From: an uncultured Verrucomicrobiota bacterium
GTDB lineage: Bacteria; Verrucomicrobiota; Verrucomicrobiia; Opitutales; Opitutaceae
Reading direction: 5' to 3'
Length of the DNA stretch: 64,000 nt
NCBI GenBank assembly: GCA_903898675.1
Contig: CAIUGM010000031.1
Location: 1 to 64,000 of the forward strand
Position 1 is the stretch's first letter. The number at the start of each line of letters is the position of its first letter. Shown here piece by piece: positions 1-64,000 of the stretch. The position numbers and the translations under genes were made by a program. Under the pieces are notes generated by a model that worked only from the letters and a program-made list of their open reading frames with translations, had not been told where the DNA came from and did no database searches.

Positions 1-84
1 CAAACCGGGAGCAACTCAACCGGAGATCATGGGAACCAAATAACGCGGACGGCCAAACGGGCGATGGCCTGGCCGCAAAAGCAG

Positions 85-119
85 TTGACAAAAACATTGT
101 GCTGTAACCAATCGGTTAC
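85..119 (+). promoter_or_regulatory. Promoter -35 and ArsR operator palindrome
   Basis: A consensus -35 hexamer TTGACA lies at 85-90. Immediately downstream is a perfect 16-bp palindrome, GTAACCAATCGGTTAC (104-119), ending nine bases before the ArsR start codon. A dyad between -35 and start is the expected place for an autoregulatory ArsR-type repressor site. No clear -10 hexamer is visible apart from the palindrome itself. The operator role is inferred. Confidence 0.6.
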
Positions 120-128
120 GCTTTAAGC

Positions 129-452
129 ATGTCACGAATATCCTCCAGCACCGATGTCTTCCAGGCCGTCGCCGATCCCACGCGGCGCGCCCTGCTCGAC
201 CGCCTGTGCCGGCAGGACGCGCCGGTGAATGAGCTGGCAGCGGGTTTTGCCATGAGCCGGCCCGCGATCTCCAAGCACCTGCGCGTGCTGCTGGAGGCCC
301 AGCTGGTGACTTCTGTCAAAAAAGGCCGCCAGCAGGTCTACGCGGTGCGCCCGGAAAAATTGCGCGACATGGCGCAGTGGATCGAGGGGTATCGCCGCTT
401 CTGGACCGCCAATCTCACGAGCCTCAAAAATCATCTCGAGAAAACAAAATGA
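129..452 (+). CDS. ArsR-family winged-helix transcriptional regulator
   Basis: A 107-residue protein with the compact ArsR fold: an N-terminal helix with ADPTRRALLDRL, then a helix-turn-helix around NELAAGFAMSRPAISKHLRVL, then a wing with KKGRQQVYAV. No metal-binding cysteine pair is seen in the recognition helix, so it is probably one of the non-metal ArsR repressors usually paired with SRPBCC proteins rather than an arsenic sensor. Its stop codon overlaps the start of the next gene in an ATGA arrangement, so the two are translationally coupled. A perfect palindrome just upstream is a likely autoregulatory operator. Confidence 0.9.
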   Translation: MSRISSSTDVFQAVADPTRRALLDRLCRQDAPVNELAAGFAMSRPAISKHLRVLLEAQLVTSVKKGRQQVYAVRPEKLRDMAQWIEGYRRFWTANLTSLKNHLEKTK

Positions 453-919
453 AAACATCCGCCGACCTCGTCCGGGGCATCATCCAGGCCGAGATAGAAA
501 TCCAGGCCACACCCGAGGCCGTGTTTGCGGCGCTGACGGATCCGGCGCAACTCGAGCAGTGGTGGGGCTCCGACACGTACTACCGGACCCGCGGCTGGGT
601 CAGCGACCTCCGCGTCGGCGGCGAACGCAGTGGCACGGCGGTCGGCGCCGACGGAAAAATCTCCACGGTCCGCGGCGAATACCGCACCGTGCAAAAACCC
701 TCGCTCCTCGAGTTCACCTGGGAACCGAGTTGGGACGACTTTGCCCGGACGCTCGTCCGGGCGGAAATTTCTCCAACCGCAACGGGTTCGCGCCTGGTCA
801 TCCGGCACACGGGCTTTGCGCCCGGGAGCAAGTCCTGCGAGGGCCACTCGCAGGGCTGGGGCGCGGTGCTGGGCTGGCTCAATCTCCATTTTCCACGGAT
901 GGCCGGCGGCACGTCCTGA
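449..919 (+). CDS. SRPBCC (AHSA1-like) domain protein
   Basis: About 156 residues, with the AHSA1/START-like ligand-binding fold: IEIQATPEAVFAALTDPAQLEQWW at the N-terminus, a central GEYRTVQKP, and a C-terminal SQGWGAVLGWLNLHF typical of the family. I chose the ATG at 449 because it overlaps the stop of the ArsR gene (ATGA); the longer open frame from 377 would sit inside that gene. ArsR-SRPBCC pairs are common; the ligand is unknown. The same transcript probably continues into the membrane protein at 948. Confidence 0.88.
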   Translation: MKTSADLVRGIIQAEIEIQATPEAVFAALTDPAQLEQWWGSDTYYRTRGWVSDLRVGGERSGTAVGADGKISTVRGEYRTVQKPSLLEFTWEPSWDDFARTLVRAEISPTATGSRLVIRHTGFAPGSKSCEGHSQGWGAVLGWLNLHFPRMAGGTS

Positions 920-947
920 AGACACCTCACTCAAACCGAACAAACCC

Positions 948-1400
948 ATGAACCCATCCCTCCTGCTGAAGATCGGAGCCATCATTCTGCTCCTGTACGC
1001 GACGGGCCACACGCTCGGCGCGGTCATTTTCTACCGTCCGCACACGCCGGAAGAGACGGCGGTCATCGACTCGATGAAGTCGTACCATGTGCCCATGAAG
1101 GCCGGCTCGAATCGCACGCTGTGGGATTTCTATTACGGCTTCGGCCTGGCCGTGGGCATCCTCAACTACGTCCTCGCCGGATTTGCCTGGGTCCTCGCCG
1201 CGCAGGCGGCGCGCAACGTCCCCGGCGCCGGTCTGCTCGCCCTGATCCTCGCGCTCGGCTGCCTGGCCCAGACGTACCTGAGCTGGCGGTATTTTTTCCT
1301 GATTCCGCTCGTGATGTCGCTGGCTGCGGCGCTGGTATTCGCCGCCGCGTGGTTTGCCCTGTCGGCGGCGGGCGGCCCGGGGCCCGGCGCGAACCCGTAG
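948..1400 (+). CDS. Small four-helix membrane protein, unknown function
   Basis: A 150-residue protein with about four hydrophobic segments, starting MNPSLLLKIGAIILLLYATG and ending in a Gly/Pro-rich tail. It lies 28 bases after the SRPBCC gene and is likely the third gene of the ArsR operon. The pattern (one helix, a short loop with YRPHTPEE and MKSYHVPM, then three helices) resembles small conserved membrane proteins often found beside ArsR/SRPBCC genes, but I cannot assign a function. The start at 948 is the first ATG that yields a sensible N-terminal helix. Confidence 0.75.
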   Translation: MNPSLLLKIGAIILLLYATGHTLGAVIFYRPHTPEETAVIDSMKSYHVPMKAGSNRTLWDFYYGFGLAVGILNYVLAGFAWVLAAQAARNVPGAGLLALILALGCLAQTYLSWRYFFLIPLVMSLAAALVFAAAWFALSAAGGPGPGANP

Positions 1401-1426
1401 CGGTCGCGCCCGGGCCTGCGCCGCGG

Positions 1427-2446
1427 TCAGACCTCGACGACCTCGTCCTGGCTGCGCCGCTTCTTGCGCTCCCAGTACCACGCGATCCAGATGCAAATCT
1501 CGTAGAGGAGATAGAGCGGGACGGCCATCGCGACCTGGGTGATGACCTCCGGCGTGGTCATGACGGCGCCCAAAATGAAGGAAAGGACCACCACGTGGCG
1601 CCGGTATTGCGCGAGCTGTTTGTGCGTCAGCAGCCCGATCTTGACGAGGAACAGCACGACAATCGGGAACTGGAAGCCCAGACCCATGCCGAGGATGAAA
1701 TGGGTGACGAAGCTGATGTAGTCATCCGCGCGCCAGTCGTAGCCCTCGAAGCCCAGGAGGTCGGAGTAGGCCACCGAGGCCCGCAGCGAGATCGGCAGCA
1801 AAATGAAATATGTCCCGATCACCCCGATCATGAAGAGCAGGAAACTCCAGCCGACCCAGGGGAAGATCGCCTGCCGCTCGCGGATGTTCAGCGCGGGCAT
1901 GATGAAGCTGCCCATGAAAAACATCCAGAACGGGGCGGCCACGATCATGGCGGCATAAAACGAGACGTGAAACGCGATGAAGAATCCCTCCGCCGGGCCA
2001 AAGTTGTGCAGCTTGACCTTGAGGTTGCCCCCCGCCGTGGATTCCGGCTGGGGCGGCAGCAGCTTCAGGGTCGCCACCTGTTCCTGCCCGACCTGCGCCG
2101 TGCCCACCTGAAAAACCGCGTGCGGCACCTCCCCGGGGGGCAGGCCGGCAAACTGCTCGCGCGACACCACGTATGGCCCGAGCTTGGTGGAGCCGATCAC
2201 GAAACTGACCGTCGGTTTCGGCTTCTCAAAGAGGTCGATGTTGCGCAGCGGATATTCCAGCACCTGGATCAGCTTGTCCGCAAACAGCAGGCAGATGACC
2301 AGTGCAACCCCGACCGCGATCGCAGAGCGAATGAGGGCCTTGCGCAGGTCTTCAAAATGCTCCCAGAAGGATTTTTTCTGGGTGGAGTCGGTGGGGTCGG
2401 TGGAATCTTCAGTGGTCATGCCGGGCGCTGGTTCGGAACCATGCAT
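1427..2446 (-). CDS. tatC: Sec-independent protein translocase TatC
   Basis: Core receptor of the twin-arginine translocation pathway in the inner membrane. The 339-residue protein has six hydrophobic helices; the conserved first cytoplasmic loop carries PALNIRERQAIFP, in which the glutamate corresponds to the Tat-signal-binding Glu103 of E. coli TatC. It is longer than the usual 240-260 residues because the first periplasmic loop is expanded to roughly 90-100 residues (VGTAQVGQEQVATLKL region). The C-terminal tail is basic then acidic (ERKKRRSQDEVVEV). An alternative start at 2419 would remove nine residues. No tatA or tatB is seen nearby. The upstream spacer contains a degenerate repeat. 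Confidence 0.95.
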   Translation of the reverse strand: MHGSEPAPGMTTEDSTDPTDSTQKKSFWEHFEDLRKALIRSAIAVGVALVICLLFADKLIQVLEYPLRNIDLFEKPKPTVSFVIGSTKLGPYVVSREQFAGLPPGEVPHAVFQVGTAQVGQEQVATLKLLPPQPESTAGGNLKVKLHNFGPAEGFFIAFHVSFYAAMIVAAPFWMFFMGSFIMPALNIRERQAIFPWVGWSFLLFMIGVIGTYFILLPISLRASVAYSDLLGFEGYDWRADDYISFVTHFILGMGLGFQFPIVVLFLVKIGLLTHKQLAQYRRHVVVLSFILGAVMTTPEVITQVAMAVPLYLLYEICIWIAWYWERKKRRSQDEVVEV

Positions 2447-2448
2447 TT

Positions 2449-2487
2449 TTAACCATGGATTACACGGATTATCACGGATTAAAAACT
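2449..2487. repeat. Degenerate tandem-word repeat, ACGGATTA family
   Basis: The spacer upstream of tatC contains the word GGATTA three times at close spacing: GGATTACACGGATTATCACG, then another GGATTA. A complementary arm with ATCCGTGCAATCCG occurs alone near 27780. It resembles the single arm of the inverted tandem-word repeats found elsewhere in this window. Confidence 0.5.
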
Positions 2488-2593
2488 TACGTCACCCGAT
2501 CGCCGGAAGGCGATCGGGGCGCAGCCTTGCCACACGCCCGAGGGTGACATCACAACGAAGGGCGCAGCTGGTCAGCGCCACGCCTCCCCCACT

Positions 2594-5154
2594 TCAGCGG
2601 ACCGGACGGAACAGCCGGCGAGCCAGCCCAAGGACCAGCAGGGCCGGGATGAACCATAGGCTCGGCGCGCCACCGCCACCTCCGGAGCTAGCCGGCGGGG
2701 TCACCGGCGGCGTGACCACCGGCGTGGTTGGCGGGGTCACGACCGGCGCCGCGGTCAGCACCAAGGTCGTGACCACGCCTGTGCGGTCAACCTTGCGGAT
2801 CGAGGCGTTGCCGGTATCGGCGACATAAAGATTACCCGACGCATCAATGGTGAGCGCCTGGGGATGATTGAAGAGCGCGTTGGTGCCGGCGCCATCCTCG
2901 AGCCCGGCGATCGTCGGCAGTCCGGCGATTGTGCTCACCACCCCGTCGGGCGAAATGCGGCGGATGGTCGAGTTGCCCGTGTCCGCCAGATAAAGATTGC
3001 CGGCGCTGTCCACCGCGAGGCCGCCGGGCCGGTCGAAGAGCGCCGCACTGCCGGTGCCGTCGTCGTAGCCCGTCACGTTCTGCACGCCGGCAAAAGTTGT
3101 GACATCACCCGCCGGCGTGATTTTCCGGATGGTGTTGTTCGTCGTATCCGCCACGAAGACATTCCCGCTGGCATCGACGACGGAGCCCGTCGGATAGTTG
3201 AAGCGCGCCGCCGTGCCGTTGCCGTCCACAAATCCGGTGACACCCGCACTGCCCGCAAAAGTCGTCACGACCCCGCCGGAAGCGACCTTGCGGATGGTGT
3301 TGTTCATCGCGTCGGCGACGTAAAGCGTCCCTGTGGAATCGGCGGCGATCCCGATGGGCGAAGCGAAGGTCGCGGCGGTCCCCGTCCCGTCGGCATTGCC
3401 ACGGTTGCCACTGGATCCGGCCAGCGTCGTGACCACGCCGGTGCTCGTCACACTGCGCAGCGTCCCGTTGCCCGTGTCGGAAACAATCAGCGCCCCGCTG
3501 GAAAGAAGGGCCAGGCCGGCCGGCTGGTTGAAGCGGGCCGCCGTGCCCGTGGCGTCGGTGGTACCCGCCGTGCCGCTGGTGCCCGCGAAGACCGCGACCT
3601 GGCCGGCGCCATTGATCGTCTGGATGGTATCGGACTTGGCATCGCTGACATAAAACTTGCCCCCGCCATTCGTCGTGATGGCGGTCGGGAACGGCAGCAA
3701 GGCGTCAGCCACCGTCAGGCTGACGGCGGCGCTGGTGGTGACGGCAGTGCCATCCGTCGCGACGTAACGGTATTTCAGGCTGTTCAGGGCCGACGTGGCG
3801 CTGGTGATCGCCAGTCGCGCGGTGGTCACGCCACTATAGGTCGTGTTGTTGCTTAGGCTGGTCCACGTGGTGCCGCCATCGCTCGAGACCTGCCACTGGA
3901 CCGTGCCCGGGGTGTTCGCGGCGTAAAAGCTGACATTGTGACCGGTGGTCACCGTCTGGCTGGACAGATCGGTGGTCAGGACCGTCAGGGTTGCCGAACT
4001 GCTGCTGTACGCGCCGCCGGTGTTCGTCGCGACCACCGAATAAGATCCGGCATCAGTCAGCGCGGCACTTGGAATCAGATAAGTGCTCCCCGTGGCCCCG
4101 GTGATTGGAATGCTGTCCTTCAGCCACTGGAAGGTGGGCGCCGGGTTGCCGCTGGCGGCGGCGGAGAACCGGACGGTGGCGCCGACCGTTACGGTCTGGC
4201 TCACCGGCGGGGTGGTGACCGTGGCCGCATTGCTCGCCGCCGTGCCCGGAATGATCTTCAGTGTCGCCACGCTGCTGGTGGCAAAGCCGGCGCCGTTGGT
4301 CGCGACCACGGTGTAATCACCCGCATCGGTAGCCGCGATCAGCCCGAGAGAGTACGAGCTGTCCGTGGCCCCGGAAATTGCATCGGTACCCTTGTACCAC
4401 TGGTAGGTGGGCGCCGGTGACCCGCTGGCGGCAGCCGTGAACGTGACCAGGCTCCCGACCGGGACCGACTGGCCCGCAGGCTGCGTGGTGAAAACCGGCG
4501 CTTCCGGCAGCAAGGTCACCGTGAGCGTCGCGATATTGCTGGTGCCGGAACCGGCCGTGTTGGTGGCGACGACCGTGTAGTCGCCCGCATCGCTGGTGGT
4601 GATGCCGGTGATGGTGTAGGAACTGCTGGTGGCCCCGGGGATGTTCACCCCGCCCTTTTGCCACTGGTACGTCGGGGTGCCGGAATCGTAGACGGCGGCG
4701 GTAAAGGTGATGGTGAAGCCAACCGGGATGGTCTGGCTCAGGGGCTGGGTCACGAAAATGGGCGAGACCACGGTGAGGATGGCGGGATGACTGGTGGTCG
4801 AGCCGCCCGAGTCGGTCGCCACGACGGTGTAGGTCCCGGCATCGCTGGTCTTGACCGGGCTGACGGTCAGCGTGCTCGTGGTGGCACCGATAATGTCAAA
4901 CGTACCCTGGCTGGTGGTCAGCTTCCATTGGTAGGTCGCGGTGCCCGTGCTGGTGACCGAGACGGGAACTTGACCGTGGCGCCCGGGGTCACCGTTTGAT
5001 CCATGGGCTGGACCGAGAAGACCGGGCCGCCGGCTGCGAACGCCGCCGTGAGCGGCAGGAACATGGCAACCATCACCCCAAGCAGGGCGGTCCGGCGGAA
5101 TGATCCGCCGACGGCGGGGGCGAACTGCGCAAAAAACCGGGAAACATTATTCAT
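2594..5154 (-). pseudogene. Ig-like and NHL-repeat secreted protein with a single-base frameshift
   Basis: Read from 5154 downward, the product begins with a signal peptide (RTALLGVMVAMFLPLTAAFA) and an Ig-like domain start (PVFSVQPMDQTVTPGATVKF). The frame then breaks near 4963-4966: restoring one base within the CCC run gives a continuous Ig strand ending TYQWK. The rest (open from about 4960 to 2594) holds about five Ig-like domains with the motifs TYQWYK and DAGDYTVVATN, then a region with SSDGGTTW, then about five to seven NHL-propeller repeats (VADTNNTIRK-like). The C-terminus is a Gly-rich linker, a hydrophobic helix and an Arg-rich end, resembling a sortase-like anchor. It is about 853 residues if repaired. 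Either a real mutation or a sequencing error; if the latter, this is an intact exported protein. Confidence 0.8.
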
Positions 5155-5607
5155 GGTACAAAGGGTGAAGGTTCAAGGAGGTCGCCGATGAAGTGGAAAT
5201 ACATTACGCAATCATCCGCCGGCATGACAACTCCTGTTCCATGATGGCAACCGGCCGGTTCCAGCCGGCGGCACTGAGGTGATTTGCGGAATTCTTGCTG
5301 GGGCGCATGGGTCGGGAGGTCAGCGGGGTATGCTGTATTCCCGGGCCCGGGCGGCGAGCCTCAAGTGACAGAAACGGCCGTCATTGGTTGCGTTAAAAAG
5401 CCGGTTAAAATCACGCTGAAATGACGAGGGCCCGGACGCGAAGGCCGGGACCAAGCGCCTTCCGGACGGATCCCGGACCCGCCTTCCAGCCGGGGGCGGC
5501 GCCGCCGGGGTCCCGCCGGTCGGCAGGACCCGAGCGCTGCCCTCCCCTTTCAGCAAAGTCCGCCACGGCGGCTTTGACAGCAACGCGCCGCTGGCAAGTT
5601 TGGCAGG
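5155..5607. other. 453-bp intergenic region, no gene recognised
   Basis: This divergent spacer between the Ig/NHL gene (minus) and the Y-family polymerase (plus) contains no convincing gene; short open frames here are shadows. A small GC-rich hairpin (CCGGCCGGTTCCAGCCGG) occurs near 5250. A TTGACA hexamer at 5574-5579 is a candidate -35 for the polymerase. Between 5430 and 5530 the sequence is very GC-rich with CCGGGACC/GGTCCCG-like repeats. Confidence 0.5.
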
Positions 5608-6909
5608 GTGGCGCTGCGTTACCTCACCATCGACTTCAATTCCTTCTTCGCCTCCGTCGAGCAGCAGGAACGGCCGGAGTTGCGGGGCCAGCCGGTCGGC
5701 ATTGTCCCGGTCATGGCCGAGACCACCGGTTGCGTAGCCATCAGCATCGAGGCGAAAAAACTGGGCCTGAGCCGCAACGTGCGCGTGTCCGAGGCGCGCC
5801 AGATCTGTCCAGGCCTCGTGATCGTCGAGGCCCGGCCGGAAACCTACATCAACTACCACCGCCGGCTGGTTGCGGTGATCCAGTCCTGTGTGCCGGAAAC
5901 CGTCGTCCAGTCGATCGACGAGGTCACCTGCCGCCTGCACGGGTTTGTGCCCACGCGCCCCGCCGCGGAAAAACTCGCCCGGGAGATCAAGGCGAAGATC
6001 ACGCGCGAGGTCGGTCCCCTGCTCCGCAGCTCGATCGGCATCGCGCCCACCTGGCTGCTCGCGAAGGTCGCCTCGGACATGCAGAAGCCCGACGGGCTCG
6101 TCATCCTCGACGAGGCCGACCTCCCCGCGAAGCTCCTGCACCTGGCACCCGGCGACATCGCCGGCATCGGACCCAACATGCAGGAGCGGCTGCGCACGCA
6201 CGGCATCACCACCATGGCGCAGCTCTACGCCGCGCCGATGGCGGAATTCCGCGGCATCTGGCAGAGCGTGCGCGGCGAACAGATGTGGCGGCTGCTCCAC
6301 GGCGAGGACCTGGACTACTTCACCCAAAGGGGCGGCCAGACCATCGGGCACGGTCACGTGCTGCCGCCGGCCCGGCGCAATCCCGAGGCCGCGCTCGCCG
6401 TGCTGCACCGCCTCCTGCAAAAGGCCGCGATGCGGCTCCGGCACAGCGGGCTGTGCGCCGGCGGGCTGACGGTCTCGATCGATTACCGCGACGAGACGTC
6501 CTGGCGGGGCGAACTGCGCCTGACCGAGACGCAGGACACCCTCGAGTTCACCCGCGCGCTCAACCAGCTCTGGAAAAAACGCCCGGCGACGGACCGGAAG
6601 CGCGTGCCCCTGCGCATCGGGGTCCACCTGGTCAACCTCCTCGACCTGCGGCTGCATACGCCCGACCTTTTCGAGCAGAAGACCGAGGAGGTCCACGGCC
6701 GGTTGCTCACGGCCATGGATCACCTCAACAAGGTCCTCGGCAAAAACTCCGTTTATTTCGGCGGCGCGCACGGCGCGACGCAGGACGCCCCGATGCGCAT
6801 CGCCTTCACGCGGATCCCGGAACCCGAGATCGAGGAGATCGACCGAAGCTTTGAGGGCCGGCTTAAGAAACCGCAGAAGCCGCCGGCGGCTGAGCCGGAG
6901 GCGTGGTGA
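5608..6909 (+). CDS. Y-family DNA polymerase
   Basis: A 433-residue translesion polymerase of the DinB/UmuC superfamily. The N-terminus IDFNSFFASVEQQ carries the first catalytic aspartate and the FF steric-gate region; the second acidic pair is in SIDEVTC at about residues 110-116. The helix-hairpin-helix region is GDIAGIGPNMQERLRTHGI, and a little-finger domain follows. The start is GTG; no upstream ATG is in frame. The sequence departs from canonical DinB (no YEAR motif; IEAKKLGL instead), so the specific class (Pol IV, ImuB or other) is left open. The gene stands alone; no dnaE2 or imuA is adjacent, and no LexA box is evident. Confidence 0.85.
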   Translation: MALRYLTIDFNSFFASVEQQERPELRGQPVGIVPVMAETTGCVAISIEAKKLGLSRNVRVSEARQICPGLVIVEARPETYINYHRRLVAVIQSCVPETVVQSIDEVTCRLHGFVPTRPAAEKLAREIKAKITREVGPLLRSSIGIAPTWLLAKVASDMQKPDGLVILDEADLPAKLLHLAPGDIAGIGPNMQERLRTHGITTMAQLYAAPMAEFRGIWQSVRGEQMWRLLHGEDLDYFTQRGGQTIGHGHVLPPARRNPEAALAVLHRLLQKAAMRLRHSGLCAGGLTVSIDYRDETSWRGELRLTETQDTLEFTRALNQLWKKRPATDRKRVPLRIGVHLVNLLDLRLHTPDLFEQKTEEVHGRLLTAMDHLNKVLGKNSVYFGGAHGATQDAPMRIAFTRIPEPEIEEIDRSFEGRLKKPQKPPAAEPEAW

Positions 6910-6920
6910 GGCGGCATGCG

Positions 6921-7080
6921 GGTAGCCGCGCTTGAGCTGGCGTTCCGAGCACCACAGGTGCGACAAGACCGGGGCCGCAGGCAACCGGCACAAGCGTGGT
7001 TCCGGCCACGCGGCCGACCACGTTGTGGCTTCAGCCTTCGCCAAGCCTACGGCTGACAAGCCGCTCCAACGCGGCTACCC
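6921..7080. repeat. Dispersed palindromic repeat, copy A (long form)
   Basis: Outer arms GGTAGCCGCG (6921-6930) and GCGGCTACC (near 7080) are inverted. The interior contains GCGTGGTTCCGGCC...GGCCGACCACG, a strong palindrome. The same elements occur at 52817-52897 (short form) and, diverged, at 10597-10690, where ACGGGGCCGCAGGCA and CGGCCGACC are shared. No coding potential is apparent. Confidence 0.75.
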
Positions 7081-7129
7081 GCCATTTTCCAAGCTTCCCT
7101 TCGCCGCGCCCTTGCTGATAGCTGCTCCC

Positions 7130-7435
7130 ATGCACACGCCCCAGGACGTCCAGCTCATCGGCACCGAGGTCGCCCTGCGCTGGGACGACGGGCAGGAGAG
7201 CTACCTGTCGTTCGCCACGCTGCGCGCGGCCTCGCCGAGCGCGGAGGTCCGGGGCGAGCGGGATATCTTCGGGCAGCAGTACGGCGGCGAGGCCCCGCGG
7301 AATTTCAGCGGCGTCGAGGTCACGGGGTGGGAACGCATCGGCAATTATGCCCTGCGCTTCGATTTCAGCGACGGCCATCGCACGGGCTTGTACAGCTACG
7401 AGCTGCTCCGCTCCCTGGGCGAGGCCGTGCCGTGA
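7130..7435 (+). CDS. DUF971 family protein
   Basis: A 101-residue protein matching the DUF971 / gamma-butyrobetaine-hydroxylase N-terminal-like family: VALRWDDGQESYLSFATLR, CRA-type region PSAEVRGERDIFG, and the conserved ending YALRFDFSDGHRTGLYSYELLRSL. Such proteins are often found near iron-sulfur or Mrp-related genes, but here the neighbours are unrelated. The ATG at 7130 is preferred because the longer in-frame extension from 6932 runs through a dispersed repeat. Confidence 0.85.
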   Translation: MHTPQDVQLIGTEVALRWDDGQESYLSFATLRAASPSAEVRGERDIFGQQYGGEAPRNFSGVEVTGWERIGNYALRFDFSDGHRTGLYSYELLRSLGEAVP

Positions 7436-7495
7436 GCCGGGCGTCGGCCGGGGAGAAACCTGCCCCGGGGATAGGTTTCCTGATGGAAATCCCGC

Positions 7496-8281
7496 CTACT
7501 TGCCCGCGATGAAACCGCGCTCGCTCCGGTCGGCGAAGGCCAGGAAATGCTTGAACTCGTCGGTGCCGCTCAACGAGTGCTCCCGCAGCTTGTCCAGCGC
7601 CTGCGTCCGGTTGAGGCCCGCGCGGTAGACCAGCCGGAAGAGCTGCTTGATGGCCTCGAGCTGGACGGGCGTGAAACCGTTGCGCTCCAGCCCCACCTTG
7701 TTGATCGATCGGGCGATTGCCGGGTTGCCGTCGGCGATGACATACGGTGGCACGTCCTGCACGATCTTGGACATGCCACCGAGCATGGACTGCGCCCCGA
7801 GGCGGCAGAACTGGTGCACGCCCGAACCCCAGCCGATGTTGACGTGGTCCTCCACGAGTACGTGGCCGGCCAGGGCGGACTGCGCGCTCATCACCAGGTG
7901 GTGGCCCACGATGCAGTCGTGCGCGATGTGGCTGTAGGCCAGCATCACGTTGTCGTTCCCCATGCGCGTGAACTCACCGTCCTTGGTGGCGCCGTGGACA
8001 CTGACATACTCGCGGAACACATTGCGGTCCCCGACGATGAGGCCGGGCTCACCGCCCTTGAATTTGAGGTCGTGGGTCTTCGTGCCCACGCAGGCGAAGG
8101 GAAAAATCTCGCACTCGCGGCCGATGGTCGTGCGGCCCTCGACGTTCGCGTGGTGGTGCAGGACGGTGCCGGGGCCGATGACGGCCTTGCCGCCGACGTA
8201 CGCGTAGGCGCCGACCGTGACATTATCACCGAGCTGCGCACCGGGCTCGATGATGGCGGTGGGGTGGATCTGCTGCGCCAT
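7496..8281 (-). CDS. lpxA: Acyl-ACP--UDP-N-acetylglucosamine O-acyltransferase
   Basis: First enzyme of lipid A synthesis, transferring a 3-hydroxyacyl chain from ACP to UDP-GlcNAc in the cytosol. The 261-residue protein is a left-handed beta-helix of hexapeptide repeats (GAQLGDNVTVGAYAYV, IGPGTVLHHHANVEG). The catalytic histidine lies in YSHIAHDCIVGHH, and the C-terminal helical domain is intact. The ATG at 8281 gives the usual family length and begins four bases after the stop of lpxC-fabZ, so both are one operon; a longer open frame to 8317 overlaps that gene and is not preferred. The order lpxC-fabZ, lpxA is the known lipid A operon arrangement. Confidence 0.96.
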   Translation of the reverse strand: MAQQIHPTAIIEPGAQLGDNVTVGAYAYVGGKAVIGPGTVLHHHANVEGRTTIGRECEIFPFACVGTKTHDLKFKGGEPGLIVGDRNVFREYVSVHGATKDGEFTRMGNDNVMLAYSHIAHDCIVGHHLVMSAQSALAGHVLVEDHVNIGWGSGVHQFCRLGAQSMLGGMSKIVQDVPPYVIADGNPAIARSINKVGLERNGFTPVQLEAIKQLFRLVYRAGLNRTQALDKLREHSLSGTDEFKHFLAFADRSERGFIAGK

Positions 8282-8285
8282 GGGC

Positions 8286-9617
8286 TCAGTCCACCTCGCT
8301 GCTGTCGACGACGGCAAACATCAGGTCGGCCGAGGAAACCGGCTGGCCGTTGACGCTGCATTCCCCCTCGGCGCACGCGATGCTGCCGCGTACCTTGGTC
8401 ATCTTGACCTTGATGAGCAGCTGGTCGCCGGGCCGGACGGGCTTGCGCCACTTGACCTTGTCGCAGCTCATCAGGAGGGCGGTCTTGCCGTCCATGCTGG
8501 TGCGGCGGATCATGAGGATGCCGGCCGCCTGGGCCATGGCCTCGACCTGCATGACCCCCGGCATGACGGGGTTGCCGGGATAGTGGCCCTGGAAAAACGG
8601 CTCGTTGATCGTGACATTCTTGATGGCGGTCAGCTCGGTGTCGTTCATCTCCACCACGCGGTCGATCATCACGAACGGGTAGCGGTGCGGCAGCGTGTCG
8701 AGGACGCGCCGGATATCGAGGGTGGTCTCGGTGGCGAGCTCGGCCTTGGGCGCCACGGGCTTGGCGGGCTTCTTGCCGCCCTTTTTCCACGCCGTGTATT
8801 TCTCGAACAGGATCTTGGTGAGCTCGGCGTTGACCGCGTGGCCGGGCCGCGTCGCGACGATGTGCGCCTTCAGCGGCACGCCCAGCAGGAGGATGTCGCC
8901 GATGATATCGAGGATCTTGTGGCGCACAAACTCGTCGGCAAAGCGCAGCGGCTCCTTCGAGATGATCTTGTCGCCCTTGATGACGATGGCGCAGTCGAGG
9001 CTGCCGCCCTTGATCTTGCCCAGCTTGATCAGTTCCTCGATGTCCTCGTAGATCGTGAAGGTCCGCGCCGCCGCCACCTGCGCGATGTAGGTCTCGGGAT
9101 CGATCACCAGCGAGAGGTGCTGGGTGTGGATGCCCCGGTCGTCGGCGGACGTGCACGTGATCTTCAGGCCGTCGTAGGGCAAAGCGATGATCGAGGAGTT
9201 GCCGCGCGCGACCGAGACGGTGTCGGTGAGGGAAAAATATTCGCGGTCCGCGTCCTGCTCCACCGGCTCGCCCGACTGGATCAGTTGCACGAAGGGCCGC
9301 GCGGAACCGTCCATGATGGGCGGCTCGCTCGCGTCGATCTCGATGAGCAGGTTGTCGATGCCGCAGCCGTGCAGGGCGCTCAGCACATGCTCCACCGTGT
9401 GGAGCTTGGCGTGGCCCACCTGGATCGTGGTGGCGCGGACCAGGTCGGTGACCTGGTCAACGCGGGGCTTGAGCTCGGGATGGCCGTGCAGGTCCACGCG
9501 CCGGAACACGATGCCGTGATTCACGGGGGCGGGTTTAAAGGTCATGTGCACGGCGTCTCCAGTGTGCAGGGCGTTGCCCTTGATGGAGACCTCGCGCAGG
9601 AGGGAGCGCTGCTTCAT
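8286..9617 (-). CDS. lpxC-fabZ: Bifunctional LpxC deacetylase / FabZ dehydratase fusion
   Basis: A 443-residue fusion. Residues 1-275 are LpxC, the zinc UDP-3-O-acyl-GlcNAc deacetylase that commits to lipid [13 protein letters not shown] (73-84, zinc His), HKILDIIGD (233-241, zinc His and Asp) and the catalytic His in [11 protein letters not shown] Lys/Pro/Ala linker (about 278-298) leads into FabZ, 3-hydroxyacyl-ACP dehydratase: [13 protein letters not shown] and [20 protein letters not shown] with His345 and Glu359. Fusing the two links the fate of 3-hydroxyacyl-ACP between lipid A and phospholipids. Such fusions are known from Bacteroidota and related phyla. The ATG at 9617 begins the LpxC domain; the extension to 9776 is low-complexity. 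Confidence 0.96.
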
Positions 9618-9818
9618 GGGTATGTCGCGGCAGTGTCGGAAACCTCTTGGAAATGACAAGCTTGGAGATAAGCGGCCCGTTGCCTCCGGCCCGGGAAAAG
9701 CTCCCGCCGCCTCCGCGGGACAGCCCGGACCGGGGTTGCCCGGCGCCCCCGGCCCCCGCGCCGCCGCCGACCGCAAGAAGTGACCAGCAGACCCGGAAAA
9801 CTATTCTGGAGGACGAGG

Positions 9819-9848
9819 TTGACATCGCCGAAATCCCCTCGGTAATCC
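9819..9848 (+). promoter_or_regulatory. Candidate promoter of efp
   Basis: TTGACA at 9819-9824 and TAATCC at 9843-9848 are separated by 18 bp, forty bases before the EF-P start codon. The match is good for a housekeeping sigma factor. Confidence 0.5.
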
Positions 9849-9888
9849 TACCCCCTTACGTAACTAAAAACCTCCAACCGTATCCGTC

Positions 9889-10446
9889 ATGCCCGCAGCC
9901 AACGACCTCCGCAAAGGCCAAGTCATCAATTTCAACGGTGAGCCCCACCTCATCATGGAGACGCAGCACCGCACCCCGGGCAACCTGCGCGCCTTCGTCC
10001 AGGTCAAGATGCGCAACCTGCGCTACGGCAAGTCGCTCGAGCAGCGCTTCAACTCGCCCGATCACGTGGATGTTCTCCCCACCGACCGCCGCACACTGGA
10101 GTTCAGCTACGCCGACCGCGACACCTACTCGTTCATGGACCCGGAGAGCTTCGAGACCTTTGAGATCAACGCCGTCATGATCGGCGAGGCCAAGAACTTC
10201 CTCGTCGCGAACGGCAAGGCCGACGTGCTCTTCATCAACGAGGTGCCGGTCACCATCGACATCCCCTCCTCCGTCGTCCTCAAGATCACGGAGAGCTCCG
10301 AGGGCATCAAGGGCGACACCGCCAGCAACGTCCAGAAACCCGCAACTACGGAAACCGGGCTCGTGGTCCAGGTGCCGCTCTTCATCAAGTCCGGCGAGCT
10401 GATCAAGGTCAGCACCGCGGACGGCTCCTACCTCGGCCGCGCGTGA
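9889..10446 (+). CDS. efp: Translation elongation factor P
   Basis: A 185-residue three-domain EF-P: a KOW-like N-domain (NDLRKGQVINFNGEPH), an OB domain, and a C-terminal OB domain ending VPLFIKSGELIKVSTADGSY. It binds the ribosome between P and E sites to rescue polyproline stalls. The domain I loop reads TPGNLRAF: the residue at the position of E. coli Lys34 (in PGKGQAF) is Asn32, with Arg34 two residues later. So the EpmAB lysine-modification site is absent and the loop is not the EarP arginine type by simple alignment. A promoter and a strong terminator bracket the gene, which appears monocistronic. Confidence 0.97.
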   Translation: MPAANDLRKGQVINFNGEPHLIMETQHRTPGNLRAFVQVKMRNLRYGKSLEQRFNSPDHVDVLPTDRRTLEFSYADRDTYSFMDPESFETFEINAVMIGEAKNFLVANGKADVLFINEVPVTIDIPSSVVLKITESSEGIKGDTASNVQKPATTETGLVVQVPLFIKSGELIKVSTADGSYLGRA

Positions 10447-10491
10447 TCAGCGGCAAGCGATAAGCAAAAAGCTTTAAGCTCTTTTTCAGCG

Positions 10492-10519
10492 AGCCTGCGG
10501 TTGATCCGCAGGCTTTTTT
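10492..10519 (+). terminator. Rho-independent terminator of efp
   Basis: A perfect 9-bp stem AGCCTGCGG / CCGCAGGCT with a 5-nt loop is followed by a T6 run. It lies 46 bases after the efp stop codon. Confidence 0.9.
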
Positions 10520-10596
10520 GCGGGTGGAACGGGGCCCCAGCTTTTAGGCCGCACACCGACTTTCAAGCAGCTCCAGGGGGTAAGTTTTTGCAGCCA

Positions 10597-10690
10597 CCCC
10601 CGAGCCTGCGTTCCGCGCGCAACTTGGCACGACAAGAACGGGGCCGCAGGCACCGAACCAAACGTGGGCCCGTACTCGGCCGACCTCCAG
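10597..10690. repeat. Dispersed palindromic repeat, diverged copy C
   Basis: Shares several blocks with the copy at 6921-7080, in the same order: GAGC..GCGTTCCG, CGACAAGAACGGGGCCGCAG, AACGTGG and CGGCCGACC. It occupies the spacer between efp and the carbonic anhydrase gene. The outer arms are degraded. Confidence 0.6.
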
Positions 10691-10717
10691 GACTGCAAGC
10701 CCCGGGGTTATTCCAGC

Positions 10718-11389
10718 TTACCAAGGCGCGGTGGTGAAGCTACGGTCATTTACGGCCGCCAAGGCCGCCTGATAGGAGGCTTTCGCCTCCTCGAGGCTGC
10801 CAGCAGACATCTTCAGGTCGCGCAGCAGGCCGTCGCGCAGCCCGTAAATCCAGCCGTGCACGGTGAGTTCCTGGCCGCGCGTCCAGGCGTCCTGCACGAT
10901 GGTGGTCGAGGTGAGATTGGCCACCTGTTCGACCACGTTGAGTTCGCACAGCCGCGCGCTGCGCGCCGTGTCGTCAGGCAGGAGGTGCAGGCATTGCTGG
11001 TGCTTTTCCTGGACGTCACTGACATGCCGCAGCCAGTTGTCGGCGAGACCGACGCGTTCGCAGCGGATCACCTTGCCCACGCCGCCGCAGCCGTAGTGTC
11101 CGACCACCATGATGTGCTTCACCTTCAGGACATCGACCGCGAACTGGACGACCGACAGGCAGTTCAGGTCGGTGTGCACGACGACATTGGCGATGTTACG
11201 GTGCACAAACACCTCGCCGGGCAGCAGGCCGATGATCTCGTTAGCCGGCACCCGCGAGTCCGAGCAGCCGATCCAGAGGTACTCCGGACTCTGCTGACGG
11301 GAAAGTTTCTGGAAAAATTCCGGGTCGCGAGCCTTGATGGCCTCCGCCCAAGCATGGTTTTGCTCGAAGAGATTTTTCAGGCTGTGCAT
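10718..11389 (-). CDS. Beta-class carbonic anhydrase
   Basis: A 223-residue zinc enzyme interconverting CO2 and bicarbonate. The zinc ligands are visible in LWIGCSDSRVPANEI (Cys and the Asp-Arg dyad) and VVGHYGCGGV (His and Cys). FVHRNIANVV and the C-terminal LTVHGWIYGLRDGLL are also family hallmarks. The ATG at 11389 begins MHSLKNLFEQNHAWAEAI, the normal N-terminus; the extension to 11425 adds twelve unsupported residues. It lies downstream of a glyoxalase gene on the same strand, separated by 51 bases. Confidence 0.95.
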   Translation of the reverse strand: MHSLKNLFEQNHAWAEAIKARDPEFFQKLSRQQSPEYLWIGCSDSRVPANEIIGLLPGEVFVHRNIANVVVHTDLNCLSVVQFAVDVLKVKHIMVVGHYGCGGVGKVIRCERVGLADNWLRHVSDVQEKHQQCLHLLPDDTARSARLCELNVVEQVANLTSTTIVQDAWTRGQELTVHGWIYGLRDGLLRDLKMSAGSLEEAKASYQAALAAVNDRSFTTAPW

Positions 11390-11440
11390 GCCGGCGAGAT
11401 TTGGCGGGTTGCGACGGTTGTCCACCCCGGAATGCCGGGG

Positions 11441-11863
11441 TTAGAGTTGCAGGCTCTGCGGCGTGTATTCCATCAGTTCGATGGCGTTGCCGTCGGGATC
11501 CTTGAGCCAGGCCTGCTTCGAGTGGTCCATGCCGACGCGAGTCGGCGTGACCTCGACGCCTGCCGCCGTGAGCTGCGCGCAGAATTCCTCAAGGCCGGTG
11601 ACCTCAAGGCAGAAATGATTGTAGTGCACGCCCTCGTTGGGCCCGAGCCGGCCGCCGGGCCCACCCCATTGTTTGGCTGCGCCAGCGTGGTCGAAGATCT
11701 CAACAAAGGTCGTGTGGCCCGCCGCGAAGTAATACCCGAAGGTTGTCCCGTCGTCATGCTGCAGCCCGAACTTCACCGACAGGCCCAGCACGTCACGGTA
11801 GAACGCAAGCATCGCCGGAAGTTGGTGGGTGCGAAGGCAGAGATGTCCGAGGCGGGTAATCAT
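11441..11863 (-). CDS. Lactoylglutathione lyase / VOC-family glyoxalase
   Basis: A 140-residue vicinal-oxygen-chelate protein of the GloA type. It starts RLGHLCLRTHQLPAMLAFYRDVLGL, with His as a metal ligand, and has GTTFGYYFAAGHTTFVEIFDHAG in the first half. The second half contains VHYNHFCLEVTGLEEF (His) and WLKDPDGNAIELMEYTP (Glu). The ordinary glyoxalase role is methylglyoxal detoxification, but VOC members are diverse and substrate is not certain. It appears co-oriented with the rRNA methyltransferase upstream and the carbonic anhydrase downstream. Confidence 0.85.
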   Translation of the reverse strand: MITRLGHLCLRTHQLPAMLAFYRDVLGLSVKFGLQHDDGTTFGYYFAAGHTTFVEIFDHAGAAKQWGGPGGRLGPNEGVHYNHFCLEVTGLEEFCAQLTAAGVEVTPTRVGMDHSKQAWLKDPDGNAIELMEYTPQSLQL

Positions 11864-11914
11864 GACGGCGAAACCAACACTAAGTTTTTAATCAGGACAA
11901 GGCCGCTCAGGCAA

Positions 11915-13180
11915 TCAAACCACCCGCGCCCACAGCACCTTGAGGTACCGGCTTTCGGGGCAGTTGGAATACACCGGATGATCAATGCCGGGACCGGTGC
12001 GGTCGAAGAATTGCAGGCGGCGGTTGAGGCGGTGCGTGCCCTTGATGACGCATTCCTCGAAGGTCTCCAGTGACACGAGACCCGAGCAGGAGCAGGTGAC
12101 GAACAAGCCGCCGGGCTTCACCAGGCTGGCGGCAATCTGGTTCAGGTCGGCGTATTTCCGCATCCCCTCGGCGGCGCCGGCGGGCTCGCGGGTCATCACG
12201 AACTTCGGTGGATCGCACATGACGGCATCGAACTGCTCGCCGTTCTTCTGCATCTGCCGCGCGTACGCAAAGGCGTCGGTGTGCACCCACTTGAGCTTGT
12301 TGGGCGAAATCTGGTTGAGGTTGGCGTTGCGGCGGCCTTGCGCGATGACGGCCTCGTCGAGATCGACGGCGATCACCTCGGCCGCGCCGCCAAGCACGGC
12401 ATTGATCGAAAACCCGCCGGTGTAGCTGCAAAGATCGAGCACGCGTGCGCCCTTGACGAGCGTGCCGAAGCGCCGGCGGTTGTCGCGCTGGTCGCAGAAG
12501 AAACCGGTCTTGTGCCCCTCGGCGAAATCCACCTCGTACCGCACGCCGTGCTCGCGGATCTTCACCTTGTCGGGCGCACTCGCGGTGAGCTCCTTCATCA
12601 TCGACGGCTTGATGCCCTCGAGGCTGCCGAGGTCGTGGTCCACGTGGACCCGGACGTGCTTCGTCCCGAGCAGCTCGTGCAGCAGCGGCAGGAAGCGCGG
12701 CAGCCGCAGGAACATGCCGAGGCTGTAAACATCGCAGTACAGCACGTCGGCGTAACGGTCGATGGTCAGCCCGCTCAGGCCGTCGCCGTCGGAGTTGATG
12801 ACGCGGTACGCGTCGGTCTCGGCGTCGAGCCGGAACATGTCCTTGCGCAGCGCGACCGCGCGACGGATCGCCGTTTCGAAATATTCCTCGCCGAGCGGCT
12901 CGCTGGAGTGGACGACGACGCGCAGCGGCATCTTCGCGCGGGGATTGAACAGGCCGGTGCCGACCCGGTGACCGAACTTGTCGTAGACCGAGACCAGATC
13001 CCCGGGCCGGGCGTCGCGCGACACCTCGCCGAGCATGCGCGGAAAAATCGCCGGCTGAAAGCTGACGAACTTGAGTTGCGCCCACGGCTTCGACCACAGG
13101 GCCTGGTCGAGTGGTTCGCCCAACTCGGCGCGGCCGGGGGAGATCGGAGTTTTTTCAGCGGCTTCGGGCGCGTCGGACAT
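11915..13180 (-). CDS. Class I SAM-dependent rRNA methyltransferase (RlmI-like)
   Basis: A 421-residue protein with an N-terminal PUA-type RNA-binding domain (FPRMLGEVSRDARPGDLVSVYDKFG), a central EEYFETAIRRAVALR region, and a C-terminal Rossmann methyltransferase: LDLCSYTGGFSINAVLGGA (SAM motif I), DAVMCDPPKFV (catalytic DPPK) and VTCSCSG. This is the RlmI/RlmK-type 23S rRNA cytosine-5 methyltransferase family; the precise target base is inferred. The start ATG at 13180 gives MSDAPEAAEKTP; the extension to 13216 is not required. It is preceded by a terminator for the upstream small gene and a REPIN. Confidence 0.88.
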   Translation of the reverse strand: MSDAPEAAEKTPISPGRAELGEPLDQALWSKPWAQLKFVSFQPAIFPRMLGEVSRDARPGDLVSVYDKFGHRVGTGLFNPRAKMPLRVVVHSSEPLGEEYFETAIRRAVALRKDMFRLDAETDAYRVINSDGDGLSGLTIDRYADVLYCDVYSLGMFLRLPRFLPLLHELLGTKHVRVHVDHDLGSLEGIKPSMMKELTASAPDKVKIREHGVRYEVDFAEGHKTGFFCDQRDNRRRFGTLVKGARVLDLCSYTGGFSINAVLGGAAEVIAVDLDEAVIAQGRRNANLNQISPNKLKWVHTDAFAYARQMQKNGEQFDAVMCDPPKFVMTREPAGAAEGMRKYADLNQIAASLVKPGGLFVTCSCSGLVSLETFEECVIKGTHRLNRRLQFFDRTGPGIDHPVYSNCPESRYLKVLWARVV

Positions 13181-13215
13181 CCCGGCAATCAAGAGCGTGC
13201 GCCCGGACGGAGCCA

Positions 13216-13245
13216 AACAAAAAGACCGGCCGCCTTTGGCCGGTC
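13216..13245 (-). terminator. Rho-independent terminator after the PLDc_N gene
   Basis: Stem GACCGGCC / GGCCGGTC with a 6-nt loop (13224-13245). On the minus strand it is followed by CTTTTTGTTT. It separates the small membrane protein gene from the methyltransferase gene downstream. Confidence 0.7.
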
Positions 13246-13250
13246 GGTGC

Positions 13251-13312
13251 TGTGGGAGCGAGCTTGCTCGCGACTGAGGATGTGCGGTGTCGCGAGCAAG
13301 CTCGCTCCCACA
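13251..13312. repeat. REPIN with perfect 23-bp inverted arms (GCGAGCTTGCTCGC core)
   Basis: Two 23-bp arms (13251-13273 and 13290-13312) are perfect reverse complements, separated by 16 bp. Each arm begins TGTGGGAGC and contains the palindrome GCGAGCTTGCTCGC. This is REPIN architecture (two inverted REP sequences). The same core is familiar to me from gammaproteobacterial REPs. Confidence 0.9.
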
Positions 13313-13339
13313 TTAGGCCAGTCCAGAGAAAGCAGCCGG

Positions 13340-13519
13340 TTAAATCGCCCGGGAGCGGCCGAGCAGGAAGTAGAGGATCGAACCGAGAAATGGCAGCAGG
13401 ATGATCACGATGATCCAGACAACCTTGTTGGGACTGTTACCGCGGATGCAGTCCACCAAGGCCACGATCCAGAGGATGAACCAGATGACGGAGATGAGAT
13501 AATTTAGGTTGGTATTCAT
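13340..13519 (-). CDS. PLDc_N-domain small membrane protein
   Basis: A 59-residue protein with two hydrophobic helices: NYLISVIWFILWIVALVDCI, then a short loop NSPNKVVW and IIVIILLPFLGSILYFLLGR. This matches the phospholipase D nuclease N-terminal (PLDc_N) domain, which occurs alone as a small membrane protein or fused to cardiolipin synthases. Function as a stand-alone protein is unknown. The ATG at 13519 gives a compact protein; an extension to 13552 adds eleven residues. A terminator follows. Confidence 0.8.
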   Translation of the reverse strand: MNTNLNYLISVIWFILWIVALVDCIRGNSPNKVVWIIVIILLPFLGSILYFLLGRSRAI

Positions 13520-13620
13520 GGGGGCGATGGGAGGGAACGGGTTGTTCTGCAATTAAGACCGATTTTCCCGCGAGGGGGTTCCCCTAAAATCGTGGCGGCC
13601 GCACCGTGGACCCGGACCGA

Positions 13621-14679
13621 TCACTTCCAGGCGGCCAGCACCTCCGCAACCGGCGGCCAGTCCGCGATACGATCCATGGTGGTTTTTCCCCAGACCGTGG
13701 AAAGAAACCCCACAACATGTGCGTTCTGCTGCCGGCGGCAATAGGCACTGAAAGCCTGCGCATTTTCCAACGGCTGCCAGCCCGACGGCCAGACCCTGAA
13801 ACCCTTGCCGAGAAGGAGCGGTACCGAGGGGTAGGCCGCTTGCTTTTCATAATGCCAGTCACAGATAACGATGTCCTTGGGTATCAAGTCGACGGCACCT
13901 GCGGTGCCGTTCTTCGCGTACTCCCATTCGCCGCCGTTCAGTGCCGCAGCGTCCAGCAGACGATCGCCCCACATCAGCATCTCCAGGTGTCGCTGTCCGA
14001 CGATGTGCCCGTGCAGATCATTCACCGCCCGCGCGAACAGCCTGGCCGGGTCACCGCCGCGGCAGCGCGGGCAGTGATCGGAGGCGATCAGGAACACCTC
14101 GTCCATGCCGACGTGAAACGCATCCGCCTCGAAGGCCTGAGCCAACTCGTCGATCAGGTCGAACACCACGGCGTTGACGCCGGGATGCTGGGGACACCAG
14201 CTGCGGCAATAGATACCGGCGTTGTCTGGAAAAAACCCGGGGGTCTCGTCAAACTCCGGATGCTTGGCCAGCAAGGCCATGGTCTTCTTGCTCCACGACT
14301 GATGACCGAGGCAATCCAACTCCGGGATCAGCCGGATGCCGGCTTGGCGGGCGGCCGCCGCGAGCCGGTGCGCGCGCGCGGCCGTGACGCCCGTGGCGGC
14401 ATTGAGTTCGGGATGCGAGCTGAAGACAAAGTTGTAGCCCACTTCCAGGATCAACGTATTGACCCCGGCCGCGGCCAGCCGCGGCAGCTGTTCCTGGAGT
14501 ATCACGATATCCGCATCGCCGTTGATCAACAGGTGCAAACCCCGCCAGACAGGTTGGCGGGCGCGCCCGGGTTCCGGTTCCGTGACCGGCGGCCGGTTCG
14601 TCGCGACAGGCCGGGCGGACAGGCAGCCGCCCAGCAGGAGCAGGGAAATTCCGGCGCAGGTGGCCGCGATTATCTTCAT
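13621..14679 (-). CDS. GH20-like lipoprotein (beta-hexosaminidase family)
   Basis: A 352-residue protein with a lipoprotein signal peptide: SLLLLGGCLSARP gives Cys19 in a lipobox. The body is a TIM-barrel resembling glycoside hydrolase family 20: NTLILEVGYNF, GIRLIPELDCLGHQSW and DAFHVGMDEVFLI, whose Asp-Glu pair matches the GH20 substrate-assisted catalytic pair (usually HIGGDE). The ending WGKTTMDRIADWPP lies in the barrel. Membrane-anchored, probably periplasmic or surface exposed, cleaving terminal N-acetylhexosamines. It starts five bases after the stop of the acetyltransferase-like gene, so the two likely form an operon. The position of the catalytic pair is seen; substrate is inferred. 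Confidence 0.78.
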   Translation of the reverse strand: MKIIAATCAGISLLLLGGCLSARPVATNRPPVTEPEPGRARQPVWRGLHLLINGDADIVILQEQLPRLAAAGVNTLILEVGYNFVFSSHPELNAATGVTAARAHRLAAAARQAGIRLIPELDCLGHQSWSKKTMALLAKHPEFDETPGFFPDNAGIYCRSWCPQHPGVNAVVFDLIDELAQAFEADAFHVGMDEVFLIASDHCPRCRGGDPARLFARAVNDLHGHIVGQRHLEMLMWGDRLLDAAALNGGEWEYAKNGTAGAVDLIPKDIVICDWHYEKQAAYPSVPLLLGKGFRVWPSGWQPLENAQAFSAYCRRQQNAHVVGFLSTVWGKTTMDRIADWPPVAEVLAAWK

Positions 14680-14684
14680 TTGCT

Positions 14685-15965
14685 TCAGATTTTCAGCCGG
14701 AAACCGGCACGATTCAGGGCCACCGTTGCGCCGAGCAGAGCTGCGGCGCAAACCACCGAGCGGGCGATCGCCGGGAAGAGCGTAGGCCCGGCCAGCGCGG
14801 CGTACCAGCCGCCGAGACCGGACAGATCCAGTGCAGACGGGAGCATTTCGGAGAGCAAATACGCGAGCAGTACGTTTTGGCCGGTGACCGCGAGGATCCG
14901 GGTGAGCGGGGTGCCCGGCCCGACATCGGCCAACCAGTAAAACAGTAGCCAAACCGCCGCGGTGATGGCGCAGGCCCAGAGGCACCAGGAGGGGGTCGCA
15001 CTGTTTTTGCTGATCCCATAGAGTCCGTTTAGGAGCCACGCGGCCAGGGCAGTGCCGGCGATGAACCACAGCGTGAAGCGCACCCGGGCGGCCACGCTGG
15101 CGACATCCGTGGAAAGCAGCATCGCCCCAAGCAGCACGCCGCCGACGGCAATGGCCGCTTGCGAACCGAGCGTAGCCCCAAAACCCACATGGCGTGCCAG
15201 CCAGCAACCATCGAACGCACCGGTCTGGTCGGCGGGATACAGACAAAACAATAGCACCACGCTCGCGAGCAGGGCCGTGCGATTGCCGCGAAAGACCAGG
15301 AAAATGACCATGGCCATACCATATGCCCAGCCGATGAGGCCGAGGATACCCCACCACTCGTGATGCAGCGTGAACGGCGCCAAGGTGATGATACGATGTC
15401 CGTCAGGGCCGACAAAAACGAAGGCGAGCACCCCCAACGCCACGCACCCCATCAGCCGCAATATCACGGAGATCGTCCGCCAACGCGGCGCGTCAGGGGC
15501 AGCCGGACCACCCGGACGAATCTCGCAGAAGGCCGCGAGGGCGGATAGGTACATGAGAGTGGACCAAAGGGCGGCCGCACAGCCGGTTTTCGCCGGATCA
15601 GGCGCCTCATTGACCATCAGGACTCCGACGACGAGCAATGACAGCATACGACCAAACGCACCACGGATGATTTTCCACAGCGATCCGTGCCTGCGCAACT
15701 GGGCTCCAAGGGCAAACGGGATGGACATGCCCATGATAAAAATAAACGCCGGGAAAACCAGGTCCACAAACGTCATGCCGCTGCCGCTACGATGCCGTTC
15801 ACTAAAATGTACCATCCAGTCCGGCACGATATCACCCGCCCCGGACAGGTCGTTCACAAAAATCATCAGGAACATGACGAAGCCGCGCAGAGCATCGATG
15901 GAAACGATGCGCCCGGGCCCGGAGGCCGAGACGGGAACAGCGGCGGACGATAAGGTCGGGGTCAC
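14685..15965 (-). CDS. HGSNAT-like multi-pass acetyltransferase (DUF5009 type)
   Basis: A 426-residue protein with about ten to eleven membrane helices. The N-terminus RIVSIDALRGFVMFLMIFVND and FPAFIFIMGMSIPFALG are hallmarks of the heparan-alpha-glucosaminide N-acetyltransferase / DUF5009 / YeiB-like family. Members transfer acetyl groups across the membrane to glucosamine or related sugars. The neighbouring GH20-like lipoprotein would release N-acetylhexosamines, so the pair looks like a glycan-processing unit. The start is GTG at 15965. The next gene upstream (the phosphorylase) is separated by a terminator. Confidence 0.8.
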   Translation of the reverse strand: MTPTLSSAAVPVSASGPGRIVSIDALRGFVMFLMIFVNDLSGAGDIVPDWMVHFSERHRSGSGMTFVDLVFPAFIFIMGMSIPFALGAQLRRHGSLWKIIRGAFGRMLSLLVVGVLMVNEAPDPAKTGCAAALWSTLMYLSALAAFCEIRPGGPAAPDAPRWRTISVILRLMGCVALGVLAFVFVGPDGHRIITLAPFTLHHEWWGILGLIGWAYGMAMVIFLVFRGNRTALLASVVLLFCLYPADQTGAFDGCWLARHVGFGATLGSQAAIAVGGVLLGAMLLSTDVASVAARVRFTLWFIAGTALAAWLLNGLYGISKNSATPSWCLWACAITAAVWLLFYWLADVGPGTPLTRILAVTGQNVLLAYLLSEMLPSALDLSGLGGWYAALAGPTLFPAIARSVVCAAALLGATVALNRAGFRLKI

Positions 15966-16110
15966 TAGAAAAATGCCGTCAATGGGCCAGCTTCTTTACG
16001 AATATGGCGGCGGCCGGATTTTTACTCAAGGGAATTGCCCCGGGGAACGGGTTGGGTGGGAAACGCAGGGGACCCTGACGCCAGCCTCGGGAATCGGCCC
16101 CACTGCAAAT

Positions 16111-16139
16111 AAAAAAGCCGACCGTCATCCGGTCGGCTT
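16111..16139 (-). terminator. Rho-independent terminator after the pyrimidine phosphorylase
   Basis: On the minus strand, stem AAGCCGACCG / CGGTCGGCTT with a 5-nt loop runs into a T6 tract (plus-strand A6 at 16111-16116). It lies about 30 bases after the phosphorylase stop codon. Confidence 0.9.
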
Positions 16140-16169
16140 GGGCTGGCGGGGGCCTCGCGTTTGTTCCAC

Positions 16170-17516
16170 TCAGGCCACGCGCTCGACGATGAGCGGCGGC
16201 GGGATCGGGCGCTTGGGGGCGAGACGGTAGGCGTCCTTGAAGTAGTTGAGCGCCTGCTCGAGCTTCGCCTCGTCGTTGTAATGGATCATCATGAGCGGCT
16301 CGCCCTGCTTGACCTGCGTGCCGACCTTGCGGATCTCGGAGACGCCGACCGCGTAGTCGATCTTGCCGTGGTGCGCGGCATCCTTGCCGGCGCCGAGGAG
16401 CGAGACGCCCTTGGCGATCATGGCGGCGTTGATCGTGTGCACGTAGCCGCGCTTGGGGGCCGGCAGCTTCCGGATGTGGCGGGCCGTCGGGAATTTCTCG
16501 GGATGGTCGATGTAGGAGATGTCGCCGCCCTGGGCGCGGATCATGTCCTTGAACTTCTCGAGTGCGGAGCCGTCGGACAGGTGGCGCTGCACGGTCTGCT
16601 TGGCGGAGAGCGTCGAGCCGGCCACGCCGGCGAGGCGGACGATTTCCATGCCGAGCTTGAGCACGAGCTCCTTCATGTCCTCGGGACCTTCGCCCTTCAG
16701 GAGTGCGATGGCTTCCTTGATTTCCAGCGCGGTGCCGACGGTGTCGCCGAGCGGCTGGTTCATGTCGGTGACCAGCGCGACGCAGCGGCGCTTCATCGAG
16801 CGGCCGACGCGGGTCATGGAGCGGGCGAGCTGCTTGGCCTGCTCGAGGTCCTTGATAAAGGAACCGTTGCCCCACTTCAAATCAACGACGAGACCCTCGG
16901 CACCCTCGGCGAGCTTCTTGGAAAGCACGCTGCCGGTGATGAGCGGGAGGCTCGGGATGGTGCCGGTCTCAAGGCGGAGGTCGTAGAAAATCTGGTCGGC
17001 CGGGGCGAGCTCAGGGCTCTGCTCGGCGATGGCGCCGCCGACGCGGGCCAGCTGGTCGACGAAGTGCTGGATCGTCATGTGGCTCTTGAAGCCGGGGACG
17101 GCGGAGAGCTTCTCCAGGGTCGTAATGACATACTCCTGCTCGACGCCGCACATCATCGGGACGACAACTCCGCTCGCCATGGCCAGCGGGGCAAGGACGA
17201 GGGCCGTCTTGTCGCCCACGCCGCCGGTCGAGTACTTGTCGATCTTCGGCTTGGCAATGTGTGACAGGTCGATGACTTCGCCGGAGAGCATCATCTCCTC
17301 CGTGAGAATGGCCGTTTCCTGGGCGGACATGTTGGCGAAGTAGATCGCCATCAGCAGCGCAGCTTGCTGGTGCTTCGGCATCTCTCCATCCAGCGTGGAG
17401 TCGATGATGTAGCGGATTTCTTCCTGCGTAAATTCCTGACCGTCGCGTTTCTTCTCAATCAATGAAGTAAACGACGGCTTGATGAACCGGCGCGTGGGAA
17501 TAGGACGTTTTCTCAT
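16170..17516 (-). CDS. Thymidine/pyrimidine-nucleoside phosphorylase homologue, atypical active site
   Basis: A 448-residue member of the nucleoside phosphorylase-II family, which cleaves pyrimidine nucleosides with phosphate. The fold is intact: an N-terminal helical domain (RYIIDSTLDGEMPKHQQAALLMAI), phosphate/nucleoside region KIDKYSTGGVGDK (91-103), DLRLETGTIPSLPLITGSVLSKKLAEG with the conserved Arg, Ser and Lys, and a C-terminal biotinyl-lipoyl-like domain. But the catalytic His of KHSTGG is Tyr95, and the family segment around SGRGLGHTGGTLDKL is replaced by CGVEQEYVITTLEKL. Its specificity may differ. The ATG at 17516 is chosen; an extension to 17576 adds twenty residues. Confidence 0.85.
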   Translation of the reverse strand: MRKRPIPTRRFIKPSFTSLIEKKRDGQEFTQEEIRYIIDSTLDGEMPKHQQAALLMAIYFANMSAQETAILTEEMMLSGEVIDLSHIAKPKIDKYSTGGVGDKTALVLAPLAMASGVVVPMMCGVEQEYVITTLEKLSAVPGFKSHMTIQHFVDQLARVGGAIAEQSPELAPADQIFYDLRLETGTIPSLPLITGSVLSKKLAEGAEGLVVDLKWGNGSFIKDLEQAKQLARSMTRVGRSMKRRCVALVTDMNQPLGDTVGTALEIKEAIALLKGEGPEDMKELVLKLGMEIVRLAGVAGSTLSAKQTVQRHLSDGSALEKFKDMIRAQGGDISYIDHPEKFPTARHIRKLPAPKRGYVHTINAAMIAKGVSLLGAGKDAAHHGKIDYAVGVSEIRKVGTQVKQGEPLMMIHYNDEAKLEQALNYFKDAYRLAPKRPIPPPLIVERVA

Positions 17517-17599
17517 GGAAGTCACAGATAGGTGGCTGGGGGATGGCGCCATGTGGCGCAAAGCTCGCAAAGGCAAAGAGTTTTGTGAATTTTGTCGAG

Positions 17600-17632
17600 C
17601 CTAAAATTGGCCTATGACCCCCTAATTTTAGG
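17600..17632. repeat. Dyad CCTAAAATT / AATTTTAGG between divergent genes
   Basis: A perfect 9-bp inverted repeat (17600-17608 and 17624-17632) with a 15-bp loop that contains GGCCTATGACC; GGGCCTATCC follows. It lies in the divergent promoter region of the phosphorylase and argS, so an operator or 5' UTR hairpin is possible. Confidence 0.55.
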
Positions 17633-17726
17633 GCCTATCCAACCTGTAAAAACCGCGCTTTGAACCGCTTTGCCACCCGCCAAAATCCTTCTTGCTCAAA
17701 GCCAAGCGCAATTCCTGAATCAACCG

Positions 17727-19478
17727 ATGAACCTTCCGTTCAACGTCGCCAGTCACCTCGATGCCGCCCTGCGGGCCTCCGCCGCCCTGCTCGGATTGAC
17801 GGATCGCGGCTTCCAACCCGAGGTCCGGGTGGCTGACCCGGCCAATGGCGATTTTCAGGCCAACGGCGCCCTCGCCTTCGCCAAAAGTGAGAAGCAAAAC
17901 CCCCGCGCCCTCGCCCAGCAAATCGTCGACCAGCTGGGTCAGCTGGACGCGGATTTTGACATCAATCTGGCCGGTCCGGGGTTCATTAATTTCCGGCTGA
18001 AACCCGGCGCCCTGCTGGGCTGGTTGCAAGCCTACGACTCGGAAGCGCACCTGCAAGCCGGCGCGGCCAGCGTCCGCCTAGGCCAGACCTGGCTCGTGGA
18101 TTATTCCTCACCCAACACGGCCAAGCAAATGCATGTCGGCCACCTGCGCTCCGCGGTGATCGGCGAGGCCATCTGCCGCCTGCTGGCGTTCAGCGGGGCC
18201 CGTGTCATCCGCGACAATCACATTGGCGACTGGGGCACGCAGTTCGGCAAACTCATCTGGGCCTACAAGCGCCACCTGGACCAGGCCGCGCTCGCGAGCG
18301 AACCGCTGGAAGAGTTCGAGCGGCTTTACAAACTAGGGAACAGTTCCGCCGAGGCCGACCCCGCCGTGCTGACCGAGGCCCAGCAGGAACTGGTGAAGCT
18401 GCAGGCGGGCGACGCGGCGAACCTGGCGATCTGGCACGAGATCAACCGCGCCTCCCTTGCCGCCTTCCAGGAAATCTACGACCAGCTCGGCATCCGCTTC
18501 GACTTCACCCATGGCGAAAGCTTCTACAACGACAAGGTCGAGCGCATCTATCGCGAGCTCAGCGAGGCGGGGCTCGCCCGGGAAAGCGAGGGCGCCCTGG
18601 TGGTCTTCCACCCCGAGCACCCACGCTTCGCCAAGCAACCCTTTCTCATCCGCAAGAAGGATGGCGCCGCCAACTACGCGTCCAGCGACCTCGCCACCGT
18701 GCTCTACCGCGCGGAGCATTTCCACGCCGACGGCATCGTGGTCGTCACGGACTACCGCCAGGCCGACCATTTCGAGCAGCTGTATCTCACCGCCCGGAAA
18801 TGGTTCGCCGCGAAAAACCACCCGCTGCCGGAATTGCATCACGTGACCTTCGGCGCCGTGACCGGCGAGGACGGCAAGGCGTTGAAGACCCGCGACGGCG
18901 GCACCATCCGCCTGAAGGACCTGCTGCACGAGGCGCAGGAGCGCGCGTTCCAGCTCGTCAGCGAGCGCAGCCCGGATTTCCCGGAGGCCGAGCGCCGCGA
19001 GATTGCCGGCGTGGTCGGCGTGGCCTCGGTGCAATACGCCGACCTGTCGCAGAACCGCTCGAGCGACTACGTGTTCGCGTGGGACAAGATGATCTCCCTC
19101 GAGGGCAACACGGCCGCCTACCTGCTCTACGCGGTCGCCCGGATCCGCAGCATCTTCCGCAAGGCCGGGCTCGATCCGGCGCAGCCGGCGCTGGCCGGCG
19201 CCACCGCGCCCGAGACCGCGCAGGAAGTCGCCCTGGCCCGCAAGCTCGTGAAGTTCTCCGACGCCACCCTGCTCGCCACGAGCACGCTGCGGCCGCATTT
19301 TCTCAGCCTGTACCTTTACGAGCTCGCCGGTGAGTTCAGTGCCTTCTACGCCGCCGACAAGGTCATCGTGGAGGACGAAGTCGTGCGCACCCGCCGGCTG
19401 CTGCTCTGCCACCGCACGCTGGTCGTCCTCGAGACCGGCCTGCACCTGCTCGGCCTGCGCACACTGGAGCGGATGTAG
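17727..19478 (+). CDS. argS: Arginyl-tRNA synthetase
   Basis: A 583-residue class Ia synthetase charging tRNA-Arg. It has an N-terminal Add1 domain (NFRLKPGAL), the HIGH-type motif SSPNTAKQMHVGHLRSAVIGE, and the degenerate KMSKS region KTRDGGTIRLKDLL normal for ArgRS. The C-terminal DALR anticodon-binding domain includes TLRPHFLSLYLYELAGEF and ends LLGLRTLERM as in family members. I prefer the ATG at 17727 (MNLPFNVASHLDAAL); a TTG at 17670 would extend it by nineteen residues. The downstream spacer holds an inverted repeat. Confidence 0.96.
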   Translation: MNLPFNVASHLDAALRASAALLGLTDRGFQPEVRVADPANGDFQANGALAFAKSEKQNPRALAQQIVDQLGQLDADFDINLAGPGFINFRLKPGALLGWLQAYDSEAHLQAGAASVRLGQTWLVDYSSPNTAKQMHVGHLRSAVIGEAICRLLAFSGARVIRDNHIGDWGTQFGKLIWAYKRHLDQAALASEPLEEFERLYKLGNSSAEADPAVLTEAQQELVKLQAGDAANLAIWHEINRASLAAFQEIYDQLGIRFDFTHGESFYNDKVERIYRELSEAGLARESEGALVVFHPEHPRFAKQPFLIRKKDGAANYASSDLATVLYRAEHFHADGIVVVTDYRQADHFEQLYLTARKWFAAKNHPLPELHHVTFGAVTGEDGKALKTRDGGTIRLKDLLHEAQERAFQLVSERSPDFPEAERREIAGVVGVASVQYADLSQNRSSDYVFAWDKMISLEGNTAAYLLYAVARIRSIFRKAGLDPAQPALAGATAPETAQEVALARKLVKFSDATLLATSTLRPHFLSLYLYELAGEFSAFYAADKVIVEDEVVRTRRLLLCHRTLVVLETGLHLLGLRTLERM

Positions 19479-19485
19479 TTCCGGG

Positions 19486-19566
19486 AAACGCCAAGCCCCA
19501 AAGGCCAGGTGATTTCGGCTTTGGAACTTCGGATCATTGGTCCAGGATTTGCCTCCCTGGCGTTTG
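19486..19566. repeat. Degenerate inverted tandem-word repeat (AAACGCCA family)
   Basis: Left arm GAAACGCCAAGCCCCAAAGG and right arm CCTCCCTGGCGTTTG are inverted, with TTTGGAACTTCGGATC and ATTGGTCCAGGATTTG between. The words CCAAG/TTGG recur with variation. It sits between argS and the GYF-domain gene. Similar 'natural-language-like' spacers occur elsewhere in this window. Confidence 0.5.
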
Positions 19567-19625
19567 TGATTTGTCCACCCACTTCGCTCTTGCCGCGACC
19601 GGCACGGCCCGCAACATGACCGCCG

Positions 19626-20375
19626 ATGGCCAACCAAGAGATCTACGTCCGCGGGGCGACCGACACTGAAGCGCGCGGCCCGTTCACGATGGAGCAGCTC
19701 GTCTCGCTCGTCGAAGCCGGCCAGGTCACGGCCGAGACTTATTTCTACGACGCCGCCACCGAGCAGTGGCTCGAGGTCGGCGGCAATCCCGAGATGAAGG
19801 CCAAGCTCTGGCCCGAGAAAAAGAAGATGGGTTTCAAGCAGAAGGAATTCAAGGTCGTCAGCGATGAGAAGGCCGACAGCGCCCCGCCCATCACGGTCCA
19901 GCAGTTCCTGGCCGCCGCCGAGGGCAAGACCGAGGACACCAAGGGCAAGAAGGACAAGAATGTGATCATGATGGAAGTGGCCATCTGGGGCACGCGTTCC
20001 ACCGCCGCCATCAGCATCCTCAGCGCCATTGCCCTGATCCTGCCGAACATTGACGCCGTGATGTCGCTGGACGTGGCCAAGATTCTCGAAAAGCCGTTCA
20101 TCATCCTCGGGCTGGTTGACGCCGGTATCGGCCTGCTGCTGCTGCTCGGCGTGATCTCGCTTTATCCGTTCGTGCGTTTCCGGGCGGTGTTCGGGCTGGG
20201 CTTCCTCGGCTTCCTTTTCATGACGCAGGGCCAGCTCACGCCGATGATCGCCATCGCCGCGGGTTCGACCGGGCTTTATTTCTGCACGATTTTCCTGAGC
20301 TATATTCCGCTGGCGGTCGCAGCCCTGCTCGGGCTGGGCGGCATGGCGATGCTCGCGACACTGTCGTACTCCTGA
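19626..20375 (+). CDS. GYF_2-domain membrane protein
   Basis: A 249-residue protein. Residues 1-65 form a GYF_2 (DUF4339) domain: EIYVRGATDTEARGPFTMEQLVSLVEAGQV...TYFYDAATEQWLEV. A charged Lys/Glu linker (about 65-120) leads into a membrane domain of four to five helices (RSTAAISILSAIALILPNI; FIILGLVDAGIGLLLLLGVI; FGLGFLGFLFM; AVAALLGLGGMAML). GYF_2 domains bind proline-rich or partner peptides in many membrane proteins; partner and role here are unknown. It precedes yihY by 28 bases in the same direction and may be co-transcribed with it. Confidence 0.8.
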   Translation: MANQEIYVRGATDTEARGPFTMEQLVSLVEAGQVTAETYFYDAATEQWLEVGGNPEMKAKLWPEKKKMGFKQKEFKVVSDEKADSAPPITVQQFLAAAEGKTEDTKGKKDKNVIMMEVAIWGTRSTAAISILSAIALILPNIDAVMSLDVAKILEKPFIILGLVDAGIGLLLLLGVISLYPFVRFRAVFGLGFLGFLFMTQGQLTPMIAIAAGSTGLYFCTIFLSYIPLAVAALLGLGGMAMLATLSYS

Positions 20376-20402
20376 GCGCGGCGCGGCCGTGCCCGGTTCC
20401 CC

Positions 20403-21932
20403 ATGGCCAAGCACCCGCTCCTGTCCCGGCTGCACCAGCTCTGGACCCATGAGATCTGGGCGGCGGGCCTGACCCGTGACAAGAGTCTCCGCAACCGGCT
20501 GCTGGCCCAGCTGCGCATCGTCTCGATCACCCTCTCGGGTCTGAGCGAGCTGAAGGTCGCCGCCCGCGCCGCCGCGCTCAGCTACAGTTCCCTCCTCGGC
20601 CTCGGGCCGCTCGTGGCGATCGCCGTCCTGATCTCCGGCTTCGCCCTCGGCAACCGCGACCCCGCCATCGCCGCCAACGGGGTCAACGACGTCATCAGCT
20701 TCATCGCGCCGCAGGTCGTGCAGTACCAGAAGGCCGTTTCCGACGAGCAGGCGCGCACGACACTCACACAGGCGGACCTGCATCCGCCCGGGACGAAAAG
20801 CGCGCCGACCCCGCCGCGCCCGCCGGCCGATCCCGAGATGGTGACCTTCATCACCAAGATCATCACCAACAGCGGCACCGGCTCCGGCACCGCGGGCGCG
20901 GTCGGCCTGCTGGCCCTGCTGGTCATTGTCGTGATGCTCTTCACCAGCGTGGAGAAAACCTTCAATGACATCTGGGGCGTCCGCCGCGGCCGGAACTGGC
21001 TAACGCGCATCATCTATTACTGGGCGGTCATCACCATCGGCGCCCTGGTGTTCTTCACGTCCCTCACGCTGCTTTCCGCCGGCACCCTCATGAACGTGTA
21101 CATCGCCAAGATGCCGTTCCGCCAGGAGCTGGCCCCCCTCTACTCGCTGGTGCTGCGGTCCACCTCCGCGGTTTTGCTCGTGCTGATCCTCACCCTTTTC
21201 TACCGGCTCATCCCCAACACCCGCGTGAAGTGGCGCGCCGCCCTGATCGGCGCGGTGATTGTCACCGCCCTGCTCTTCCTCAACAACTACCTCGCGTTCC
21301 TTTATTTCCGGAATGTCGTCTCGGCCAACCGGCTTTACGGCGCCGTGGGCATTTTGCCCATCCTGATGCTCGGCCTCTATGTGTTCTGGCTGTTCGTGCT
21401 CGTGGGCGGGCAGATCACCTATGCCGTCCAGAACGTCCACTACCGCAGCAGCCAGACCGCCTGGCACAGCCTGAACCATGCGACCCGCGAGAGCATGTCG
21501 CTGCTGGTGCTGCTGCTCGTCGCCCGCCGGTTCAAGGCCGGCGCGCCGGCCTATTCCGTCACAGGGTTGTCCACCCACATCCGCGTGCCCTCGCAGATCC
21601 TCAACGAAAGCCTCAACCGGTTATGCGACCTCAACCTGATCGCGGAGCTGCCCCCGGGCGAGGGCGCCGACCCCACCGACCATCGCTACCAGCCGGCGCG
21701 GTCCCTCGATCGCATCACACTCCTGGATTTCCGGCAGATGTTTGAAAACTACGGCGAGGCACCCTCCGGCGGACTGCTCGATAACGTCGATCCCGTGCTG
21801 GCGCTCTACCATGACCGCCTCACGGCCAGCCTGCCGGCCGCCCTGGGCGGCAAGACGCTCGACCAGCTGATCGACGACCTGCAGCCCAGCCAGACTTACG
21901 CGCCCTTCCCCGTCGGTCCGGCCGGCAGCTGA
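20403..21932 (+). CDS. YihY/BrkB-family membrane protein
   Basis: A 509-residue protein. Residues about 45-330 form the YihY/RNase BN-like membrane domain: KVAARAAALSYSSLLGLGPLVAI, VEKTFNDIWGVRRGRNWL, NTRVKWRAALIGAVIVTALLF and YGAVGILPILMLGLYVFW. A soluble C-terminal region of roughly 180 residues follows, starting after ARRFKAGAPAYSV; it contains a winged-helix-like stretch (LSTHIRVPSQILNESLNRL). The name RNase BN is a historic misannotation for this family; the real function is uncertain. Adjacent to the GYF-domain gene. Confidence 0.9.
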   Translation: MAKHPLLSRLHQLWTHEIWAAGLTRDKSLRNRLLAQLRIVSITLSGLSELKVAARAAALSYSSLLGLGPLVAIAVLISGFALGNRDPAIAANGVNDVISFIAPQVVQYQKAVSDEQARTTLTQADLHPPGTKSAPTPPRPPADPEMVTFITKIITNSGTGSGTAGAVGLLALLVIVVMLFTSVEKTFNDIWGVRRGRNWLTRIIYYWAVITIGALVFFTSLTLLSAGTLMNVYIAKMPFRQELAPLYSLVLRSTSAVLLVLILTLFYRLIPNTRVKWRAALIGAVIVTALLFLNNYLAFLYFRNVVSANRLYGAVGILPILMLGLYVFWLFVLVGGQITYAVQNVHYRSSQTAWHSLNHATRESMSLLVLLLVARRFKAGAPAYSVTGLSTHIRVPSQILNESLNRLCDLNLIAELPPGEGADPTDHRYQPARSLDRITLLDFRQMFENYGEAPSGGLLDNVDPVLALYHDRLTASLPAALGGKTLDQLIDDLQPSQTYAPFPVGPAGS

Positions 21933-21980
21933 GCAATTAGCCCTGGGCTCCGGGTGGTTCCGACGGTGCCGCTTCGCGGG

Positions 21981-22008
21981 TTGACACCTGTCCCCCCGTT
22001 TCTACTTT
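21981..22008 (+). promoter_or_regulatory. Candidate promoter before the PpiD/SurA-like gene
   Basis: TTGACA at 21981-21986 and TACTTT at 22003-22008 are spaced 16 bp apart and lie sixteen bases upstream of the start ATG at 22024. Confidence 0.4.
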
Positions 22009-22023
22009 TGGCCCCTTTCCCCT

Positions 22024-23664
22024 ATGATCTCCTGGATTCAACGTTCCTTTCAGAAGCACTTTCGCTGGGTGTTCGCCCTCGTCCTGGCCGCCATGGTCAT
22101 CCCGCTGGTCGTCATCTTCAGCCCCTCCTCCGGAGTGGGCCGCGGAGCCAACAAGCTGCTGGAGCGTCCATTTTTCGGCCATAACCTCGGCAACGAGGTG
22201 GAGTCCCGCCGCCTCTTCAGCGACGGCTCGATCAGCGCCCAGTTGCGCGGGTCCAGCAACCTTCAGGGCGGCCAGCTCCAGCAGTACTCCCTCCAGCGCG
22301 CCGCCGCCCTCGCCGTGGCGGATGAACTCCACCTGCCCACCCCCACGGAAGCCCAGGTCGCCAAGTTCGTCTCGACCCTCCGTGCGTTCCAGAACGAGCA
22401 GGGCCAGTTCGACCAGAAGCGCTACACGGCCTTCGGCGACTCGCTCAAGACCGGCTCCCAGGTCACGGTGGCGGACGTCAACCGCGTCCTCCGCGATGAC
22501 ACCCGGGTGGCAGACCTTCTGGCCACCATCATCGCCGGCCCCGGCTACGTGCTGCCGCACGATGTCACGCAGCAACTGATCCGCAGCGACTCCAGCTGGA
22601 CCGTGCAGGTGGCCACCCTGGATTACGCCAGCTTCGCCCCCACCCTCAACCCCGGCGAGGACAGCCTGAAGAAATTCTACGACGAAAACTCCGCGCACTA
22701 CGACGTGCCCGCCCGCCCGCGCTTCAGCTATGTCGAGTTCAAGGGCGCTGATTTCCTCCCGACCGCCGGCCCGACCGAGGCGGAACTGCGCGCGTTCTAC
22801 ACCGCCAACGCCGAGGCGTTCCCGGTGCCGCCTGAGGCCGCGCCCGCCTCCGCCGCCCCGGTGGATAATTTCCCGAAGATCCGCGCCAAGGTGGAAACCG
22901 CGCTCAAGGCCAATGTCTCGGCCCGCCTCGCCAGCAAGGCCGCGAACGAACTCACCCTCGCGCTCTATGAGCACAAGCTCACCGCCAACTCCGCCGAACT
23001 CGCCTCCTTCCTGGCCGACCGCCACCTGACGATCGCCCCCGTGGCCCCGTTCGCCCCGGACAATCCCCCGGCCGACAAGCCATGGCTCGGTGCCTATCCC
23101 GACCAGATCGCGCGCCTGGGCCAGTCCCACTTCTTTTCTGATCCGCTCCCCACCATGGACAGCTACGTGGTGCTGCTGTGGAACGAGAGCCTGCCGGCCT
23201 ACAAACCGCTGTTCGCCGAGGTGCACGACCGCGTGACCGCTGATTTCAAGGAGGTGGAGAAGCGCCGGCTCTTCAACGAGCAGGGCAAGATCCTCCGCGC
23301 CAAGCTGCAGGCTGCCACCGGCACCCCCGCCGCCTTCGCCGCCGCGGCCGCCGCCGACAAGCTGGAGGTGAAGACCTACGCCGGCTTCACGCTGCGCCAG
23401 CCGCCCCAGGATCTCCCGTACAACATCCTAAATTCGCTGACGACCACCGAGGCCGGCCAGGTGGCCGAAATGACGTCCACCGACGCCAAGGGTTTTCTCG
23501 TCTACGTGCAGGAAAAGAAGCTGCCCGATCTCAGCCCGACCAGCCCGCGCTACCTCGAGCTGAAGAAGCAGCTCGAACTTTTCACAGCCGGCACCAATGA
23601 GACTTCCTACCTCAACGCGCTCGTGGAGCGCGAACTGAAGAAGTCCGAGCCCGCCACGCGCTAA
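22024..23664 (+). CDS. PpiD/SurA_N-like periplasmic folding protein, no parvulin motif seen
   Basis: A 546-residue protein with an N-terminal transmembrane anchor (FRWVFALVLAAMVIPLVVIF) then a long soluble region. It resembles the SurA_N/PpiD chaperone family: VADELHLPTPTEAQVAKFV, FQNEQGQFDQKRYTAFGDSL, TRVADLLATIIAGPGYVLPHDV and ARPRFSYVEF. The later sequence lacks a clear parvulin active-site block, so it may be a non-catalytic PpiD-like chaperone. Two such helix-rich halves are common for SurA_N_3 proteins. The start is well placed after a candidate promoter, and a terminator follows. Function inferred from the N-terminal family only. Confidence 0.7.
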   Translation: MISWIQRSFQKHFRWVFALVLAAMVIPLVVIFSPSSGVGRGANKLLERPFFGHNLGNEVESRRLFSDGSISAQLRGSSNLQGGQLQQYSLQRAAALAVADELHLPTPTEAQVAKFVSTLRAFQNEQGQFDQKRYTAFGDSLKTGSQVTVADVNRVLRDDTRVADLLATIIAGPGYVLPHDVTQQLIRSDSSWTVQVATLDYASFAPTLNPGEDSLKKFYDENSAHYDVPARPRFSYVEFKGADFLPTAGPTEAELRAFYTANAEAFPVPPEAAPASAAPVDNFPKIRAKVETALKANVSARLASKAANELTLALYEHKLTANSAELASFLADRHLTIAPVAPFAPDNPPADKPWLGAYPDQIARLGQSHFFSDPLPTMDSYVVLLWNESLPAYKPLFAEVHDRVTADFKEVEKRRLFNEQGKILRAKLQAATGTPAAFAAAAAADKLEVKTYAGFTLRQPPQDLPYNILNSLTTTEAGQVAEMTSTDAKGFLVYVQEKKLPDLSPTSPRYLELKKQLELFTAGTNETSYLNALVERELKKSEPATR

Positions 23665-23720
23665 TCCGGCGGGGAGGACACCGCTTATCCTGCGATAACG
23701 CCGTCCGCCTATCAGGTTGC

Positions 23721-23751
23721 TGCCACCGCCCCAAGCGGTGGCATTTTCTTT
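23721..23751 (+). terminator. Rho-independent terminator
   Basis: Perfect stem TGCCACCGC / GCGGTGGCA with a 5-nt loop followed by TTTTCTTT. It ends the PpiD/SurA-like gene, 57 bases past its stop codon. Confidence 0.85.
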
Positions 23752-23844
23752 GCTGAAACCGGCCCCTTGCCGCCGCCGTCACAAAAAGCTTAAACTTTTG
23801 CCCAGATTCGCGTGTTATCAGCCTGTTCCGCCCCCCTTTTCCTC

Positions 23845-25371
23845 ATGACCATCACCCTTCGCCGACGCCTCTCCCTCGCTTTGCTGGCAGGCCTCCTCGC
23901 CAGCTCCGGCGCCTTCGCCCAGATGGCGGAGCCCTCCCCCCGCCCCGCCGCACCGGCGCCCGGCGGCCTGACCCTCGAGGAATGCGTGGCGCGCGCCCTC
24001 GACAAGAATTTCTCGGTGCGCATCCAGTCCTTCGCCGTCAGCCAGGCCAAGGATGCGGTCATCATCAGCAAGTCCGCGTACGACCCGATCTTCGGCGCCA
24101 ACTGGCAGAAGAGCGTGCAGCAGAGCCCGACCGCCCTGTTCAGCACCACCACCGCGGCCGGCAGCGCCAAGCCCCAGACCAACAACCAGAATACCAGCTT
24201 CTCGCTCACCCAGCCGGTGATCACCGGCGGCACGGTCACGGCCAACTACGGTTTGGCCCGCGATGCCAGCAACTACGTGCAGAGCCTGATCAATCCCTCC
24301 TACAACGGCCAGGCCTCGATCAGCATCAGCCAGCCGCTCCTGCAGGGCGCCGGCGTCGACTTCAACCGCGCGACGATCCAGATCGCCCAGGCCGGGGAGA
24401 AGATCGCGAGCCTCAATCTCCGCAGCTCCGTGCTCACGACCATCTACAACGTCGAGGCGGCGTACAACAACCTGGTCTTCGCCCGCGAACAGCACGTGGT
24501 CGCGCAGGACAGCCTGAAGCTCGCCCAGCAGCTCCTCGACGAGAACGTCACCAAGCGCAATACCGGCGTCCTGACCGACCTAGATGTCGTCCAGGCCCAG
24601 GCCGGCGTCGCCACTGCGCAAAGCCAGTTGATCGGCTTCACCCAGGCGATGGACAACGCCGCGGACATCCTGCTCCAGGCCCTGGGCGAACGCGAATTCA
24701 CCGATCCGGTCGGCCGCGTGGCCTTCCCCGAGTTGTCGCCCGTGACGCCCTCCTTCGCCTATTCCTACAAGCTGGCCCGCGACAACGGCCCGAACCTCGG
24801 GGTCATCCAGGCCACGATCGAGCAATACAAGCTGCAGGCCCTTCGCGCCCGCCGCGCCAACCTGCCGCAATTGAACGCCGTGGGCGGCGCCGGCTACTCG
24901 AGCGCCGAGCATTCCTACTCCGATGCCAACTCCACCGTGTGGTCCGGGCCCGGCTACAACTGGAACGTCGGCCTGACGGTGAGCGTTCCGCTCGGCATGC
25001 GCGCCAGCCGCGCCCAATACCGCCAGGCGATGGCCAGTGTGCAAAGCGAGCAGACGGTTTTCGACCAGGTCGACCAGAGCCTCATGGTCCAGGTCCGGGC
25101 CGCGGTGCGCGCCGTCGAGTCCAATCAACAGGCCGTCGCGGCCGCGGCAGAAACGGTCAAACTCAGCCTCAAGCAGAATGAGCTGCAGAAGGCCAAGTTC
25201 GATGCCGGCGTCGCCACCAGCTACGATGTGCTCCAGGCCCAGAATCAACTGGAGACCGCGCGCCTCACCGAATTGCAGGCCCAGGTGAATCTGCGCAACG
25301 CCCTCGCCAATCTCCGCTTCCTCGAGGGAACTTCGCTCGACGTTTACCGGGTGTCGCTCCCGACCAAGTAA
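23845..25371 (+). CDS. TolC-family outer-membrane efflux protein
   Basis: A 508-residue protein with a signal peptide (LRRRLSLALLAGLLASSGAFA) and the OEP/TolC helical barrel repeats: LTLEECVARALDKNFSVRIQS, VEAAYNNLVFAREQHVVAQDSL, LVILDLDVVQAQ-like NTGVLTDLDVVQAQAGVATAQ, and its second copy KAKFDAGVATSYDVLQAQNQ. It forms a trimeric channel spanning the outer membrane and periplasm for export pumps. No membrane-fusion or inner-membrane pump gene is adjacent. The ATG at 23845 begins MTITLRRRLSL, a proper signal peptide; the upstream extension to 23812 is weak. Confidence 0.92.
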   Translation: MTITLRRRLSLALLAGLLASSGAFAQMAEPSPRPAAPAPGGLTLEECVARALDKNFSVRIQSFAVSQAKDAVIISKSAYDPIFGANWQKSVQQSPTALFSTTTAAGSAKPQTNNQNTSFSLTQPVITGGTVTANYGLARDASNYVQSLINPSYNGQASISISQPLLQGAGVDFNRATIQIAQAGEKIASLNLRSSVLTTIYNVEAAYNNLVFAREQHVVAQDSLKLAQQLLDENVTKRNTGVLTDLDVVQAQAGVATAQSQLIGFTQAMDNAADILLQALGEREFTDPVGRVAFPELSPVTPSFAYSYKLARDNGPNLGVIQATIEQYKLQALRARRANLPQLNAVGGAGYSSAEHSYSDANSTVWSGPGYNWNVGLTVSVPLGMRASRAQYRQAMASVQSEQTVFDQVDQSLMVQVRAAVRAVESNQQAVAAAAETVKLSLKQNELQKAKFDAGVATSYDVLQAQNQLETARLTELQAQVNLRNALANLRFLEGTSLDVYRVSLPTK

Positions 25372-25567
25372 CCGGGCGGACGCACGGCCAGGACTGCTCC
25401 GCGGCAGGTTCGCCTCCCCTCGTCTCAGACCAACCCGTCCGGAGGCCGGGTTCCACCTGCAGCGGAACGGAGCGCCCGACATCAGACCCGCGATTCCGTC
25501 CGGTATTTTGTGCGCTCGACCCGACCAACCGGGACGGCACACTTTTGCTTCTCCCGTTTATTCCTGC

Positions 25568-26146
25568 ATGACCACGCCTCCCCATGTCCGCATCATCATC
25601 TGGCTTTGGCTGATCACCGCCATCGTCGTCGGCCGGCTGGAATGGCTCAACCGGCTGCCCGGACCGGCGCTGCCAGGCCTCATCGTGGTGCTCACCGGCC
25701 TGGTGCTCACCTGCTACTTGAAGGCCCGGGGTTTCCGGGCCTGGATTGACGGCCTCGATCTGCGCGCGCTCGTGCTGCTGCATGTCACCCGTTTCGTCGG
25801 GGTTTATTTTCTGCTGCTCTACAACCGCGGCGAACTGCCGTACGCTTTCGCCGTCCCCGGCGGCTGGGGCGACATCACGGTCGCCACCCTGGCCTTGCTG
25901 GTCTGCGTGCTGCCGATGAAGGCGCCGACCCGCGTCCACGCCGTCACCATCTGGAATGTGATCGGTTTTGTGGATATTCTAATGGTCGTCGTCACGGCCG
26001 CCCGGCTCGGCTTCGAAGACATCCGGCAGCTGCGGGCGCTGACCTATCTGCCGCTCAGCCTCCTGCCCACGTTCCTGGTGCCGCTGATCATCGCGACGCA
26101 CGTGATGCTGTTCCTGCGGCTGAGCAAGAAGGCAGTCGCCCCATGA
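25568..26146 (+). CDS. Multi-pass membrane protein, unknown function
   Basis: A 192-residue hydrophobic protein with about six helices: VRIIIWLWLITAIVVGRLEWL, LIVVLTGLVLTCYL, ALVLLHVTRFVGVYFLLLYN, ITVATLALLVCVLPM, AVTIWNVIGFVDILMVVVTAA and FLVPLIIATHVMLFL. No catalytic motif is recognisable. The ATG at 25568 begins MTTPPHVRI; an extension to 25508 is not required. It overlaps the following DUF4199-like gene by four bases (ATGA), implying one operon. The upstream spacer (25372-25567) contains an imperfect inverted element but no gene. Confidence 0.7.
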   Translation: MTTPPHVRIIIWLWLITAIVVGRLEWLNRLPGPALPGLIVVLTGLVLTCYLKARGFRAWIDGLDLRALVLLHVTRFVGVYFLLLYNRGELPYAFAVPGGWGDITVATLALLVCVLPMKAPTRVHAVTIWNVIGFVDILMVVVTAARLGFEDIRQLRALTYLPLSLLPTFLVPLIIATHVMLFLRLSKKAVAP

Positions 26147-26661
26147 GACCGGAACTGACTTACGGTCTGCTGGCGGGAGCGGGTGTTTGCGTCTGGATGA
26201 GCGTTGAATTCCTGCTCGGTTTCCACACCACGCGGGTCGCGATCGGTGAATACAGCGGCTATTTCTCAACCTTGATTCCGCTGGGCATGATTTTCCTGCT
26301 GCTGAAGCGCAAGCAAGCGGCGGCCCCTGGAGCGCCGCTGGGTTTCGGCCGGGGCATTCTGGCGGGGCTCAGCGCCTCGTTCATGGCCGCGCTCGTGGTC
26401 TATACTTTCCTGGTCGCCTACAGTCAGTTCATCAACCCCGGCTGGCTGGACTATACGCTCGATTGGAAAGTCGCCCAATGGCGCGCCCAGGCCGTGAGCG
26501 AGGTCGAGATCCGCCAGAACATCACCTTCTACCGGCAGGCCAACAGTCCCGCCGGGCTCATCAGCACCATCGTGCTCGGGATGACGCTCATGGGCGGGCT
26601 GTTCTCACTCTGGCTGACGTTGGTGGTGCGGCGGATGCATCGCGGGCCGGCCGCCAGCTGA
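26143..26661 (+). CDS. DUF4199-like membrane protein
   Basis: A 172-residue membrane protein with the DUF4199 pattern: MRPELTYGLLAGAGVCVWMSVEF, a stretch GYFSTLIPLGMIFLLLKRK, then FGRGILAGLSASFMAALVVYTFLVAY and a long amphipathic segment with NITFYRQANSPAGLIS before a last helix. DUF4199 members are of unknown function and are common in Bacteroidota and Verrucomicrobiota. The start overlaps the preceding stop by ATGA. The convergent miaA gene ends 29 bases downstream. Confidence 0.8.
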   Translation: MRPELTYGLLAGAGVCVWMSVEFLLGFHTTRVAIGEYSGYFSTLIPLGMIFLLLKRKQAAAPGAPLGFGRGILAGLSASFMAALVVYTFLVAYSQFINPGWLDYTLDWKVAQWRAQAVSEVEIRQNITFYRQANSPAGLISTIVLGMTLMGGLFSLWLTLVVRRMHRGPAAS

Positions 26662-26690
26662 TTTCGTCGTGGGGGCGATTTCGGGAACCC

Positions 26691-27602
26691 CTAGACAAAC
26701 AACTCCGCGACCGTCGCCTGGCTGGCGCCGATCTGCCGGTGGTCGGGCAGCTGGGTCTTGAACCAGGTCCGCTGTTTCTTGACCAAGGCCCGGGTGTTTT
26801 GCTCGATCGCCGCCGGGAGGTCCGCCTCGGGCCGTAGTCCGCGAATAACGTCGATGGTCTCACGGTAGCCGATCGCCTTGGCGGCACTTTCGTTTTTCTC
26901 CAACCCGGCCGCCAGCAATCCGCGCACTTCTTCGATTAGCCCGGCCTGCAGCATGCCCGCCACGCGCCGGGCGATGCGCTGTTCCAATTCCTCCTTGTCC
27001 CGCACCAGCTCGCACAGCCGGATCTCGTAGGCGGCAAACGGCGCCGGGAGCGCGGCAAACTCGGCCTTAAGCTCGGCCAGCGTCCGGCCCGAGGCCAGGC
27101 ATCTTTCCAGGGCCCGGATCACCCGCCGCGGATTCTGCGTGTCCAGCGCGCCCAGGCCGAGCGGGTTCAGCTGCTGGAGTTCGGCGACGAGTGAAGCGAG
27201 CCCGGCCTGCTCCAGCCGGGCCCGCAGCCGGGCGCGCAGTTCATCCGCGACCGTGACTTCATCCGCCACGGCGGCAAAGAAGGCCTTGAGGTAAAACCCG
27301 CTGCCCCCCGTGACCAGGACCTGCCGGCCGCGCCCCAGGATATCCGCCACCGCCGCCCGGGCCAAAGTAACGTAATGCGTTACATCCATCGGCTCGGTCA
27401 CCGCCCGGATGTCGACCAGGTGGTGGGGCACGCGCACGAGCTCGGCGGCCGTCGGCTTGGCCGTGCCGATGTCCATCCCGCGATAAAACAAAAGGGAGTC
27501 GCAGGAGACAATCTCCGCCCCGTTCGCCTCGGCCCAGCGCAGCGCCAGCTCGGTTTTGCCGACGGCGGTGCAACCCGTGAGAACATGGATGGTGGGGGTC
27601 AT
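26691..27602 (-). CDS. miaA: tRNA dimethylallyltransferase
   Basis: A 303-residue enzyme adding a dimethylallyl group to A37 of tRNAs reading UNN codons. Motifs: P-loop LTGCTAVGKTELA; SCDSLLFYRGMDIGTAKP with the catalytic Asp; VPHHLVDI; and LVTGGSGFYLKAFF. The C-terminal tRNA-binding region contains NPRRVIRALERC and IGYRETIDVIRG. The ATG at 27602 gives the canonical N-terminus TPTIHVLTGC; the much longer frame to 27800 overlaps the divergent lipid-kinase promoter and repeat and is not supported. Length fits the family (about 300-316). Confidence 0.95.
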   Translation of the reverse strand: MTPTIHVLTGCTAVGKTELALRWAEANGAEIVSCDSLLFYRGMDIGTAKPTAAELVRVPHHLVDIRAVTEPMDVTHYVTLARAAVADILGRGRQVLVTGGSGFYLKAFFAAVADEVTVADELRARLRARLEQAGLASLVAELQQLNPLGLGALDTQNPRRVIRALERCLASGRTLAELKAEFAALPAPFAAYEIRLCELVRDKEELEQRIARRVAGMLQAGLIEEVRGLLAAGLEKNESAAKAIGYRETIDVIRGLRPEADLPAAIEQNTRALVKKQRTWFKTQLPDHRQIGASQATVAELFV

Positions 27603-27826
27603 GAGAGGAGGAAGGTTTTCAAAACGGCCTCTGGCTCCGAGCCAGCGACGCATAACAGGGATAGACTGATGGGGGTTGAACGCACTCAGAATCCATGACC
27701 GCCTGCGCCCCCCGGCCAGGCCACCCGCTAGCGCCCCGCCTGATGGAACCCTGGATTGTGTCGGGATTGTCACATGAAAAATCCGTGCAATCCGCACCAA
27801 CCGCCGTTTTCTTCGGAGACTCGCCC

Positions 27827-28708
27827 TTGAAAGTCCGGTTCATCTTCAACCCCCACTCCGGTCGCAACCGCAAGGACCCGTATCTTTACGACCGCGCCGT
27901 GGAATTCATCGCCCGGCACGGGCTCGACGGCACCATTGTCGCCACCGAACGGCCGCGTCACGCCACGGAGTTGGCGGCGGCGGCGGTCGCCGACGGCTGC
28001 AATCTCGTCGTCGCGATCGGCGGTGACGGCACGATGAACGAGGTCGCCAGCGCCCTGATCGGCACCCCCGCCGTCTTCGGCTTGATTCCTTGCGGCTCCG
28101 GCAACGGGCTGGGCCGGCACCTCGGGATCCCGGGCCCCGGCCACGGGGCCTTCAACACCTTGCTGCAAGGGCGGCCGCGGGCGATCGATACCGGGATGGT
28201 CAACGGCTTCGCGTTCGTCAACGCGATGGGCCTGGGGTTCGAGGCCGATATCGCCGTCCGCTTCAGCCGGCTGACGAGCCGCGGCCTCACCGGTTATTTC
28301 CGCGTCGGGGTTCCCTCCTTCTTCTCCCACCAGCCCGAGAACGTCACGGTGCATCATGCCGAAGGCACGGCGCGGCTGCGCGCGTTCACGCTCGCGGTCA
28401 TGAATTCCGACCAGTACGGCAACGACGCCCGCATCGCCCCGGGGGCGAAAATGGACGACGGCCACTTCGATCTCGTGAGCGTGCCCCAGGTCGGCTTCAT
28501 CGGTGCCTGCGGGATGCTTTACCGGCTGGGCACCGACTCCTTCGAGCAGGTCCGCGCCGTCACGCGGCTGAACAGCCCCGAATTCATCATCGAGCGGGAA
28601 AAAGCCGGCTGGGTTCACACCGACGGCGAACCGCGCGCCACCACCGCCCGGCTGGAGATATCCCTGAACCCGCAGAGCCTGCGGATCATGGTGCCGGCCG
28701 CAGTTTAG
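27827..28708 (+). CDS. Diacylglycerol-kinase-family lipid kinase
   Basis: About 293 residues of the DAGK catalytic family (YegS/BmrU-like): VRFIFNPHSGRNRKDP, VAIGGDGTMNEVASALIG, FGLIPCGSGNGLGRHLGIPG (nucleotide-binding GDGT and GSGNG), and GAKMDDGHFDLV. Phosphorylates diacylglycerol or a related lipid with ATP. I propose the TTG at 27827, eight bases after CGGAGA, because the domain begins there and the upstream in-frame ATGs (27743, 27695) lie across repeat-like sequence ATCCGTGCAATCCG. The longer start at 27743 remains possible. A REPIN follows the gene. Confidence 0.87.
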   Translation: MKVRFIFNPHSGRNRKDPYLYDRAVEFIARHGLDGTIVATERPRHATELAAAAVADGCNLVVAIGGDGTMNEVASALIGTPAVFGLIPCGSGNGLGRHLGIPGPGHGAFNTLLQGRPRAIDTGMVNGFAFVNAMGLGFEADIAVRFSRLTSRGLTGYFRVGVPSFFSHQPENVTVHHAEGTARLRAFTLAVMNSDQYGNDARIAPGAKMDDGHFDLVSVPQVGFIGACGMLYRLGTDSFEQVRAVTRLNSPEFIIEREKAGWVHTDGEPRATTARLEISLNPQSLRIMVPAAV

Positions 28709-28730
28709 GACGGACAGTGCAATGGCTGGC

Positions 28731-28802
28731 TGTAGCCGGGGTCGCTGATCCCGGTCTGGTATTACGACACCCAGGCACCGGGGTCGGCGACCCCCGGCTA
28801 CA
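28731..28802. repeat. REPIN with TGTAGCCGGGG arms
   Basis: Left arm (28731-28754) and right arm (28778-28802) are inverted copies beginning TGTAGCCGGGG, with cores GGGGTCGCTGATCCC and GGGGTCGGCGACCCC. They differ by one indel and two substitutions; the loop is about 23 bp. It separates the lipid kinase and GGDEF genes. Confidence 0.85.
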
Positions 28803-28820
28803 GCGCTAACGGAAATGCTG

Positions 28821-29750
28821 CTAGGTCTCCTTGAAAACCACCACCGTGCCGTCCGCGGATACGATGCGGTTGCGCCCGCCTTCCTTGGCGGCGTACAGGG
28901 CCCGGTCCGCCGCCGCCACGAGGTCACTCGCATTCGTGGCGTCGAACAGACTCGAAGCCACGCCGGCGCTCAGGGTGACCTCGATCGTCAGGTAATTGCC
29001 GATGACGCACGGGGTCTCCGCCAGCAGCGCACCGAGGCGGTGCATGCTGTCGATGGCGCTCTGGCGGTCGGTTTCCACCATGATGATTGCAAATTCCTCG
29101 CCACCGTAGCGCGCGACGCGGTCGACATTGCGCACCTGGCCGGCGAGCAGGCTGGCCACGTGGCGCAGGACCTCGTCACCCGTCTGGTGGCCGTAGGTGT
29201 CGTTGATCCGCTTGAAGTGGTCGATATCGACCATGACGAGTGCGAACGGCCGCTTGAAACGCATGCTGCGGTCCCATTCCTCCTCGAGGATGCGCTGGAA
29301 CTCGCGGCGGTTGAGCAGGCGCGTCAACTCATCGCGGAGGGCGAGCATGCGCAGCTGCGCGAGGGTCTCGTCCAGTTTCAGGGCGTAGCGGAGCGAGCGC
29401 TCGAGCAGGCGCGGCGTGAGCGAACCCTTGACCAGATAGTCGACCGCCCCGGCTTCCATCGCCGCGATGTCCACTTCCTCACTGTCATCGGCGGTCAGCA
29501 CGATCACGGGCGTGACGCACCCGGCGATCCGCGCCTCGCGCAGCAGGGCCAGGCCGTCCCGGTCGTCGAGCCGGTAGTCGAGCAGGCACGCGGCATACTT
29601 GCCGGTCAGGATTTTCTTCAGGCCGTCCTCGTAAGTCGCGGCCTGCTCCAGCTCGAAGGGGCCGCTGCGAAAATTCTTCACCATCTCGTGCATCAGGCGC
29701 TGTTGGACGCGATCGTCGTCAATCAGCAGGATTTTACGCAGCTTGGACAT
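28821..29750 (-). CDS. Response-regulator diguanylate cyclase (REC-GGDEF)
   Basis: A 309-residue protein. Residues 1-125 form a REC receiver domain: ILLIDDDRVQQR (acidic pocket), CLLDYRLDDRDG (phosphoacceptor Asp), VIVLTADDSEE and VDYLVKGSL. Residues about 145-305 form a GGDEF cyclase with LTRLLNRREFQRIL, VDIDHFKRINDTYGHQTGDE and ARYGGEEFAIIM (GGEEF active site). An inhibitory I-site RNVD lies exactly five residues before GGEEF. It would make c-di-GMP on phosphorylation by an unknown histidine kinase. It lies 17 bases after trpA on the same strand; no kinase is adjacent. Confidence 0.93.
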   Translation of the reverse strand: MSKLRKILLIDDDRVQQRLMHEMVKNFRSGPFELEQAATYEDGLKKILTGKYAACLLDYRLDDRDGLALLREARIAGCVTPVIVLTADDSEEVDIAAMEAGAVDYLVKGSLTPRLLERSLRYALKLDETLAQLRMLALRDELTRLLNRREFQRILEEEWDRSMRFKRPFALVMVDIDHFKRINDTYGHQTGDEVLRHVASLLAGQVRNVDRVARYGGEEFAIIMVETDRQSAIDSMHRLGALLAETPCVIGNYLTIEVTLSAGVASSLFDATNASDLVAAADRALYAAKEGGRNRIVSADGTVVVFKET

Positions 29751-29767
29751 GGCAGGGAAAGGGACGT

Positions 29768-30565
29768 TCAATGGACGCCGGCGACCAGGCCGGCCGCGGT
29801 GATGCGCAAGCGGGCCGGGAGCCCGGCGCGGTTGTCGAGGTTTTCCTTGATGACGTTGACGAGCGCACTTCCGACCACGACACCATCGGCCGAACGGGCG
29901 ACTTCTTTAACCTGCTCGGGCGTGGAGATACCGAAACCCACCACCACGGGCAGGTCCGTGTACTGGCTGATCCGCGCGACTGTCTCGGGAATATTCGCCG
30001 CGACCTTGCCGCGCACCCCGGTTACGCCTTCGCGTGAGACATAATACACAAAACCCGTCGCCGCCGCGCAAATCCGGGCCAGCCGCTCGGCCGGGGTGGT
30101 CGGGGCCACGATGAAAACCGTCTTCACCCCGTGCTTCTTGCAGGCAGCGAGGACCTCGCCGGCCTCCTCGGGCGGCAGGTCCAGCGTCAGCAGGCCGTCT
30201 ACGCCGGCGGCCTTGGCCTCGCGCACGTACTGGTCGACGCCATTGGAGAAAACCAGGTTGTAGTAAGTGTAGAAGACGATCGGTACCTGGCTCTTTTCCC
30301 GGATCTGCCGGACCAGGTCGAAGACCCGCGCCGCGGTCATGCCGCTGTCCAGCGCGCGTTGTGCCGCCAGCTGGTTGGTCAGGCCGTCCGCCAGCGGGTC
30401 GGAAAAGGGCACCCCCAGTTCCAGGATGTCGGCCCCGGCGTCGATGACCGCCCGGCAGGCCGCCAGGGAGGCATCAAAATCAGGATCACCCGCGCACAGG
30501 TAGGCGACAAACGCGGCGCGTTTTTCGCCGGTGGCACGGGCAAAGACTTGGGCAATCCGATCCAT
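29768..30565 (-). CDS. trpA: Tryptophan synthase alpha subunit
   Basis: A 265-residue TIM-barrel enzyme cleaving indole-3-glycerol phosphate to indole and glyceraldehyde-3-phosphate, working with TrpB. Motifs: FVAYLCAGDPDF, GADILELGVPFSDPLADG (catalytic Glu), LTLDLPPEEAGE with catalytic Asp, FIVAPTTPAERL, GFVYYVSREGVTGVR and VVVGFGISTPEQV. No trpB or other trp gene is in the window, so trpA is detached from the usual operon here. The REC-GGDEF gene follows 17 bases downstream. Confidence 0.96.
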   Translation of the reverse strand: MDRIAQVFARATGEKRAAFVAYLCAGDPDFDASLAACRAVIDAGADILELGVPFSDPLADGLTNQLAAQRALDSGMTAARVFDLVRQIREKSQVPIVFYTYYNLVFSNGVDQYVREAKAAGVDGLLTLDLPPEEAGEVLAACKKHGVKTVFIVAPTTPAERLARICAAATGFVYYVSREGVTGVRGKVAANIPETVARISQYTDLPVVVGFGISTPEQVKEVARSADGVVVGSALVNVIKENLDNRAGLPARLRITAAGLVAGVH

Positions 30566-30610
30566 GTAATTAGGAAGGTCGAAAGCTAGACGCCACGGGT
30601 CGAGCGTAAA

Positions 30611-31477
30611 TTACAGTGGCTGACCGCTTTCGCAGGAAAATTCAACCAGTACAGGGCGGTGATCGGACAGCATGCAACGCACGACTTCCGCGTGCGGCAT
30701 GCGGCATTCGTCGGGCAGAAACACGTAATCGAGGGCCCGGGCGGGCAGCAGCGAGGGAAACGTGCGGCCGGTCTTGGGCAGCAGGGTGTAGTTCCGCGAT
30801 TGCTCGAGATAGCCCAGCAACGTGGCGGTGGCGTCCGGCGCCGTAGCCGGGGTGTTGAAATCGCCGCAGACCACCGGGGACATGCGCCACTGCGCCGACC
30901 GGCGCGCGCGCTGTTCATCGAGGTATTTCATCAGGAGGGCGGCCTGCTTGAGCCGTTGCACCCGCGAGCGGTGGTTCAGGTGGATATTGACCAGCGGCAG
31001 CCGCCCCGCCGGCGAGTCGACCTCGGCAAAGAGAAAACCCTTTTCCCCCACCGTGCCGCGCCCGAAGGACACCGTGTCAAAGTGGTGGATGGGCCAGCGC
31101 GAGAGAATGGCATTCCCGTAGTTGAGGTGGTAGCGCCCCACCCGCCGGTTGTGCACGCCGTGCGCCCCATACCCCAGCCCCGAGTGCTCGCGCAGGAAGG
31201 CCAGGTGATCGAAACTGCCGCTCCACCGGGAATTTTCGTCGATTTCCTGCAAGGCGACGATGTCCACCTTCAGCCGCTGGATCAGCGCAGCGATTTTCAA
31301 CAGATTGGACCGGATTTTGGCCCCGGACCGCAGTCCCTGGTGCAAGGGCATCGCCCCGCGGGCATGGGCGATATTGAAAGTCAGCAGACGCAACCGGGAC
31401 ATGCCTTTGAGCAAGAGGAGCCCGCCCCCGCCCGCAACGGCAATCGGCGGGAGAATGATTGACAGGCGGCGCACCAC
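30611..31477 (-). CDS. Endonuclease/exonuclease/phosphatase family protein with N-terminal anchor
   Basis: A 288-residue EEP-superfamily hydrolase. It starts (GTG) with a hydrophobic segment LSIILPPIAVAGGGGLLLL, a likely membrane anchor, then LRLLTFNIAHARG, IVALQEIDENSRWSG (metal-binding Glu), GYGAHGVHN, LPLVNIHLNHRS, VVCGDFNTPATAPD (catalytic Asp-Asn) and LDYVFLPDEC with ...SDHRPVLVEF (catalytic His). Substrates of this superfamily range from DNA to phospholipids and phosphoinositides; here unknown. An alternative ATG at 31402 would remove the anchor. The gene is followed by trpA on the same strand. Confidence 0.85.
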   Translation of the reverse strand: MVRRLSIILPPIAVAGGGGLLLLKGMSRLRLLTFNIAHARGAMPLHQGLRSGAKIRSNLLKIAALIQRLKVDIVALQEIDENSRWSGSFDHLAFLREHSGLGYGAHGVHNRRVGRYHLNYGNAILSRWPIHHFDTVSFGRGTVGEKGFLFAEVDSPAGRLPLVNIHLNHRSRVQRLKQAALLMKYLDEQRARRSAQWRMSPVVCGDFNTPATAPDATATLLGYLEQSRNYTLLPKTGRTFPSLLPARALDYVFLPDECRMPHAEVVRCMLSDHRPVLVEFSCESGQPL

Positions 31478-31505
31478 TCAGGATGTTCCCGGCTCCCAAT
31501 TTTAC

Positions 31506-31583
31506 GGCGGCCATAGCTCAGCTGGTTAGAGCACAAGATTGTGATTCTTGGGGTCGCGGGTTCGAATCCCGTTGGCCGCCCCA
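31506..31583 (+). tRNA. tRNA-His (GTG anticodon)
   Basis: A full cloverleaf: acceptor GCGGCCA (31507-31513) pairs with TGGCCGC (31573-31579); D-stem GCTC/GAGC; anticodon stem CAAGA/TCTTG with loop TTGTGAT, anticodon GTG at 31541-31543; T-arm GTTCGAATC. G-1 (31506) can pair with C73 (31580), the tRNA-His identity feature, and CCA (31581-31583) is encoded. Confidence 0.97.
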
Positions 31584-31680
31584 CTTTTAGCTTAGCGGTT
31601 GAGGGCAGGTTGTTTTCAAATCGTAACTTTTGTAAATATCCCCTCGCCTCCCCGGCCGGTTCTTGTATCCCGTGTCAGGC

Positions 31681-32316
31681 ATGATTTCCCTGAAGAAGCT
31701 GCTGGGTAAGGAGGAGAAGTTCTACGACCTGCTGGAGGCCAGTGCAGAGGAGGCCAAGGCCAGCACCGGTCTGCTCGCCAAGATTCTGGGCACCGACGGC
31801 GCCGCCCAGGCCTCCAACATCCACGATATCATCCAGACGCGCCGGAAGGACAAGCGCATCACCCAGCAGATCACCGAGGAACTCTGCAAGACCTTCGTCA
31901 CCCCGCTGGAACGCGAGGACATCGAGGCCCTTTCGCTCGCCCTGTATCGCATCCCGAAAACTGTCGAGAAAATCGTCGAGCGCCTGACCATCTGCCCCGC
32001 CCGCGTGCCGCGCGAGAGCCTGCAGCGCCAGGTCGTGCTGCTCGAGGACGCCGTGGCTTCCGTCGACTTCATGGTGAAACAGCTGCGCAAGGGCACCCAG
32101 ATCGAGCGCATCCAGGACGCCCATTCCCGCCTGCAGTTCGCCGAGGGCGAGGCCGACAAGGTCATGCTCGCCCTGGTCAAGGACCTCTACAACGGCCCCT
32201 ACGAGGCCAAGGAGGTCGTCATCCTCATGGAGCTTTACGATCTGGTGGAGACGGCCGTGGACCGCGCGCGTGACGCCGGCCAGGTCGTCTTCCTCATCAT
32301 GCTGAAATATTCCTAA
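31681..32316 (+). CDS. DUF47 (PhoU-like) regulator of PiT phosphate transporter
   Basis: A 211-residue helical-bundle protein of the DUF47/TIGR00153 family, structurally like PhoU: FYDLLEASAEEAKASTGLLAK, RRKDKRITQQITEELCKTFVTPLEREDIEAL, IPKTVEKIVERLTICPA, VVLLEDAVASVDFMVKQLRKG and LMELYDLVETAVDRARDAGQ. Such genes are typically next to pitA-type phosphate transporters, as here (starting at 32399), and are thought to modulate them. The ATG at 31681 begins MISLKKLLGKEEKFYDLL; the extension to 31663 is short. It follows the tRNA-His gene. Confidence 0.92.
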   Translation: MISLKKLLGKEEKFYDLLEASAEEAKASTGLLAKILGTDGAAQASNIHDIIQTRRKDKRITQQITEELCKTFVTPLEREDIEALSLALYRIPKTVEKIVERLTICPARVPRESLQRQVVLLEDAVASVDFMVKQLRKGTQIERIQDAHSRLQFAEGEADKVMLALVKDLYNGPYEAKEVVILMELYDLVETAVDRARDAGQVVFLIMLKYS

Positions 32317-32398
32317 GCCCGCTGCGCTTTGCCGGGCGACCGGCCCGGACAAACACCGGCCGGCCTGCAGGCCGGAACGGCGCTAGCGACCGAGCCCC

Positions 32399-33466
32399 AT
32401 GACAATTTTCCTGATCGTCCTCCTGACGGCGTTGGTGTTCGAATACATCAACGGCTTTCACGATGCCGCCAACGCCATCGCCACGGTCGTCTCGACCAAG
32501 GTCCTGACCCCGCGCCAGGCGATCACGCTGGCCGCCGTGTTCAATCTCGTCGGCGCCCTGGCCGGCACGGCTGTCGCCAGCACCATCGGCAAGGGCCTGG
32601 TCGACACCAACGTGGTGACGATGGTGACCATCTTCTCCGGCCTCACCGGTGCCATCATCTGGAACCTCCTGACCTGGTGGCTGGGCCTGCCGTCGAGTTC
32701 CAGTCACGCGCTGATCGGCGGACTGTGCGGCGCCGCCGTGGCCTCGGCCGGCAACGACTGGGGGGTGCTGCGCTGGGCCACGACCGACGCCAAGGGTGCC
32801 GCCGCCGGCCTCTGGCCCAAGGTCGTGCTCCCCATGATCAGCTCGCCGCTGGCCGGCTTCTTCGGCGGCGCGCTCCTGATGTTCCTGCTCACGATGATGA
32901 TTCACCGGCTGCGGCCGCGCGTGGTGAACAACCTCTTCGGCAAGCTGCAGCTCGTGAGCGCGGGCTTCATGGCCCACAGCCACGGCTCGAACGATGCCCA
33001 GAAAACCATGGGCATCATCGCGCTCGCCCTCTTCACCGGCACGAAATCCGGCGCCTTTAAGAACCTGCCGGATTGGCTGTCTTTCCTCCGCACGCCCGAG
33101 TTCGTCGTCGATAAGTGGGTGATTTTCACCTGCGCGTTCGTGATGGCGGCCGGCACCACCGCGGGAGGCTGGCGGATCATCCGCACCATGGGCCACAAGA
33201 TGGTCAAGCTGCAGCCCGTTCACGGCTTTGCCGCCGAGACGACCGCGGCCGTCATCATTCAGATTGCCTCCAACTACGGCATCCCGGTTTCCACCACCCA
33301 CGTGATCTCCACCTCGATCATGGGCGTGGGCGCCGCCAAGCGCTTTGGCGCCGTCAAGTGGGGCGTGGTGGAGAAAATCATCTGGGCCTGGGTCTTCACC
33401 CTGCCGGTCTGCGCCCTGATCGGTTTCCTGACGCAGCATCTCTGCAGCTACCTCGGGTATCACTAG
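32399..33466 (+). CDS. Low-affinity inorganic phosphate transporter, PiT family
   Basis: A 355-residue, roughly ten-helix transporter (PitA/Pit type) using a cation gradient to import phosphate-metal complexes. The two conserved PiT signature repeats are visible: VFEYINGFHDAANAIATVVSTKVL and, in the second half, FMAHSHGSNDAQKTMGIIALAL, both with GxxxxAN/ND-type motifs. A further pair, SSSHALIGGLCGAA and STTHVISTSIMGVGA, completes the duplicated core. It follows the DUF47 gene by 82 bases in the same direction. The convergent phoU gene lies 44 bases beyond, with a short palindrome between. Confidence 0.95.
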   Translation: MTIFLIVLLTALVFEYINGFHDAANAIATVVSTKVLTPRQAITLAAVFNLVGALAGTAVASTIGKGLVDTNVVTMVTIFSGLTGAIIWNLLTWWLGLPSSSSHALIGGLCGAAVASAGNDWGVLRWATTDAKGAAAGLWPKVVLPMISSPLAGFFGGALLMFLLTMMIHRLRPRVVNNLFGKLQLVSAGFMAHSHGSNDAQKTMGIIALALFTGTKSGAFKNLPDWLSFLRTPEFVVDKWVIFTCAFVMAAGTTAGGWRIIRTMGHKMVKLQPVHGFAAETTAAVIIQIASNYGIPVSTTHVISTSIMGVGAAKRFGAVKWGVVEKIIWAWVFTLPVCALIGFLTQHLCSYLGYH

Positions 33467-33480
33467 GCAGCCAGATCGGC

Positions 33481-33499
33481 GTAGGGGCGCAGCCCCTAC
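33481..33499. repeat. Short palindrome GTAGGGGC-GCA-GCCCCTAC
   Basis: Perfect 8-bp arms with a 3-nt loop between the convergent pit and phoU genes. It resembles a half-REPIN; with no T-tract on either side it is not a clear terminator. Its GGGGCGCAG is shared with the repeats at 55429 and 63506. Confidence 0.6.
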
Positions 33500-33510
33500 C
33501 CGCCCGGCCC

Positions 33511-34209
33511 TCACATCGGCGGGGTCGAGGCGGAGAACGGCGTATCCTGCTTGGCGATGTCGCTGTGGCGGATGTCCTGCCCCTTCGACAGGAAGACCAT
33601 CTCCTCGGCGATGTTGGTGGCGTGGTCGGCGATCCGTTCGATCGACTTGGAAATGAACATCAGCTCGAGCGCGCGCGAAATCGTGTCGGGCTTCTCGATC
33701 ATGAAGCTGGTCAGCCGGCGGTAGAGCAGCCGGTTCAGGTTATCCACCTCCGGGTCGCGGCGGATGACGCTCAGCGCCTTCTGCTCGTCCTCCTGCACGA
33801 AGCAGTCCAGGGCGTCCCGCAGCATCTCCAGGGCGATGTTCGCCATGCGGGGCATGTCGGCGTAGAGTTCCAGCCGCGGCTCGATGGCCAGCTTGCGGGC
33901 GCGGCGGGCGATGCCCGTCGCCTCGTCGCCGACGCGCTCCAAATCATGGCTGGCCTTCATGCCCACCACGATCACCCGGAGCTCCGAGGCCACCGGGCCG
34001 CGCAACGTCATGTAACGGATCGCCTCGTCATCGATCTTCACCTCGAGGCGGTCGAGTTCGTCGTCGGCCTTGATGACCGAGTCGGCCAGGGGAATATCCC
34101 CGTCCATCAGGGCACGCATGGCCTGCCGCGTCTGGTCGATGGCGCGCTCGCCCATCTGCAGCAGGTGGGAGCGGAAGTTTTCCAGTTCGGCGTCGAAGAA
34201 TCGTTTCAT
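33511..34209 (-). CDS. phoU: Phosphate transport regulator PhoU
   Basis: A 232-residue helical-bundle protein that links Pst transporter state to the PhoR sensor. The PhoU repeats are visible: MKRFFDAELENFRSHLLQMGERAI, DELDRLEVKIDDEAIRYMTLRGPVASELRVIVVGMKASHDLERVGDEATGIAR, and KSIERIADHATNIAEEMVFL. Conserved E/D-rich metal-binding residues are present. The ATG at 34209 is the normal N-terminus. It is the last gene of the pst operon; a 95-bp spacer to pstB holds a CACGAA-type inverted repeat. Confidence 0.95.
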   Translation of the reverse strand: MKRFFDAELENFRSHLLQMGERAIDQTRQAMRALMDGDIPLADSVIKADDELDRLEVKIDDEAIRYMTLRGPVASELRVIVVGMKASHDLERVGDEATGIARRARKLAIEPRLELYADMPRMANIALEMLRDALDCFVQEDEQKALSVIRRDPEVDNLNRLLYRRLTSFMIEKPDTISRALELMFISKSIERIADHATNIAEEMVFLSKGQDIRHSDIAKQDTPFSASTPPM

Positions 34210-34222
34210 GGGATTTGGGTCG

Positions 34223-34296
34223 CCACGAAACACACTAAAAACACGAAAGGTCGCAAACCCCTTTCTCTGATTTCGTGTGCTTCGTGTATTTCGTGG
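34223..34296. repeat. Inverted tandem-word repeat, CACGAAA family
   Basis: Left arm (34223-34248) and right arm (34271-34296) are 26-bp inverted repeats with about four mismatches; each arm contains the word CACGAAA or CACGAA two to three times. It lies in the pstB-phoU spacer, so within the likely operon transcript a long hairpin could form. Confidence 0.75.
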
Positions 34297-34304
34297 TTAA
34301 AATT

Positions 34305-35159
34305 TCAGCCGAACCGGCCGGAGACGTAAGCCTCGGTCTGCGGGTTGGCGGGATTCATGAAGATCGTGCGGGTCGCGGCATACTCGATCAGCTTGCCGAG
34401 GTAGAAAAAGGCGGTCCGGTCGGAGCAGCGGGCGGCCTGCTGCATGTTGTGGGTCACGATCACGATGGTGAACTCCTTCTTCAGCTCATGGATCAACTCC
34501 TCGACCTTGGCCGTGGCTATGGGGTCCAGCGCGGAGCAGGGCTCGTCCATCAGGATGATCTCCGGCTCGACGGCAACGGCGCGGGCGATGCAGAGGCGCT
34601 GCTGCTGGCCGCCGGACAACCCGAGCGCGCTCTGGTGCAGCCGGTCCTTCACCTCGTCCCACAAGGCGGCCCCGCGCAGGCTCTTTTCCACGATCTCGTC
34701 GAGCTGGGCCTTGTTCTTCTGTCCCTGGATGCGGAGGCCATACGTGATGTTGTCGTAGATGGATTTCGGGAAGGGATTGGATTTCTGGAAGACCATGCCG
34801 ACGCGCTTGCGCAGCTCGATGACGTCCACGCGGGGGTCATAGATGTTCACGCCGTCGATCCGGATCTCGCCCTGCGTGACCTTGGCGCCGTCAACCAGAT
34901 CGTTCATCCGGTTCAGGCAGCGCAGGAGCGTGCTCTTGCCGCAACCGGAGGGCCCGATGAACGCGGTGACCTCGCGCTCCTTAATGTGCAGCGAGACGCC
35001 GTGCAGCGTCTTCGCGGTCCCATAGCAGAAATCCACCCCGTCGATTTCAATGACGGCGCGGGCGGCGGGCGCGGTGGCGGGCGCCGGCGCCGCGGAGACC
35101 GTCCGGGCGGCGGTGGAGGGAGCAACGGGTTCGGTCATGGGGGGAAGGGCGGTTACCAT
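34305..35159 (-). CDS. pstB: Phosphate ABC transporter ATP-binding protein PstB
   Basis: A 284-residue ATPase of the high-affinity Pst system. After an Ala/Pro-rich N-terminus come the Walker [40 protein letters not shown], signature [19 protein letters not shown] and Walker [24 protein letters not shown] with the conserved His loop [13 protein letters not shown]. The ATG at 35159 overlaps the pstA stop codon, so translation is probably coupled; an ATG at 35138 would drop seven residues. It is the fourth gene of the pstS-C-A-B-phoU series. Confidence 0.96.
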
Positions 35160-36205
35160 TTGTATTTTTTGCGGAGCCGCGTGCGGAGGATGACCGCGGT
35201 CAGCGCGATGGCGGCGACAGTGAAGAGAAAGACGAAGGCGGTGCCGTACTGGACGTCACGGGTGTATTCGTTCTGGGGAATCTTGGTCGCCACCACGTAG
35301 ATGTGGTAAGGCAATGCCATGACGCCCTGGAAGAAAAAGTCGGTCCACTTCTGCACCTGCCAGGGCAGTTCGTCCCGGACGACAAACGCCGCCGTGAACA
35401 TGATGGGCGCCGTCTCGCCGGCCACGCGGGCGATGGACAGCACCGAGGAGGTCAAAATGCCCGGCAGGGCGTAGGGCAGGACGTTCGTCATGATCGTCTG
35501 GAACTTCGTGGCCCCGAGGGCGAGGGAACCCTCGCGGTAACCCTTGGGCACGGCCTTCAGCGCCTCCTCCGACGCGGTGATGATGATCGGCAGCACCATG
35601 AAGGCCATCGTCAGCCAGCCCGCCAGCAGCGAGACGCCGAAATCCAGCGCGATGACAAAGAGGCCGAAGCCGAACAGGCCGAACACGATCGAGGGCACGC
35701 CGGCCAGGTTGATGATCGACAGACGGAGGAACCGGATGAACGGGCCGTCCGTCGCGTACTCGCTGAGATAGATGGCACTCAGGACCCCGAGCACCAAGGC
35801 GATCACCATGGAGCCCGCGACCAGAAGGAGTGTGCCGACGATGTTCGGGAAAATGCCGCCGGCCGAGTAAACGTAGGTCTCGATGTGCGCGCCCTTGAGC
35901 TCATCAGCGTGCTGCGCCTTGTACTGGCGGAAGGCCCGGGCACCCATGGTCTGCTTCTGCCCGTTGATTTCGAAGACATTCAGCGTCTCGGGCGCCTCGG
36001 TCAGGAACGGCACGTTGATGAAGGGCGCGGACTTCTGGAAGATCACCGCCCCACCCTTGGTGCCGATGTCCCAGAAAATGAACGCGGCGCACAGGAGCAC
36101 GAAGTAGGTGCTGAGCCGCAGCAGGGTGAAGATGACGCTCTCGACGCGCTTGGCCAGCGTGGGCCGGGCGAAGATGGCGGGGACCGTGACGTGCGTCGGG
36201 TTCAT
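35153..36205 (-). CDS. pstA: Phosphate ABC transporter permease PstA
   Basis: A 350-residue permease with six helices. After the first helix ([15 protein letters not shown]) is a roughly 70-residue extracytoplasmic segment containing [20 protein letters not shown]. The BPD_transp_1 core begins at [20 protein letters not shown], with [25 protein letters not shown] (EAA loop) and [15 protein letters not shown]. Longer than the usual 280-300 residues because of this insert. Starts by ATGA overlap with pstC and ends overlapping pstB, so the three are one operon. Confidence 0.95.
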
Positions 36206-37875
36206 CCGATGGAGATCCGGTAGCGGCGCACGATCTTCTGCGCGAGCCAGTTGATGAGGAGCGAAATCAGGAAGAGCAGGACGCCGATCATGAAGAGTGC
36301 GCGGTAATGGATGCTGTCGCGCACCACCTCGCCCATTTCCTGGGCGATGATGCCGGTCATCGTGTGCACCGGCTGGAAGATCACCCCGGCACCCTTGCTG
36401 AAATCAGGGATCTCGATCCGGTTGCCGGCGCAGAGCAGCACGACCATCGTCTCGCCGACAACCCGGCCGAAACCGAGCAGAATGGCGGCCATGATGCCGG
36501 AGAGCGCCGCCGGCACGGTGATGTGAATCATGGTCTGCAGGCGGGTCGCCCCCAGGGCCAGCGAAGCCTCGCGGAAGGAGCGCGGGACGTTGTTGATCGC
36601 GTCCTCGGCCAGCGAGAAGATTGTCGGGATCGCCATGAGCGCGAGCAGGCAGGCCGCCGTGGTGGCGTTCAGGCGCTCGGCGATCGGAAAGCCCGGCACC
36701 CAATCCAGGCTGGGTGACTGGGAAACCCGGCGCAGCGTCTCTCCGAGCATCGCGATGCCGAAGAAGCCAAGGACGACACTCGGGATGGCGGAGATAAACT
36801 CGATGTAGGGCTTGATGAACTTCTGCTCAGCCGGGCGGGCGACCTGGTTGACGTACACCGCGGCGGCGACCCCGAGCGGGATCGCAATCAGGAGCGCGAG
36901 GAAGGCGATCAGCAGAGAGCCACTCAACAGCGGGAGGACGCCATACCAATCCTGCCAGGAGGAACTGCCGGTGATCCACTTCCGGCCGAAGGCAAACGCG
37001 TTGAAGGCTTCCAGCCTGCCGACCGGCTTCGTCTGGTCCCAGGCCGCCATTTTGGCTTCGGCGGTCTTGATCTCGCCGGCGTACGCCTGAACGAAACCTT
37101 GAAATTTCTCCAGCTTGCGGGTGAAGGCAGGGTCGGGAAACTTGGGCACATTCGCCGCCAGCGCGTTCATCTCAACGAGCAGCTTGGCATTCGCCTCAAG
37201 GATCTGCGGGCGCATTGCCAGCAGGGGCTGGATCTCGGTCTTGAAATCGATCGTCTCGATCTGAATCTCATCGGCCTGCTTCTGCAGTTCCGCCGCCCTT
37301 TCGGGGGTAGCGGTCCGTTTGGCGGCCAGCAGCTTCTTCTTACCCTCGGCCAGATCCTCGCCGACCGTCTGGCGTTCCTTCAGGGAACTGGCCAGGTCGG
37401 TCATCGTGCCGAGGATCGTCTCCTCATCACTGATCGTATCGGAAAAGCGATTCGCGAAATCATCAAACACCGCGAGCTGGGCCATGGCGGCCGCCGGACT
37501 CAGTCCTTCTTTCTTGGTCAAACGGTCCCGCTGCTGTTCCCGCGCGCTGGCTAGATAACGCGAGATGGTGCTGTGGGTCGTGACTTGTTCGCGGAAAATG
37601 TCGACGAACTCGAGACCCGCGAGCCGGTAGATTACCAGGTTGGCGTGGTTCTGCGGCAGAAACCCGACGGCATCTCGGAAGATCGTGAACGTGATCAGGG
37701 CCAGCACGACGATGGAGATCGCGGCATTGCCCTGGAACACGTACTTGACGAACTGGTCGCCGGTCATCCCGAAGAACCATCCGGTGCGCTTGCGCAGCAG
37801 GGCCTCTTGGGTCGTCAGGCGGGGAGCGGCGGGAGTTTGAGTGGCGGCGGGCATTCCAAGGGACGGCATCAGCAT
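36202..37875 (-). CDS. pstC: Phosphate ABC transporter permease PstC with long extracytoplasmic insertion
   Basis: A 557-residue permease, against the usual 300-320. The first helix (about 50-67, [18 protein letters not shown]) is followed by about 245 residues outside the membrane (roughly 70-314), rich in Glu/Lys/Ala with coiled-coil character ([20 protein letters not shown]). Then comes the BPD_transp_1 core: [45 protein letters not shown] (EAA loop) and [14 protein letters not shown]. PstC-PstA form the phosphate channel. A Pho-box-like site lies 35 bp upstream and a terminator separates pstS from it. Confidence 0.93.
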
Positions 37876-37909
37876 CGGGACCGGCGGCGGGGCCGGTCAA
37901 CCGGGACAG

Positions 37910-37927
37910 GTTACAGTTGCGTTACAA
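37910..37927 (-). promoter_or_regulatory. Pho-box-like site before pstC
   Basis: Minus-strand TTGTAAC and CTGTAAC (plus 37921-37927 and 37910-37916) are separated by exactly 4 bp, an 11-bp repeat. This matches the PhoB site architecture (consensus CTGTCAC-N4-CTGTCAC). It lies 35 bp upstream of the pstC start. Confidence 0.65.
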
Positions 37928-37972
37928 AGAGTGGGAGTGGCGGCCGGCAGGGACGCCGGGCGCTGCGCGGTT

Positions 37973-38012
37973 AAAAACGGCCGCCCGCAGTCCGGGCAGG
38001 TCTGCGGGCGGC
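37973..38012 (-). terminator. Terminator/attenuator between pstS and pstC
   Basis: An 11-bp perfect stem GCCGCCCGCAG / CTGCGGGCGGC with an 11-nt loop. On the minus strand it is followed by CGTTTTTAA. It lies 27 bases after the pstS stop and could limit pstCAB transcription relative to pstS. Confidence 0.85.
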
Positions 38013-38038
38013 TTTGGTTACACTTTTCTCAGCCTGAC

Positions 38039-38857
38039 TCAGTTCAGCTTGCGGACGGGAACGAAACCGACCTTGCGGACGATTTTCTGCCCCTCGTCGC
38101 TCAGCGTAAACTCGACAAACTTGGCGGCTTCGCCGGACGGCTCGCCGTTCGTGTAGTAGAACGTCGGCCGGGCGTATGGATATTGCTTGGCTAGCACGGA
38201 TTCCTCGGTGGGCAGCGAACCCTCGATGGAGACCGTCTTGATGCCGGGATCCGTCAGGTAGGCGAGGCCCACATAACCGATACCGTTGGCATTTTTGGCG
38301 ACCTCGGCGGCGATCTGCTCATTGCCGGCCATCTTCTGCGAGGAGGAAGCGTAGTCGCGCTTCTTCATGGCAAGGTCCTTGAAGTCCGAATACGTGCCGG
38401 ACGACGTGTTGCGGGTATAGATCGAGATCGGGCCGGCGGTGCCGCCCACCTGGCTCCAGTCGGTGATGTCACCGGCGAAGATCTGCTCGACCTGGCGCTT
38501 GGTCAGGGTGCTGAGCGGATTTTTCGCACTGACGATGACGCCGATGCCGTCGAAGGCCACGATCGTGGGCTTCATCGTAACGCCCTTGGCCGTGGCCGCG
38601 GACATCTCGGTGGGCTTGGCGCGGCGGCTGGACATGCCGATCTGGGCGGTGCCGTCGGTAATGGCGGCGATGCCGGTGGTCGAACCCTCGGCCGCGATTT
38701 CAAAGGTCGTGCCGGGATGGCTGGACTTGTAGTCCTCGGCCAGCATCGGGACGAGCTTGGCGCCCAGGGTATCTGAACCCTTGATGACGAGTTTCTGGGC
38801 GCTGGCCAGCCCGGTGACGGACAAGGCGGCGGCCAGGAGGAGAATGGATTTTTTCAT
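38039..38857 (-). CDS. pstS: Phosphate-binding protein PstS
   Basis: A 272-residue periplasmic binding protein with a signal peptide (ILLLAAALSVTGLASAQ). Phosphate ligands: VIKGSDTLGAKLVPML, GTTFEIAAEGSTTGIAAITDG and IGMSSRRAKPTEM; TRNTSSGTYSDFKDL is typical of PstS, as is GEPSGEAAKFVEFTLS near the C-terminus. It supplies phosphate to PstCA-B. The gene starts 29 bases after the porin stop and is likely co-transcribed with it from the Pho box upstream of the porin. A terminator follows, so pstC is less expressed from this transcript. Confidence 0.94.
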   Translation of the reverse strand: MKKSILLLAAALSVTGLASAQKLVIKGSDTLGAKLVPMLAEDYKSSHPGTTFEIAAEGSTTGIAAITDGTAQIGMSSRRAKPTEMSAATAKGVTMKPTIVAFDGIGVIVSAKNPLSTLTKRQVEQIFAGDITDWSQVGGTAGPISIYTRNTSSGTYSDFKDLAMKKRDYASSSQKMAGNEQIAAEVAKNANGIGYVGLAYLTDPGIKTVSIEGSLPTEESVLAKQYPYARPTFYYTNGEPSGEAAKFVEFTLSDEGQKIVRKVGFVPVRKLN

Positions 38858-38886
38858 GGGAATCGGTGGTTAAATTGCAGTCGCGA

Positions 38887-40206
38887 TTAGAACTTCACGA
38901 CGAGGTCGAGCAGCAGTTCCTGGGAGTGATCGAGGTTGCCCAAGGAGAAGGTCATGCCCTTCTGGATGATCGAGGTATCGAAATACTTGAGCCCCAGGGT
39001 GCTGAAATCAGTGACATTGTAGAGGAGGGTCAGTTCAAAACCCTTCTCGTTGTCCTTGCTGAAGCCCCAGTCGGAATCGTTGATGTTCGGGTCGGTGGCG
39101 GTGATCCCGACGCGGCGATAGTCAAGCCGGGCGCTGTAATCGCCCTGCACCTTGCCGGTGCCGCTGGCGTAGCCGATACCGGCCAGCCAGGCCGTGGAAC
39201 CGTCGCTGAACTTGGCACTGTTCAGGCCGTAGACGCGGTAAGCACGGGTGCCCGCTGTCAGGTTATAGGAGGAATCCCAGTAGACCTTGAAGGCCGTGCC
39301 CGCGCCGTTGACGTTGGCGAAGTTGACCTCGCCAGCGAAGGTCGCGTAGTCCTGCGCCCGCAGCGGGCCCACGAACGCGGCGGAATTGAGGATACCATCG
39401 GTCGCGAGGACCGTGGACTGGTTGTACGCGTTGTAACCGGCCGCGATGACCACGCTGCTCAGGTTGTTCGGGGCGAACCAGTGCGTATAAACGGCCTGAT
39501 TTTCAAAGAGGAATGCATCCCGGCGGGCGGGACCGGTATTGTTTGCCTCGGTCCGGTCCTGCATGAAGTGCTGCATGGAACGCACCTCAAACGTGTCCTT
39601 CGAACCGATGAAGTGCTTGTAGATTTCGCTCAGGCCCTGGGGATTGATGTCGGCGTCCCAGCGCAGATCGGTCGTGTACATGATGTTCTTCTGTTTCCCG
39701 AGGACGAACGCCCAGTTGGAGTTCGGCTGCCAGCCCACATAGGCGCGGGCCAGGTAGATGCCGTAGTCGTCCGCCATGTTGGTGAAGGTCTGGTTGGCCG
39801 AGTCGCTCGACTGGCCGGTTTCCAGGGCGAAGCCGGCCGTCCAGCCCTTCTGCAGGGCCAGGTCCCCATTGAGCCGGAAGCGCAGGCGCTGGCGGGAGGT
39901 TTCATTGGCGACCGTGTAACCGCCGGCGGCAATCTCCGGCGCCTGGCTGTTGTACTCGTAGCGCATGCGGATGTCGCCCGAGATCTTGAACTCGGTGATG
40001 GCCGAGCCGAGGTTCAGTTTGCCGGCCGAGGTGTTGGCTGCGAAATCCTTGACGAGGTCGGCGCGAAGTTCCTCGGCCTCCTGATCGTTGACGATGCCCT
40101 TCTTGACCAGCAGGTCAATGAGCGGGCCGCTGTCTTGGGCGAATGCGGCCCCGGCGCAAAGGAGCGCCGTGGACACCGCGAGCAGTTTGGATTTTAGGTT
40201 AAGCAT
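38887..40206 (-). CDS. Outer-membrane porin, probable phosphate porin
   Basis: A 439-residue outer-membrane protein. The signal peptide is LLAVSTALLCAGAAFAQ, followed by an SLH-like/coiled N-terminal helical region (LIDLLVKKGIVNDQEAEELRADLVKDF) typical of Verrucomicrobia porins, then a beta-barrel of amphipathic strands (RMRYEYNSQAPEI, RLRFRLNGDLALQKGW, WAFVLGKQKNIMY, AYVGWQPNSNW). It ends on phenylalanine (LLLDLVVKF), the usual outer-membrane assembly signal. The Pho box upstream and pstS downstream argue for a phosphate-starvation porin analogous to OprP/OprO; ion selectivity itself is inferred. Confidence 0.88.
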   Translation of the reverse strand: MLNLKSKLLAVSTALLCAGAAFAQDSGPLIDLLVKKGIVNDQEAEELRADLVKDFAANTSAGKLNLGSAITEFKISGDIRMRYEYNSQAPEIAAGGYTVANETSRQRLRFRLNGDLALQKGWTAGFALETGQSSDSANQTFTNMADDYGIYLARAYVGWQPNSNWAFVLGKQKNIMYTTDLRWDADINPQGLSEIYKHFIGSKDTFEVRSMQHFMQDRTEANNTGPARRDAFLFENQAVYTHWFAPNNLSSVVIAAGYNAYNQSTVLATDGILNSAAFVGPLRAQDYATFAGEVNFANVNGAGTAFKVYWDSSYNLTAGTRAYRVYGLNSAKFSDGSTAWLAGIGYASGTGKVQGDYSARLDYRRVGITATDPNINDSDWGFSKDNEKGFELTLLYNVTDFSTLGLKYFDTSIIQKGMTFSLGNLDHSQELLLDLVVKF

Positions 40207-40266
40207 GGTTCTGGTTTTGCCTGAGTTGTGGGTACACCTGGGGGATTGGGCCCAGACGAGACAGGA

Positions 40267-40272
40267 AACTAA
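40267..40272 (-). promoter_or_regulatory. Candidate -10 of the porin promoter
   Basis: Minus-strand TTAGTT (plus 40267-40272) lies about 10 bp downstream of the last Pho-box repeat, the standard PhoB-dependent spacing. Tentative. Confidence 0.35.
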
Positions 40273-40281
40273 CCGAGAATT

Positions 40282-40310
40282 GTTACGGTTTCGTGACGCC
40301 CATGTGACAA
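40282..40310 (-). promoter_or_regulatory. Triple Pho box upstream of the porin-pstS operon
   Basis: Minus-strand TTGTCAC, GCGTCAC and CCGTAAC (plus 40304-40310, 40293-40299, 40282-40288) are in perfect 11-bp phase with 4-bp spacers (ATGG, GAAA). A fourth CTGTCAC at 40324-40330 is out of phase. This is a strong PhoB binding-site pattern. Confidence 0.8.
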
Positions 40311-40373
40311 ACTGGGAAAAGGCGTGACAGACGGTCGTTGTCTTTTGCGGGTCGGCGCCCAGTGTCCCCGCCC

Positions 40374-41780
40374 ATGAATCGACTGCGCCGCCTCGCCCTG
40401 CCCTTGCTTGCCCTCGCCTTCGTGCCGGCCTTTGCCGCCGCCCCGGATTTCGCCGCCGCCCACCAGGAAACCGTCGCCACGCTGCGGGACTTTGTCCGCG
40501 TCGACACCTCCAGCCCGCCCGGCAACGAGACCCGCGGCGCCGCCTTCCTCAAGGCCATCCTCGACAAGGAGGGTATCCCCGCCGAACTCCTCGGCGCCGA
40601 TCCCGCCCGGCAGAGCCTCGTCGCCCGCCTGAAGGGCTCGGGCAAGAAAAAACCCATCGTCATCATGGGCCATACCGACGTCGTGGGCGTCGAGCGCGAG
40701 AAGTGGACCGTCGACCCGTTCGAGGGCGTCATCAAGGACGGCTTCCTCTACGGCCGCGGCGCCAGCGACGACAAGTGCATGACCACCGTCTGCCTCGAGG
40801 TGATGCTGCTCCTCAAGCGGCTCAACGTGGCGCTCGACCGCGACGTCATCTTTGTCGCCGAGGCCGACGAGGAGAGCTCCAGCAAGGGCATCACGTACCT
40901 CATCGACAAGCACTGGGACAAGATCGACTGCGAGTTCGCGCTCAACGAGGGCGGCGGCATCGTCGAGGAGAACGGCCGCGTGAAGTTTGTCGGCGTGGCG
41001 ACGACGGAAAAGGTCCCGCGCTCGCTCCTCGTCTCGGCCAAGGGCACCAGCGGCCACGGCTCGCGGCCGCGCGCCGACAACGCCATCGTCCATCTCGCCA
41101 ACGCGATCGCCAGGATCAGCGGCGCGTGGCAGCCGCCCGTGCGGCTGAACGAGACCACCCGCACCTACTTCGAGCGCCTCGCCGCCATCAGCGCGCCCGA
41201 GGAGGCCTGGCTTTACACGCACTTCAACGACCCGGTCGTCGGGCCGCAGGTGCAGGAAATCTTCCGGCTCACGGACAAATACCTGACCGAAAACTCGGTG
41301 CTGCGCACCTCCATCTCCCCCACCGTCTTCAAGGCCGGCTTCCGGGTCAACGTCATCCCCGGCGACGGGCTCGTGACCCTCGACGTCCGCGCCCTGCCGG
41401 ACGAGGACATGGACGCCTTCGTGCACCTGCTGGAGAAACAGATCAACGATCCCGCCATCACGGTCACGCCCTCCGCCTTCAACAATTTCCCGGCCACCCC
41501 GCCGTCCTCGATCAACACCGAGATGTTTGCCGCGCTCGAGCGGGCTCAGCAGACGGTCTTCCCGGGCCGCGTGGTGATCCCGACGATGCTGACCGGGGCG
41601 ACCGACTCGGCCTTCCTCCGCGCCAAGGGCGTGCAGGCCTACGGGCTCGGCACGGTGTTCACCAACGCCGACGGCGGCAACCGCGCCCACGGCAATGACG
41701 AGCGGGTCGAGATCGCGGGCATCCGCCCGTTCCTCGAGTTCGTCTACCTGGCCGTGACGGACGTCGCCGCGGCCAAGTGA
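40374..41780 (+). CDS. M20/M25/M40-family secreted peptidase
   Basis: A 468-residue zinc exopeptidase with a signal peptide (RLRRLALPLLALAFVPAFAAA). Zinc ligands: VIMGHTDVVGVEREKW (His), YGRGASDDKCM (Asp), FVAEADEESSSKGI (catalytic Glu-Glu) and GNDERVEI with a His in NRAHGNDER. The dimerisation domain is between about 210 and 335. The ATG at 40374 provides the signal peptide; the open frame from 40338 has twelve extra residues. Probably a carboxypeptidase or dipeptidase of unknown specificity, acting in the periplasm. Its last 37 bases overlap the convergent chloride-channel gene. Confidence 0.9.
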   Translation: MNRLRRLALPLLALAFVPAFAAAPDFAAAHQETVATLRDFVRVDTSSPPGNETRGAAFLKAILDKEGIPAELLGADPARQSLVARLKGSGKKKPIVIMGHTDVVGVEREKWTVDPFEGVIKDGFLYGRGASDDKCMTTVCLEVMLLLKRLNVALDRDVIFVAEADEESSSKGITYLIDKHWDKIDCEFALNEGGGIVEENGRVKFVGVATTEKVPRSLLVSAKGTSGHGSRPRADNAIVHLANAIARISGAWQPPVRLNETTRTYFERLAAISAPEEAWLYTHFNDPVVGPQVQEIFRLTDKYLTENSVLRTSISPTVFKAGFRVNVIPGDGLVTLDVRALPDEDMDAFVHLLEKQINDPAITVTPSAFNNFPATPPSSINTEMFAALERAQQTVFPGRVVIPTMLTGATDSAFLRAKGVQAYGLGTVFTNADGGNRAHGNDERVEIAGIRPFLEFVYLAVTDVAAAK

Positions 41781-43540
41781 CCCGGCACGCTGCGGCCCTC
41801 GAGCAGCGCGAGCAGCAGGTCGTTCTTCACCAGGATCCCCGCGAGCCGGCCCGTGCCGAGCTCGACCACCGGCAGCGTCTGGCCGGCGTGCTGCGCAAAC
41901 ACCCGCAGCGCCTCGGCCAGCGACGCGTTGGTGGCGACCGACGGCACGTCGTCCCGCAGCAGATCGCCGGCGATGACGTGCGTCGCGACGGCCGCGTCAT
42001 TGAGGTACGGCTTGATGTCGTGCAGGGAAATCGCGCCGGCATAGCCGCCCTCGTCGGTGGTCACGTAGATTTCCTCCTGGCGCGACTGCAGGAATTCCGC
42101 CGCGATCGCCTCGAAGCGCGCCGTCTGCCGCACCACGGTGGCCTGGGCCTTGACCAGGTCGGCCACCACCCCGGGCAGGCGCATCCGCTCGGGGGAATCG
42201 GCGGCCTTTTTCTGCAGGGCCTCGCTGTAGAGCGACTGGTCCTCGATCCCGCGCGCCGTGTAGTAGGCCACGACGCTGCAGAGCATGAGCGGCATGATGA
42301 TGTCGTAGCTCAGTGTCATCTCGAACAGCATGATGATCGCCATCACCGGCGCATGGCTGGCCGCCGCCAGCATGGCGCCCATCCCGACGAGCGCGAAGGC
42401 CTGCGGATCGGCCGCGCCCAGCGGCCAGACCGCGTGCACGGCGTAGCCGTACAGGTAACCGAGTGTCGCGCCCATGAACAGGGTCGGGGTGAAGACACCG
42501 CCCGGCGCGCCGGAGCCGAAGGACGCGGCGGTGGCCGCCCATTTGCACACGAGCACGAGGAGGAGCGCCTTCCACAGCAGCTGGCCGTGCAGGATTTCCA
42601 CGACCACGGAATAACCGTTGCCGCAAACCTCCGGCACGTTGATCGCCAGGAGGCCCACGATCAGGCCGCCGAGCGCGAGGCGGGCCGGCACCGGCAGCTT
42701 CGTCCGGGCAAACCAGCCTTCCACCTGCCGCAGCGACCGCAGGAAAAACGGCGCCACGGTGCCGGCGAGCACGCCGAGCAGCACGAACGGCCCGATCTCC
42801 CACAGCGAGTGCAGGGTGAACTGGGGCACGGTGTAAAGGGTGTGGGCGTTGGAGAGCGTCCGCATGGTCAGCGTCGCCGCCACCGCGGAGATGGCCAGCG
42901 GCCCGAGGCTCTCCATCGCGATCGTGCCCAAAATGATCTCCGCGACGAAGAACGACCCGGCGATCGGCGCATTGTAGGCCGAGGCGATGCCCGCCGCCGC
43001 GCCGCACGCCACCAGCAGGCGCAGTTGCGGCGCCGAGAGTTTCCGCCAGCGGCCGAGCCACGAGGCCGCCACCGCGGCGAGTTGCACCAACGGACCTTCC
43101 CGGCCGATCGAGCCGCCCGAGGCGATGGAGAACATCGCCGCCGTGCTCTTGACCAGACTCGCCCGGATGGGCAGCTGGCCGCTGCCGATCAAAATCGCCT
43201 CCATGTAGTCGGTGGAGCTTTCCCCGCGGTGCAGCCGCTTGCCGAACAAAAGCACCAGCCCCGCCATCAGCCCGCCCACCGCCGGAATGCTCAACCGCTG
43301 CCACCATTCCAGCTCGTAGAACGAATCGACGATGCCGTCCCGGTTGCCCGTGAGCAGGCTGTGGATCAGGTCGGTGCCGGCGCGGAACGCCAGCGCCGAC
43401 AGTGCGCCCAGCACCCCGGCCACCGCCGCCCAGCACAGCGTCTCCTGCCACGGCGAGGGCCGCAGCTTCTCGGCAATCCACAACCGCCAGCGCAACAGGC
43501 GCAGCAGGCGCTCGTAGATTTGTGGGACCATTTCCTTCAT
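41744..43540 (-). CDS. ClC-family chloride channel/transporter with CBS domains
   Basis: A 598-residue voltage-gated-type ClC protein. Selectivity motifs: GSGQLPIRASLVKST, SGGSIGREGPLVQLAAV (gating Glu), GSGAPGGVFTPTLFMGATLG and, in the second half, YTARGIEDQSLYSEAL. Two CBS domains (about residues 440-580) follow: VTTDEGGYAGAISLHDI and VVELGTGRLAGILVKNDLLLAL. It moves chloride, perhaps in exchange for protons, and may sense ATP through the CBS pair. The C-terminal coding end overlaps the M20 peptidase by 37 bp. Start ATG at 43540; an ATG at 43531 is an alternative. Confidence 0.93.
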   Translation of the reverse strand: MKEMVPQIYERLLRLLRWRLWIAEKLRPSPWQETLCWAAVAGVLGALSALAFRAGTDLIHSLLTGNRDGIVDSFYELEWWQRLSIPAVGGLMAGLVLLFGKRLHRGESSTDYMEAILIGSGQLPIRASLVKSTAAMFSIASGGSIGREGPLVQLAAVAASWLGRWRKLSAPQLRLLVACGAAAGIASAYNAPIAGSFFVAEIILGTIAMESLGPLAISAVAATLTMRTLSNAHTLYTVPQFTLHSLWEIGPFVLLGVLAGTVAPFFLRSLRQVEGWFARTKLPVPARLALGGLIVGLLAINVPEVCGNGYSVVVEILHGQLLWKALLLVLVCKWAATAASFGSGAPGGVFTPTLFMGATLGYLYGYAVHAVWPLGAADPQAFALVGMGAMLAAASHAPVMAIIMLFEMTLSYDIIMPLMLCSVVAYYTARGIEDQSLYSEALQKKAADSPERMRLPGVVADLVKAQATVVRQTARFEAIAAEFLQSRQEEIYVTTDEGGYAGAISLHDIKPYLNDAAVATHVIAGDLLRDDVPSVATNASLAEALRVFAQHAGQTLPVVELGTGRLAGILVKNDLLLALLEGRSVPGHLAAATSVTAR

Positions 43541-43670
43541 CGGGCGCTCACACCCGACGGTGGAACCCGGCCGATCCAGGTTGACTCAATCCGGGCTGGA
43601 GAAAAATACCGCACGTCCACGCAATTCACGATGCCCTTCCGCGCCGGCCTGACAAGGCTTGTTCCCGCCA

Positions 43671-46217
43671 TCACGGCGCGGCGGGGGGCAGCGGGGCCAC
43701 GGCGGCGTTCAACAGCTCGGCCTCGCCCGATTCGAGGGCGCTGAGCTGGATGAGGCTGTTGAGCGAGCTGAAGTGCTTCGTCCACTCGAAGTCGCCCGTC
43801 GTGCCGCCGACCACCTGGTTGAACAGCTGCTTCTTCTCGACCTTCAGCGCCTGGATGCGCTCCTCGATCGTGCCGACCGTCACCATGCGGTAGACGAACA
43901 CCGTGTTGGTCTGGCCGATGCGGTGCACGCGGTCGATGGCCTGGTCCTCCACCGCCGGGTTCCACCACGGGTCGAGGAGGAAAACGTAGTCCGCCGCATG
44001 GAGCGTGATGCCGGTGCCGGCCGCCTTGAGGCTGACGAGCATGGCCGCCGCGCCCTGCGCCGTCTGGAAGTCCCGCACCGGTTTCTGCCGGTCCACCGTC
44101 ATGCCGGTGATCTCATAGCGCGGCAGCTCCGGGTAGTGCGCGTCGAGCGCCGTGCGGACGCGGTCGAGCAGCGTGACGAACTGCGAAAAGATGACCACCT
44201 TGTGGCCGCTGCCCACGATCTCACCGAGCTTTTCGATCAGCAGTTGCAGCTTGCCGCTGTCCGTGAGCGGAGAGTTGAGCCACGGCAGCAGGTCCGGGTC
44301 GCAGCACACCTGCCGCAGCCGCGTGAGCAGCGCGAGGAAACCGAAGGATTTTTCGCGCAGCGCGAGGCCGATGTCCTCGCCCAGCCGGGCCAGGCCCTCC
44401 GTGCAGATGCGCGCATACTCGGTGCGCTGCACCTCGGTGAGCGGGCAAAGCAGGTCCATCTCGACCTTGGGCGGCAGTTCCTTCGCCACCTCGTTCTTGG
44501 TGCGGCGCAGGATGAACGGCGCAACCTGCTGGCGCAGCCGGGCCATGGTGCCGTCGCGGTCCTGCAGCAGCGAGGACTCGAACGTGGCCCGCGAGCCGAG
44601 CAGGCCCGGCAGCAGGTAGCGGAAGATCGACCACAGGTCGAGCTGGCGGTTCTCCAGCGGCGTGCCGGTGAGCACGAGCCGGTGCCGGGTCTTGATGGCA
44701 AAACAAGCCTGCGTGACCTTGGCGTCGGGGTTCTTGATGAACTGCCCCTCGTCGAGCACCGCATAGCCAAACTCCACCGTGTCCAGCAGGGCGCGGTGCT
44801 TGCGCAGCTGGGTGTAGCTGGCGAGCCAGATGCACGGGGCCTTGTTGGTCGTGAAATCGTTGCCGGACTTGAGGACGTCGATTTTCGCCTCGGGATAAAA
44901 CCGGGCCAGTTCCTCGCGCCAGACCGGCACCACGCTGGCCGGGCAGACCACGACGTGCCGCAGGCCCGCCAGCGGGCGCGACTGCAGCATCGCGATCACC
45001 TGGGCGGTCTTGCCCAGGCCCATCTCGTCGGCGAGCAGGCCGTGGCACTCGGTCTCGCAGAGGTGGTGCATCCACTCGACGCCGCGGCGCTGGTACGGCC
45101 GCAGGAACTCGGGCAGCAGCGGCGGCGCGACCGGCGGGGTCAGCACCTTCTGCCGCCACGCGTCGATCTCGACGCCGAGCGTCACCTTGATCCGGCTGTC
45201 GTTAAAGAGGGAGAAAATCAGGTACGGCGGGATCGCGCCGTCGGTCTGGGTCTCCTCGAGGTTGCGGCGCCACTGGTTGAAGCTCTCCCATTTCTCGGGG
45301 GTCATCGTCACGATGCCGAGGTCGGGCAGGAGCATCGGCGTGCGGCCGTGCTTGAGCAGCGCGGCCGCCTGCTCCTCCGTGAGGAGCTTTTCGCCGGTGC
45401 GGAAAATCCAGCGGAGGTTCAGTCCGCCGCCCGCGCGCTTGTCCGCCACCGCCTCGATCTCGATCGAGCGGGCGCCCTGCTTGAGGTTGTCGACCTTGAT
45501 ATCAAGCTCGACGGCGAACTGCTTCTTCCAGTGCGGCAGCAGGTCGCGCAAGAAACCGGGAATGTCCGCCAGCGCGTCGAGCGCGTAGCCATGGGTGACC
45601 TGGTTGTAGCGGAAGTGGGCCTTGCGGGCGTAGGTGGCCAGGGCGATGAGCTTGGCGCGCTCCGTGGCGGTCGGCGGATTCGCACTGTTACCAAGCGCCG
45701 GGATGCGGCTGCGGCCGTTCTTCCAGTAGGCCAGGAAAACCAGGCCGTCGACGGTCGTGGTGAAGCTCAACAGCAGATCGCGCGCTGGCCGGTCCGGGTC
45801 CGCCTTGGCGCTGTTCGCGCCATTGCCGGCGCCGTTGCCGTTGGTCGCGGGGCTGGACTTGGCGGTGTAACCCGGCAGCAGGGCCGTCATTTCATCGACC
45901 AGCAGTTCCTCGATCTCATGCAATCCGGCCACGGCGATGGCGTTGGCCAGCATCTGGTCGGTCGAAGAGGAACGCACCTTGATCTGGTCGCCGTCCCACT
46001 CGATGACCGCGTACTCCTCCCGCTTGTCGAGTTTCCGGTGGATAATCGCATCCTTCGCGCCCAGTTCGACCTCCCGGATCTCACCATCCCGGTACATATC
46101 GTGGCCGCGCTCGACATGGGTCGCGTCAAACTGGCCCTCCCAGTCAGCCTCCAGGCGGCCGAACCAGAATTCGAGTGATTGCGGAGTGTAGATGCGCTTA
46201 GGCCCGTGGGTTTGCAT
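43671..46217 (-). CDS. SNF2-family DEAD/DEAH helicase
   Basis: An 848-residue Swi2/Snf2 ATPase. The N-terminal third includes a SWIM-like or bacterial SNF2-associated region (FGRLEADWEGQFDATHVERGHDMYRDG). The helicase core has the Walker A LADEMGLGKTAQVIAML, VVCPASVVPVWREEL, a DEGQ box in VLDEGQFIKNPDAKV, VLTGTPLENRQLDLWSIFRYLLPG and, in the C-lobe, VSLKAAGTGITLHAADYVFLLDPWWNPAVEDQAIDRVHRIGQ. The first ATG is 46217; a TTG precedes it. Remodels protein-DNA complexes; partner unknown. No methylase or restriction genes are adjacent. Confidence 0.93.
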   Translation of the reverse strand: MQTHGPKRIYTPQSLEFWFGRLEADWEGQFDATHVERGHDMYRDGEIREVELGAKDAIIHRKLDKREEYAVIEWDGDQIKVRSSSTDQMLANAIAVAGLHEIEELLVDEMTALLPGYTAKSSPATNGNGAGNGANSAKADPDRPARDLLLSFTTTVDGLVFLAYWKNGRSRIPALGNSANPPTATERAKLIALATYARKAHFRYNQVTHGYALDALADIPGFLRDLLPHWKKQFAVELDIKVDNLKQGARSIEIEAVADKRAGGGLNLRWIFRTGEKLLTEEQAAALLKHGRTPMLLPDLGIVTMTPEKWESFNQWRRNLEETQTDGAIPPYLIFSLFNDSRIKVTLGVEIDAWRQKVLTPPVAPPLLPEFLRPYQRRGVEWMHHLCETECHGLLADEMGLGKTAQVIAMLQSRPLAGLRHVVVCPASVVPVWREELARFYPEAKIDVLKSGNDFTTNKAPCIWLASYTQLRKHRALLDTVEFGYAVLDEGQFIKNPDAKVTQACFAIKTRHRLVLTGTPLENRQLDLWSIFRYLLPGLLGSRATFESSLLQDRDGTMARLRQQVAPFILRRTKNEVAKELPPKVEMDLLCPLTEVQRTEYARICTEGLARLGEDIGLALREKSFGFLALLTRLRQVCCDPDLLPWLNSPLTDSGKLQLLIEKLGEIVGSGHKVVIFSQFVTLLDRVRTALDAHYPELPRYEITGMTVDRQKPVRDFQTAQGAAAMLVSLKAAGTGITLHAADYVFLLDPWWNPAVEDQAIDRVHRIGQTNTVFVYRMVTVGTIEERIQALKVEKKQLFNQVVGGTTGDFEWTKHFSSLNSLIQLSALESGEAELLNAAVAPLPPAAP

Positions 46218-46302
46218 CAAACTAAAAGCAAGACGTTAGAAAGTTCTGCGCGAGCCGTGCAATCCCAATCTGGCCGTCCCCGCATTTCATTTTATCGGGG
46301 GT

Positions 46303-46331
46303 ATTTCACCCGATTGTCACCCGGGCGACGC
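46303..46331 (+). promoter_or_regulatory. Weak Pho-box-like repeats before the lipid-remodelling cluster
   Basis: ATTTCAC (46303-46309), TTGTCAC (46314-46320) and GCGACGC (46325-46331) lie in 11-bp phase with 4-bp spacers (CCGA, CCGG), 80 bp upstream of the GT4 start. The middle match is good; the outer two are partial. Compare the better sites at 40282 and 37910. Confidence 0.5.
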
Positions 46332-46407
46332 CTTTTCTTCACACAGTCCCCCCATCCTGTGCGCGTGCTCAGCGAACGGCCTGCCACCGCCGCCGGGGCC
46401 AAAACCA

Positions 46408-47613
46408 TTGAACCTTGTCCTAGTCACCGAAACCTATTCGCCCGAAATCAACGGCGTCGCCATGACGCTGGGTCACCTCGTGCAGGGCCTCGCCCGCCGT
46501 GGCCACCGCCTCACGGTCATCCGCCCGCGCCAGCGCGCCGAGCAGGGGGCGGCCGAAATCCAGACCGACGGCCCGGTCACGCAATACCTGCTCCCCGGCC
46601 TGCCCATCCCCGGCTATCCCCTGCTCCGCTTCGGCCTGCCCGCCGGCCGGCAGCTCCGCCGGCTCTGGCGCCGGCAGCGCCCGGATCTGGTCCACATCGC
46701 CACCGAGGGTCCGCTGGGCTTTTCCGCCCTGCGCTCCGCCCGCATTTTGGGGCTGCCGGTCACGTCGAGCTTCCACACCAACTTCCACCACTACACGCAC
46801 GACTACCGCTTCAGCTGGTTGTTTTCGCTGACGGCAAAGTGGCTCCGTTATTTCCACAACCAGACCCGGCGGACCTTTGCCCCCACGCGCGAGCTTTGCG
46901 ACCAGCTCGGCGGGGAAGGCTACGCCAATCTCCGCGTGCTGTCGCGCGGCGTGGACACCGCGCTGTTCGCCCCCGCCCGGCGCCGGCCGGAACTGCGCGC
47001 GGCCTGGGGCGTGGGCGCGGACGACCCGGTGGTCATTCACACCGGCCGGCTTGCCCGCGAGAAAAACTACGGGCTGATCTTCCGGGCCTTTGACGCCATG
47101 CGCGCCGCCAACCCGCGCTGCCGCTTCGTGGTGGTGGGCGACGGCCCGCTGCGCCCCGGCCTGCAGGTGAAACACGGCTACTGCCGCTTCACCGGCTTTG
47201 TCGACCGCGGGGTCCTCGCGGAGCACTACGCGTCCGCCGACATCTACCTGCACGCGAGCACCACCGAGACCTACGGCAACGTCGCCGCCGAGGCGCTGGC
47301 CAGCGGTCTCGCCTTCGCCGGCTACGACTACGCCGCCGCCCACGAGCTGGTCCGCCCCGGCGAAAACGGCCTGCTTGTGCCCGTCGGCGACGAGCCCGCC
47401 TTCCTCGCGGCCGCCGGGCGCCTCGCCACCGAGCCGGCGCTCGTCACCCGTCTCCGCGCCGGTGCCGCCGCCGCCGTCCAGGCGCGCTCATGGTCCAGCA
47501 TAATCGAGCGGTTCGAAGCCGACCTCTCTGAAGCCGCCGGCGCCACCAAGGTCCCAGCCAATCGAGAATCGAGAATCGAAAATCAAAAATTGGTCTCCCC
47601 CCTCCTCCCATGA
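46408..47613 (+). CDS. GT4 glycosyltransferase (SqdX / glycolipid-type)
   Basis: A 401-residue retaining glycosyltransferase. It starts NLVLVTETYSPEINGVAMTLGHLV and has VTSSFHTNFHHYTHDYRF, TGRLAREKNYGLIFRAFDAM, VVVGDGPLRPGL and the E-x7-E motif in STTETYGNVAAEALASGLAF. The pattern matches sulfolipid or diacylglycerol glycosyltransferases (SqdX and relatives). The start is TTG. Its last 17 residues (ANRESRIENQKL...) are encoded by an AATCGA-type repeat, which probably replaced the native C-terminus. Its stop overlaps the plcP-like start (ATGA). Clustered with plcP-like and GT28 genes, suggesting glycolipid synthesis; sugar and lipid specificity are inferred. Confidence 0.85.
   Translation: MNLVLVTETYSPEINGVAMTLGHLVQGLARRGHRLTVIRPRQRAEQGAAEIQTDGPVTQYLLPGLPIPGYPLLRFGLPAGRQLRRLWRRQRPDLVHIATEGPLGFSALRSARILGLPVTSSFHTNFHHYTHDYRFSWLFSLTAKWLRYFHNQTRRTFAPTRELCDQLGGEGYANLRVLSRGVDTALFAPARRRPELRAAWGVGADDPVVIHTGRLAREKNYGLIFRAFDAMRAANPRCRFVVVGDGPLRPGLQVKHGYCRFTGFVDRGVLAEHYASADIYLHASTTETYGNVAAEALASGLAFAGYDYAAAHELVRPGENGLLVPVGDEPAFLAAAGRLATEPALVTRLRAGAAAAVQARSWSSIIERFEADLSEAAGATKVPANRESRIENQKLVSPLLP
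47557..47592. repeat. Degenerate repeat, AATCGA family
   Basis: The words AATCGAG, AATCGAG and AATCGAAAATCAAAAATT follow in tandem. The repeat lies inside the 3' end of the GT4 gene and supplies its last residues. No second arm is adjacent. Confidence 0.6.
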
Positions 47614-48434
47614 GCAAACCCGCCCTCCATGTCCGCTCGGTCATCGTGTCCGACATCCACCTCGGCACCCCGCACAGCAAGGTCGACGAAGTCACCCACT
47701 TCCTCAAGCACGTCCGCTGCGAGCGCCTGATCCTCAACGGCGACATCATCGACGGCTGGCGCCTGCGCCGGGACGGCGTGTGGACCAAGGCCCACACGCG
47801 CTTCATCCGCCGCGTCCTCACCATGATCCAGAAACGCGACACCGCCGTGGTCTACCTGCGCGGCAACCACGACGACTTCGTCGGCCGGCTGCTGCCGATG
47901 GCGTTCGAGCACCTCAGCCTGGTCGAGGACTATATCCTGGAAACCAAGCAGGGCCGCTACCTCGTGCTGCACGGCGACGTGTTCGACGGCGTGGTGAAGA
48001 ACATGGTGTTCCTCGCCCACCTCGGCGACGCGGGCTATGCGCTGCTGCTCCGCCTGAACCGGTTCTACAACTGGTTCCGCGCCCTGCGCGGCAAGGAGTA
48101 CTTCTCGCTCAGCCAGGCCATCAAGGCGCGGGTCAAGCAGGCGGTCAGCTTCATCTCCAACTTCGAGGAGCAGATCGCCTCCCTCGCCCGCGACCGCGGC
48201 TGCCGCGGGGTCATCTGCGGCCACATCCACACGCCGGCCGACAAGATGATCGGCGACATCCACTACCTGAACTCGGGCGACTGGGTCGAGTCGCTGACCG
48301 CGATCCTCGAGCACCACGACGGCCGCTTCGAGCTCATCACCTTCAAGCAGTTCACCGCCCAGTTCCCGTTCGCCCACTCCGCCTCGGCCGCCGAGGAGGC
48401 CGAGGAGTCGCTGCCGCTGCCCGTCCTCGCCTGA
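47610..48434 (+). CDS. plcP: PlcP-like phospholipase C / LpxH-family metallophosphoesterase
   Basis: A 274-residue calcineurin-like phosphoesterase. All five metal motifs are present: VSDIHLG, NGDIIDGW, RGNHDD, LHGDVFD and CGHIHTP, with GDWVESLTAILEHHDGRFELI at the end. These features, including NGDIIDGW and the ending NSGDWVES, match the rhizobial PlcP phospholipase C, which degrades zwitterionic phospholipids during phosphate starvation, better than LpxH proper; the two share a family. Context between GT4 and MGDG-synthase-like genes supports PlcP. It overlaps the GT4 gene by ATGA and precedes the GT28 gene by three bases. Confidence 0.8.
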   Translation: MSKPALHVRSVIVSDIHLGTPHSKVDEVTHFLKHVRCERLILNGDIIDGWRLRRDGVWTKAHTRFIRRVLTMIQKRDTAVVYLRGNHDDFVGRLLPMAFEHLSLVEDYILETKQGRYLVLHGDVFDGVVKNMVFLAHLGDAGYALLLRLNRFYNWFRALRGKEYFSLSQAIKARVKQAVSFISNFEEQIASLARDRGCRGVICGHIHTPADKMIGDIHYLNSGDWVESLTAILEHHDGRFELITFKQFTAQFPFAHSASAAEEAEESLPLPVLA

Positions 48435-48437
48435 TCC

Positions 48438-49619
48438 ATGGCTAAAATCCTCATCCTCACCGCCGGCTACGGCGAAGGCCACAACAGCGCGGCCCGCGCG
48501 CTCCAGGCCGCCTTCAACGAGCAGCCGGGGGTCGACGCCGAGCTGGTCGACCTGTTCGCCCTGCGCGCGCCGCGGCTCAACAACGTCTCGCGGCGCGGCT
48601 ACCTGAAGCTGATCAATTCCGCCCCGCTCCTCTGGAGCGCCGTCTACCGCTGGCTCGACCGCTCGCCGCGCGCCCCGTGGCTCTTCCGCACGCTCGCGAG
48701 CCACCGCCGGCTGCTGGGCCGGCTCATCGCGGAAAAGCGGCCGGTCGCGGTCGTTTCCACCTACCCGGTCTACGGCTGGCTGCTCAACCAGCTGCGCCGC
48801 GAGGGCGGGATCAGCTGCCCGCAGTTCACGGTCATCACCGATGCGCTGACCATCAATTCCCTCTGGTACCGCACCCCCTCCGACGGCTGGTTTGTGACCG
48901 ACCGCGACTCGGCTGCCTACCTTTATGCGCACGGCGTGCCGGCCACCAAGGTGCACGTGAGCGGCTTTCCCGTGTCGCTCGCCTTCGCCGACCGGCCGCC
49001 GCACTGGCAGCCGCCGGACCCGCTGGCCGTGCCGGAGCGCCGGATTCTCTTCATGATCAACTCGGGCCGGCGCCACGCCGTCGACATCGCCCGGGCCCTG
49101 CTGCAACACCGCGGGTGGCGCATCACGTTCACCGCCGGCCGGGACGAGCCGTTGCGCCGGGAACTCACCGCCCTGGCCGCCGGCGCCCCGGCGGCGGCCG
49201 AGGTGCTGGGCTGGACCGACCGGATCCCGGAGCTGCTCATGACGCACCATGTCGTCATCAGCAAGGCGGGCGGGGCCACGACGCAGGAATCGATCAACGC
49301 CCTCTGCCCGCTACTCGTGAGCCAGATCGTACCCGGCCAGGAGGAGGGCAACTATGAGCTGATCCGCCGCCATGACGCCGGCGCCTTGGCGGAGACCCCG
49401 CAGGAGATTGTGTCCACCTTGCAGCGGCTCTTCGCCAGCGACGCCGGGCTCTGGCGCCACTGGCGCGCCAATCTCGGGAATCTCGCCCAGCCCGCCGCCG
49501 CCCGGCAGATCGCGGCGACGGTCCTGCAGCAGGCCGGGCTGGCGGTTGGCGTGGTGCCGGCCGCGCGGCCGGCCGAGGGCGCGCCGATTTTGATTCCGGT
49601 TGCGCCCGTTTCTCCTTGA
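48438..49619 (+). CDS. MGDG-synthase-like GT28 glycosyltransferase
   Basis: A 393-residue glycosyltransferase of the MurG/MGDG synthase type. The N-terminal MGDG_synth region reads LILTAGYGEGHNSAARALQAAF; the C-terminal nucleotide-sugar domain contains ILFMINSGRRHAVDIA, VLGWTDRIPELLMTHHVVISKAGGATTQESI and LVSQIVPGQEEGN. It would add a sugar to diacylglycerol, producing a non-phosphorous membrane lipid. Placed three bases after the PlcP-like gene, it could use the diacylglycerol that PlcP releases. The end of the gene lies 18 bases before the ABC permease, so co-transcription is possible. Confidence 0.85.
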   Translation: MAKILILTAGYGEGHNSAARALQAAFNEQPGVDAELVDLFALRAPRLNNVSRRGYLKLINSAPLLWSAVYRWLDRSPRAPWLFRTLASHRRLLGRLIAEKRPVAVVSTYPVYGWLLNQLRREGGISCPQFTVITDALTINSLWYRTPSDGWFVTDRDSAAYLYAHGVPATKVHVSGFPVSLAFADRPPHWQPPDPLAVPERRILFMINSGRRHAVDIARALLQHRGWRITFTAGRDEPLRRELTALAAGAPAAAEVLGWTDRIPELLMTHHVVISKAGGATTQESINALCPLLVSQIVPGQEEGNYELIRRHDAGALAETPQEIVSTLQRLFASDAGLWRHWRANLGNLAQPAAARQIAATVLQQAGLAVGVVPAARPAEGAPILIPVAPVSP

Positions 49620-49637
49620 GCGCGCAGGGCCGCCGCC

Positions 49638-51377
49638 TTGCATCAGGGTGTGATTACTCATCGGAACGACGCTCCCGCCCCCCGCTCTGCGTGGTGGATC
49701 GACGCGTGCGTGCTCCTCGGCCTCGGGGCGCTGCTGGTCGGCATCAGCAGCATCGCCACGCAATGGGAACAGCCGTTGCGCGCCACGGTGGACATCGACC
49801 TGTCGCCGCGCTCGCTGCCGAAATACATGCTGTTCTCGCTCGCCCGCGGCTGGATCGCCTACGGTTTCTCGCTGCTGTTCACCCTGCTGGTCGCCTCGTG
49901 GGCCTTCTACGACCTGCGGGCGCGGAAGTTCCTGCTGCCCGCGCTTGATGTGCTGCAGAGCATCCCGGTGCTGGGTTTCCTGCCCGGCCTCGTGCTGTTC
50001 CTCGTCGGGCTTTTCCCGCACAGCAACACCGGCCTCGAGCTCGCGTGCGTGTTGATGATCTTCACCGGCCAGGTCTGGAACATGACCTTCAGCTACCACG
50101 ACTCGCTCCGCGCGGTGCCGCCGGAGTTCCGCCTGCTGGGGAAATTCTACGGCTTCAACTGGTGGCACCGTTTCTGGCGGATCGAGCTGCCGTGCGGCGC
50201 GCAGGGGCTGCTCTACAACAGCATGGTGTCGATGGCCGGCGGCTGGTTCTTCCTCAGCATCACCGAGGCCTTCCGGCTGGGCGACCAGGATTTCCGCGTG
50301 CCCGGCATCGGCTCCTACATGAGCGTCGCCATCGAGCGCGGCGACGTGCGCGCCCAGCTTTTCGGCATCATCGCGATGGGCCTCATCATCGTGATCGTCG
50401 ACCGGCTCATCTGGTGGCCGCTCGTGGTCTGGTCCCGGCGCTTCAAGCTCGACGACTTCGCGGGGGCCACGGTGGCGCCGTCCGCGTTCCAACTCTGGCT
50501 TTCCCGCTCCCGCTTCGCCGGCCTCATGGGCGGGCTCGTGGAGAAACTGCGGCGCCGCTTCCTCACGCTGCCCGACCGGCCGGTCACGGTCGCCGGCCCG
50601 GCGGAAATCCCGGCCGAGACCGGCGGGACCGGCCGCTGGGCCTACCGGCTGTTGATCGGCCTGCTGCTCGCCGCGCTGGCCTGGGGCGCCGCGCGGCTCG
50701 TGCTGCTGCTCGGCCAGGTGCCTTGGGCGGACTGGCGCGAGATCCTTTACTGCACTTTCCTCAGTTTCGGGCGCGTTTTGGCTGCCGTTGCCATCGGGAC
50801 CATCTGGACCGTGCCGGTCGGGATCTGGATCGGCCTGAACCCCAAGCTCTCCAGCCGGCTGCAGCCTTTCATCCAGTTCGCGGCCTCCTTTCCCGCCCCG
50901 ATGATCTACCCGTGGATTCTCGGCCTCGTCCTGCTGGTCGGCGGCACCCTGCAATGGGGCTCCATCATCCTCATCCTGCTCGGGACCCAGTGGTACATCC
51001 TCTTCAATGTGGCCGCCTCGGCGACCGCGATTCCCAACGACATCGTCAGCGCCGCCACGCTGCTCCGGCTCGACACCTGGCGCCAGTGGACCCGCTTCCT
51101 GATCCCGGCGGTCTTCCCCGGCCTCGTCACCGGCTGGGTCACCGCCGCCGGCGGTGCGTGGAACGCCACGATCGTCTCGGAATACGTCCAGGCCGGCGGC
51201 AAGCTCTACCAGGCCACGGGCCTCGGCGCGCTGATCAGCCGGGCCACCGACGCCGGCAACTTCCCCAAGCTCACCGCGGCCGTGCTGGTGATGGCGGTGG
51301 TTGTGGTTGGCATCAACCGTACTTTGTGGAAAAAGCTCCAGGTGCTCGCCGACACCCGCTGCCGTTTCGGCTTCTGA
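49638..51377 (+). CDS. NitT/TauT-type ABC permease with two fused permease domains
   Basis: A 579-residue protein with two BPD_transp_1 modules of about six helices each. In the first: [37 protein letters not shown] (EAA loop). In the second: [34 protein letters not shown] (EAA loop), ending [18 protein letters not shown]. Helix segments are rich in Leu/Val/Gly. Such a single-chain double permease usually works with an ATPase of the nitrate/sulfonate/taurine type, encoded next. The start is TTG at 49638, GTG at 49650 being possible. No substrate-binding protein gene is present, so the cargo is unknown; lipid-cluster linkage hints at a lipid-related role. Confidence 0.85.
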
Positions 51378-51381
51378 TCCC

Positions 51382-52803
51382 ATGTCCGATCCCTCCTCCC
51401 AACCGCTCATTGAAGTTCGCCACGTGTCGCACGAATACGGCTCGACCGGCGGCCATGAGGCCGAGCTGGTCCTCTCCGATATCAACCTGAGCATCTGCGG
51501 CAACGAGGCCGTCGCCCTGCTCGGGCCGTCCGGCTGCGGCAAGTCGACGCTCGTCCGCATCATGGCCGGCCTGATCACCCCCAGCAAGGGCGAGGTCCTG
51601 TGGAAGGGCTCGCCGCTGACCGGCGTCTCCCCGGGCGTGTCGATGGTCTTCCAGAATTTCGCCCTCTTCCCCTGGCTCAGCGTCCGCGGCAACGTCCTGC
51701 TGCCCGTCGAGCACCTGCCGCCCGCCGAGCAGGCCGCCCGCCTCGAGAAGGTCCTGGCGACCGTCGGCCTCGGCGCCTACGAGTATTCCTACCCGCGCGA
51801 ACTATCCGGCGGCATGAAGCAGCGCGTCGGCATCGCCCGCGCCCTCATCGCCAACCCCGAGGTGCTCGCGATGGACGAGCCCTTCAGCGCCCTCGACGTC
51901 CTCACCGCCGAGACCCTGCGCAACGAAATCGCCCGGCTGCTCGCCAGCGCCGACCACCCGTTGCGCACGATGGTGTTTGTCACGCACAACATCAGCGAGG
52001 CCGTCTTCCTCGCGACGAAGATCGTGCTGCTCGCCGCCAACCCGGGCCGGGTCGATGTCGTGGTGCCCGTGACCATGCCCTACCCGCGCGACCCCGACTC
52101 GCCCGAGTTCCGCGCCGCGGTCGAGAACCTCCACCGCATCCTCACCCACACCAATCTCCCCGACACCGCCGTCGCAGTGGCGGACGCCGGCAAGGTTTCC
52201 ACCAAGGTGGACGAAACCCGCCGGCGCATCGCCCCCGTCTCCATTCCCTACGTCACCCCCGCCGAGGTGCTCGGCCTCCTCGGGCTCATCGACCACGAGG
52301 CCACCGACGTCTTTGAACTCGCGGAGCGCCTGGGCAAGGAATTCGGCTCCGTCGTCCGGCTGGTGAAGGCCGCCGAGTTGCTGGGCCTGGTCCGCACGCC
52401 CGGCCAGGACGTGGAAATCACGCCGCTCGGCCTCGAGGCGCTGGCCGCGGTGCCGACCGAGCAGAAGCGCATCGTGCGCGAGCAGCTGCTCAAGCTGAAG
52501 ATTTTCGAACTGCTGGTCCGCCTCATCAAGGTGCAGCCCGAGCAGCTCCTCTCCGACGAGGAACTGATCCGGGAGCTCACCATCGCGCTCCCGCACGAGA
52601 AGCCGCGCCAGCTGTTCCGCACGCTGCTCAGCTGGGGCCGTTACTCCGAAATCATCAGCTACGACCAGCGGAAGCACATCATCCGCCTCTACGAGGGCAA
52701 GGGCCGGACCCGCGTTGCCGCCCCCGCCCCCTTGGTGCCGCCGGCGCCCGCCGGCGATCCGGCGCCCCCGACTCCTCCGCCGCCAACCAGCCCCGCAGCT
52801 TAG
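51382..52803 (+). CDS. NitT/TauT-type ABC ATPase with AAA-associated C-terminal domain
   Basis: A 473-residue ATPase. N-terminal domain: Walker [21 protein letters not shown]-loop [17 protein letters not shown], signature [19 protein letters not shown], Walker [13 protein letters not shown], and [15 protein letters not shown]. After about residue 270 comes an AAA-associated C-terminal region (winged-helix-like: [27 protein letters not shown], and [25 protein letters not shown]), ending in a Pro-rich tail. The ATG at 51382 is four bases after the permease stop (51377), so they are one unit. The C-terminal domain occurs in a subset of these transporters whose substrates are unsettled. Confidence 0.88.
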
Positions 52804-52816
52804 AGCGGAGTATTCC

Positions 52817-52897
52817 TGTAGCCGCGCTTGAGTCTGCGAAAGCGTGGTTCCGGCCGCGCGGCCGACCACGTTGTCGCACAGCTCCAACGCGGCTACC
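52817..52897. repeat. Dispersed palindromic repeat, copy B (short form)
   Basis: TGTAGCCGCGCTTGAG at the left and CTCCAACGCGGCTACC at the right are inverted, with GCGTGGTTCCGGCCGCGCGG and GCCGACCACGTTGT inside. Same family as 6921-7080. The stop codon of waaA (52893-52895) lies in the right arm. Confidence 0.8.
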
Positions 52898-54197
52898 TGC
52901 TCCAAAAACCAGACTGGCGCTTTTCCAGCTCCGTCCGGATCACCGTCAACGTCCGTTCCGTCGCCCCGCGGTTTTCCTCGTACCAGGCCCGCGCGGCGGT
53001 CGCGAGCTGCTCGCGCTGGGCGGCGTCCGCCAGCAGTTCCACCGCGACCGCGACCAATTCGTCCGCGGTCTCGACCCGGCGCACGGCGCCGGCCTCGGTG
53101 AGGGTGCGGATGATCTCGCGGAAATTCGTCATGTTCGGCCCATGGATGATCGGCTGGCCGAGGACGGCCGCCTCCACCGGCGTCTGCCCGCCGTCATGCG
53201 GCGCGAGGCTCTTGCCGACGAAGACCAGGTCCGCCAGCTGCGTGAACTGCCGCAGCTCGCCCGTGGTGTCGCCGACCGCGACGTCGACCAGGTCGGTCGC
53301 GCTACCCTCCGTCCGAAAATGAAACGTCAGCCCGGATTTCTCCAGCAACCCGCGCAGCTCCTCCCGCCGTTCCGCATGCCGCGGCACCAACAGCAGGGAA
53401 ACCTTCAACCCGCGCGCCCGGGCGGCCTTGAGCGCCGCGAGCAGGGCCGCTTCCTCGCCGGCCCAGGTGGATGAACCCAGGAGGACGAGCCCGTCACCCA
53501 GCCCCAGTTCGCGCCGCAGCTGCGTCCGGGCGGGGCCGGCCAGGAGCGGGATGGTGACATCAAGTTTCAGGTTGCCGGTCGTCGACAGTTTTTCAGGCGC
53601 AAAACCCAGGGCCTTGAAGCGTTGCTCATCGCGTTTGGACGAGCAAAGCACGCGGATGATCCCCGCACCCAGCGGCCGCAGCAGCGGGCGGAACCGCAGC
53701 GAGCGCCGGAAGCTGCGGTCGGACAGCCGCGCGTTGACGCTGATCACCGGCACGCCGCGCGACTGCGCCTGGCCCACATGCTCCGGCCAGCGTTCGCCCT
53801 CCATCAGGATGCACAGGTCGGGCCGCACCTGCCGCCAGGCCCGCGTGCTGAACGCCCAGAAATCGAGCGGAAAATAACCGATGCCAATCGTCAGCGCGGC
53901 GTATTTCTCCCTGGCGAGCTTGTAGCCGGTGCTGGTCGTGGTGGTCAGGTAAACCTCGGTGTGCCCCTCGCGCCGGAACGCCTCGAGCAACGGGGCGATG
54001 GCCAGCATCTCGCCCACGCTCACCGCCTGCAGCCAGATCCGGCGCACGCCAGCCGACCGCGCCGGCAGCGGATCAACGCGGCCAAACCGCTGCCCGAAAC
54101 TCTCCGCGTACCCACCCCGCCGCCGCATCCGCCACAGGTAGTACGGAGTGGCCAGCAGGAGCAGTGGCAGAAAAAGCAGTCGATATAACCAGATCAC
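52893..54197 (-). CDS. waaA: 3-deoxy-D-manno-octulosonic acid transferase
   Basis: A 434-residue Kdo transferase attaching Kdo to lipid A at the inner membrane. The N-terminus is a hydrophobic anchor (RLLFLPLLLLATPYYLW) followed by the WaaA hallmarks IWLQAVSVGEMLAIAPLLEAF, PLDFWAFSTRAWRQVRPDLCILMEGERWP (EXE-type), VISVNARLSDRSFRRS, LGSSTWAGEEAALLAAL and VGKSLAPHDGGQTPVEAAVLGQPIIHGPNMTNF. The start is GTG. The last codons and stop fall within a repeat arm. This agrees with lpxA and lpxC elsewhere in the window. Confidence 0.95.
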   Translation of the reverse strand: MIWLYRLLFLPLLLLATPYYLWRMRRRGGYAESFGQRFGRVDPLPARSAGVRRIWLQAVSVGEMLAIAPLLEAFRREGHTEVYLTTTTSTGYKLAREKYAALTIGIGYFPLDFWAFSTRAWRQVRPDLCILMEGERWPEHVGQAQSRGVPVISVNARLSDRSFRRSLRFRPLLRPLGAGIIRVLCSSKRDEQRFKALGFAPEKLSTTGNLKLDVTIPLLAGPARTQLRRELGLGDGLVLLGSSTWAGEEAALLAALKAARARGLKVSLLLVPRHAERREELRGLLEKSGLTFHFRTEGSATDLVDVAVGDTTGELRQFTQLADLVFVGKSLAPHDGGQTPVEAAVLGQPIIHGPNMTNFREIIRTLTEAGAVRRVETADELVAVAVELLADAAQREQLATAARAWYEENRGATERTLTVIRTELEKRQSGFWSR

Positions 54198-54226
54198 AGG
54201 GTGAGCGAGTATTTCGCCCGGACATT

Positions 54227-54290
54227 AACCACAGGGACACAGCGACGCAGAGTTCATTAATCTCGTCTGTGTCTCTGTGCCTCCGTGGTT
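54227..54290. repeat. Inverted tandem-word repeat, CACAGAG family (short loop)
   Basis: Left arm AACCACAGGGACACAGCG... (54227-54251) and right arm ...CTCTGTGCCTCCGTGGTT (54266-54290), 25 bp with five mismatches. It lies between waaA and the deoxyhypusine-synthase-like gene. The same family recurs at 59571-59719. Confidence 0.8.
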
Positions 54291-54307
54291 CAAATCTGGC
54301 GTCAGCT

Positions 54308-55351
54308 TTACTGTCCCAGCACCCAGGCGAAGATCAGCGGGGCCACGATCGTCGCGTCGCTCTCGACGATGAACTTCGGCGTGGTGGCCGCGAGCTTGCC
54401 CCAGGTGATCTTCTCGTTCGGCACGGCGCCGGAGTAGCTGCCGTAGCTCGTGGTGGAGTCGCTGATCTGCGCGAAATAACCCCAGAGCGGCACGCCCGTG
54501 CGCTCCAGATCCTGGTGCAGCATGGGCACGACGCAGATCGGGAAATCGCCCGCGATGCCGCCGCCGATCTGGAAAAAGCCGATGCTGCCCTCGCCGTTCT
54601 TCAGCAGCTTGGAGGTCTTCGTGTAATACTGCGCGAGCCAGGTCATGTACTCGATGCCGGTGCGGACCGTGTGGACGTTTTTCACGTCGCCGCGGATGAC
54701 GGCCGCCGCATACATGTTGCCGAGGGTGGCGTCCTCCCAGCCCGGGACGATGATCGGCAGGTTCTTCTCGCAGGCCGCCAGCATCCAGGAATTCTTCGGG
54801 TCGATCTGGTAGCTCCGCTTCAGCTTACCGCCGCGCAGGATCTTGTACATGAACTCGTGCGGGAAGTAGTGCTCGCCGGCCCGGTCGGCCTTGATCCATT
54901 CCTCGAGCACGACCTTCTCGATGCGGCGCATGGCCTCCATCTCGGGGATGCAGGTGTCCGTCACGCGGTTCATGTGGCGCTCCACCAGCTCCTGCTCGTC
55001 CTCGGCCGTCAGGTGGCGGTAATGCGGCACGCGCTCGTAGTAATCGTGGGCCACGAGGTTGAAAATATCCTCCTCCAGGTTCGCGCCGGTGCAGACGATG
55101 GCGTGGATCTTGTCCTGGCGGATCATCTCGGCGAGGGAGATGCCGAGCTCGGCGGTGGACATCGCGCCGGCGATGGTGACGAGCATCTTGCCGCCGGCCT
55201 TCAGGTGGGTCTCATAGCCCTTGGCGGCGTCCAGCAACGCCGCGGCGTTGAAATGGCGGTAACTGTGCGCGATGAACTTGGACACCGGCCCCTTTTTCTT
55301 GGCAAGGGCGGCGTTGACGAGTTCCGGTTTGGGCTGGGCTTTCGCTTTCAT
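54308..55351 (-). CDS. Deoxyhypusine-synthase-like enzyme
   Basis: A 347-residue protein of the deoxyhypusine/homospermidine synthase family, using NAD and spermidine or putrescine. Conserved features: TIAGAMSTAELG and CTGANLEEDIFNLVAHDYYERV (NAD site), IIVPGWEDATLGN, IGFFQIGGGIAGDFP and, at about Lys319, ITWGKLAATTPKFIVESDATIVAPL carrying the covalent-intermediate Lys. The canonical His in GGGxPKHH is absent. Bacteria lack eIF5A, so bacterial members are usually thought to act on free polyamines; it is not clear what this one does. The ATG at 55351 gives a normal N-terminus; the longer frame to 55516 crosses a repeat and the M16 promoter. Confidence 0.88.
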   Translation of the reverse strand: MKAKAQPKPELVNAALAKKKGPVSKFIAHSYRHFNAAALLDAAKGYETHLKAGGKMLVTIAGAMSTAELGISLAEMIRQDKIHAIVCTGANLEEDIFNLVAHDYYERVPHYRHLTAEDEQELVERHMNRVTDTCIPEMEAMRRIEKVVLEEWIKADRAGEHYFPHEFMYKILRGGKLKRSYQIDPKNSWMLAACEKNLPIIVPGWEDATLGNMYAAAVIRGDVKNVHTVRTGIEYMTWLAQYYTKTSKLLKNGEGSIGFFQIGGGIAGDFPICVVPMLHQDLERTGVPLWGYFAQISDSTTSYGSYSGAVPNEKITWGKLAATTPKFIVESDATIVAPLIFAWVLGQ

Positions 55352-55428
55352 GAGTGGGCTCCAGATAGGAAGCCGCACAGGCTTTTGGCCACACAAAAGT
55401 CGGCGGGACGCAGCCAACGACCACCGGA

Positions 55429-55451
55429 GGGGCGCAGACTTGCTGCGCCCC
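55429..55451. repeat. Palindrome GGGGCGCAG-ACTTG-CTGCGCCCC
   Basis: Perfect 9-bp arms, 5-nt loop, in the divergent spacer before the M16 protease. The core GGGGCGCAGACTTGC is identical to the REPIN at 63506-63576. Confidence 0.75.
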
Positions 55452-55514
55452 TGCAAAAACCCCCGCTTCGCTGGAAACTTGCAGTCTTTCCCCGGGTCGG
55501 AAGACTCCTCCGCC

Positions 55515-58379
55515 ATGTCTTTACCACGCCCCGCCTCCCGCCTGCGCCCCGCCCTCGCGCTTTTCCTCCTCGCGCCGCTGCTGGCGTTCGCGGCGAACTT
55601 CGCCCACGAGACCAGCGACCTGACCGTCGACCCGGCGATCCACTGGGGCCGGCTCGAGAACGGCCTGCGCTACGCGATTCTGCCGAACCACGAGCCCAAG
55701 GGCCGCGTCAGCCTCCGCCTCGCGGTCCACGCGGGCTCGCTCTACGAGAACGAAAACCAGCGCGGCCTCGCCCACTTCCTCGAGCACATGGCGTTCAACG
55801 GCAGCCAGCACTTCCCGTCGGCGAGCGTGATCGAGTTCTTCCAGCGGCTCGGCATGGAGTTCGGCGGCGACACCAACGCCTCGACGGGCTTCGACCGCAC
55901 CATCTACCAGCTCGAGCTGCCCGACACCAAGCCGGCGACGCTGCACGAATCGTTCACTTTTTTCGCCGACGTCGCCGGCCGCCTGGCGATCGAGCCCAAG
56001 ATGATCGACAAGGAGCGCGGCATCATCCTGAGCGAGAAACGCGCGCGCGATTCCGTCGGCCTGCGCACCTTCCTCGCCGAGCTGGAGTTCCTCGTGCCCG
56101 ACTCCCGCCTGCCGCAGCGCCTGCCCATCGGGCTCGAGGACGTGATCAACACCGCCGGGCGCGACCGCTTCGTGGAGTTCTACAACGCCTGGTACCGCCC
56201 CGAGCGGATGTTCCTCGTGGTGGTCGGTGACATCGAGCCCGCCGCCGCCGAGTCCCTCATTAAGGAACTGTTCGCCCCCCTCGCCGCCCGGGCGCCGGCC
56301 CTGCCGGAACCCAAGCTCGGGACGGTCACCCCGCCCGAGGCGATCATCGCGACGCTGCACCCGGAGCCCGAGGCCGGCACGACCAATGTCTCCCTCGAGA
56401 CCGTCGTGCCCTACAACTTTGAACCCGACACCGCCGCCCTCCGGCTGAAGTACCTCCCGCGCACCCTCGCGCTGCGCATGCTCAACCAGCGCCTCTCCAT
56501 CCTCGCCAAGAAGGAAGGCGCCCCGTTTGTCAGCGGCATGGTCGGGGTGACCGAGCAGTTCGATTTCTTCCGCAACGCCTCCATCGAGCTCAACTGCCGC
56601 CCGGAGCAGTGGTCCGCCGCCCTCGCCGTCGCGGACCAGGAGCTGCGCCGGGCGCTCGACTATGGCTTCCAGCCAAGTGAACTGACGGAGGCCGTCGCCG
56701 AGATGCGCAACAACCTTGAGCAGGCGGTCCAGACCGCCCCGACCCGCCGCTCCAACGCCCTCGCGGACGAACTCGCGGAGGACCTGATCGACCGCTCCGT
56801 CCCGACCCATCCCTCGGCCGACCTCACCCTGTACCAACCGGCCCTGGCCAAGATCACGCCGGAAGACTGCGCCGCCGCCCTGCGCGCCGCGTGGAGTGAA
56901 ACCAACGGCCGCGAGATTTTCGTGAGTGGGAATCTTTCCCTGAAGGATGCGCCGCAGACGATCACCGCCGCCTACAGCGCCAGCCACGCCATGCCGGTCA
57001 TCGCGCAGGCCAAGACCGAGCAGGGCGCCTTCGCCTACACGAATTTCGGCGCGCCCGGCCAGGTCGTGAAGCAGGACAGCGTCGCCGACCTCGGCGCCAC
57101 GCTGATCCAGTTCAGCAACGGCGTCCGCCTCAACCTCAAGCCCACCGATTTCGAGGCCGGCCGCATCCGCCTCTCCGTCCGCGTGGGCGGCGGCCTGCTC
57201 ACCGTCCCGTCCGACCAGCCCGGCCTCGCCATTCTGGCGAACGTCGCCTTCACCGCCGGCGGGCTCGGCCAGCACAGCGTCGACGACCTCCAGCACCTCC
57301 TCGCCGGCAAGACCATCGGACTCGGCTTCGGCGCCGGCTCGGATGCCTTTGAGTTCAGCGGCGAGACCAACCGCGCCGACCTGCTCCTGCAACTGCAGCT
57401 CTTCACCGCCTTTCTCACCGATCCCGGCTACCGCCCGGAGTCGCTGCGCCAGCTGCACAAGAGCGCCGACCAACTGTACGCCCAGCTCGCCCACACACCC
57501 GAGGGCCCGTTCCAACTCGAGGTCGACCGGCTGCTCGCCGGTGGCGACGGGCGCTTCGGCCTGCCCACGCAACCGGTGCTGCTCTCGCGCACCCTGGCTG
57601 AACTCAAGGCCTGGCTGACGCCCGAGTTTGCCCACGGACCCATTGAGATCGCGATCGTCGGTGACTTCGATCCCGCCGCCACCATCGCCGCCGCGGCGCA
57701 AACCTTCGGGGCCCTGCCGGTCCGCGCACCCAAGCCCGCCTACGAGGCGGCGCGCAAACTCACGCTGCCGGCTGTCCCGCTCGTCAAACAATACTCGGTT
57801 GAGACCGAGATACCCAAAGGCGTGGTCCGGCTCTACTGGCCCGCCACGGATGCCCGCGATGTCCACCTCGCCCGCCGGCTCCGCCTGCTGGCCGACGTCT
57901 TCAGCGACCGCCTCCGCGTGAAGATCCGCGAGGAAATGGGCGGCACCTATAGCCCCTATGCCGGCACCAGCCTGAGCGACACTTATCCGGGCTACGGCTA
58001 TCTGCTCGCCGACGCCACGGTCGCCCCCGACCAGGCCCGCGCCGTGGCCGACGCCGTCAAGGCCGTCGCCGCCTCACTGCAAAAGACCGGCGTGACCGCC
58101 GAGGAACTCGTCCGCGCCAAGCAGCCCGTGCTCACCGCGCTGCGCGAGTCCGCCCGCACGAATCCCTACTGGCTCGGCAGCGTCCTCGGGTCCGCGCAGG
58201 AGTTCCCGCAAAAGCTCGACTGGAGCCGCACCCGCTACACCGACATGGAAAGCATCACGACCGCCGAGCTCAGCGCCCTCGCCAAGCAATACCTCGACCC
58301 GGCGAAGGCGTCGGAGTTTATCGTGCTGCCTGCCCTGAGCCAGTCGAACGGGCCGGCCGCCAAGGCCAAGACTCCTTAA
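55515..58379 (+). CDS. M16-family zinc protease (insulinase type)
   Basis: A 954-residue two-domain metalloprotease with a signal peptide (RPALALFLLAPLLAFAANFA). The inverted zinc motif HFLEHMAFNG and downstream Glu in ILSEKRARD define the active M16 domain; RFVEFYNAWYRPERMFLVVVGDIE and two M16C domains follow, with an inactive C-terminal copy (GLAILANVAFTAGG; YSPYAGTSLSDTYPGYGY). Exported, likely periplasmic. The ATG at 55515 provides the signal peptide; the longer frame from 55272 is antisense to the DHS-like gene. Substrates unknown. Confidence 0.93.
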   Translation: MSLPRPASRLRPALALFLLAPLLAFAANFAHETSDLTVDPAIHWGRLENGLRYAILPNHEPKGRVSLRLAVHAGSLYENENQRGLAHFLEHMAFNGSQHFPSASVIEFFQRLGMEFGGDTNASTGFDRTIYQLELPDTKPATLHESFTFFADVAGRLAIEPKMIDKERGIILSEKRARDSVGLRTFLAELEFLVPDSRLPQRLPIGLEDVINTAGRDRFVEFYNAWYRPERMFLVVVGDIEPAAAESLIKELFAPLAARAPALPEPKLGTVTPPEAIIATLHPEPEAGTTNVSLETVVPYNFEPDTAALRLKYLPRTLALRMLNQRLSILAKKEGAPFVSGMVGVTEQFDFFRNASIELNCRPEQWSAALAVADQELRRALDYGFQPSELTEAVAEMRNNLEQAVQTAPTRRSNALADELAEDLIDRSVPTHPSADLTLYQPALAKITPEDCAAALRAAWSETNGREIFVSGNLSLKDAPQTITAAYSASHAMPVIAQAKTEQGAFAYTNFGAPGQVVKQDSVADLGATLIQFSNGVRLNLKPTDFEAGRIRLSVRVGGGLLTVPSDQPGLAILANVAFTAGGLGQHSVDDLQHLLAGKTIGLGFGAGSDAFEFSGETNRADLLLQLQLFTAFLTDPGYRPESLRQLHKSADQLYAQLAHTPEGPFQLEVDRLLAGGDGRFGLPTQPVLLSRTLAELKAWLTPEFAHGPIEIAIVGDFDPAATIAAAAQTFGALPVRAPKPAYEAARKLTLPAVPLVKQYSVETEIPKGVVRLYWPATDARDVHLARRLRLLADVFSDRLRVKIREEMGGTYSPYAGTSLSDTYPGYGYLLADATVAPDQARAVADAVKAVAASLQKTGVTAEELVRAKQPVLTALRESARTNPYWLGSVLGSAQEFPQKLDWSRTRYTDMESITTAELSALAKQYLDPAKASEFIVLPALSQSNGPAAKAKTP

Positions 58380-58412
58380 TTGAAGGTCGGGAGGCTGCCC
58401 TTCACCTGGCCT

Positions 58413-58472
58413 TAGTAGTCTATTAACCTACAAAATCGCCGCCCTGACCGTTTGTAGTTTAATAGACTACTA
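58413..58472. repeat. 22-bp AT-rich inverted repeat between convergent genes
   Basis: Arms 58413-58434 and 58451-58472 are reverse complements with one mismatch, around a 16-bp GC-rich loop. Each arm contains TAGTCTATTAA or its complement and is itself nearly palindromic. The AT content contrasts strongly with the surrounding DNA. There is no T-tract after it. Confidence 0.85.
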
Positions 58473-58497
58473 ACTGGCCGGGGGCTCGTGGTGCAAG

Positions 58498-59127
58498 TCA
58501 GGGTCGCACTGCCAGCCTCGCCATCGACCGGTTGTGCCACTTCGGCAGCAGGACGACGGCGACGATCGCGCCCACCAGCGCCGACGCCATGTCGCTTTGC
58601 GTGTCCCATGGGTCGCCTTGCGTGCCGAGGAAGTCATCGGCGGCGGCGCCACTGCTTACGGCGACCCGCCATTCCACGAGCTCGTAAAACGCGCTGAACG
58701 CGAGGCAGACGCAGACGATCAGAAAGCCCAGCCACTTGCTGGGGCGGCCGTCGCCGCGATTGCCCAGGGGCGACGTACGGAGCAAAATCTCCCGCGTCAG
58801 GATCGCCGGCACGAAGCCCTGGGCGAAATGGCCGAGCTTGTCGTAGTTGTTCCGCGTCCAGCCGAACCAGTGCATCCACCAGTCACCGAGCGGCACGCGC
58901 GCATACGTGTAATGGCCGCCAAAGATCAGCACCACGCTGTGCCACCAGAGCAGGACCAGCAGCAGCGTGGACAACGGAAAGCGCTTCTGCACCGCGAAAG
59001 CAATCGGCAGTCCGATGAAAACCGGCACGATCTCAAGGAACCACGTGAAATAATCATGCGGCGCCATCGCCGACCAGCCGAGCACCGGCGCCAGCAGCAC
59101 GCAAAACCAGATCAAGCGGCGGTCCAT
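58498..59127 (-). CDS. DUF2238 (YjdF-like) membrane protein
   Basis: A 209-residue protein with about five membrane helices. DUF2238 hallmarks: GDWWMHWFGWTRNNYDKLGHFAQGFVPAILTREILLRTSPL, FSAFYELVEWRVAVSSGAAADDFLGTQGDPWDTQSDMASALVGAIVAVV. Function unknown. The first ATG at 59127 overlaps the stop of the preceding gene (TGATG), so they are translationally coupled; TTG at 59130 is not preferred. It converges on the M16 protease, with the unusual inverted repeat between. Confidence 0.88.
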   Translation of the reverse strand: MDRRLIWFCVLLAPVLGWSAMAPHDYFTWFLEIVPVFIGLPIAFAVQKRFPLSTLLLVLLWWHSVVLIFGGHYTYARVPLGDWWMHWFGWTRNNYDKLGHFAQGFVPAILTREILLRTSPLGNRGDGRPSKWLGFLIVCVCLAFSAFYELVEWRVAVSSGAAADDFLGTQGDPWDTQSDMASALVGAIVAVVLLPKWHNRSMARLAVRP

Positions 59128-59492
59128 CAAGCGGTCCTCCGTTGCAGGGAGACGAGCACCTGGTCTCGCAAGGCGGGGTCCATGTCGGTGCTGCGCCGGT
59201 CAAATTCGGTTTGCAGCATCTCCCACGGCACCGCGCCATCTGGGACGAGGATCGGGGTGAGATTCTTGTCCGGCCGCGAGTCGCCGCTGTCCACCGCCGC
59301 GTGGGTGAACCCGCCAACGGGTCGCCACGTCAGCGCCCGCTCCTGGCGGTCGGCGTTGAGGTAGCAAATCTGGTAGCCCTCCACGGCACCCGCCGGACTG
59401 TACCAGACGATGAGTTCCATCCCCTCATCCTGAAACCAACGCCGGTGGTGGACCGGGCTTTCCTGCTTCACGTGTTGAAACTCCACCAACAT
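59127..59492 (-). CDS. Conserved hypothetical protein
   Basis: A 121-residue soluble protein starting MLVEFQHVKQES, with MELIVWYSPAGAVEGYQICY, ALTWRPVGGFTHAAVDSGDSRPDKNLTPIL and a Gln/Arg-rich end. No recognisable domain or catalytic motif. The stop overlaps the DUF2238 start, so the two are co-transcribed. The ATG at 59492 is preferred; the open frame to 59528 adds twelve unsupported residues. Confidence 0.65.
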   Translation of the reverse strand: MLVEFQHVKQESPVHHRRWFQDEGMELIVWYSPAGAVEGYQICYLNADRQERALTWRPVGGFTHAAVDSGDSRPDKNLTPILVPDGAVPWEMLQTEFDRRSTDMDPALRDQVLVSLQRRTA

Positions 59493-59570
59493 TGATCGAG
59501 AGCTTGCCGCGCAGTCGGTACAGGGCAAGCCAGTGGTTGTCGAACGGACTCACTCAGTCCTGGATGTTTT

Positions 59571-59719
59571 AACCACAGAGGCACAGAGGCGCAGGGATCA
59601 GGTCTGTTTTTCCGACGAATCAATCTTCCCCAAGCTCACGGCTGACAGCATGCATAGAATACACGGAATTCCGAAGCAGTCTGATCGATTGACCTCTATA
59701 TCTCTGTGCCTCTGTGGTT
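59571..59719. repeat. Inverted tandem-word repeat, CACAGAG family (long loop)
   Basis: Left arm AACCACAGAGGCACAGAGG (59571-59589) and right arm TCTCTGTGCCTCTGTGGTT (59701-59719) match over 18 of 19 bases. The loop is about 110 bp and lies between the hypothetical gene and fabF. Sister copy at 54227-54290. Confidence 0.8.
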
Positions 59720-59736
59720 CAAAACTCCGGTTCTTC

Positions 59737-61062
59737 TCAAACCTTGCTGAAGACCAACGAGGCATTCGTGCCGCCGAACCCAAAGCAGTTCGCCAGCGCG
59801 GCGCGCACCGGGCGCTTGACCGCCTGGCCGGGCGTGAGGTTCAGGCCAAGCGCGGCGCAGGCCGGGTCGACATTTTCGAGATTCAGGGTCGGTGGCACGA
59901 TGCTGTCGCGGATCGCCATGACGGCGGCGAGCGCGCCCATCGCGCCGGCGGCACCGAGCAGGTGGCCGGTCATCGATTTCACGCCGCTGACATTGAGCGT
60001 GGCCTTGTTCGCCGCGAAGACCTGGGCGATGGCCGCGCCTTCCTCGCTGTCGCCCGCGGGCGTCGAGGTGGCGTGGGCCGAGACGTAGTCGATGTCCTCG
60101 GGTTCCAGGCCCGCCTGCGTGAGCGCCGCGCGCATCGAACGCTGCGAGCCCTCGGCCTCCGGGGCGAGGGACGATAGATGGTGGGCGTCCGCCGTGGCGC
60201 CGTAGCCGCGCAGTTCCGCGTAGATTTTCGCGCCGCGCCCCCGGGCGTGCTCCAGTTCCTCGAGCAGGAAGACCACCGCGCCCTCGCTGAGCACAAAGCC
60301 GTCCCGGGCCGCATCGTAGGGCCGCGAGGCCCGCGTCGGGTCCTCGTTGCGCTTGGACAGCGCGCGCATCTGGGCGAAGGCCCCGATGGCCAGGGGCGTG
60401 ATGGTGGATTCCGCCCCGCCGGCGATCATGGCGTCGACGTCGCCGCGCGCGACCGCCGCCGCGGCTTCGCCGATGGCGTGACCGCTGGTGGCGCACGCCG
60501 AGGCGATCGCCATGTTGGGTCCGCGCAGGTTGAGGAGCAGGCTCGCCTGGCCGGCCAACAGGTTGGGCGCGATCTGGAAAATGAAGAACGGCGAGATCTT
60601 CCGGAAACCTTCCTTCTGCCACGTCGCATGCGTGCTCTCGATTTCCGGCAGGCCGCCGAGGCCGACACCGAGGTTCACCCCGATCCGCTCGGGCGCAATC
60701 CCGGCGCGGTGGGCGTCGATCCCGCTGTCCGCGTAGGCCTCGACGGCGGCCGCGCAACCGAGATGCGTGAAGCGGCCGAACTTCTTGGCGTCCTTGGCCG
60801 TGAAGGCCGACGTCACGGCCTCGCCGCCCGGACCGTGCGGGTGCAGGGGCGCGGGCAGAGGCCGGATCGGATCGAAGTCGCGGACCTCCCCGGCGATCTT
60901 CACCGGGCAGTCGGTGGTGTCGAAGCGGGTGATCGGGCCGATGCCGGAGCGGCCGGCGATCAGGCTGGCCCAGGTGGCGGGGGCGTTCAGGCCCAGGGGC
61001 GTGACGGCACCGATGCCGGTAATGACGACGCGTCGACGCGGTTGCTGCAGTGGGATGCTCAT
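59737..61062 (-). CDS. fabF: Beta-ketoacyl-ACP synthase II
   Basis: A 441-residue condensing enzyme elongating acyl-ACP with malonyl-ACP. Catalytic triad: Cys in IASACATSGHAIGEA, His in VSAHATSTPAGDSEE, and His in KSMTGHLLGAAGAMGAL. It starts VVITGIGAVTPLGLN and ends ANCFGFGGTNASLVF, as in FabF. It lies seven bases after a TetR-family gene on the same strand, so it may be co-transcribed and controlled by it. No acpP or fabG is nearby, and a second fatty acid synthase locus is likely elsewhere. Confidence 0.93.
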   Translation of the reverse strand: MSIPLQQPRRRVVITGIGAVTPLGLNAPATWASLIAGRSGIGPITRFDTTDCPVKIAGEVRDFDPIRPLPAPLHPHGPGGEAVTSAFTAKDAKKFGRFTHLGCAAAVEAYADSGIDAHRAGIAPERIGVNLGVGLGGLPEIESTHATWQKEGFRKISPFFIFQIAPNLLAGQASLLLNLRGPNMAIASACATSGHAIGEAAAAVARGDVDAMIAGGAESTITPLAIGAFAQMRALSKRNEDPTRASRPYDAARDGFVLSEGAVVFLLEELEHARGRGAKIYAELRGYGATADAHHLSSLAPEAEGSQRSMRAALTQAGLEPEDIDYVSAHATSTPAGDSEEGAAIAQVFAANKATLNVSGVKSMTGHLLGAAGAMGALAAVMAIRDSIVPPTLNLENVDPACAALGLNLTPGQAVKRPVRAALANCFGFGGTNASLVFSKV

Positions 61063-61069
61063 GGGAAGG

Positions 61070-61666
61070 TCAGTTGCGATTTTTTGGGGCGAAATGTTCC
61101 AGGGCGGTCTGCCTCGCCTGCGCCAGCACGGCGGCGCTCTCCACCGGATCGGCGACCGAACGGGCGAGAATCAAGGCGCCGACCAACTGGCCCAGCAGGG
61201 CCGTCGTGAGGCGCTCGTTTTGCTTTTCATCGGCCGACAGCCGCAAGGCCGCCGCCAGCCGGGCGCGATGCTGCTGCAGGGCGGCGGAGTAACTCAGCCG
61301 GGACGGCCCGGTGGAACGCGCCGCCTCGAAGCCCAGCGCCGCCACCAGGCAGCCGCCCGCCGGGTTGTCGCGGTGCCGCGGACTCAGGTAGCTGAGCACA
61401 AGGGCCCGCACCCGGTCGCGCCGGTTGGGCAGCGCCGCGATGCGCTCGAGATTGACCCGGCCGGCGTCAAAGCCCGACGCGCACGCCACGGCCACGAGCT
61501 CGGACTTCCCGCGAAAATGAGCGTAGAACCCACCGTGCGTCAGCCCGGCCCGGCGCATCACCTCGTCAACCCCGGTCGCCGCGACGCCCCGCTCCCGGAA
61601 TACCTCACTCGCCGCCTGCACAATGCGGGAGCGGGTGGTGACTTTATGGTCGGTGGCGTAGCGCAT
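61070..61666 (-). CDS. TetR/AcrR-family transcriptional regulator
   Basis: A 198-residue regulator. The HTH is RSRIVQAASEVFRERGVAATGVDEVMRRAGLTHGGFYAHFRGKSELV, typical of TetR. The C-terminal ligand domain has GGCLVAALGFEA and LLGQLVGALILARSVADP. The gene is directly upstream of fabF on the same strand, suggesting autoregulated control of fabF. A palindrome TATGACGGGCGTCATA lies just before the start. Ligand unknown; an acyl-CoA or fatty acid is a plausible guess. Confidence 0.92.
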   Translation of the reverse strand: MRYATDHKVTTRSRIVQAASEVFRERGVAATGVDEVMRRAGLTHGGFYAHFRGKSELVAVACASGFDAGRVNLERIAALPNRRDRVRALVLSYLSPRHRDNPAGGCLVAALGFEAARSTGPSRLSYSAALQQHRARLAAALRLSADEKQNERLTTALLGQLVGALILARSVADPVESAAVLAQARQTALEHFAPKNRN

Positions 61667-61676
61667 GGCGGCTTAG

Positions 61677-61692
61677 TATGACGGGCGTCATA
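61677..61692 (-). promoter_or_regulatory. TetR-type operator palindrome
   Basis: TATGACGGGCGTCATA is an almost perfect palindrome (only the central GG/GC differ), eleven bases upstream of the TetR start codon. This is the expected site for autoregulation. Confidence 0.65.
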
Positions 61693-61736
61693 TACAGATT
61701 TGAACGTTCGGGTTGTCAAGTATTCCTCCGCTCTGG

Positions 61737-61806
61737 TGTAGGAGCCTGCTGGCAGGCAATTGATTGGTGGACGCGCGCCCTGATCGCCTGCCAGCGGGCT
61801 CCTACA
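61737..61806. repeat. REPIN with TGTAGGAGCCTGCTGGCAGG arms
   Basis: Left arm 61737-61760 and right arm 61783-61806 are 24-bp inverted copies with two mismatches, around a 22-bp loop. Each contains the REP palindrome GCCTGCTGGCAGGC. Located between the TetR operator and the HIT gene. Confidence 0.9.
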
Positions 61807-61895
61807 ACCAAGCCGCCGACTGACAAAGCTGCCGCACACCACCCCCTTGCTTTGACACCCCTGCCGCAACCGCTTTCAGTTCGCGCAGCCAAACC

Positions 61896-62387
61896 ATGAA
61901 TCACCTGCACGCCTACTGGCGGATGGAATATATCGAAGCGCCGCGCGAAAAATCCGGCGGCAATCCGTTCACGGCGCTGCCCGCCCTCGGCGATGACGCC
62001 GCCGCGCTCATACTCCACCGGAGCCCCCTGTCCTATCTGGTCCTGAACCGCTACCCGTACAACGCCGGCCACCTGCTGGCCGTGCCGTTCCGCTGTGTCG
62101 CGGACCTGAGCGAGCTCAACACCGCCGAACGCGCCGACCTCATGGATGCGATCATCCACGGCAAGGAGATCCTGCGCGCCGCCCTCAAGCCAGATGCCTT
62201 CAATATCGGCTTCAACCTCGGCGCCGCCGCCGGCGGGAGCATCACCCACCTGCACGCCCACATCGTCCCGCGCTGGAACGGCGACACCAACTTCATGCCC
62301 GTGATCGGCGAGACCCGCGTGCTGCCGCAATCCCTCGAGGCAATGTACCAGCGCCTCAGGGCGGTGGCTTTAAGTTTCAAGGGGTAA
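61896..62387 (+). CDS. HIT-family protein
   Basis: A 163-residue histidine-triad protein. It contains LVLNRYPYNAGHLLAVPFR and the HxHxH motif in ITHLHAHIVPRWNGDTNF; the C-terminal region reads LEAMYQRLRAVAL. HIT proteins hydrolyse dinucleoside polyphosphates or AMP conjugates. The sequence is close to the short Ap4A-phosphorylase-like group. Its last residues (SFKG) extend into a TTTAAG-type repeat, so the native C-terminus may have been altered. It is followed by phoH in the same direction. Confidence 0.9.
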   Translation: MNHLHAYWRMEYIEAPREKSGGNPFTALPALGDDAAALILHRSPLSYLVLNRYPYNAGHLLAVPFRCVADLSELNTAERADLMDAIIHGKEILRAALKPDAFNIGFNLGAAAGGSITHLHAHIVPRWNGDTNFMPVIGETRVLPQSLEAMYQRLRAVALSFKG

Positions 62388-62488
62388 GTTTTAAGCCTGA
62401 ATCCCTGGGACTCACACTGCGCCCGCCCTGGCTGTTACCACGCCCATTGCCCCACCGGGCTTAAACCTTAAAACCTATCCCTTACAAC
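62368..62488. repeat. Inverted tandem-word repeat, TTTAAGCC family
   Basis: Left arm CTTTAAGTTTCAAGGGGTAA...GTTTTAAGCC (62368-62397) and right arm GGGCTTAAACCTTAAAACC... (62457-62488) are approximate inverted copies sharing TTTAAGCC and TTTTAAG words. It spans the HIT stop codon and the spacer before phoH. Confidence 0.6.
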
Positions 62489-62500
62489 TATCCGCCCTCC

Positions 62501-63475
62501 GTGCCCGAATCCAAGACGCTCCACTATCCCAACGCCCGCCACCTCAGCCAGCTGTTCTGCGGTAGCGAAGATAATCTCCTCCACGTCGAGCGCACGCTTG
62601 CCGTCCGGCTGACCACGCGCGACGAATGGCTCAAGATCGATGGCGCGCCCGAGGGCGTCGCGAAGGCGGAGGAATTCTTCACCCTTCTCAACGCCGGCCG
62701 CACCCAGGGCCTGGCCATGCGCACGCCGGACTTCGCGCGGCTGCTGGACAACTACACCAAGGACGGCGGCGCAAGCCTGCGCGCCCTGTTCAACGAGCCG
62801 CTGGTCATCACCACGAACCGCAAGTCGGTCGTCCCGAAAACCATCGGCCAGAAGATGTACCTGCAGGCGATCCAGAAGAACCCGATCGTCTTCGGCATCG
62901 GCCCGGCCGGCACCGGCAAGACCTACCTCGCCATGGCGTCCGCCATCTCCGCGCTGCTCAAGGGCCAGGTGCAGCGCATCGTGCTGACGCGCCCGGCCGT
63001 CGAGGCCGGCGAGACCCTCGGCTTTTTGCCCGGCGACCTGCGCGAGAAAATCCTCCCCTACCTCCGGCCGCTCTACGACGCGCTGCATGACATGCTCGAT
63101 CCGGTGGATGTGACGACCTTGTCCGAAAAGGGCGTCATCGAGATCGCCCCGCTCGCCTACATGCGCGGCCGCACCCTCGCCAACGCCTACATCATCCTCG
63201 ACGAGGCGCAGAACACCACGCCCGAGCAGATGATGATGTTCCTCACCCGCCTCGGCGACGAATCGCGGATCATCGTGACCGGTGACATCACCCAGATAGA
63301 CCTGCCGCGCGCGAAGCTCTCCGGTCTCGTCCAGGCCCCGCGCATCCTGCGCAACATTCCCGGCATCGACTTCCACCACTTCACCGCGTCTGACGTCGTG
63401 CGGCATCCGCTGGTCCAGAAGATCATCGAGGCCTACGAGCAGGCGAAGTCGACCGAGCCGATCGGGCCGCAATGA
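62501..63475 (+). CDS. phoH: PhoH-family P-loop NTPase
   Basis: A 324-residue protein (GTG start) with a PhoH ATPase domain: Walker [44 protein letters not shown], Walker [21 protein letters not shown] and [14 protein letters not shown] (sensor). PhoH is typically encoded with ybeY, as here (next gene), and is linked to rRNA processing rather than necessarily phosphate control. The N-terminal segment ([31 protein letters not shown]) is the KH-like region. No Pho-box was found upstream. Confidence 0.93.
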
Positions 63476-63505
63476 TGGCGGAACGCCATAGCTCGGCTTT
63501 CTTCG

Positions 63506-63576
63506 TCGGGGCGCAGACTTGCAGCGCCCTTCGTGCGCGGCAACCTGTTCAAGGGCGCAGCAAGTCTGCGCCCCTA
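63506..63576. repeat. REPIN with GGGGCGCAGACTTGC arms, just upstream of ybeY
   Basis: Left arm 63506-63531 and right arm 63551-63576 are inverted copies with one indel and one or two substitutions. It ends five bases before the ybeY ATG (63582), so it occupies the position of the ribosome binding site. Core identical to the palindrome at 55429. Confidence 0.85.
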
Positions 63577-63581
63577 CCCTG

Positions 63582-64000
63582 ATGTCCGCCAAGCAGCGCG
63601 AAATCTCCATCCGCAACGCCCACCCCCGGCTGCGCTTGGACCGGCACGCCGTGGCGCGTGTCATTCATCTCCTCGATAACGATTTTCTAAAATCCCCTCT
63701 TGAGCGGGGCCTGCCGTCCGTAGTCTTGGCGAAGGATGGTGGCGCAACGCGACGGGGTGTGTCGCCGGTTCCGCCCGGCGAACTCTCCCTCGTCTTCCTG
63801 ACCGATCCCGCCCTCGCCAAGATCCACGCCGACTTCATGGACGACCCGACGGTGACGGACGTCATCACTTTCGAGGGCAACCCGGCCCTTGAGCAAGCTG
63901 GCGAGATCTGCGTGTCCGCCGACACGGCCGCCCGCTTTGTACTGGCGGGCCGGCGTCCCCGCCGGCCGCGGCCCGCGAGCACGCGGGCCTGCCAAAGCAG
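63582..64000 (+). CDS. ybeY: Endoribonuclease YbeY, truncated by window edge, with in-frame repeat insertion
   Basis: The visible 139 residues include YbeY-like ISIRNAHPRLRLDRHAVARVIHLLD, GELSLVFLTDPALAKIHADFMDDPTVTDVITF and AGEICVSADTAARF. The catalytic H-x3-H-x4-GYDH region would lie downstream of the window. Between about residues 35-66 is a non-family stretch (FLKSPLERGLPSVVLAKDGG...) coming from a palindromic element, and RRPRRPRP near 130 also looks repeat-derived. It follows phoH, the normal order. No Shine-Dalgarno is visible; a REPIN abuts the start. Confidence 0.78.
   Translation, partial: MSAKQREISIRNAHPRLRLDRHAVARVIHLLDNDFLKSPLERGLPSVVLAKDGGATRRGVSPVPPGELSLVFLTDPALAKIHADFMDDPTVTDVITFEGNPALEQAGEICVSADTAARFVLAGRRPRRPRPASTRACQS
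63684..63779. repeat. In-frame palindromic element inside ybeY
   Basis: About 96 bp (32 codons) beginning TTTTCTAAAATCCCCTCTTG and including AGCGGGGCCTGCC and GCGACGGGGTGTGT. Removing it leaves a normal YbeY alignment. The CCCCTCTTGAGCGGGG start is palindromic. The insertion keeps the frame. Confidence 0.6.

Follow-up and report, generated by a model that had tools for sequence, protein, structure and literature searches.

A predicted phosphate-controlled lipid-remodelling operon of the PlcP type in an Opitutaceae bacterium

Three open reading frames were confirmed on the plus strand at 46408-49619 of the window (the whole 64-kb stretch of DNA that was analysed), encoding a GT4 glycosyltransferase, a phosphoesterase, and a GT28 glycosyltransferase (Table 1). 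The original prediction had described three overlapping or abutting genes, and this layout was borne out: the GT4 and phosphoesterase frames overlap by 4 nt, and the GT28 frame follows after a 3-nt gap. A cluster of pst genes lies 6-13 kb from the operon on the minus strand. A 27-base sequence at 47558-47584 was examined as a repeat and occurs a single time in the 64-kb window. In addition, a Kdo transferase gene was recognized by profiles 3.3 kb beyond the operon.

Table 1. Positions of the predicted genes and upstream elements in the window
Feature	Position	Strand	Details
Agt-like GT4 lipid glycosyltransferase (predicted)	46408..47613	+	401 aa, TTG start; Pfam, NCBIfam
PlcP-type phospholipid phosphodiesterase (predicted)	47610..48434	+	274 aa; Pfam, metal motifs, tree
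GT28, UgtP/MGDG-synthase-like processive diacylglycerol glycosyltransferase (predicted)	48438..49619	+	393 aa; Pfam, profile, PDB
Pho-type array before operon	46305..46348	+	four 11-bp units, about 100 to 60 bp upstream of GT4 start
phoU, pstB, pstA, pstC, pstS, Porin_5 porin	33511..40206	-	profiles
porin	38887-40206	-	Porin_5
pstS	38039-38857	-	
pstC	36202-37875	-	
Pho-type array before porin-pstS	40276..40319	-	top-ranked in the window whether two, three, or four units are scored
Pho-type pair before pstC	37904..37925	-	rank 2 among separate sites, two units
diacylglycerol-kinase-like lipid kinase (DAGK_cat + YegS_C)	27827..28708	+	profiles
GTGTC-N6-GTCAC before lipid kinase	27758..27779	+	inverted, not direct, half-sites; weak

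The phosphoesterase matched Pfam Metallophos (E = 2e-11) and carried five metal motifs (D15xH17, GD45, GN86HD, H121GD, and GH205xH207). Residues D15, H17, D45, N86, H121, H205, and H207 were invariant in 23 of 23 aligned rows, E. coli LpxH among them, confirming the predicted metallophosphoesterase with all five motifs. In the phylogenetic tree, 106 PlcP-type rows, including that of S. meliloti, were split 100/100 from five LpxH rows. A firm grouping with LpxH had been named beforehand as an outcome that would refute the prediction, and the tree gave the opposite result. The window's enzyme grouped with characterized PlcP, represented in the tree by one proteobacterial kind only, the S. meliloti row, to which it was 41.7% identical; we take this row to be the SMc00171 orthologue, and its neighbouring AHL synthase and LuxR genes are in keeping with that. 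Within the PlcP tree, the window's phosphoesterase sits in a separate Verrucomicrobiota-Bacteroidota clade.

The GT4 matched Pfam Glyco_transf_4 (E = 8e-33). Its nearest curated profiles, GlcN-phosphatidylglycerol synthase (the best) and alpha-MGlcDAG synthase, both scored far below cut-off and leave the acceptor unfixed. An alignment of 374 columns with the GT4 encoded after plcP on a Sphingomonas plasmid, itself an uncharacterized protein, showed 32% identity; this full-length similarity, together with the adjoining plcP, marks the window's enzyme as a predicted Agt-like lipid glycosyltransferase. The earlier description of this GT4 as SqdX-like found no support in the profile matches. The GT28 exceeded the Pfam MGDG_synth cut-off (61.6 bits versus 25; E = 1e-16) and matched diacylglycerol glucosyltransferase and MGDG synthase structures (PDB 9wde, E = 2e-22; 4wyi, E = 2e-18), in agreement with the earlier description of an MGDG-synthase-like GT28. 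Like UgtP/YpfP and plant MGD1, it has an MGDG_synth domain and a full-length profile match; unlike them, it lies in a plcP operon and falls below the equivalog cut-off (167 bits versus 500 for the diglucosyl-DAG synthase profile).

The loci of relatives were read as six-frame ORFs with profiles. On the same strand as plcP in the fetched stretch, GT4 was found in 34 of 60 relatives, GT28 in 11, and at least one of them in 40; the other 20 had neither. Pst genes were found on the same strand in seven of the 60, from three families, and four of these seven had the gene string pstS-GT4-plcP-phoB-phoR-pstC. Across the 177 genomes of the order, 67 had both PlcP and the GT4, 11 PlcP only, four the GT4 only, and 95 neither. 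Furthermore, GT4 and PlcP formed one protein in 39 of 384 genomes, all from one family, which is probably Akkermansiaceae. Two apparent fusions outside this family (G213 and G467) were each resolved into two separate ORFs.

A lipid kinase gene precedes plcP in nine relatives, and its homologue in the window is detached, 18 kb from the operon and divergent from miaA. The element upstream of this gene ranked third among separate sites when two units were scored (see below) and recurs in two congeners. Within the family, 74 of the 80 genomes carry the kinase. A strict partnership with PlcP was not supported, as G035 and G091 have the kinase without a PlcP match, and G213 and G240 have PlcP without a kinase match. 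From its place in the relatives' gene string, the lipid kinase appears to be a partner newly linked to PlcP.

Weak Pho-box-like repeats in 11-bp phase had been noted at 46303-46331. These repeats are real and extend further, with units at 46305 (TTCAC), 46316 (GTCAC), 46327 (degenerate), and 46338 (TTCAC), and the array recurs in altered form in two congeners. The E. coli Pho-box consensus performed no better than chance on the window's operon promoter (p = 0.21); it reached p <= 0.05 in two of 37 regions, with a combined p of 0.19. This consensus was dropped as not significant, and a de novo phased-motif model was used instead, controlled by fitting other periods and by a leave-one-family-out test. 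The resulting motif, an 11-bp-phased GTCAC array, was significant on comparative evidence: the log-likelihood was 124.9 for period 11 versus at most 95.5 for periods 8-10 and 12-14, and the best three-unit site lay within 350 bp before the GT4 gene in 11 of 31 held-out loci, with 0.97 expected, and elsewhere in the remaining 20.

The window was then scanned at all positions on both strands of the 64 kb, using a held-out model trained without this genus. The GT4 promoter ranked second with four units, seventh with three, and sixteenth with two. The best array of the window stands before the pst genes, which upheld the expectation of nearby pst genes with better Pho boxes. Sites at 58401, 2438-2449, and 5387, with no evident Pho link, scored near the GT4 promoter. 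The operon is preceded by 11-bp-phased half-sites, although the E. coli consensus itself is not significant there. The PhoB candidate of the genome scored 258 bits, below the equivalog cut-off of 296.

PlcP-driven lipid remodelling at low phosphate is well studied in Proteobacteria. A plcP-agt cluster is known from SAR11, Agrobacterium, Methylosinus, and Pseudomonas, according to the available excerpts of two reports (PMC4796936, PMC9239053). As in the clusters described in these excerpts, the window's PlcP adjoins a GT4 lipid glycosyltransferase, with a Pho-type site upstream and a Pho context. In contrast to them, the GT4 gene lies upstream of plcP and a GT28 is added; the relatives' string includes a lipid kinase, and one family has GT4 and PlcP fused into a single polypeptide. 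In the portion of Sebastian et al. 2015 that covers types 3 and 5, plcP lies directly upstream of putative glycosyltransferases, one of which makes di- and tri-glycosyldiacylglycerol. Those types likewise pair plcP with a diacylglycerol glycosyltransferase, whereas the window's partner is of the MGDG_synth/GT28 kind; on a Pannonibacter plasmid, the plcP partner is a GT21. The PlcP-Agt kind is already known, and the window's operon is a variant of it. For Verrucomicrobia, the partial literature at hand mentions PlcP in two connections only: a homologue encoded by a marine single-cell genome, and its absence from methanotrophs.

Gene order in relatives, GT4 co-occurrence, gene fusion, and the Pho-type arrays together point to phosphate-linked lipid remodelling, supporting the original prediction of a lipid-remodelling system at the level of sequence. 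We consider it highly probable that this is a phosphate-controlled PlcP-type lipid-remodelling operon, and we infer that it would be induced at low phosphate. Under such conditions, a PhoB-like regulator would bind the array before the GT4 gene. As judged from its family, PlcP would then remove the phosphate head group of membrane phospholipids, yielding diacylglycerol. GT4 would add the first sugar, and GT28 would glycosylate diacylglycerol or the GT4 product, giving phosphate-free glycolipids. The freed phosphate could be reused, and surplus diacylglycerol would probably be returned to phosphatidic acid by the separately placed lipid kinase.

Alternatively, the phosphoesterase could be a divergent LpxH whose neighbours build lipid A or LPS. 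The two enzymes share the metallophosphoesterase fold and metal ligands, the solved structures nearest to the phosphoesterase by sequence and fold are LpxH (TM about 0.5, which is expected within the superfamily and was not used for membership), public records label the relatives' proteins UDP-2,3-diacylglucosamine diphosphatase, and the Kdo transferase gene is close by. However, the window's enzyme has GNHD in place of the GNRD of LpxH, scored 25.8 bits against the curated LpxH profile (cut-off 190), and belongs to a clade separated 100/100 from LpxH. LpxI is present in the window's own genome and in 162 of the 177 genomes of the order, and a profile search of these 177 found LpxH over cut-off in none. 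PlcP is patchy (78 of 177), and its presence is independent of LpxI (72/6/90/9, p = 0.79). With the lipid A step covered by LpxI, the LpxH identity was rejected as extremely improbable on these grounds. The phosphoesterase is PlcP-type by these sequence criteria, suggesting that many records annotated as LpxH-type diphosphatases are PlcP.

The genes might also form a glycolipid operon in which phospholipid turnover by PlcP is constitutive or responds to another stress, as the non-significant E. coli consensus and the 53 of 60 relatives with no same-strand pst gene in the fetched stretch (some stretches end at contig ends) would allow. This is unlikely, because pst/pho genes occur within the gene string in three families and the de novo motif also marks the window's pst promoters. 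It is similarly doubtful, if slightly less so, that GT4 and GT28 use other acceptors (polyprenyl, teichoic-like, or sulfolipid precursors) and PlcP alone remodels lipids: the GT4 profiles would permit this, with GlcN-phosphatidylglycerol synthase as best match, but the structures matched by GT28 and the fusion of GT4 to PlcP in 39 genomes argue against it.

Returning to the phosphate-controlled remodelling operon, there is about an even chance that it represents a distinct Verrucomicrobiota module. In this module, PlcP would be physically tied to its glycosyltransferase, through overlapping or adjacent genes in Opitutaceae and a GT4-PlcP protein in the other family, and a single complex would convert phospholipid to glycolipid. 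A lipid kinase encoded in that gene string would return spare diacylglycerol to phosphatidic acid. The natural fusion enzyme offers a model for the coupling of phospholipid breakdown to glycolipid synthesis. These findings provide an anatomy of PlcP lipid remodelling for the phylum, which could be tested in cultured members of the Opitutaceae, in Rubritalea, and probably in Akkermansia.

The source genome measures 3.5 Mb, the window being the opening 64 kb of its contig 31, and its nearest named relatives, judged by PlcP, were Opitutaceae. As originally predicted, the GT4, phosphoesterase and GT28 genes adjoin one another in one direction (Table). Pfam and NCBIfam assigned their products to GT4, calcineurin-like phosphoesterase and MGDG_synth/GT28, respectively. 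The two solved relatives of the GT28 at E ≤ 0.1 were a processive diacylglycerol beta-glucosyltransferase and chloroplast MGDG synthase 1. The top two curated profiles for the GT4 were membrane-glycolipid synthases, both far below cut-off, and this protein was 32% identical to a GT4 located after plcP on a Sphingomonas plasmid. A tail over a AATCGAGAATCGAAAATC repeat closes the GT4 frame. Likeness to the GT4 of a congener (G080) ends at residue 376, suggesting that the overlap with plcP is derived from this tail.

Table. Coordinates of features in the window and of fused GT4-PlcP frames in relatives
Feature	Location	Strand	Remark
GT4	46408-47613	+	overlaps plcP by 4 nt
plcP	47610-48434	+	3-nt gap to GT28
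GT28	48438-49619	+	
AATCGAGAATCGAAAATC repeat under the GT4 tail	47558-47584		
ABC transporter	49638-52803		right after operon; double-length permease, ATPase with C-terminal AAA_assoc_C domain
PiT-type phosphate transporter and DUF47 partner	31663-33466	opposite to pst genes	beside pst genes
Lipid kinase homologue	27827-28708	+	apart from operon; divergent from miaA
Inverted element	27758-27779		
Fused frame	L122:4846-6786		
Fused frame	L123:765-2720		
Fused frame	L124:4864-6816		
Fused frame	L125:4846-6807		
Fused frame	L130:4867-6837		

LpxH was the rival identity for the phosphoesterase, and a firm grouping with it had been set in advance as refuting the original prediction. No such grouping was found in a 111-row tree, built from the window protein, 80 named loci, 17 relatives out of the 60 fetched, 8 annotated records of the plasmid collection and 5 LpxH sequences; support for the branch dividing LpxH from all 106 remaining rows was 100/100. 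The non-LpxH side takes in S. meliloti, Shinella and Burkholderiales, and the window protein lay inside a Verrucomicrobiota-Bacteroidota clade of 83 rows (support 98/100); the Thioclava and Pannonibacter rows had very long branches. In S. meliloti the gene lies near those for an AHL synthase and a LuxR protein, as fits SMc00171, and we take this row to be the orthologue of that characterised protein. The window protein scored 25.8 and 44.9 bits against two LpxH equivalog models (cut-offs 190 and 134). It keeps all metal ligands and carries GNHD, compared with GNRD in E. coli and P. aeruginosa LpxH. The nearest solved fold to its predicted structure (mean pLDDT 80.7) was LpxH, as expected within the superfamily. 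LpxI was found in the window's own genome and in 162/177 genomes of the order, whereas LpxH above cut-off was found in 0/177. PlcP, present in 78/177, was independent of LpxI (both, 72; PlcP only, 6; LpxI only, 90; neither, 9). Therefore, the window phosphoesterase need not be invoked to account for the lipid A step. Close PlcP relatives (about 45-55% identity) also occur in Bacteroidota (L103 and many of L127-L176). A PlcP relative on a Parabacteroides plasmid, annotated as LpxH-type, overlaps another glycosyltransferase (Glyco_trans_1_3), and the Phocaeicola (L226) and B. finegoldii (L227) rows group with LpxH rather than within the PlcP clade.

Sixty of the 78 plcP genomes were sampled, with about 6 kb on each side where the contig allowed. 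A GT4 lay on the plcP strand in 34/60 (upstream in 33; downstream in L077), a GT28 in 11/60 and one or both in 40/60; neither was found on that strand in the fetched stretch of 20/60. Across 177 genomes, with GT4 presence scored at E ≤ 1e-40, 67 had both GT4 and PlcP, 11 PlcP only, 4 GT4 only and 95 neither (p = 8e-32, which is overstated, as related genomes are not independent). Eight of the 11 PlcP-only genomes belong to one family (f19), in which all six fetched loci (L081, L082, L084, L085, L086 and L090) have GT28 directly after plcP instead. The pst, phoB and phoR genes of relatives were named from sequence and home-made profiles. On this basis, pst genes occurred on the plcP strand in 7/60 relatives from three families. 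L051, of the window's own family, has GT4-GT28-kinase-plcP, other ORFs and then pstS-pstC-pstA on the same strand; L055 is similar, with an ORF intervening; in L063, pstS immediately adjoins; and L087, L088, L091 and L092, of one family, read pstS-GT4-plcP-phoB-phoR-pstC. Sulfatase-like genes were recurrent near plcP in certain lineages (L073, L075, L081, L085, L094 and L095).

In 5/80 named loci, including Rubritalea marina DSM 17716, GT4 and PlcP form a single reading frame of about 650 codons, with both domains Pfam-checked on L130; the five rows form a clade (99/84). When the fusion was queried against 384 genomes of the class, at least 151 matched at E ≤ 1e-60. Among the matches listed, at least 39 genomes, all of one family, gave a single match spanning both domains; this was stop-free in 38 of them and had one internal stop in G431. 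Re-reading of the best 20 of the 39 gave one stop-free frame with both domains in 20/20. The same family had 43 matched genomes among the matches listed, and G350, G457, G504 and G539 were without a single two-domain match; G457 has two overlapping genes in place of the fusion. The predicted fusion structure showed two well-folded domains (pLDDT 86.2), whose mutual placement is unsure because pTM was 0.64. A pstS-like gene lay nearby in L122 and L260 and was not found in the short loci L236-L255.

A scan with the E. coli Pho-box consensus gave no significant site. A tied 11-column model was fitted to 33 upstream regions (31 from relatives, 2 from the window), with starting words from the data; it favoured period 11 (log-likelihood 124.9 vs ≤95.5 for periods 8, 9, 10, 12, 13 and 14), with GTCAC as the repeat unit. 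A held-out model of 29 regions, from which the window and both congeners had been removed (start word GTCACC from the full fit), placed the porin-pstS promoter at the top of the whole window for every unit number used (two, three or four). In the two-unit scan it was followed by separate sites before pstC and then the lipid kinase. The GT4 promoter ranked 2 (four units), 7 (three) and 16 (two); high scores were also given to sites at 58401, 2438-2449 and 5387, for which no Pho link is evident. In a leave-one-family-out test whose starting words came solely from the training regions, the top three-unit site of a locus fell ≤350 bp before GT4 in 11/31 loci (0.97 expected) and elsewhere in 20/31; with two and four units, the counts were 9 and 10. 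Post hoc, several of the 20 other sites lay close before plcP, pstS or pstC (L049, L053, L054, L063, L087, L092 and L098). Two loci outside the training set, the nearest of the named ones, had their best three-unit site before GT4 at rank 2 (L110) and rank 1 (L111) of the locus. The best PhoB candidate of the genome scored 258 bits (cut-off 296). Among 12 fusion-family loci (11 fused), the best two-unit site lay ≤350 bp upstream of the gene in 8, and the upstream site was second-best in 3 and eleventh in 1; its three-unit counterpart ranked first in only 2/12. As many of them are inverted (GTGAC-N6-GTCAC), these sites may or may not be Pho boxes. Inverted elements of this kind precede the lipid kinase in the window (Table) and the fusions (L256-L267) by about 70-90 bp; they are related to the direct 11-bp repeats at the pst promoter, yet differ from them, and may be a distinct operator.

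A diacylglycerol-kinase-like gene lies upstream of plcP in the gene string in 9/60 relatives (DAGK_cat and YegS_C confirmed in the single relative scanned, L044), and GT4, GT28, kinase and plcP occur all together in 8/80 named loci. A minus-strand miaA-like gene (Pfam-checked in L049) precedes the string in 17/60 relatives, next to GT4 in 16 of the 17, and the window therefore seems to hold a split form of an older miaA / GT4-kinase-plcP array. Kinase matches were found in 74/80 genomes of the family; the gene is not exclusive to PlcP genomes, and it was missing from some of them.

Sebastian et al. (2015; PMC4796936) describe PlcP from Alphaproteobacteria, SAR86, a flavobacterium and a single verrucomicrobium, and distinguish six types of plcP neighbourhood. 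PMC9239053 reports verrucomicrobial methanotrophs without PlcP, and PMC13086504 restates the account of Sebastian et al. In the mostly open-access literature on PlcP in Verrucomicrobiota and Bacteroidetes, its fusions or diacylglycerol kinase, no title or abstract opening described the operon or the fusion reported here. A Pseudomonas study (PMC5082522) reports a Pho-dependent DagK alongside PlcP.

The gene identities, PlcP placement, linkage, motif and GT4-PlcP fusion are established. In the proposed mechanism, PhoB would drive the operon, PlcP would free diacylglycerol, GT4 and GT28 would make glycolipids, and the lipid kinase would rebalance diacylglycerol.
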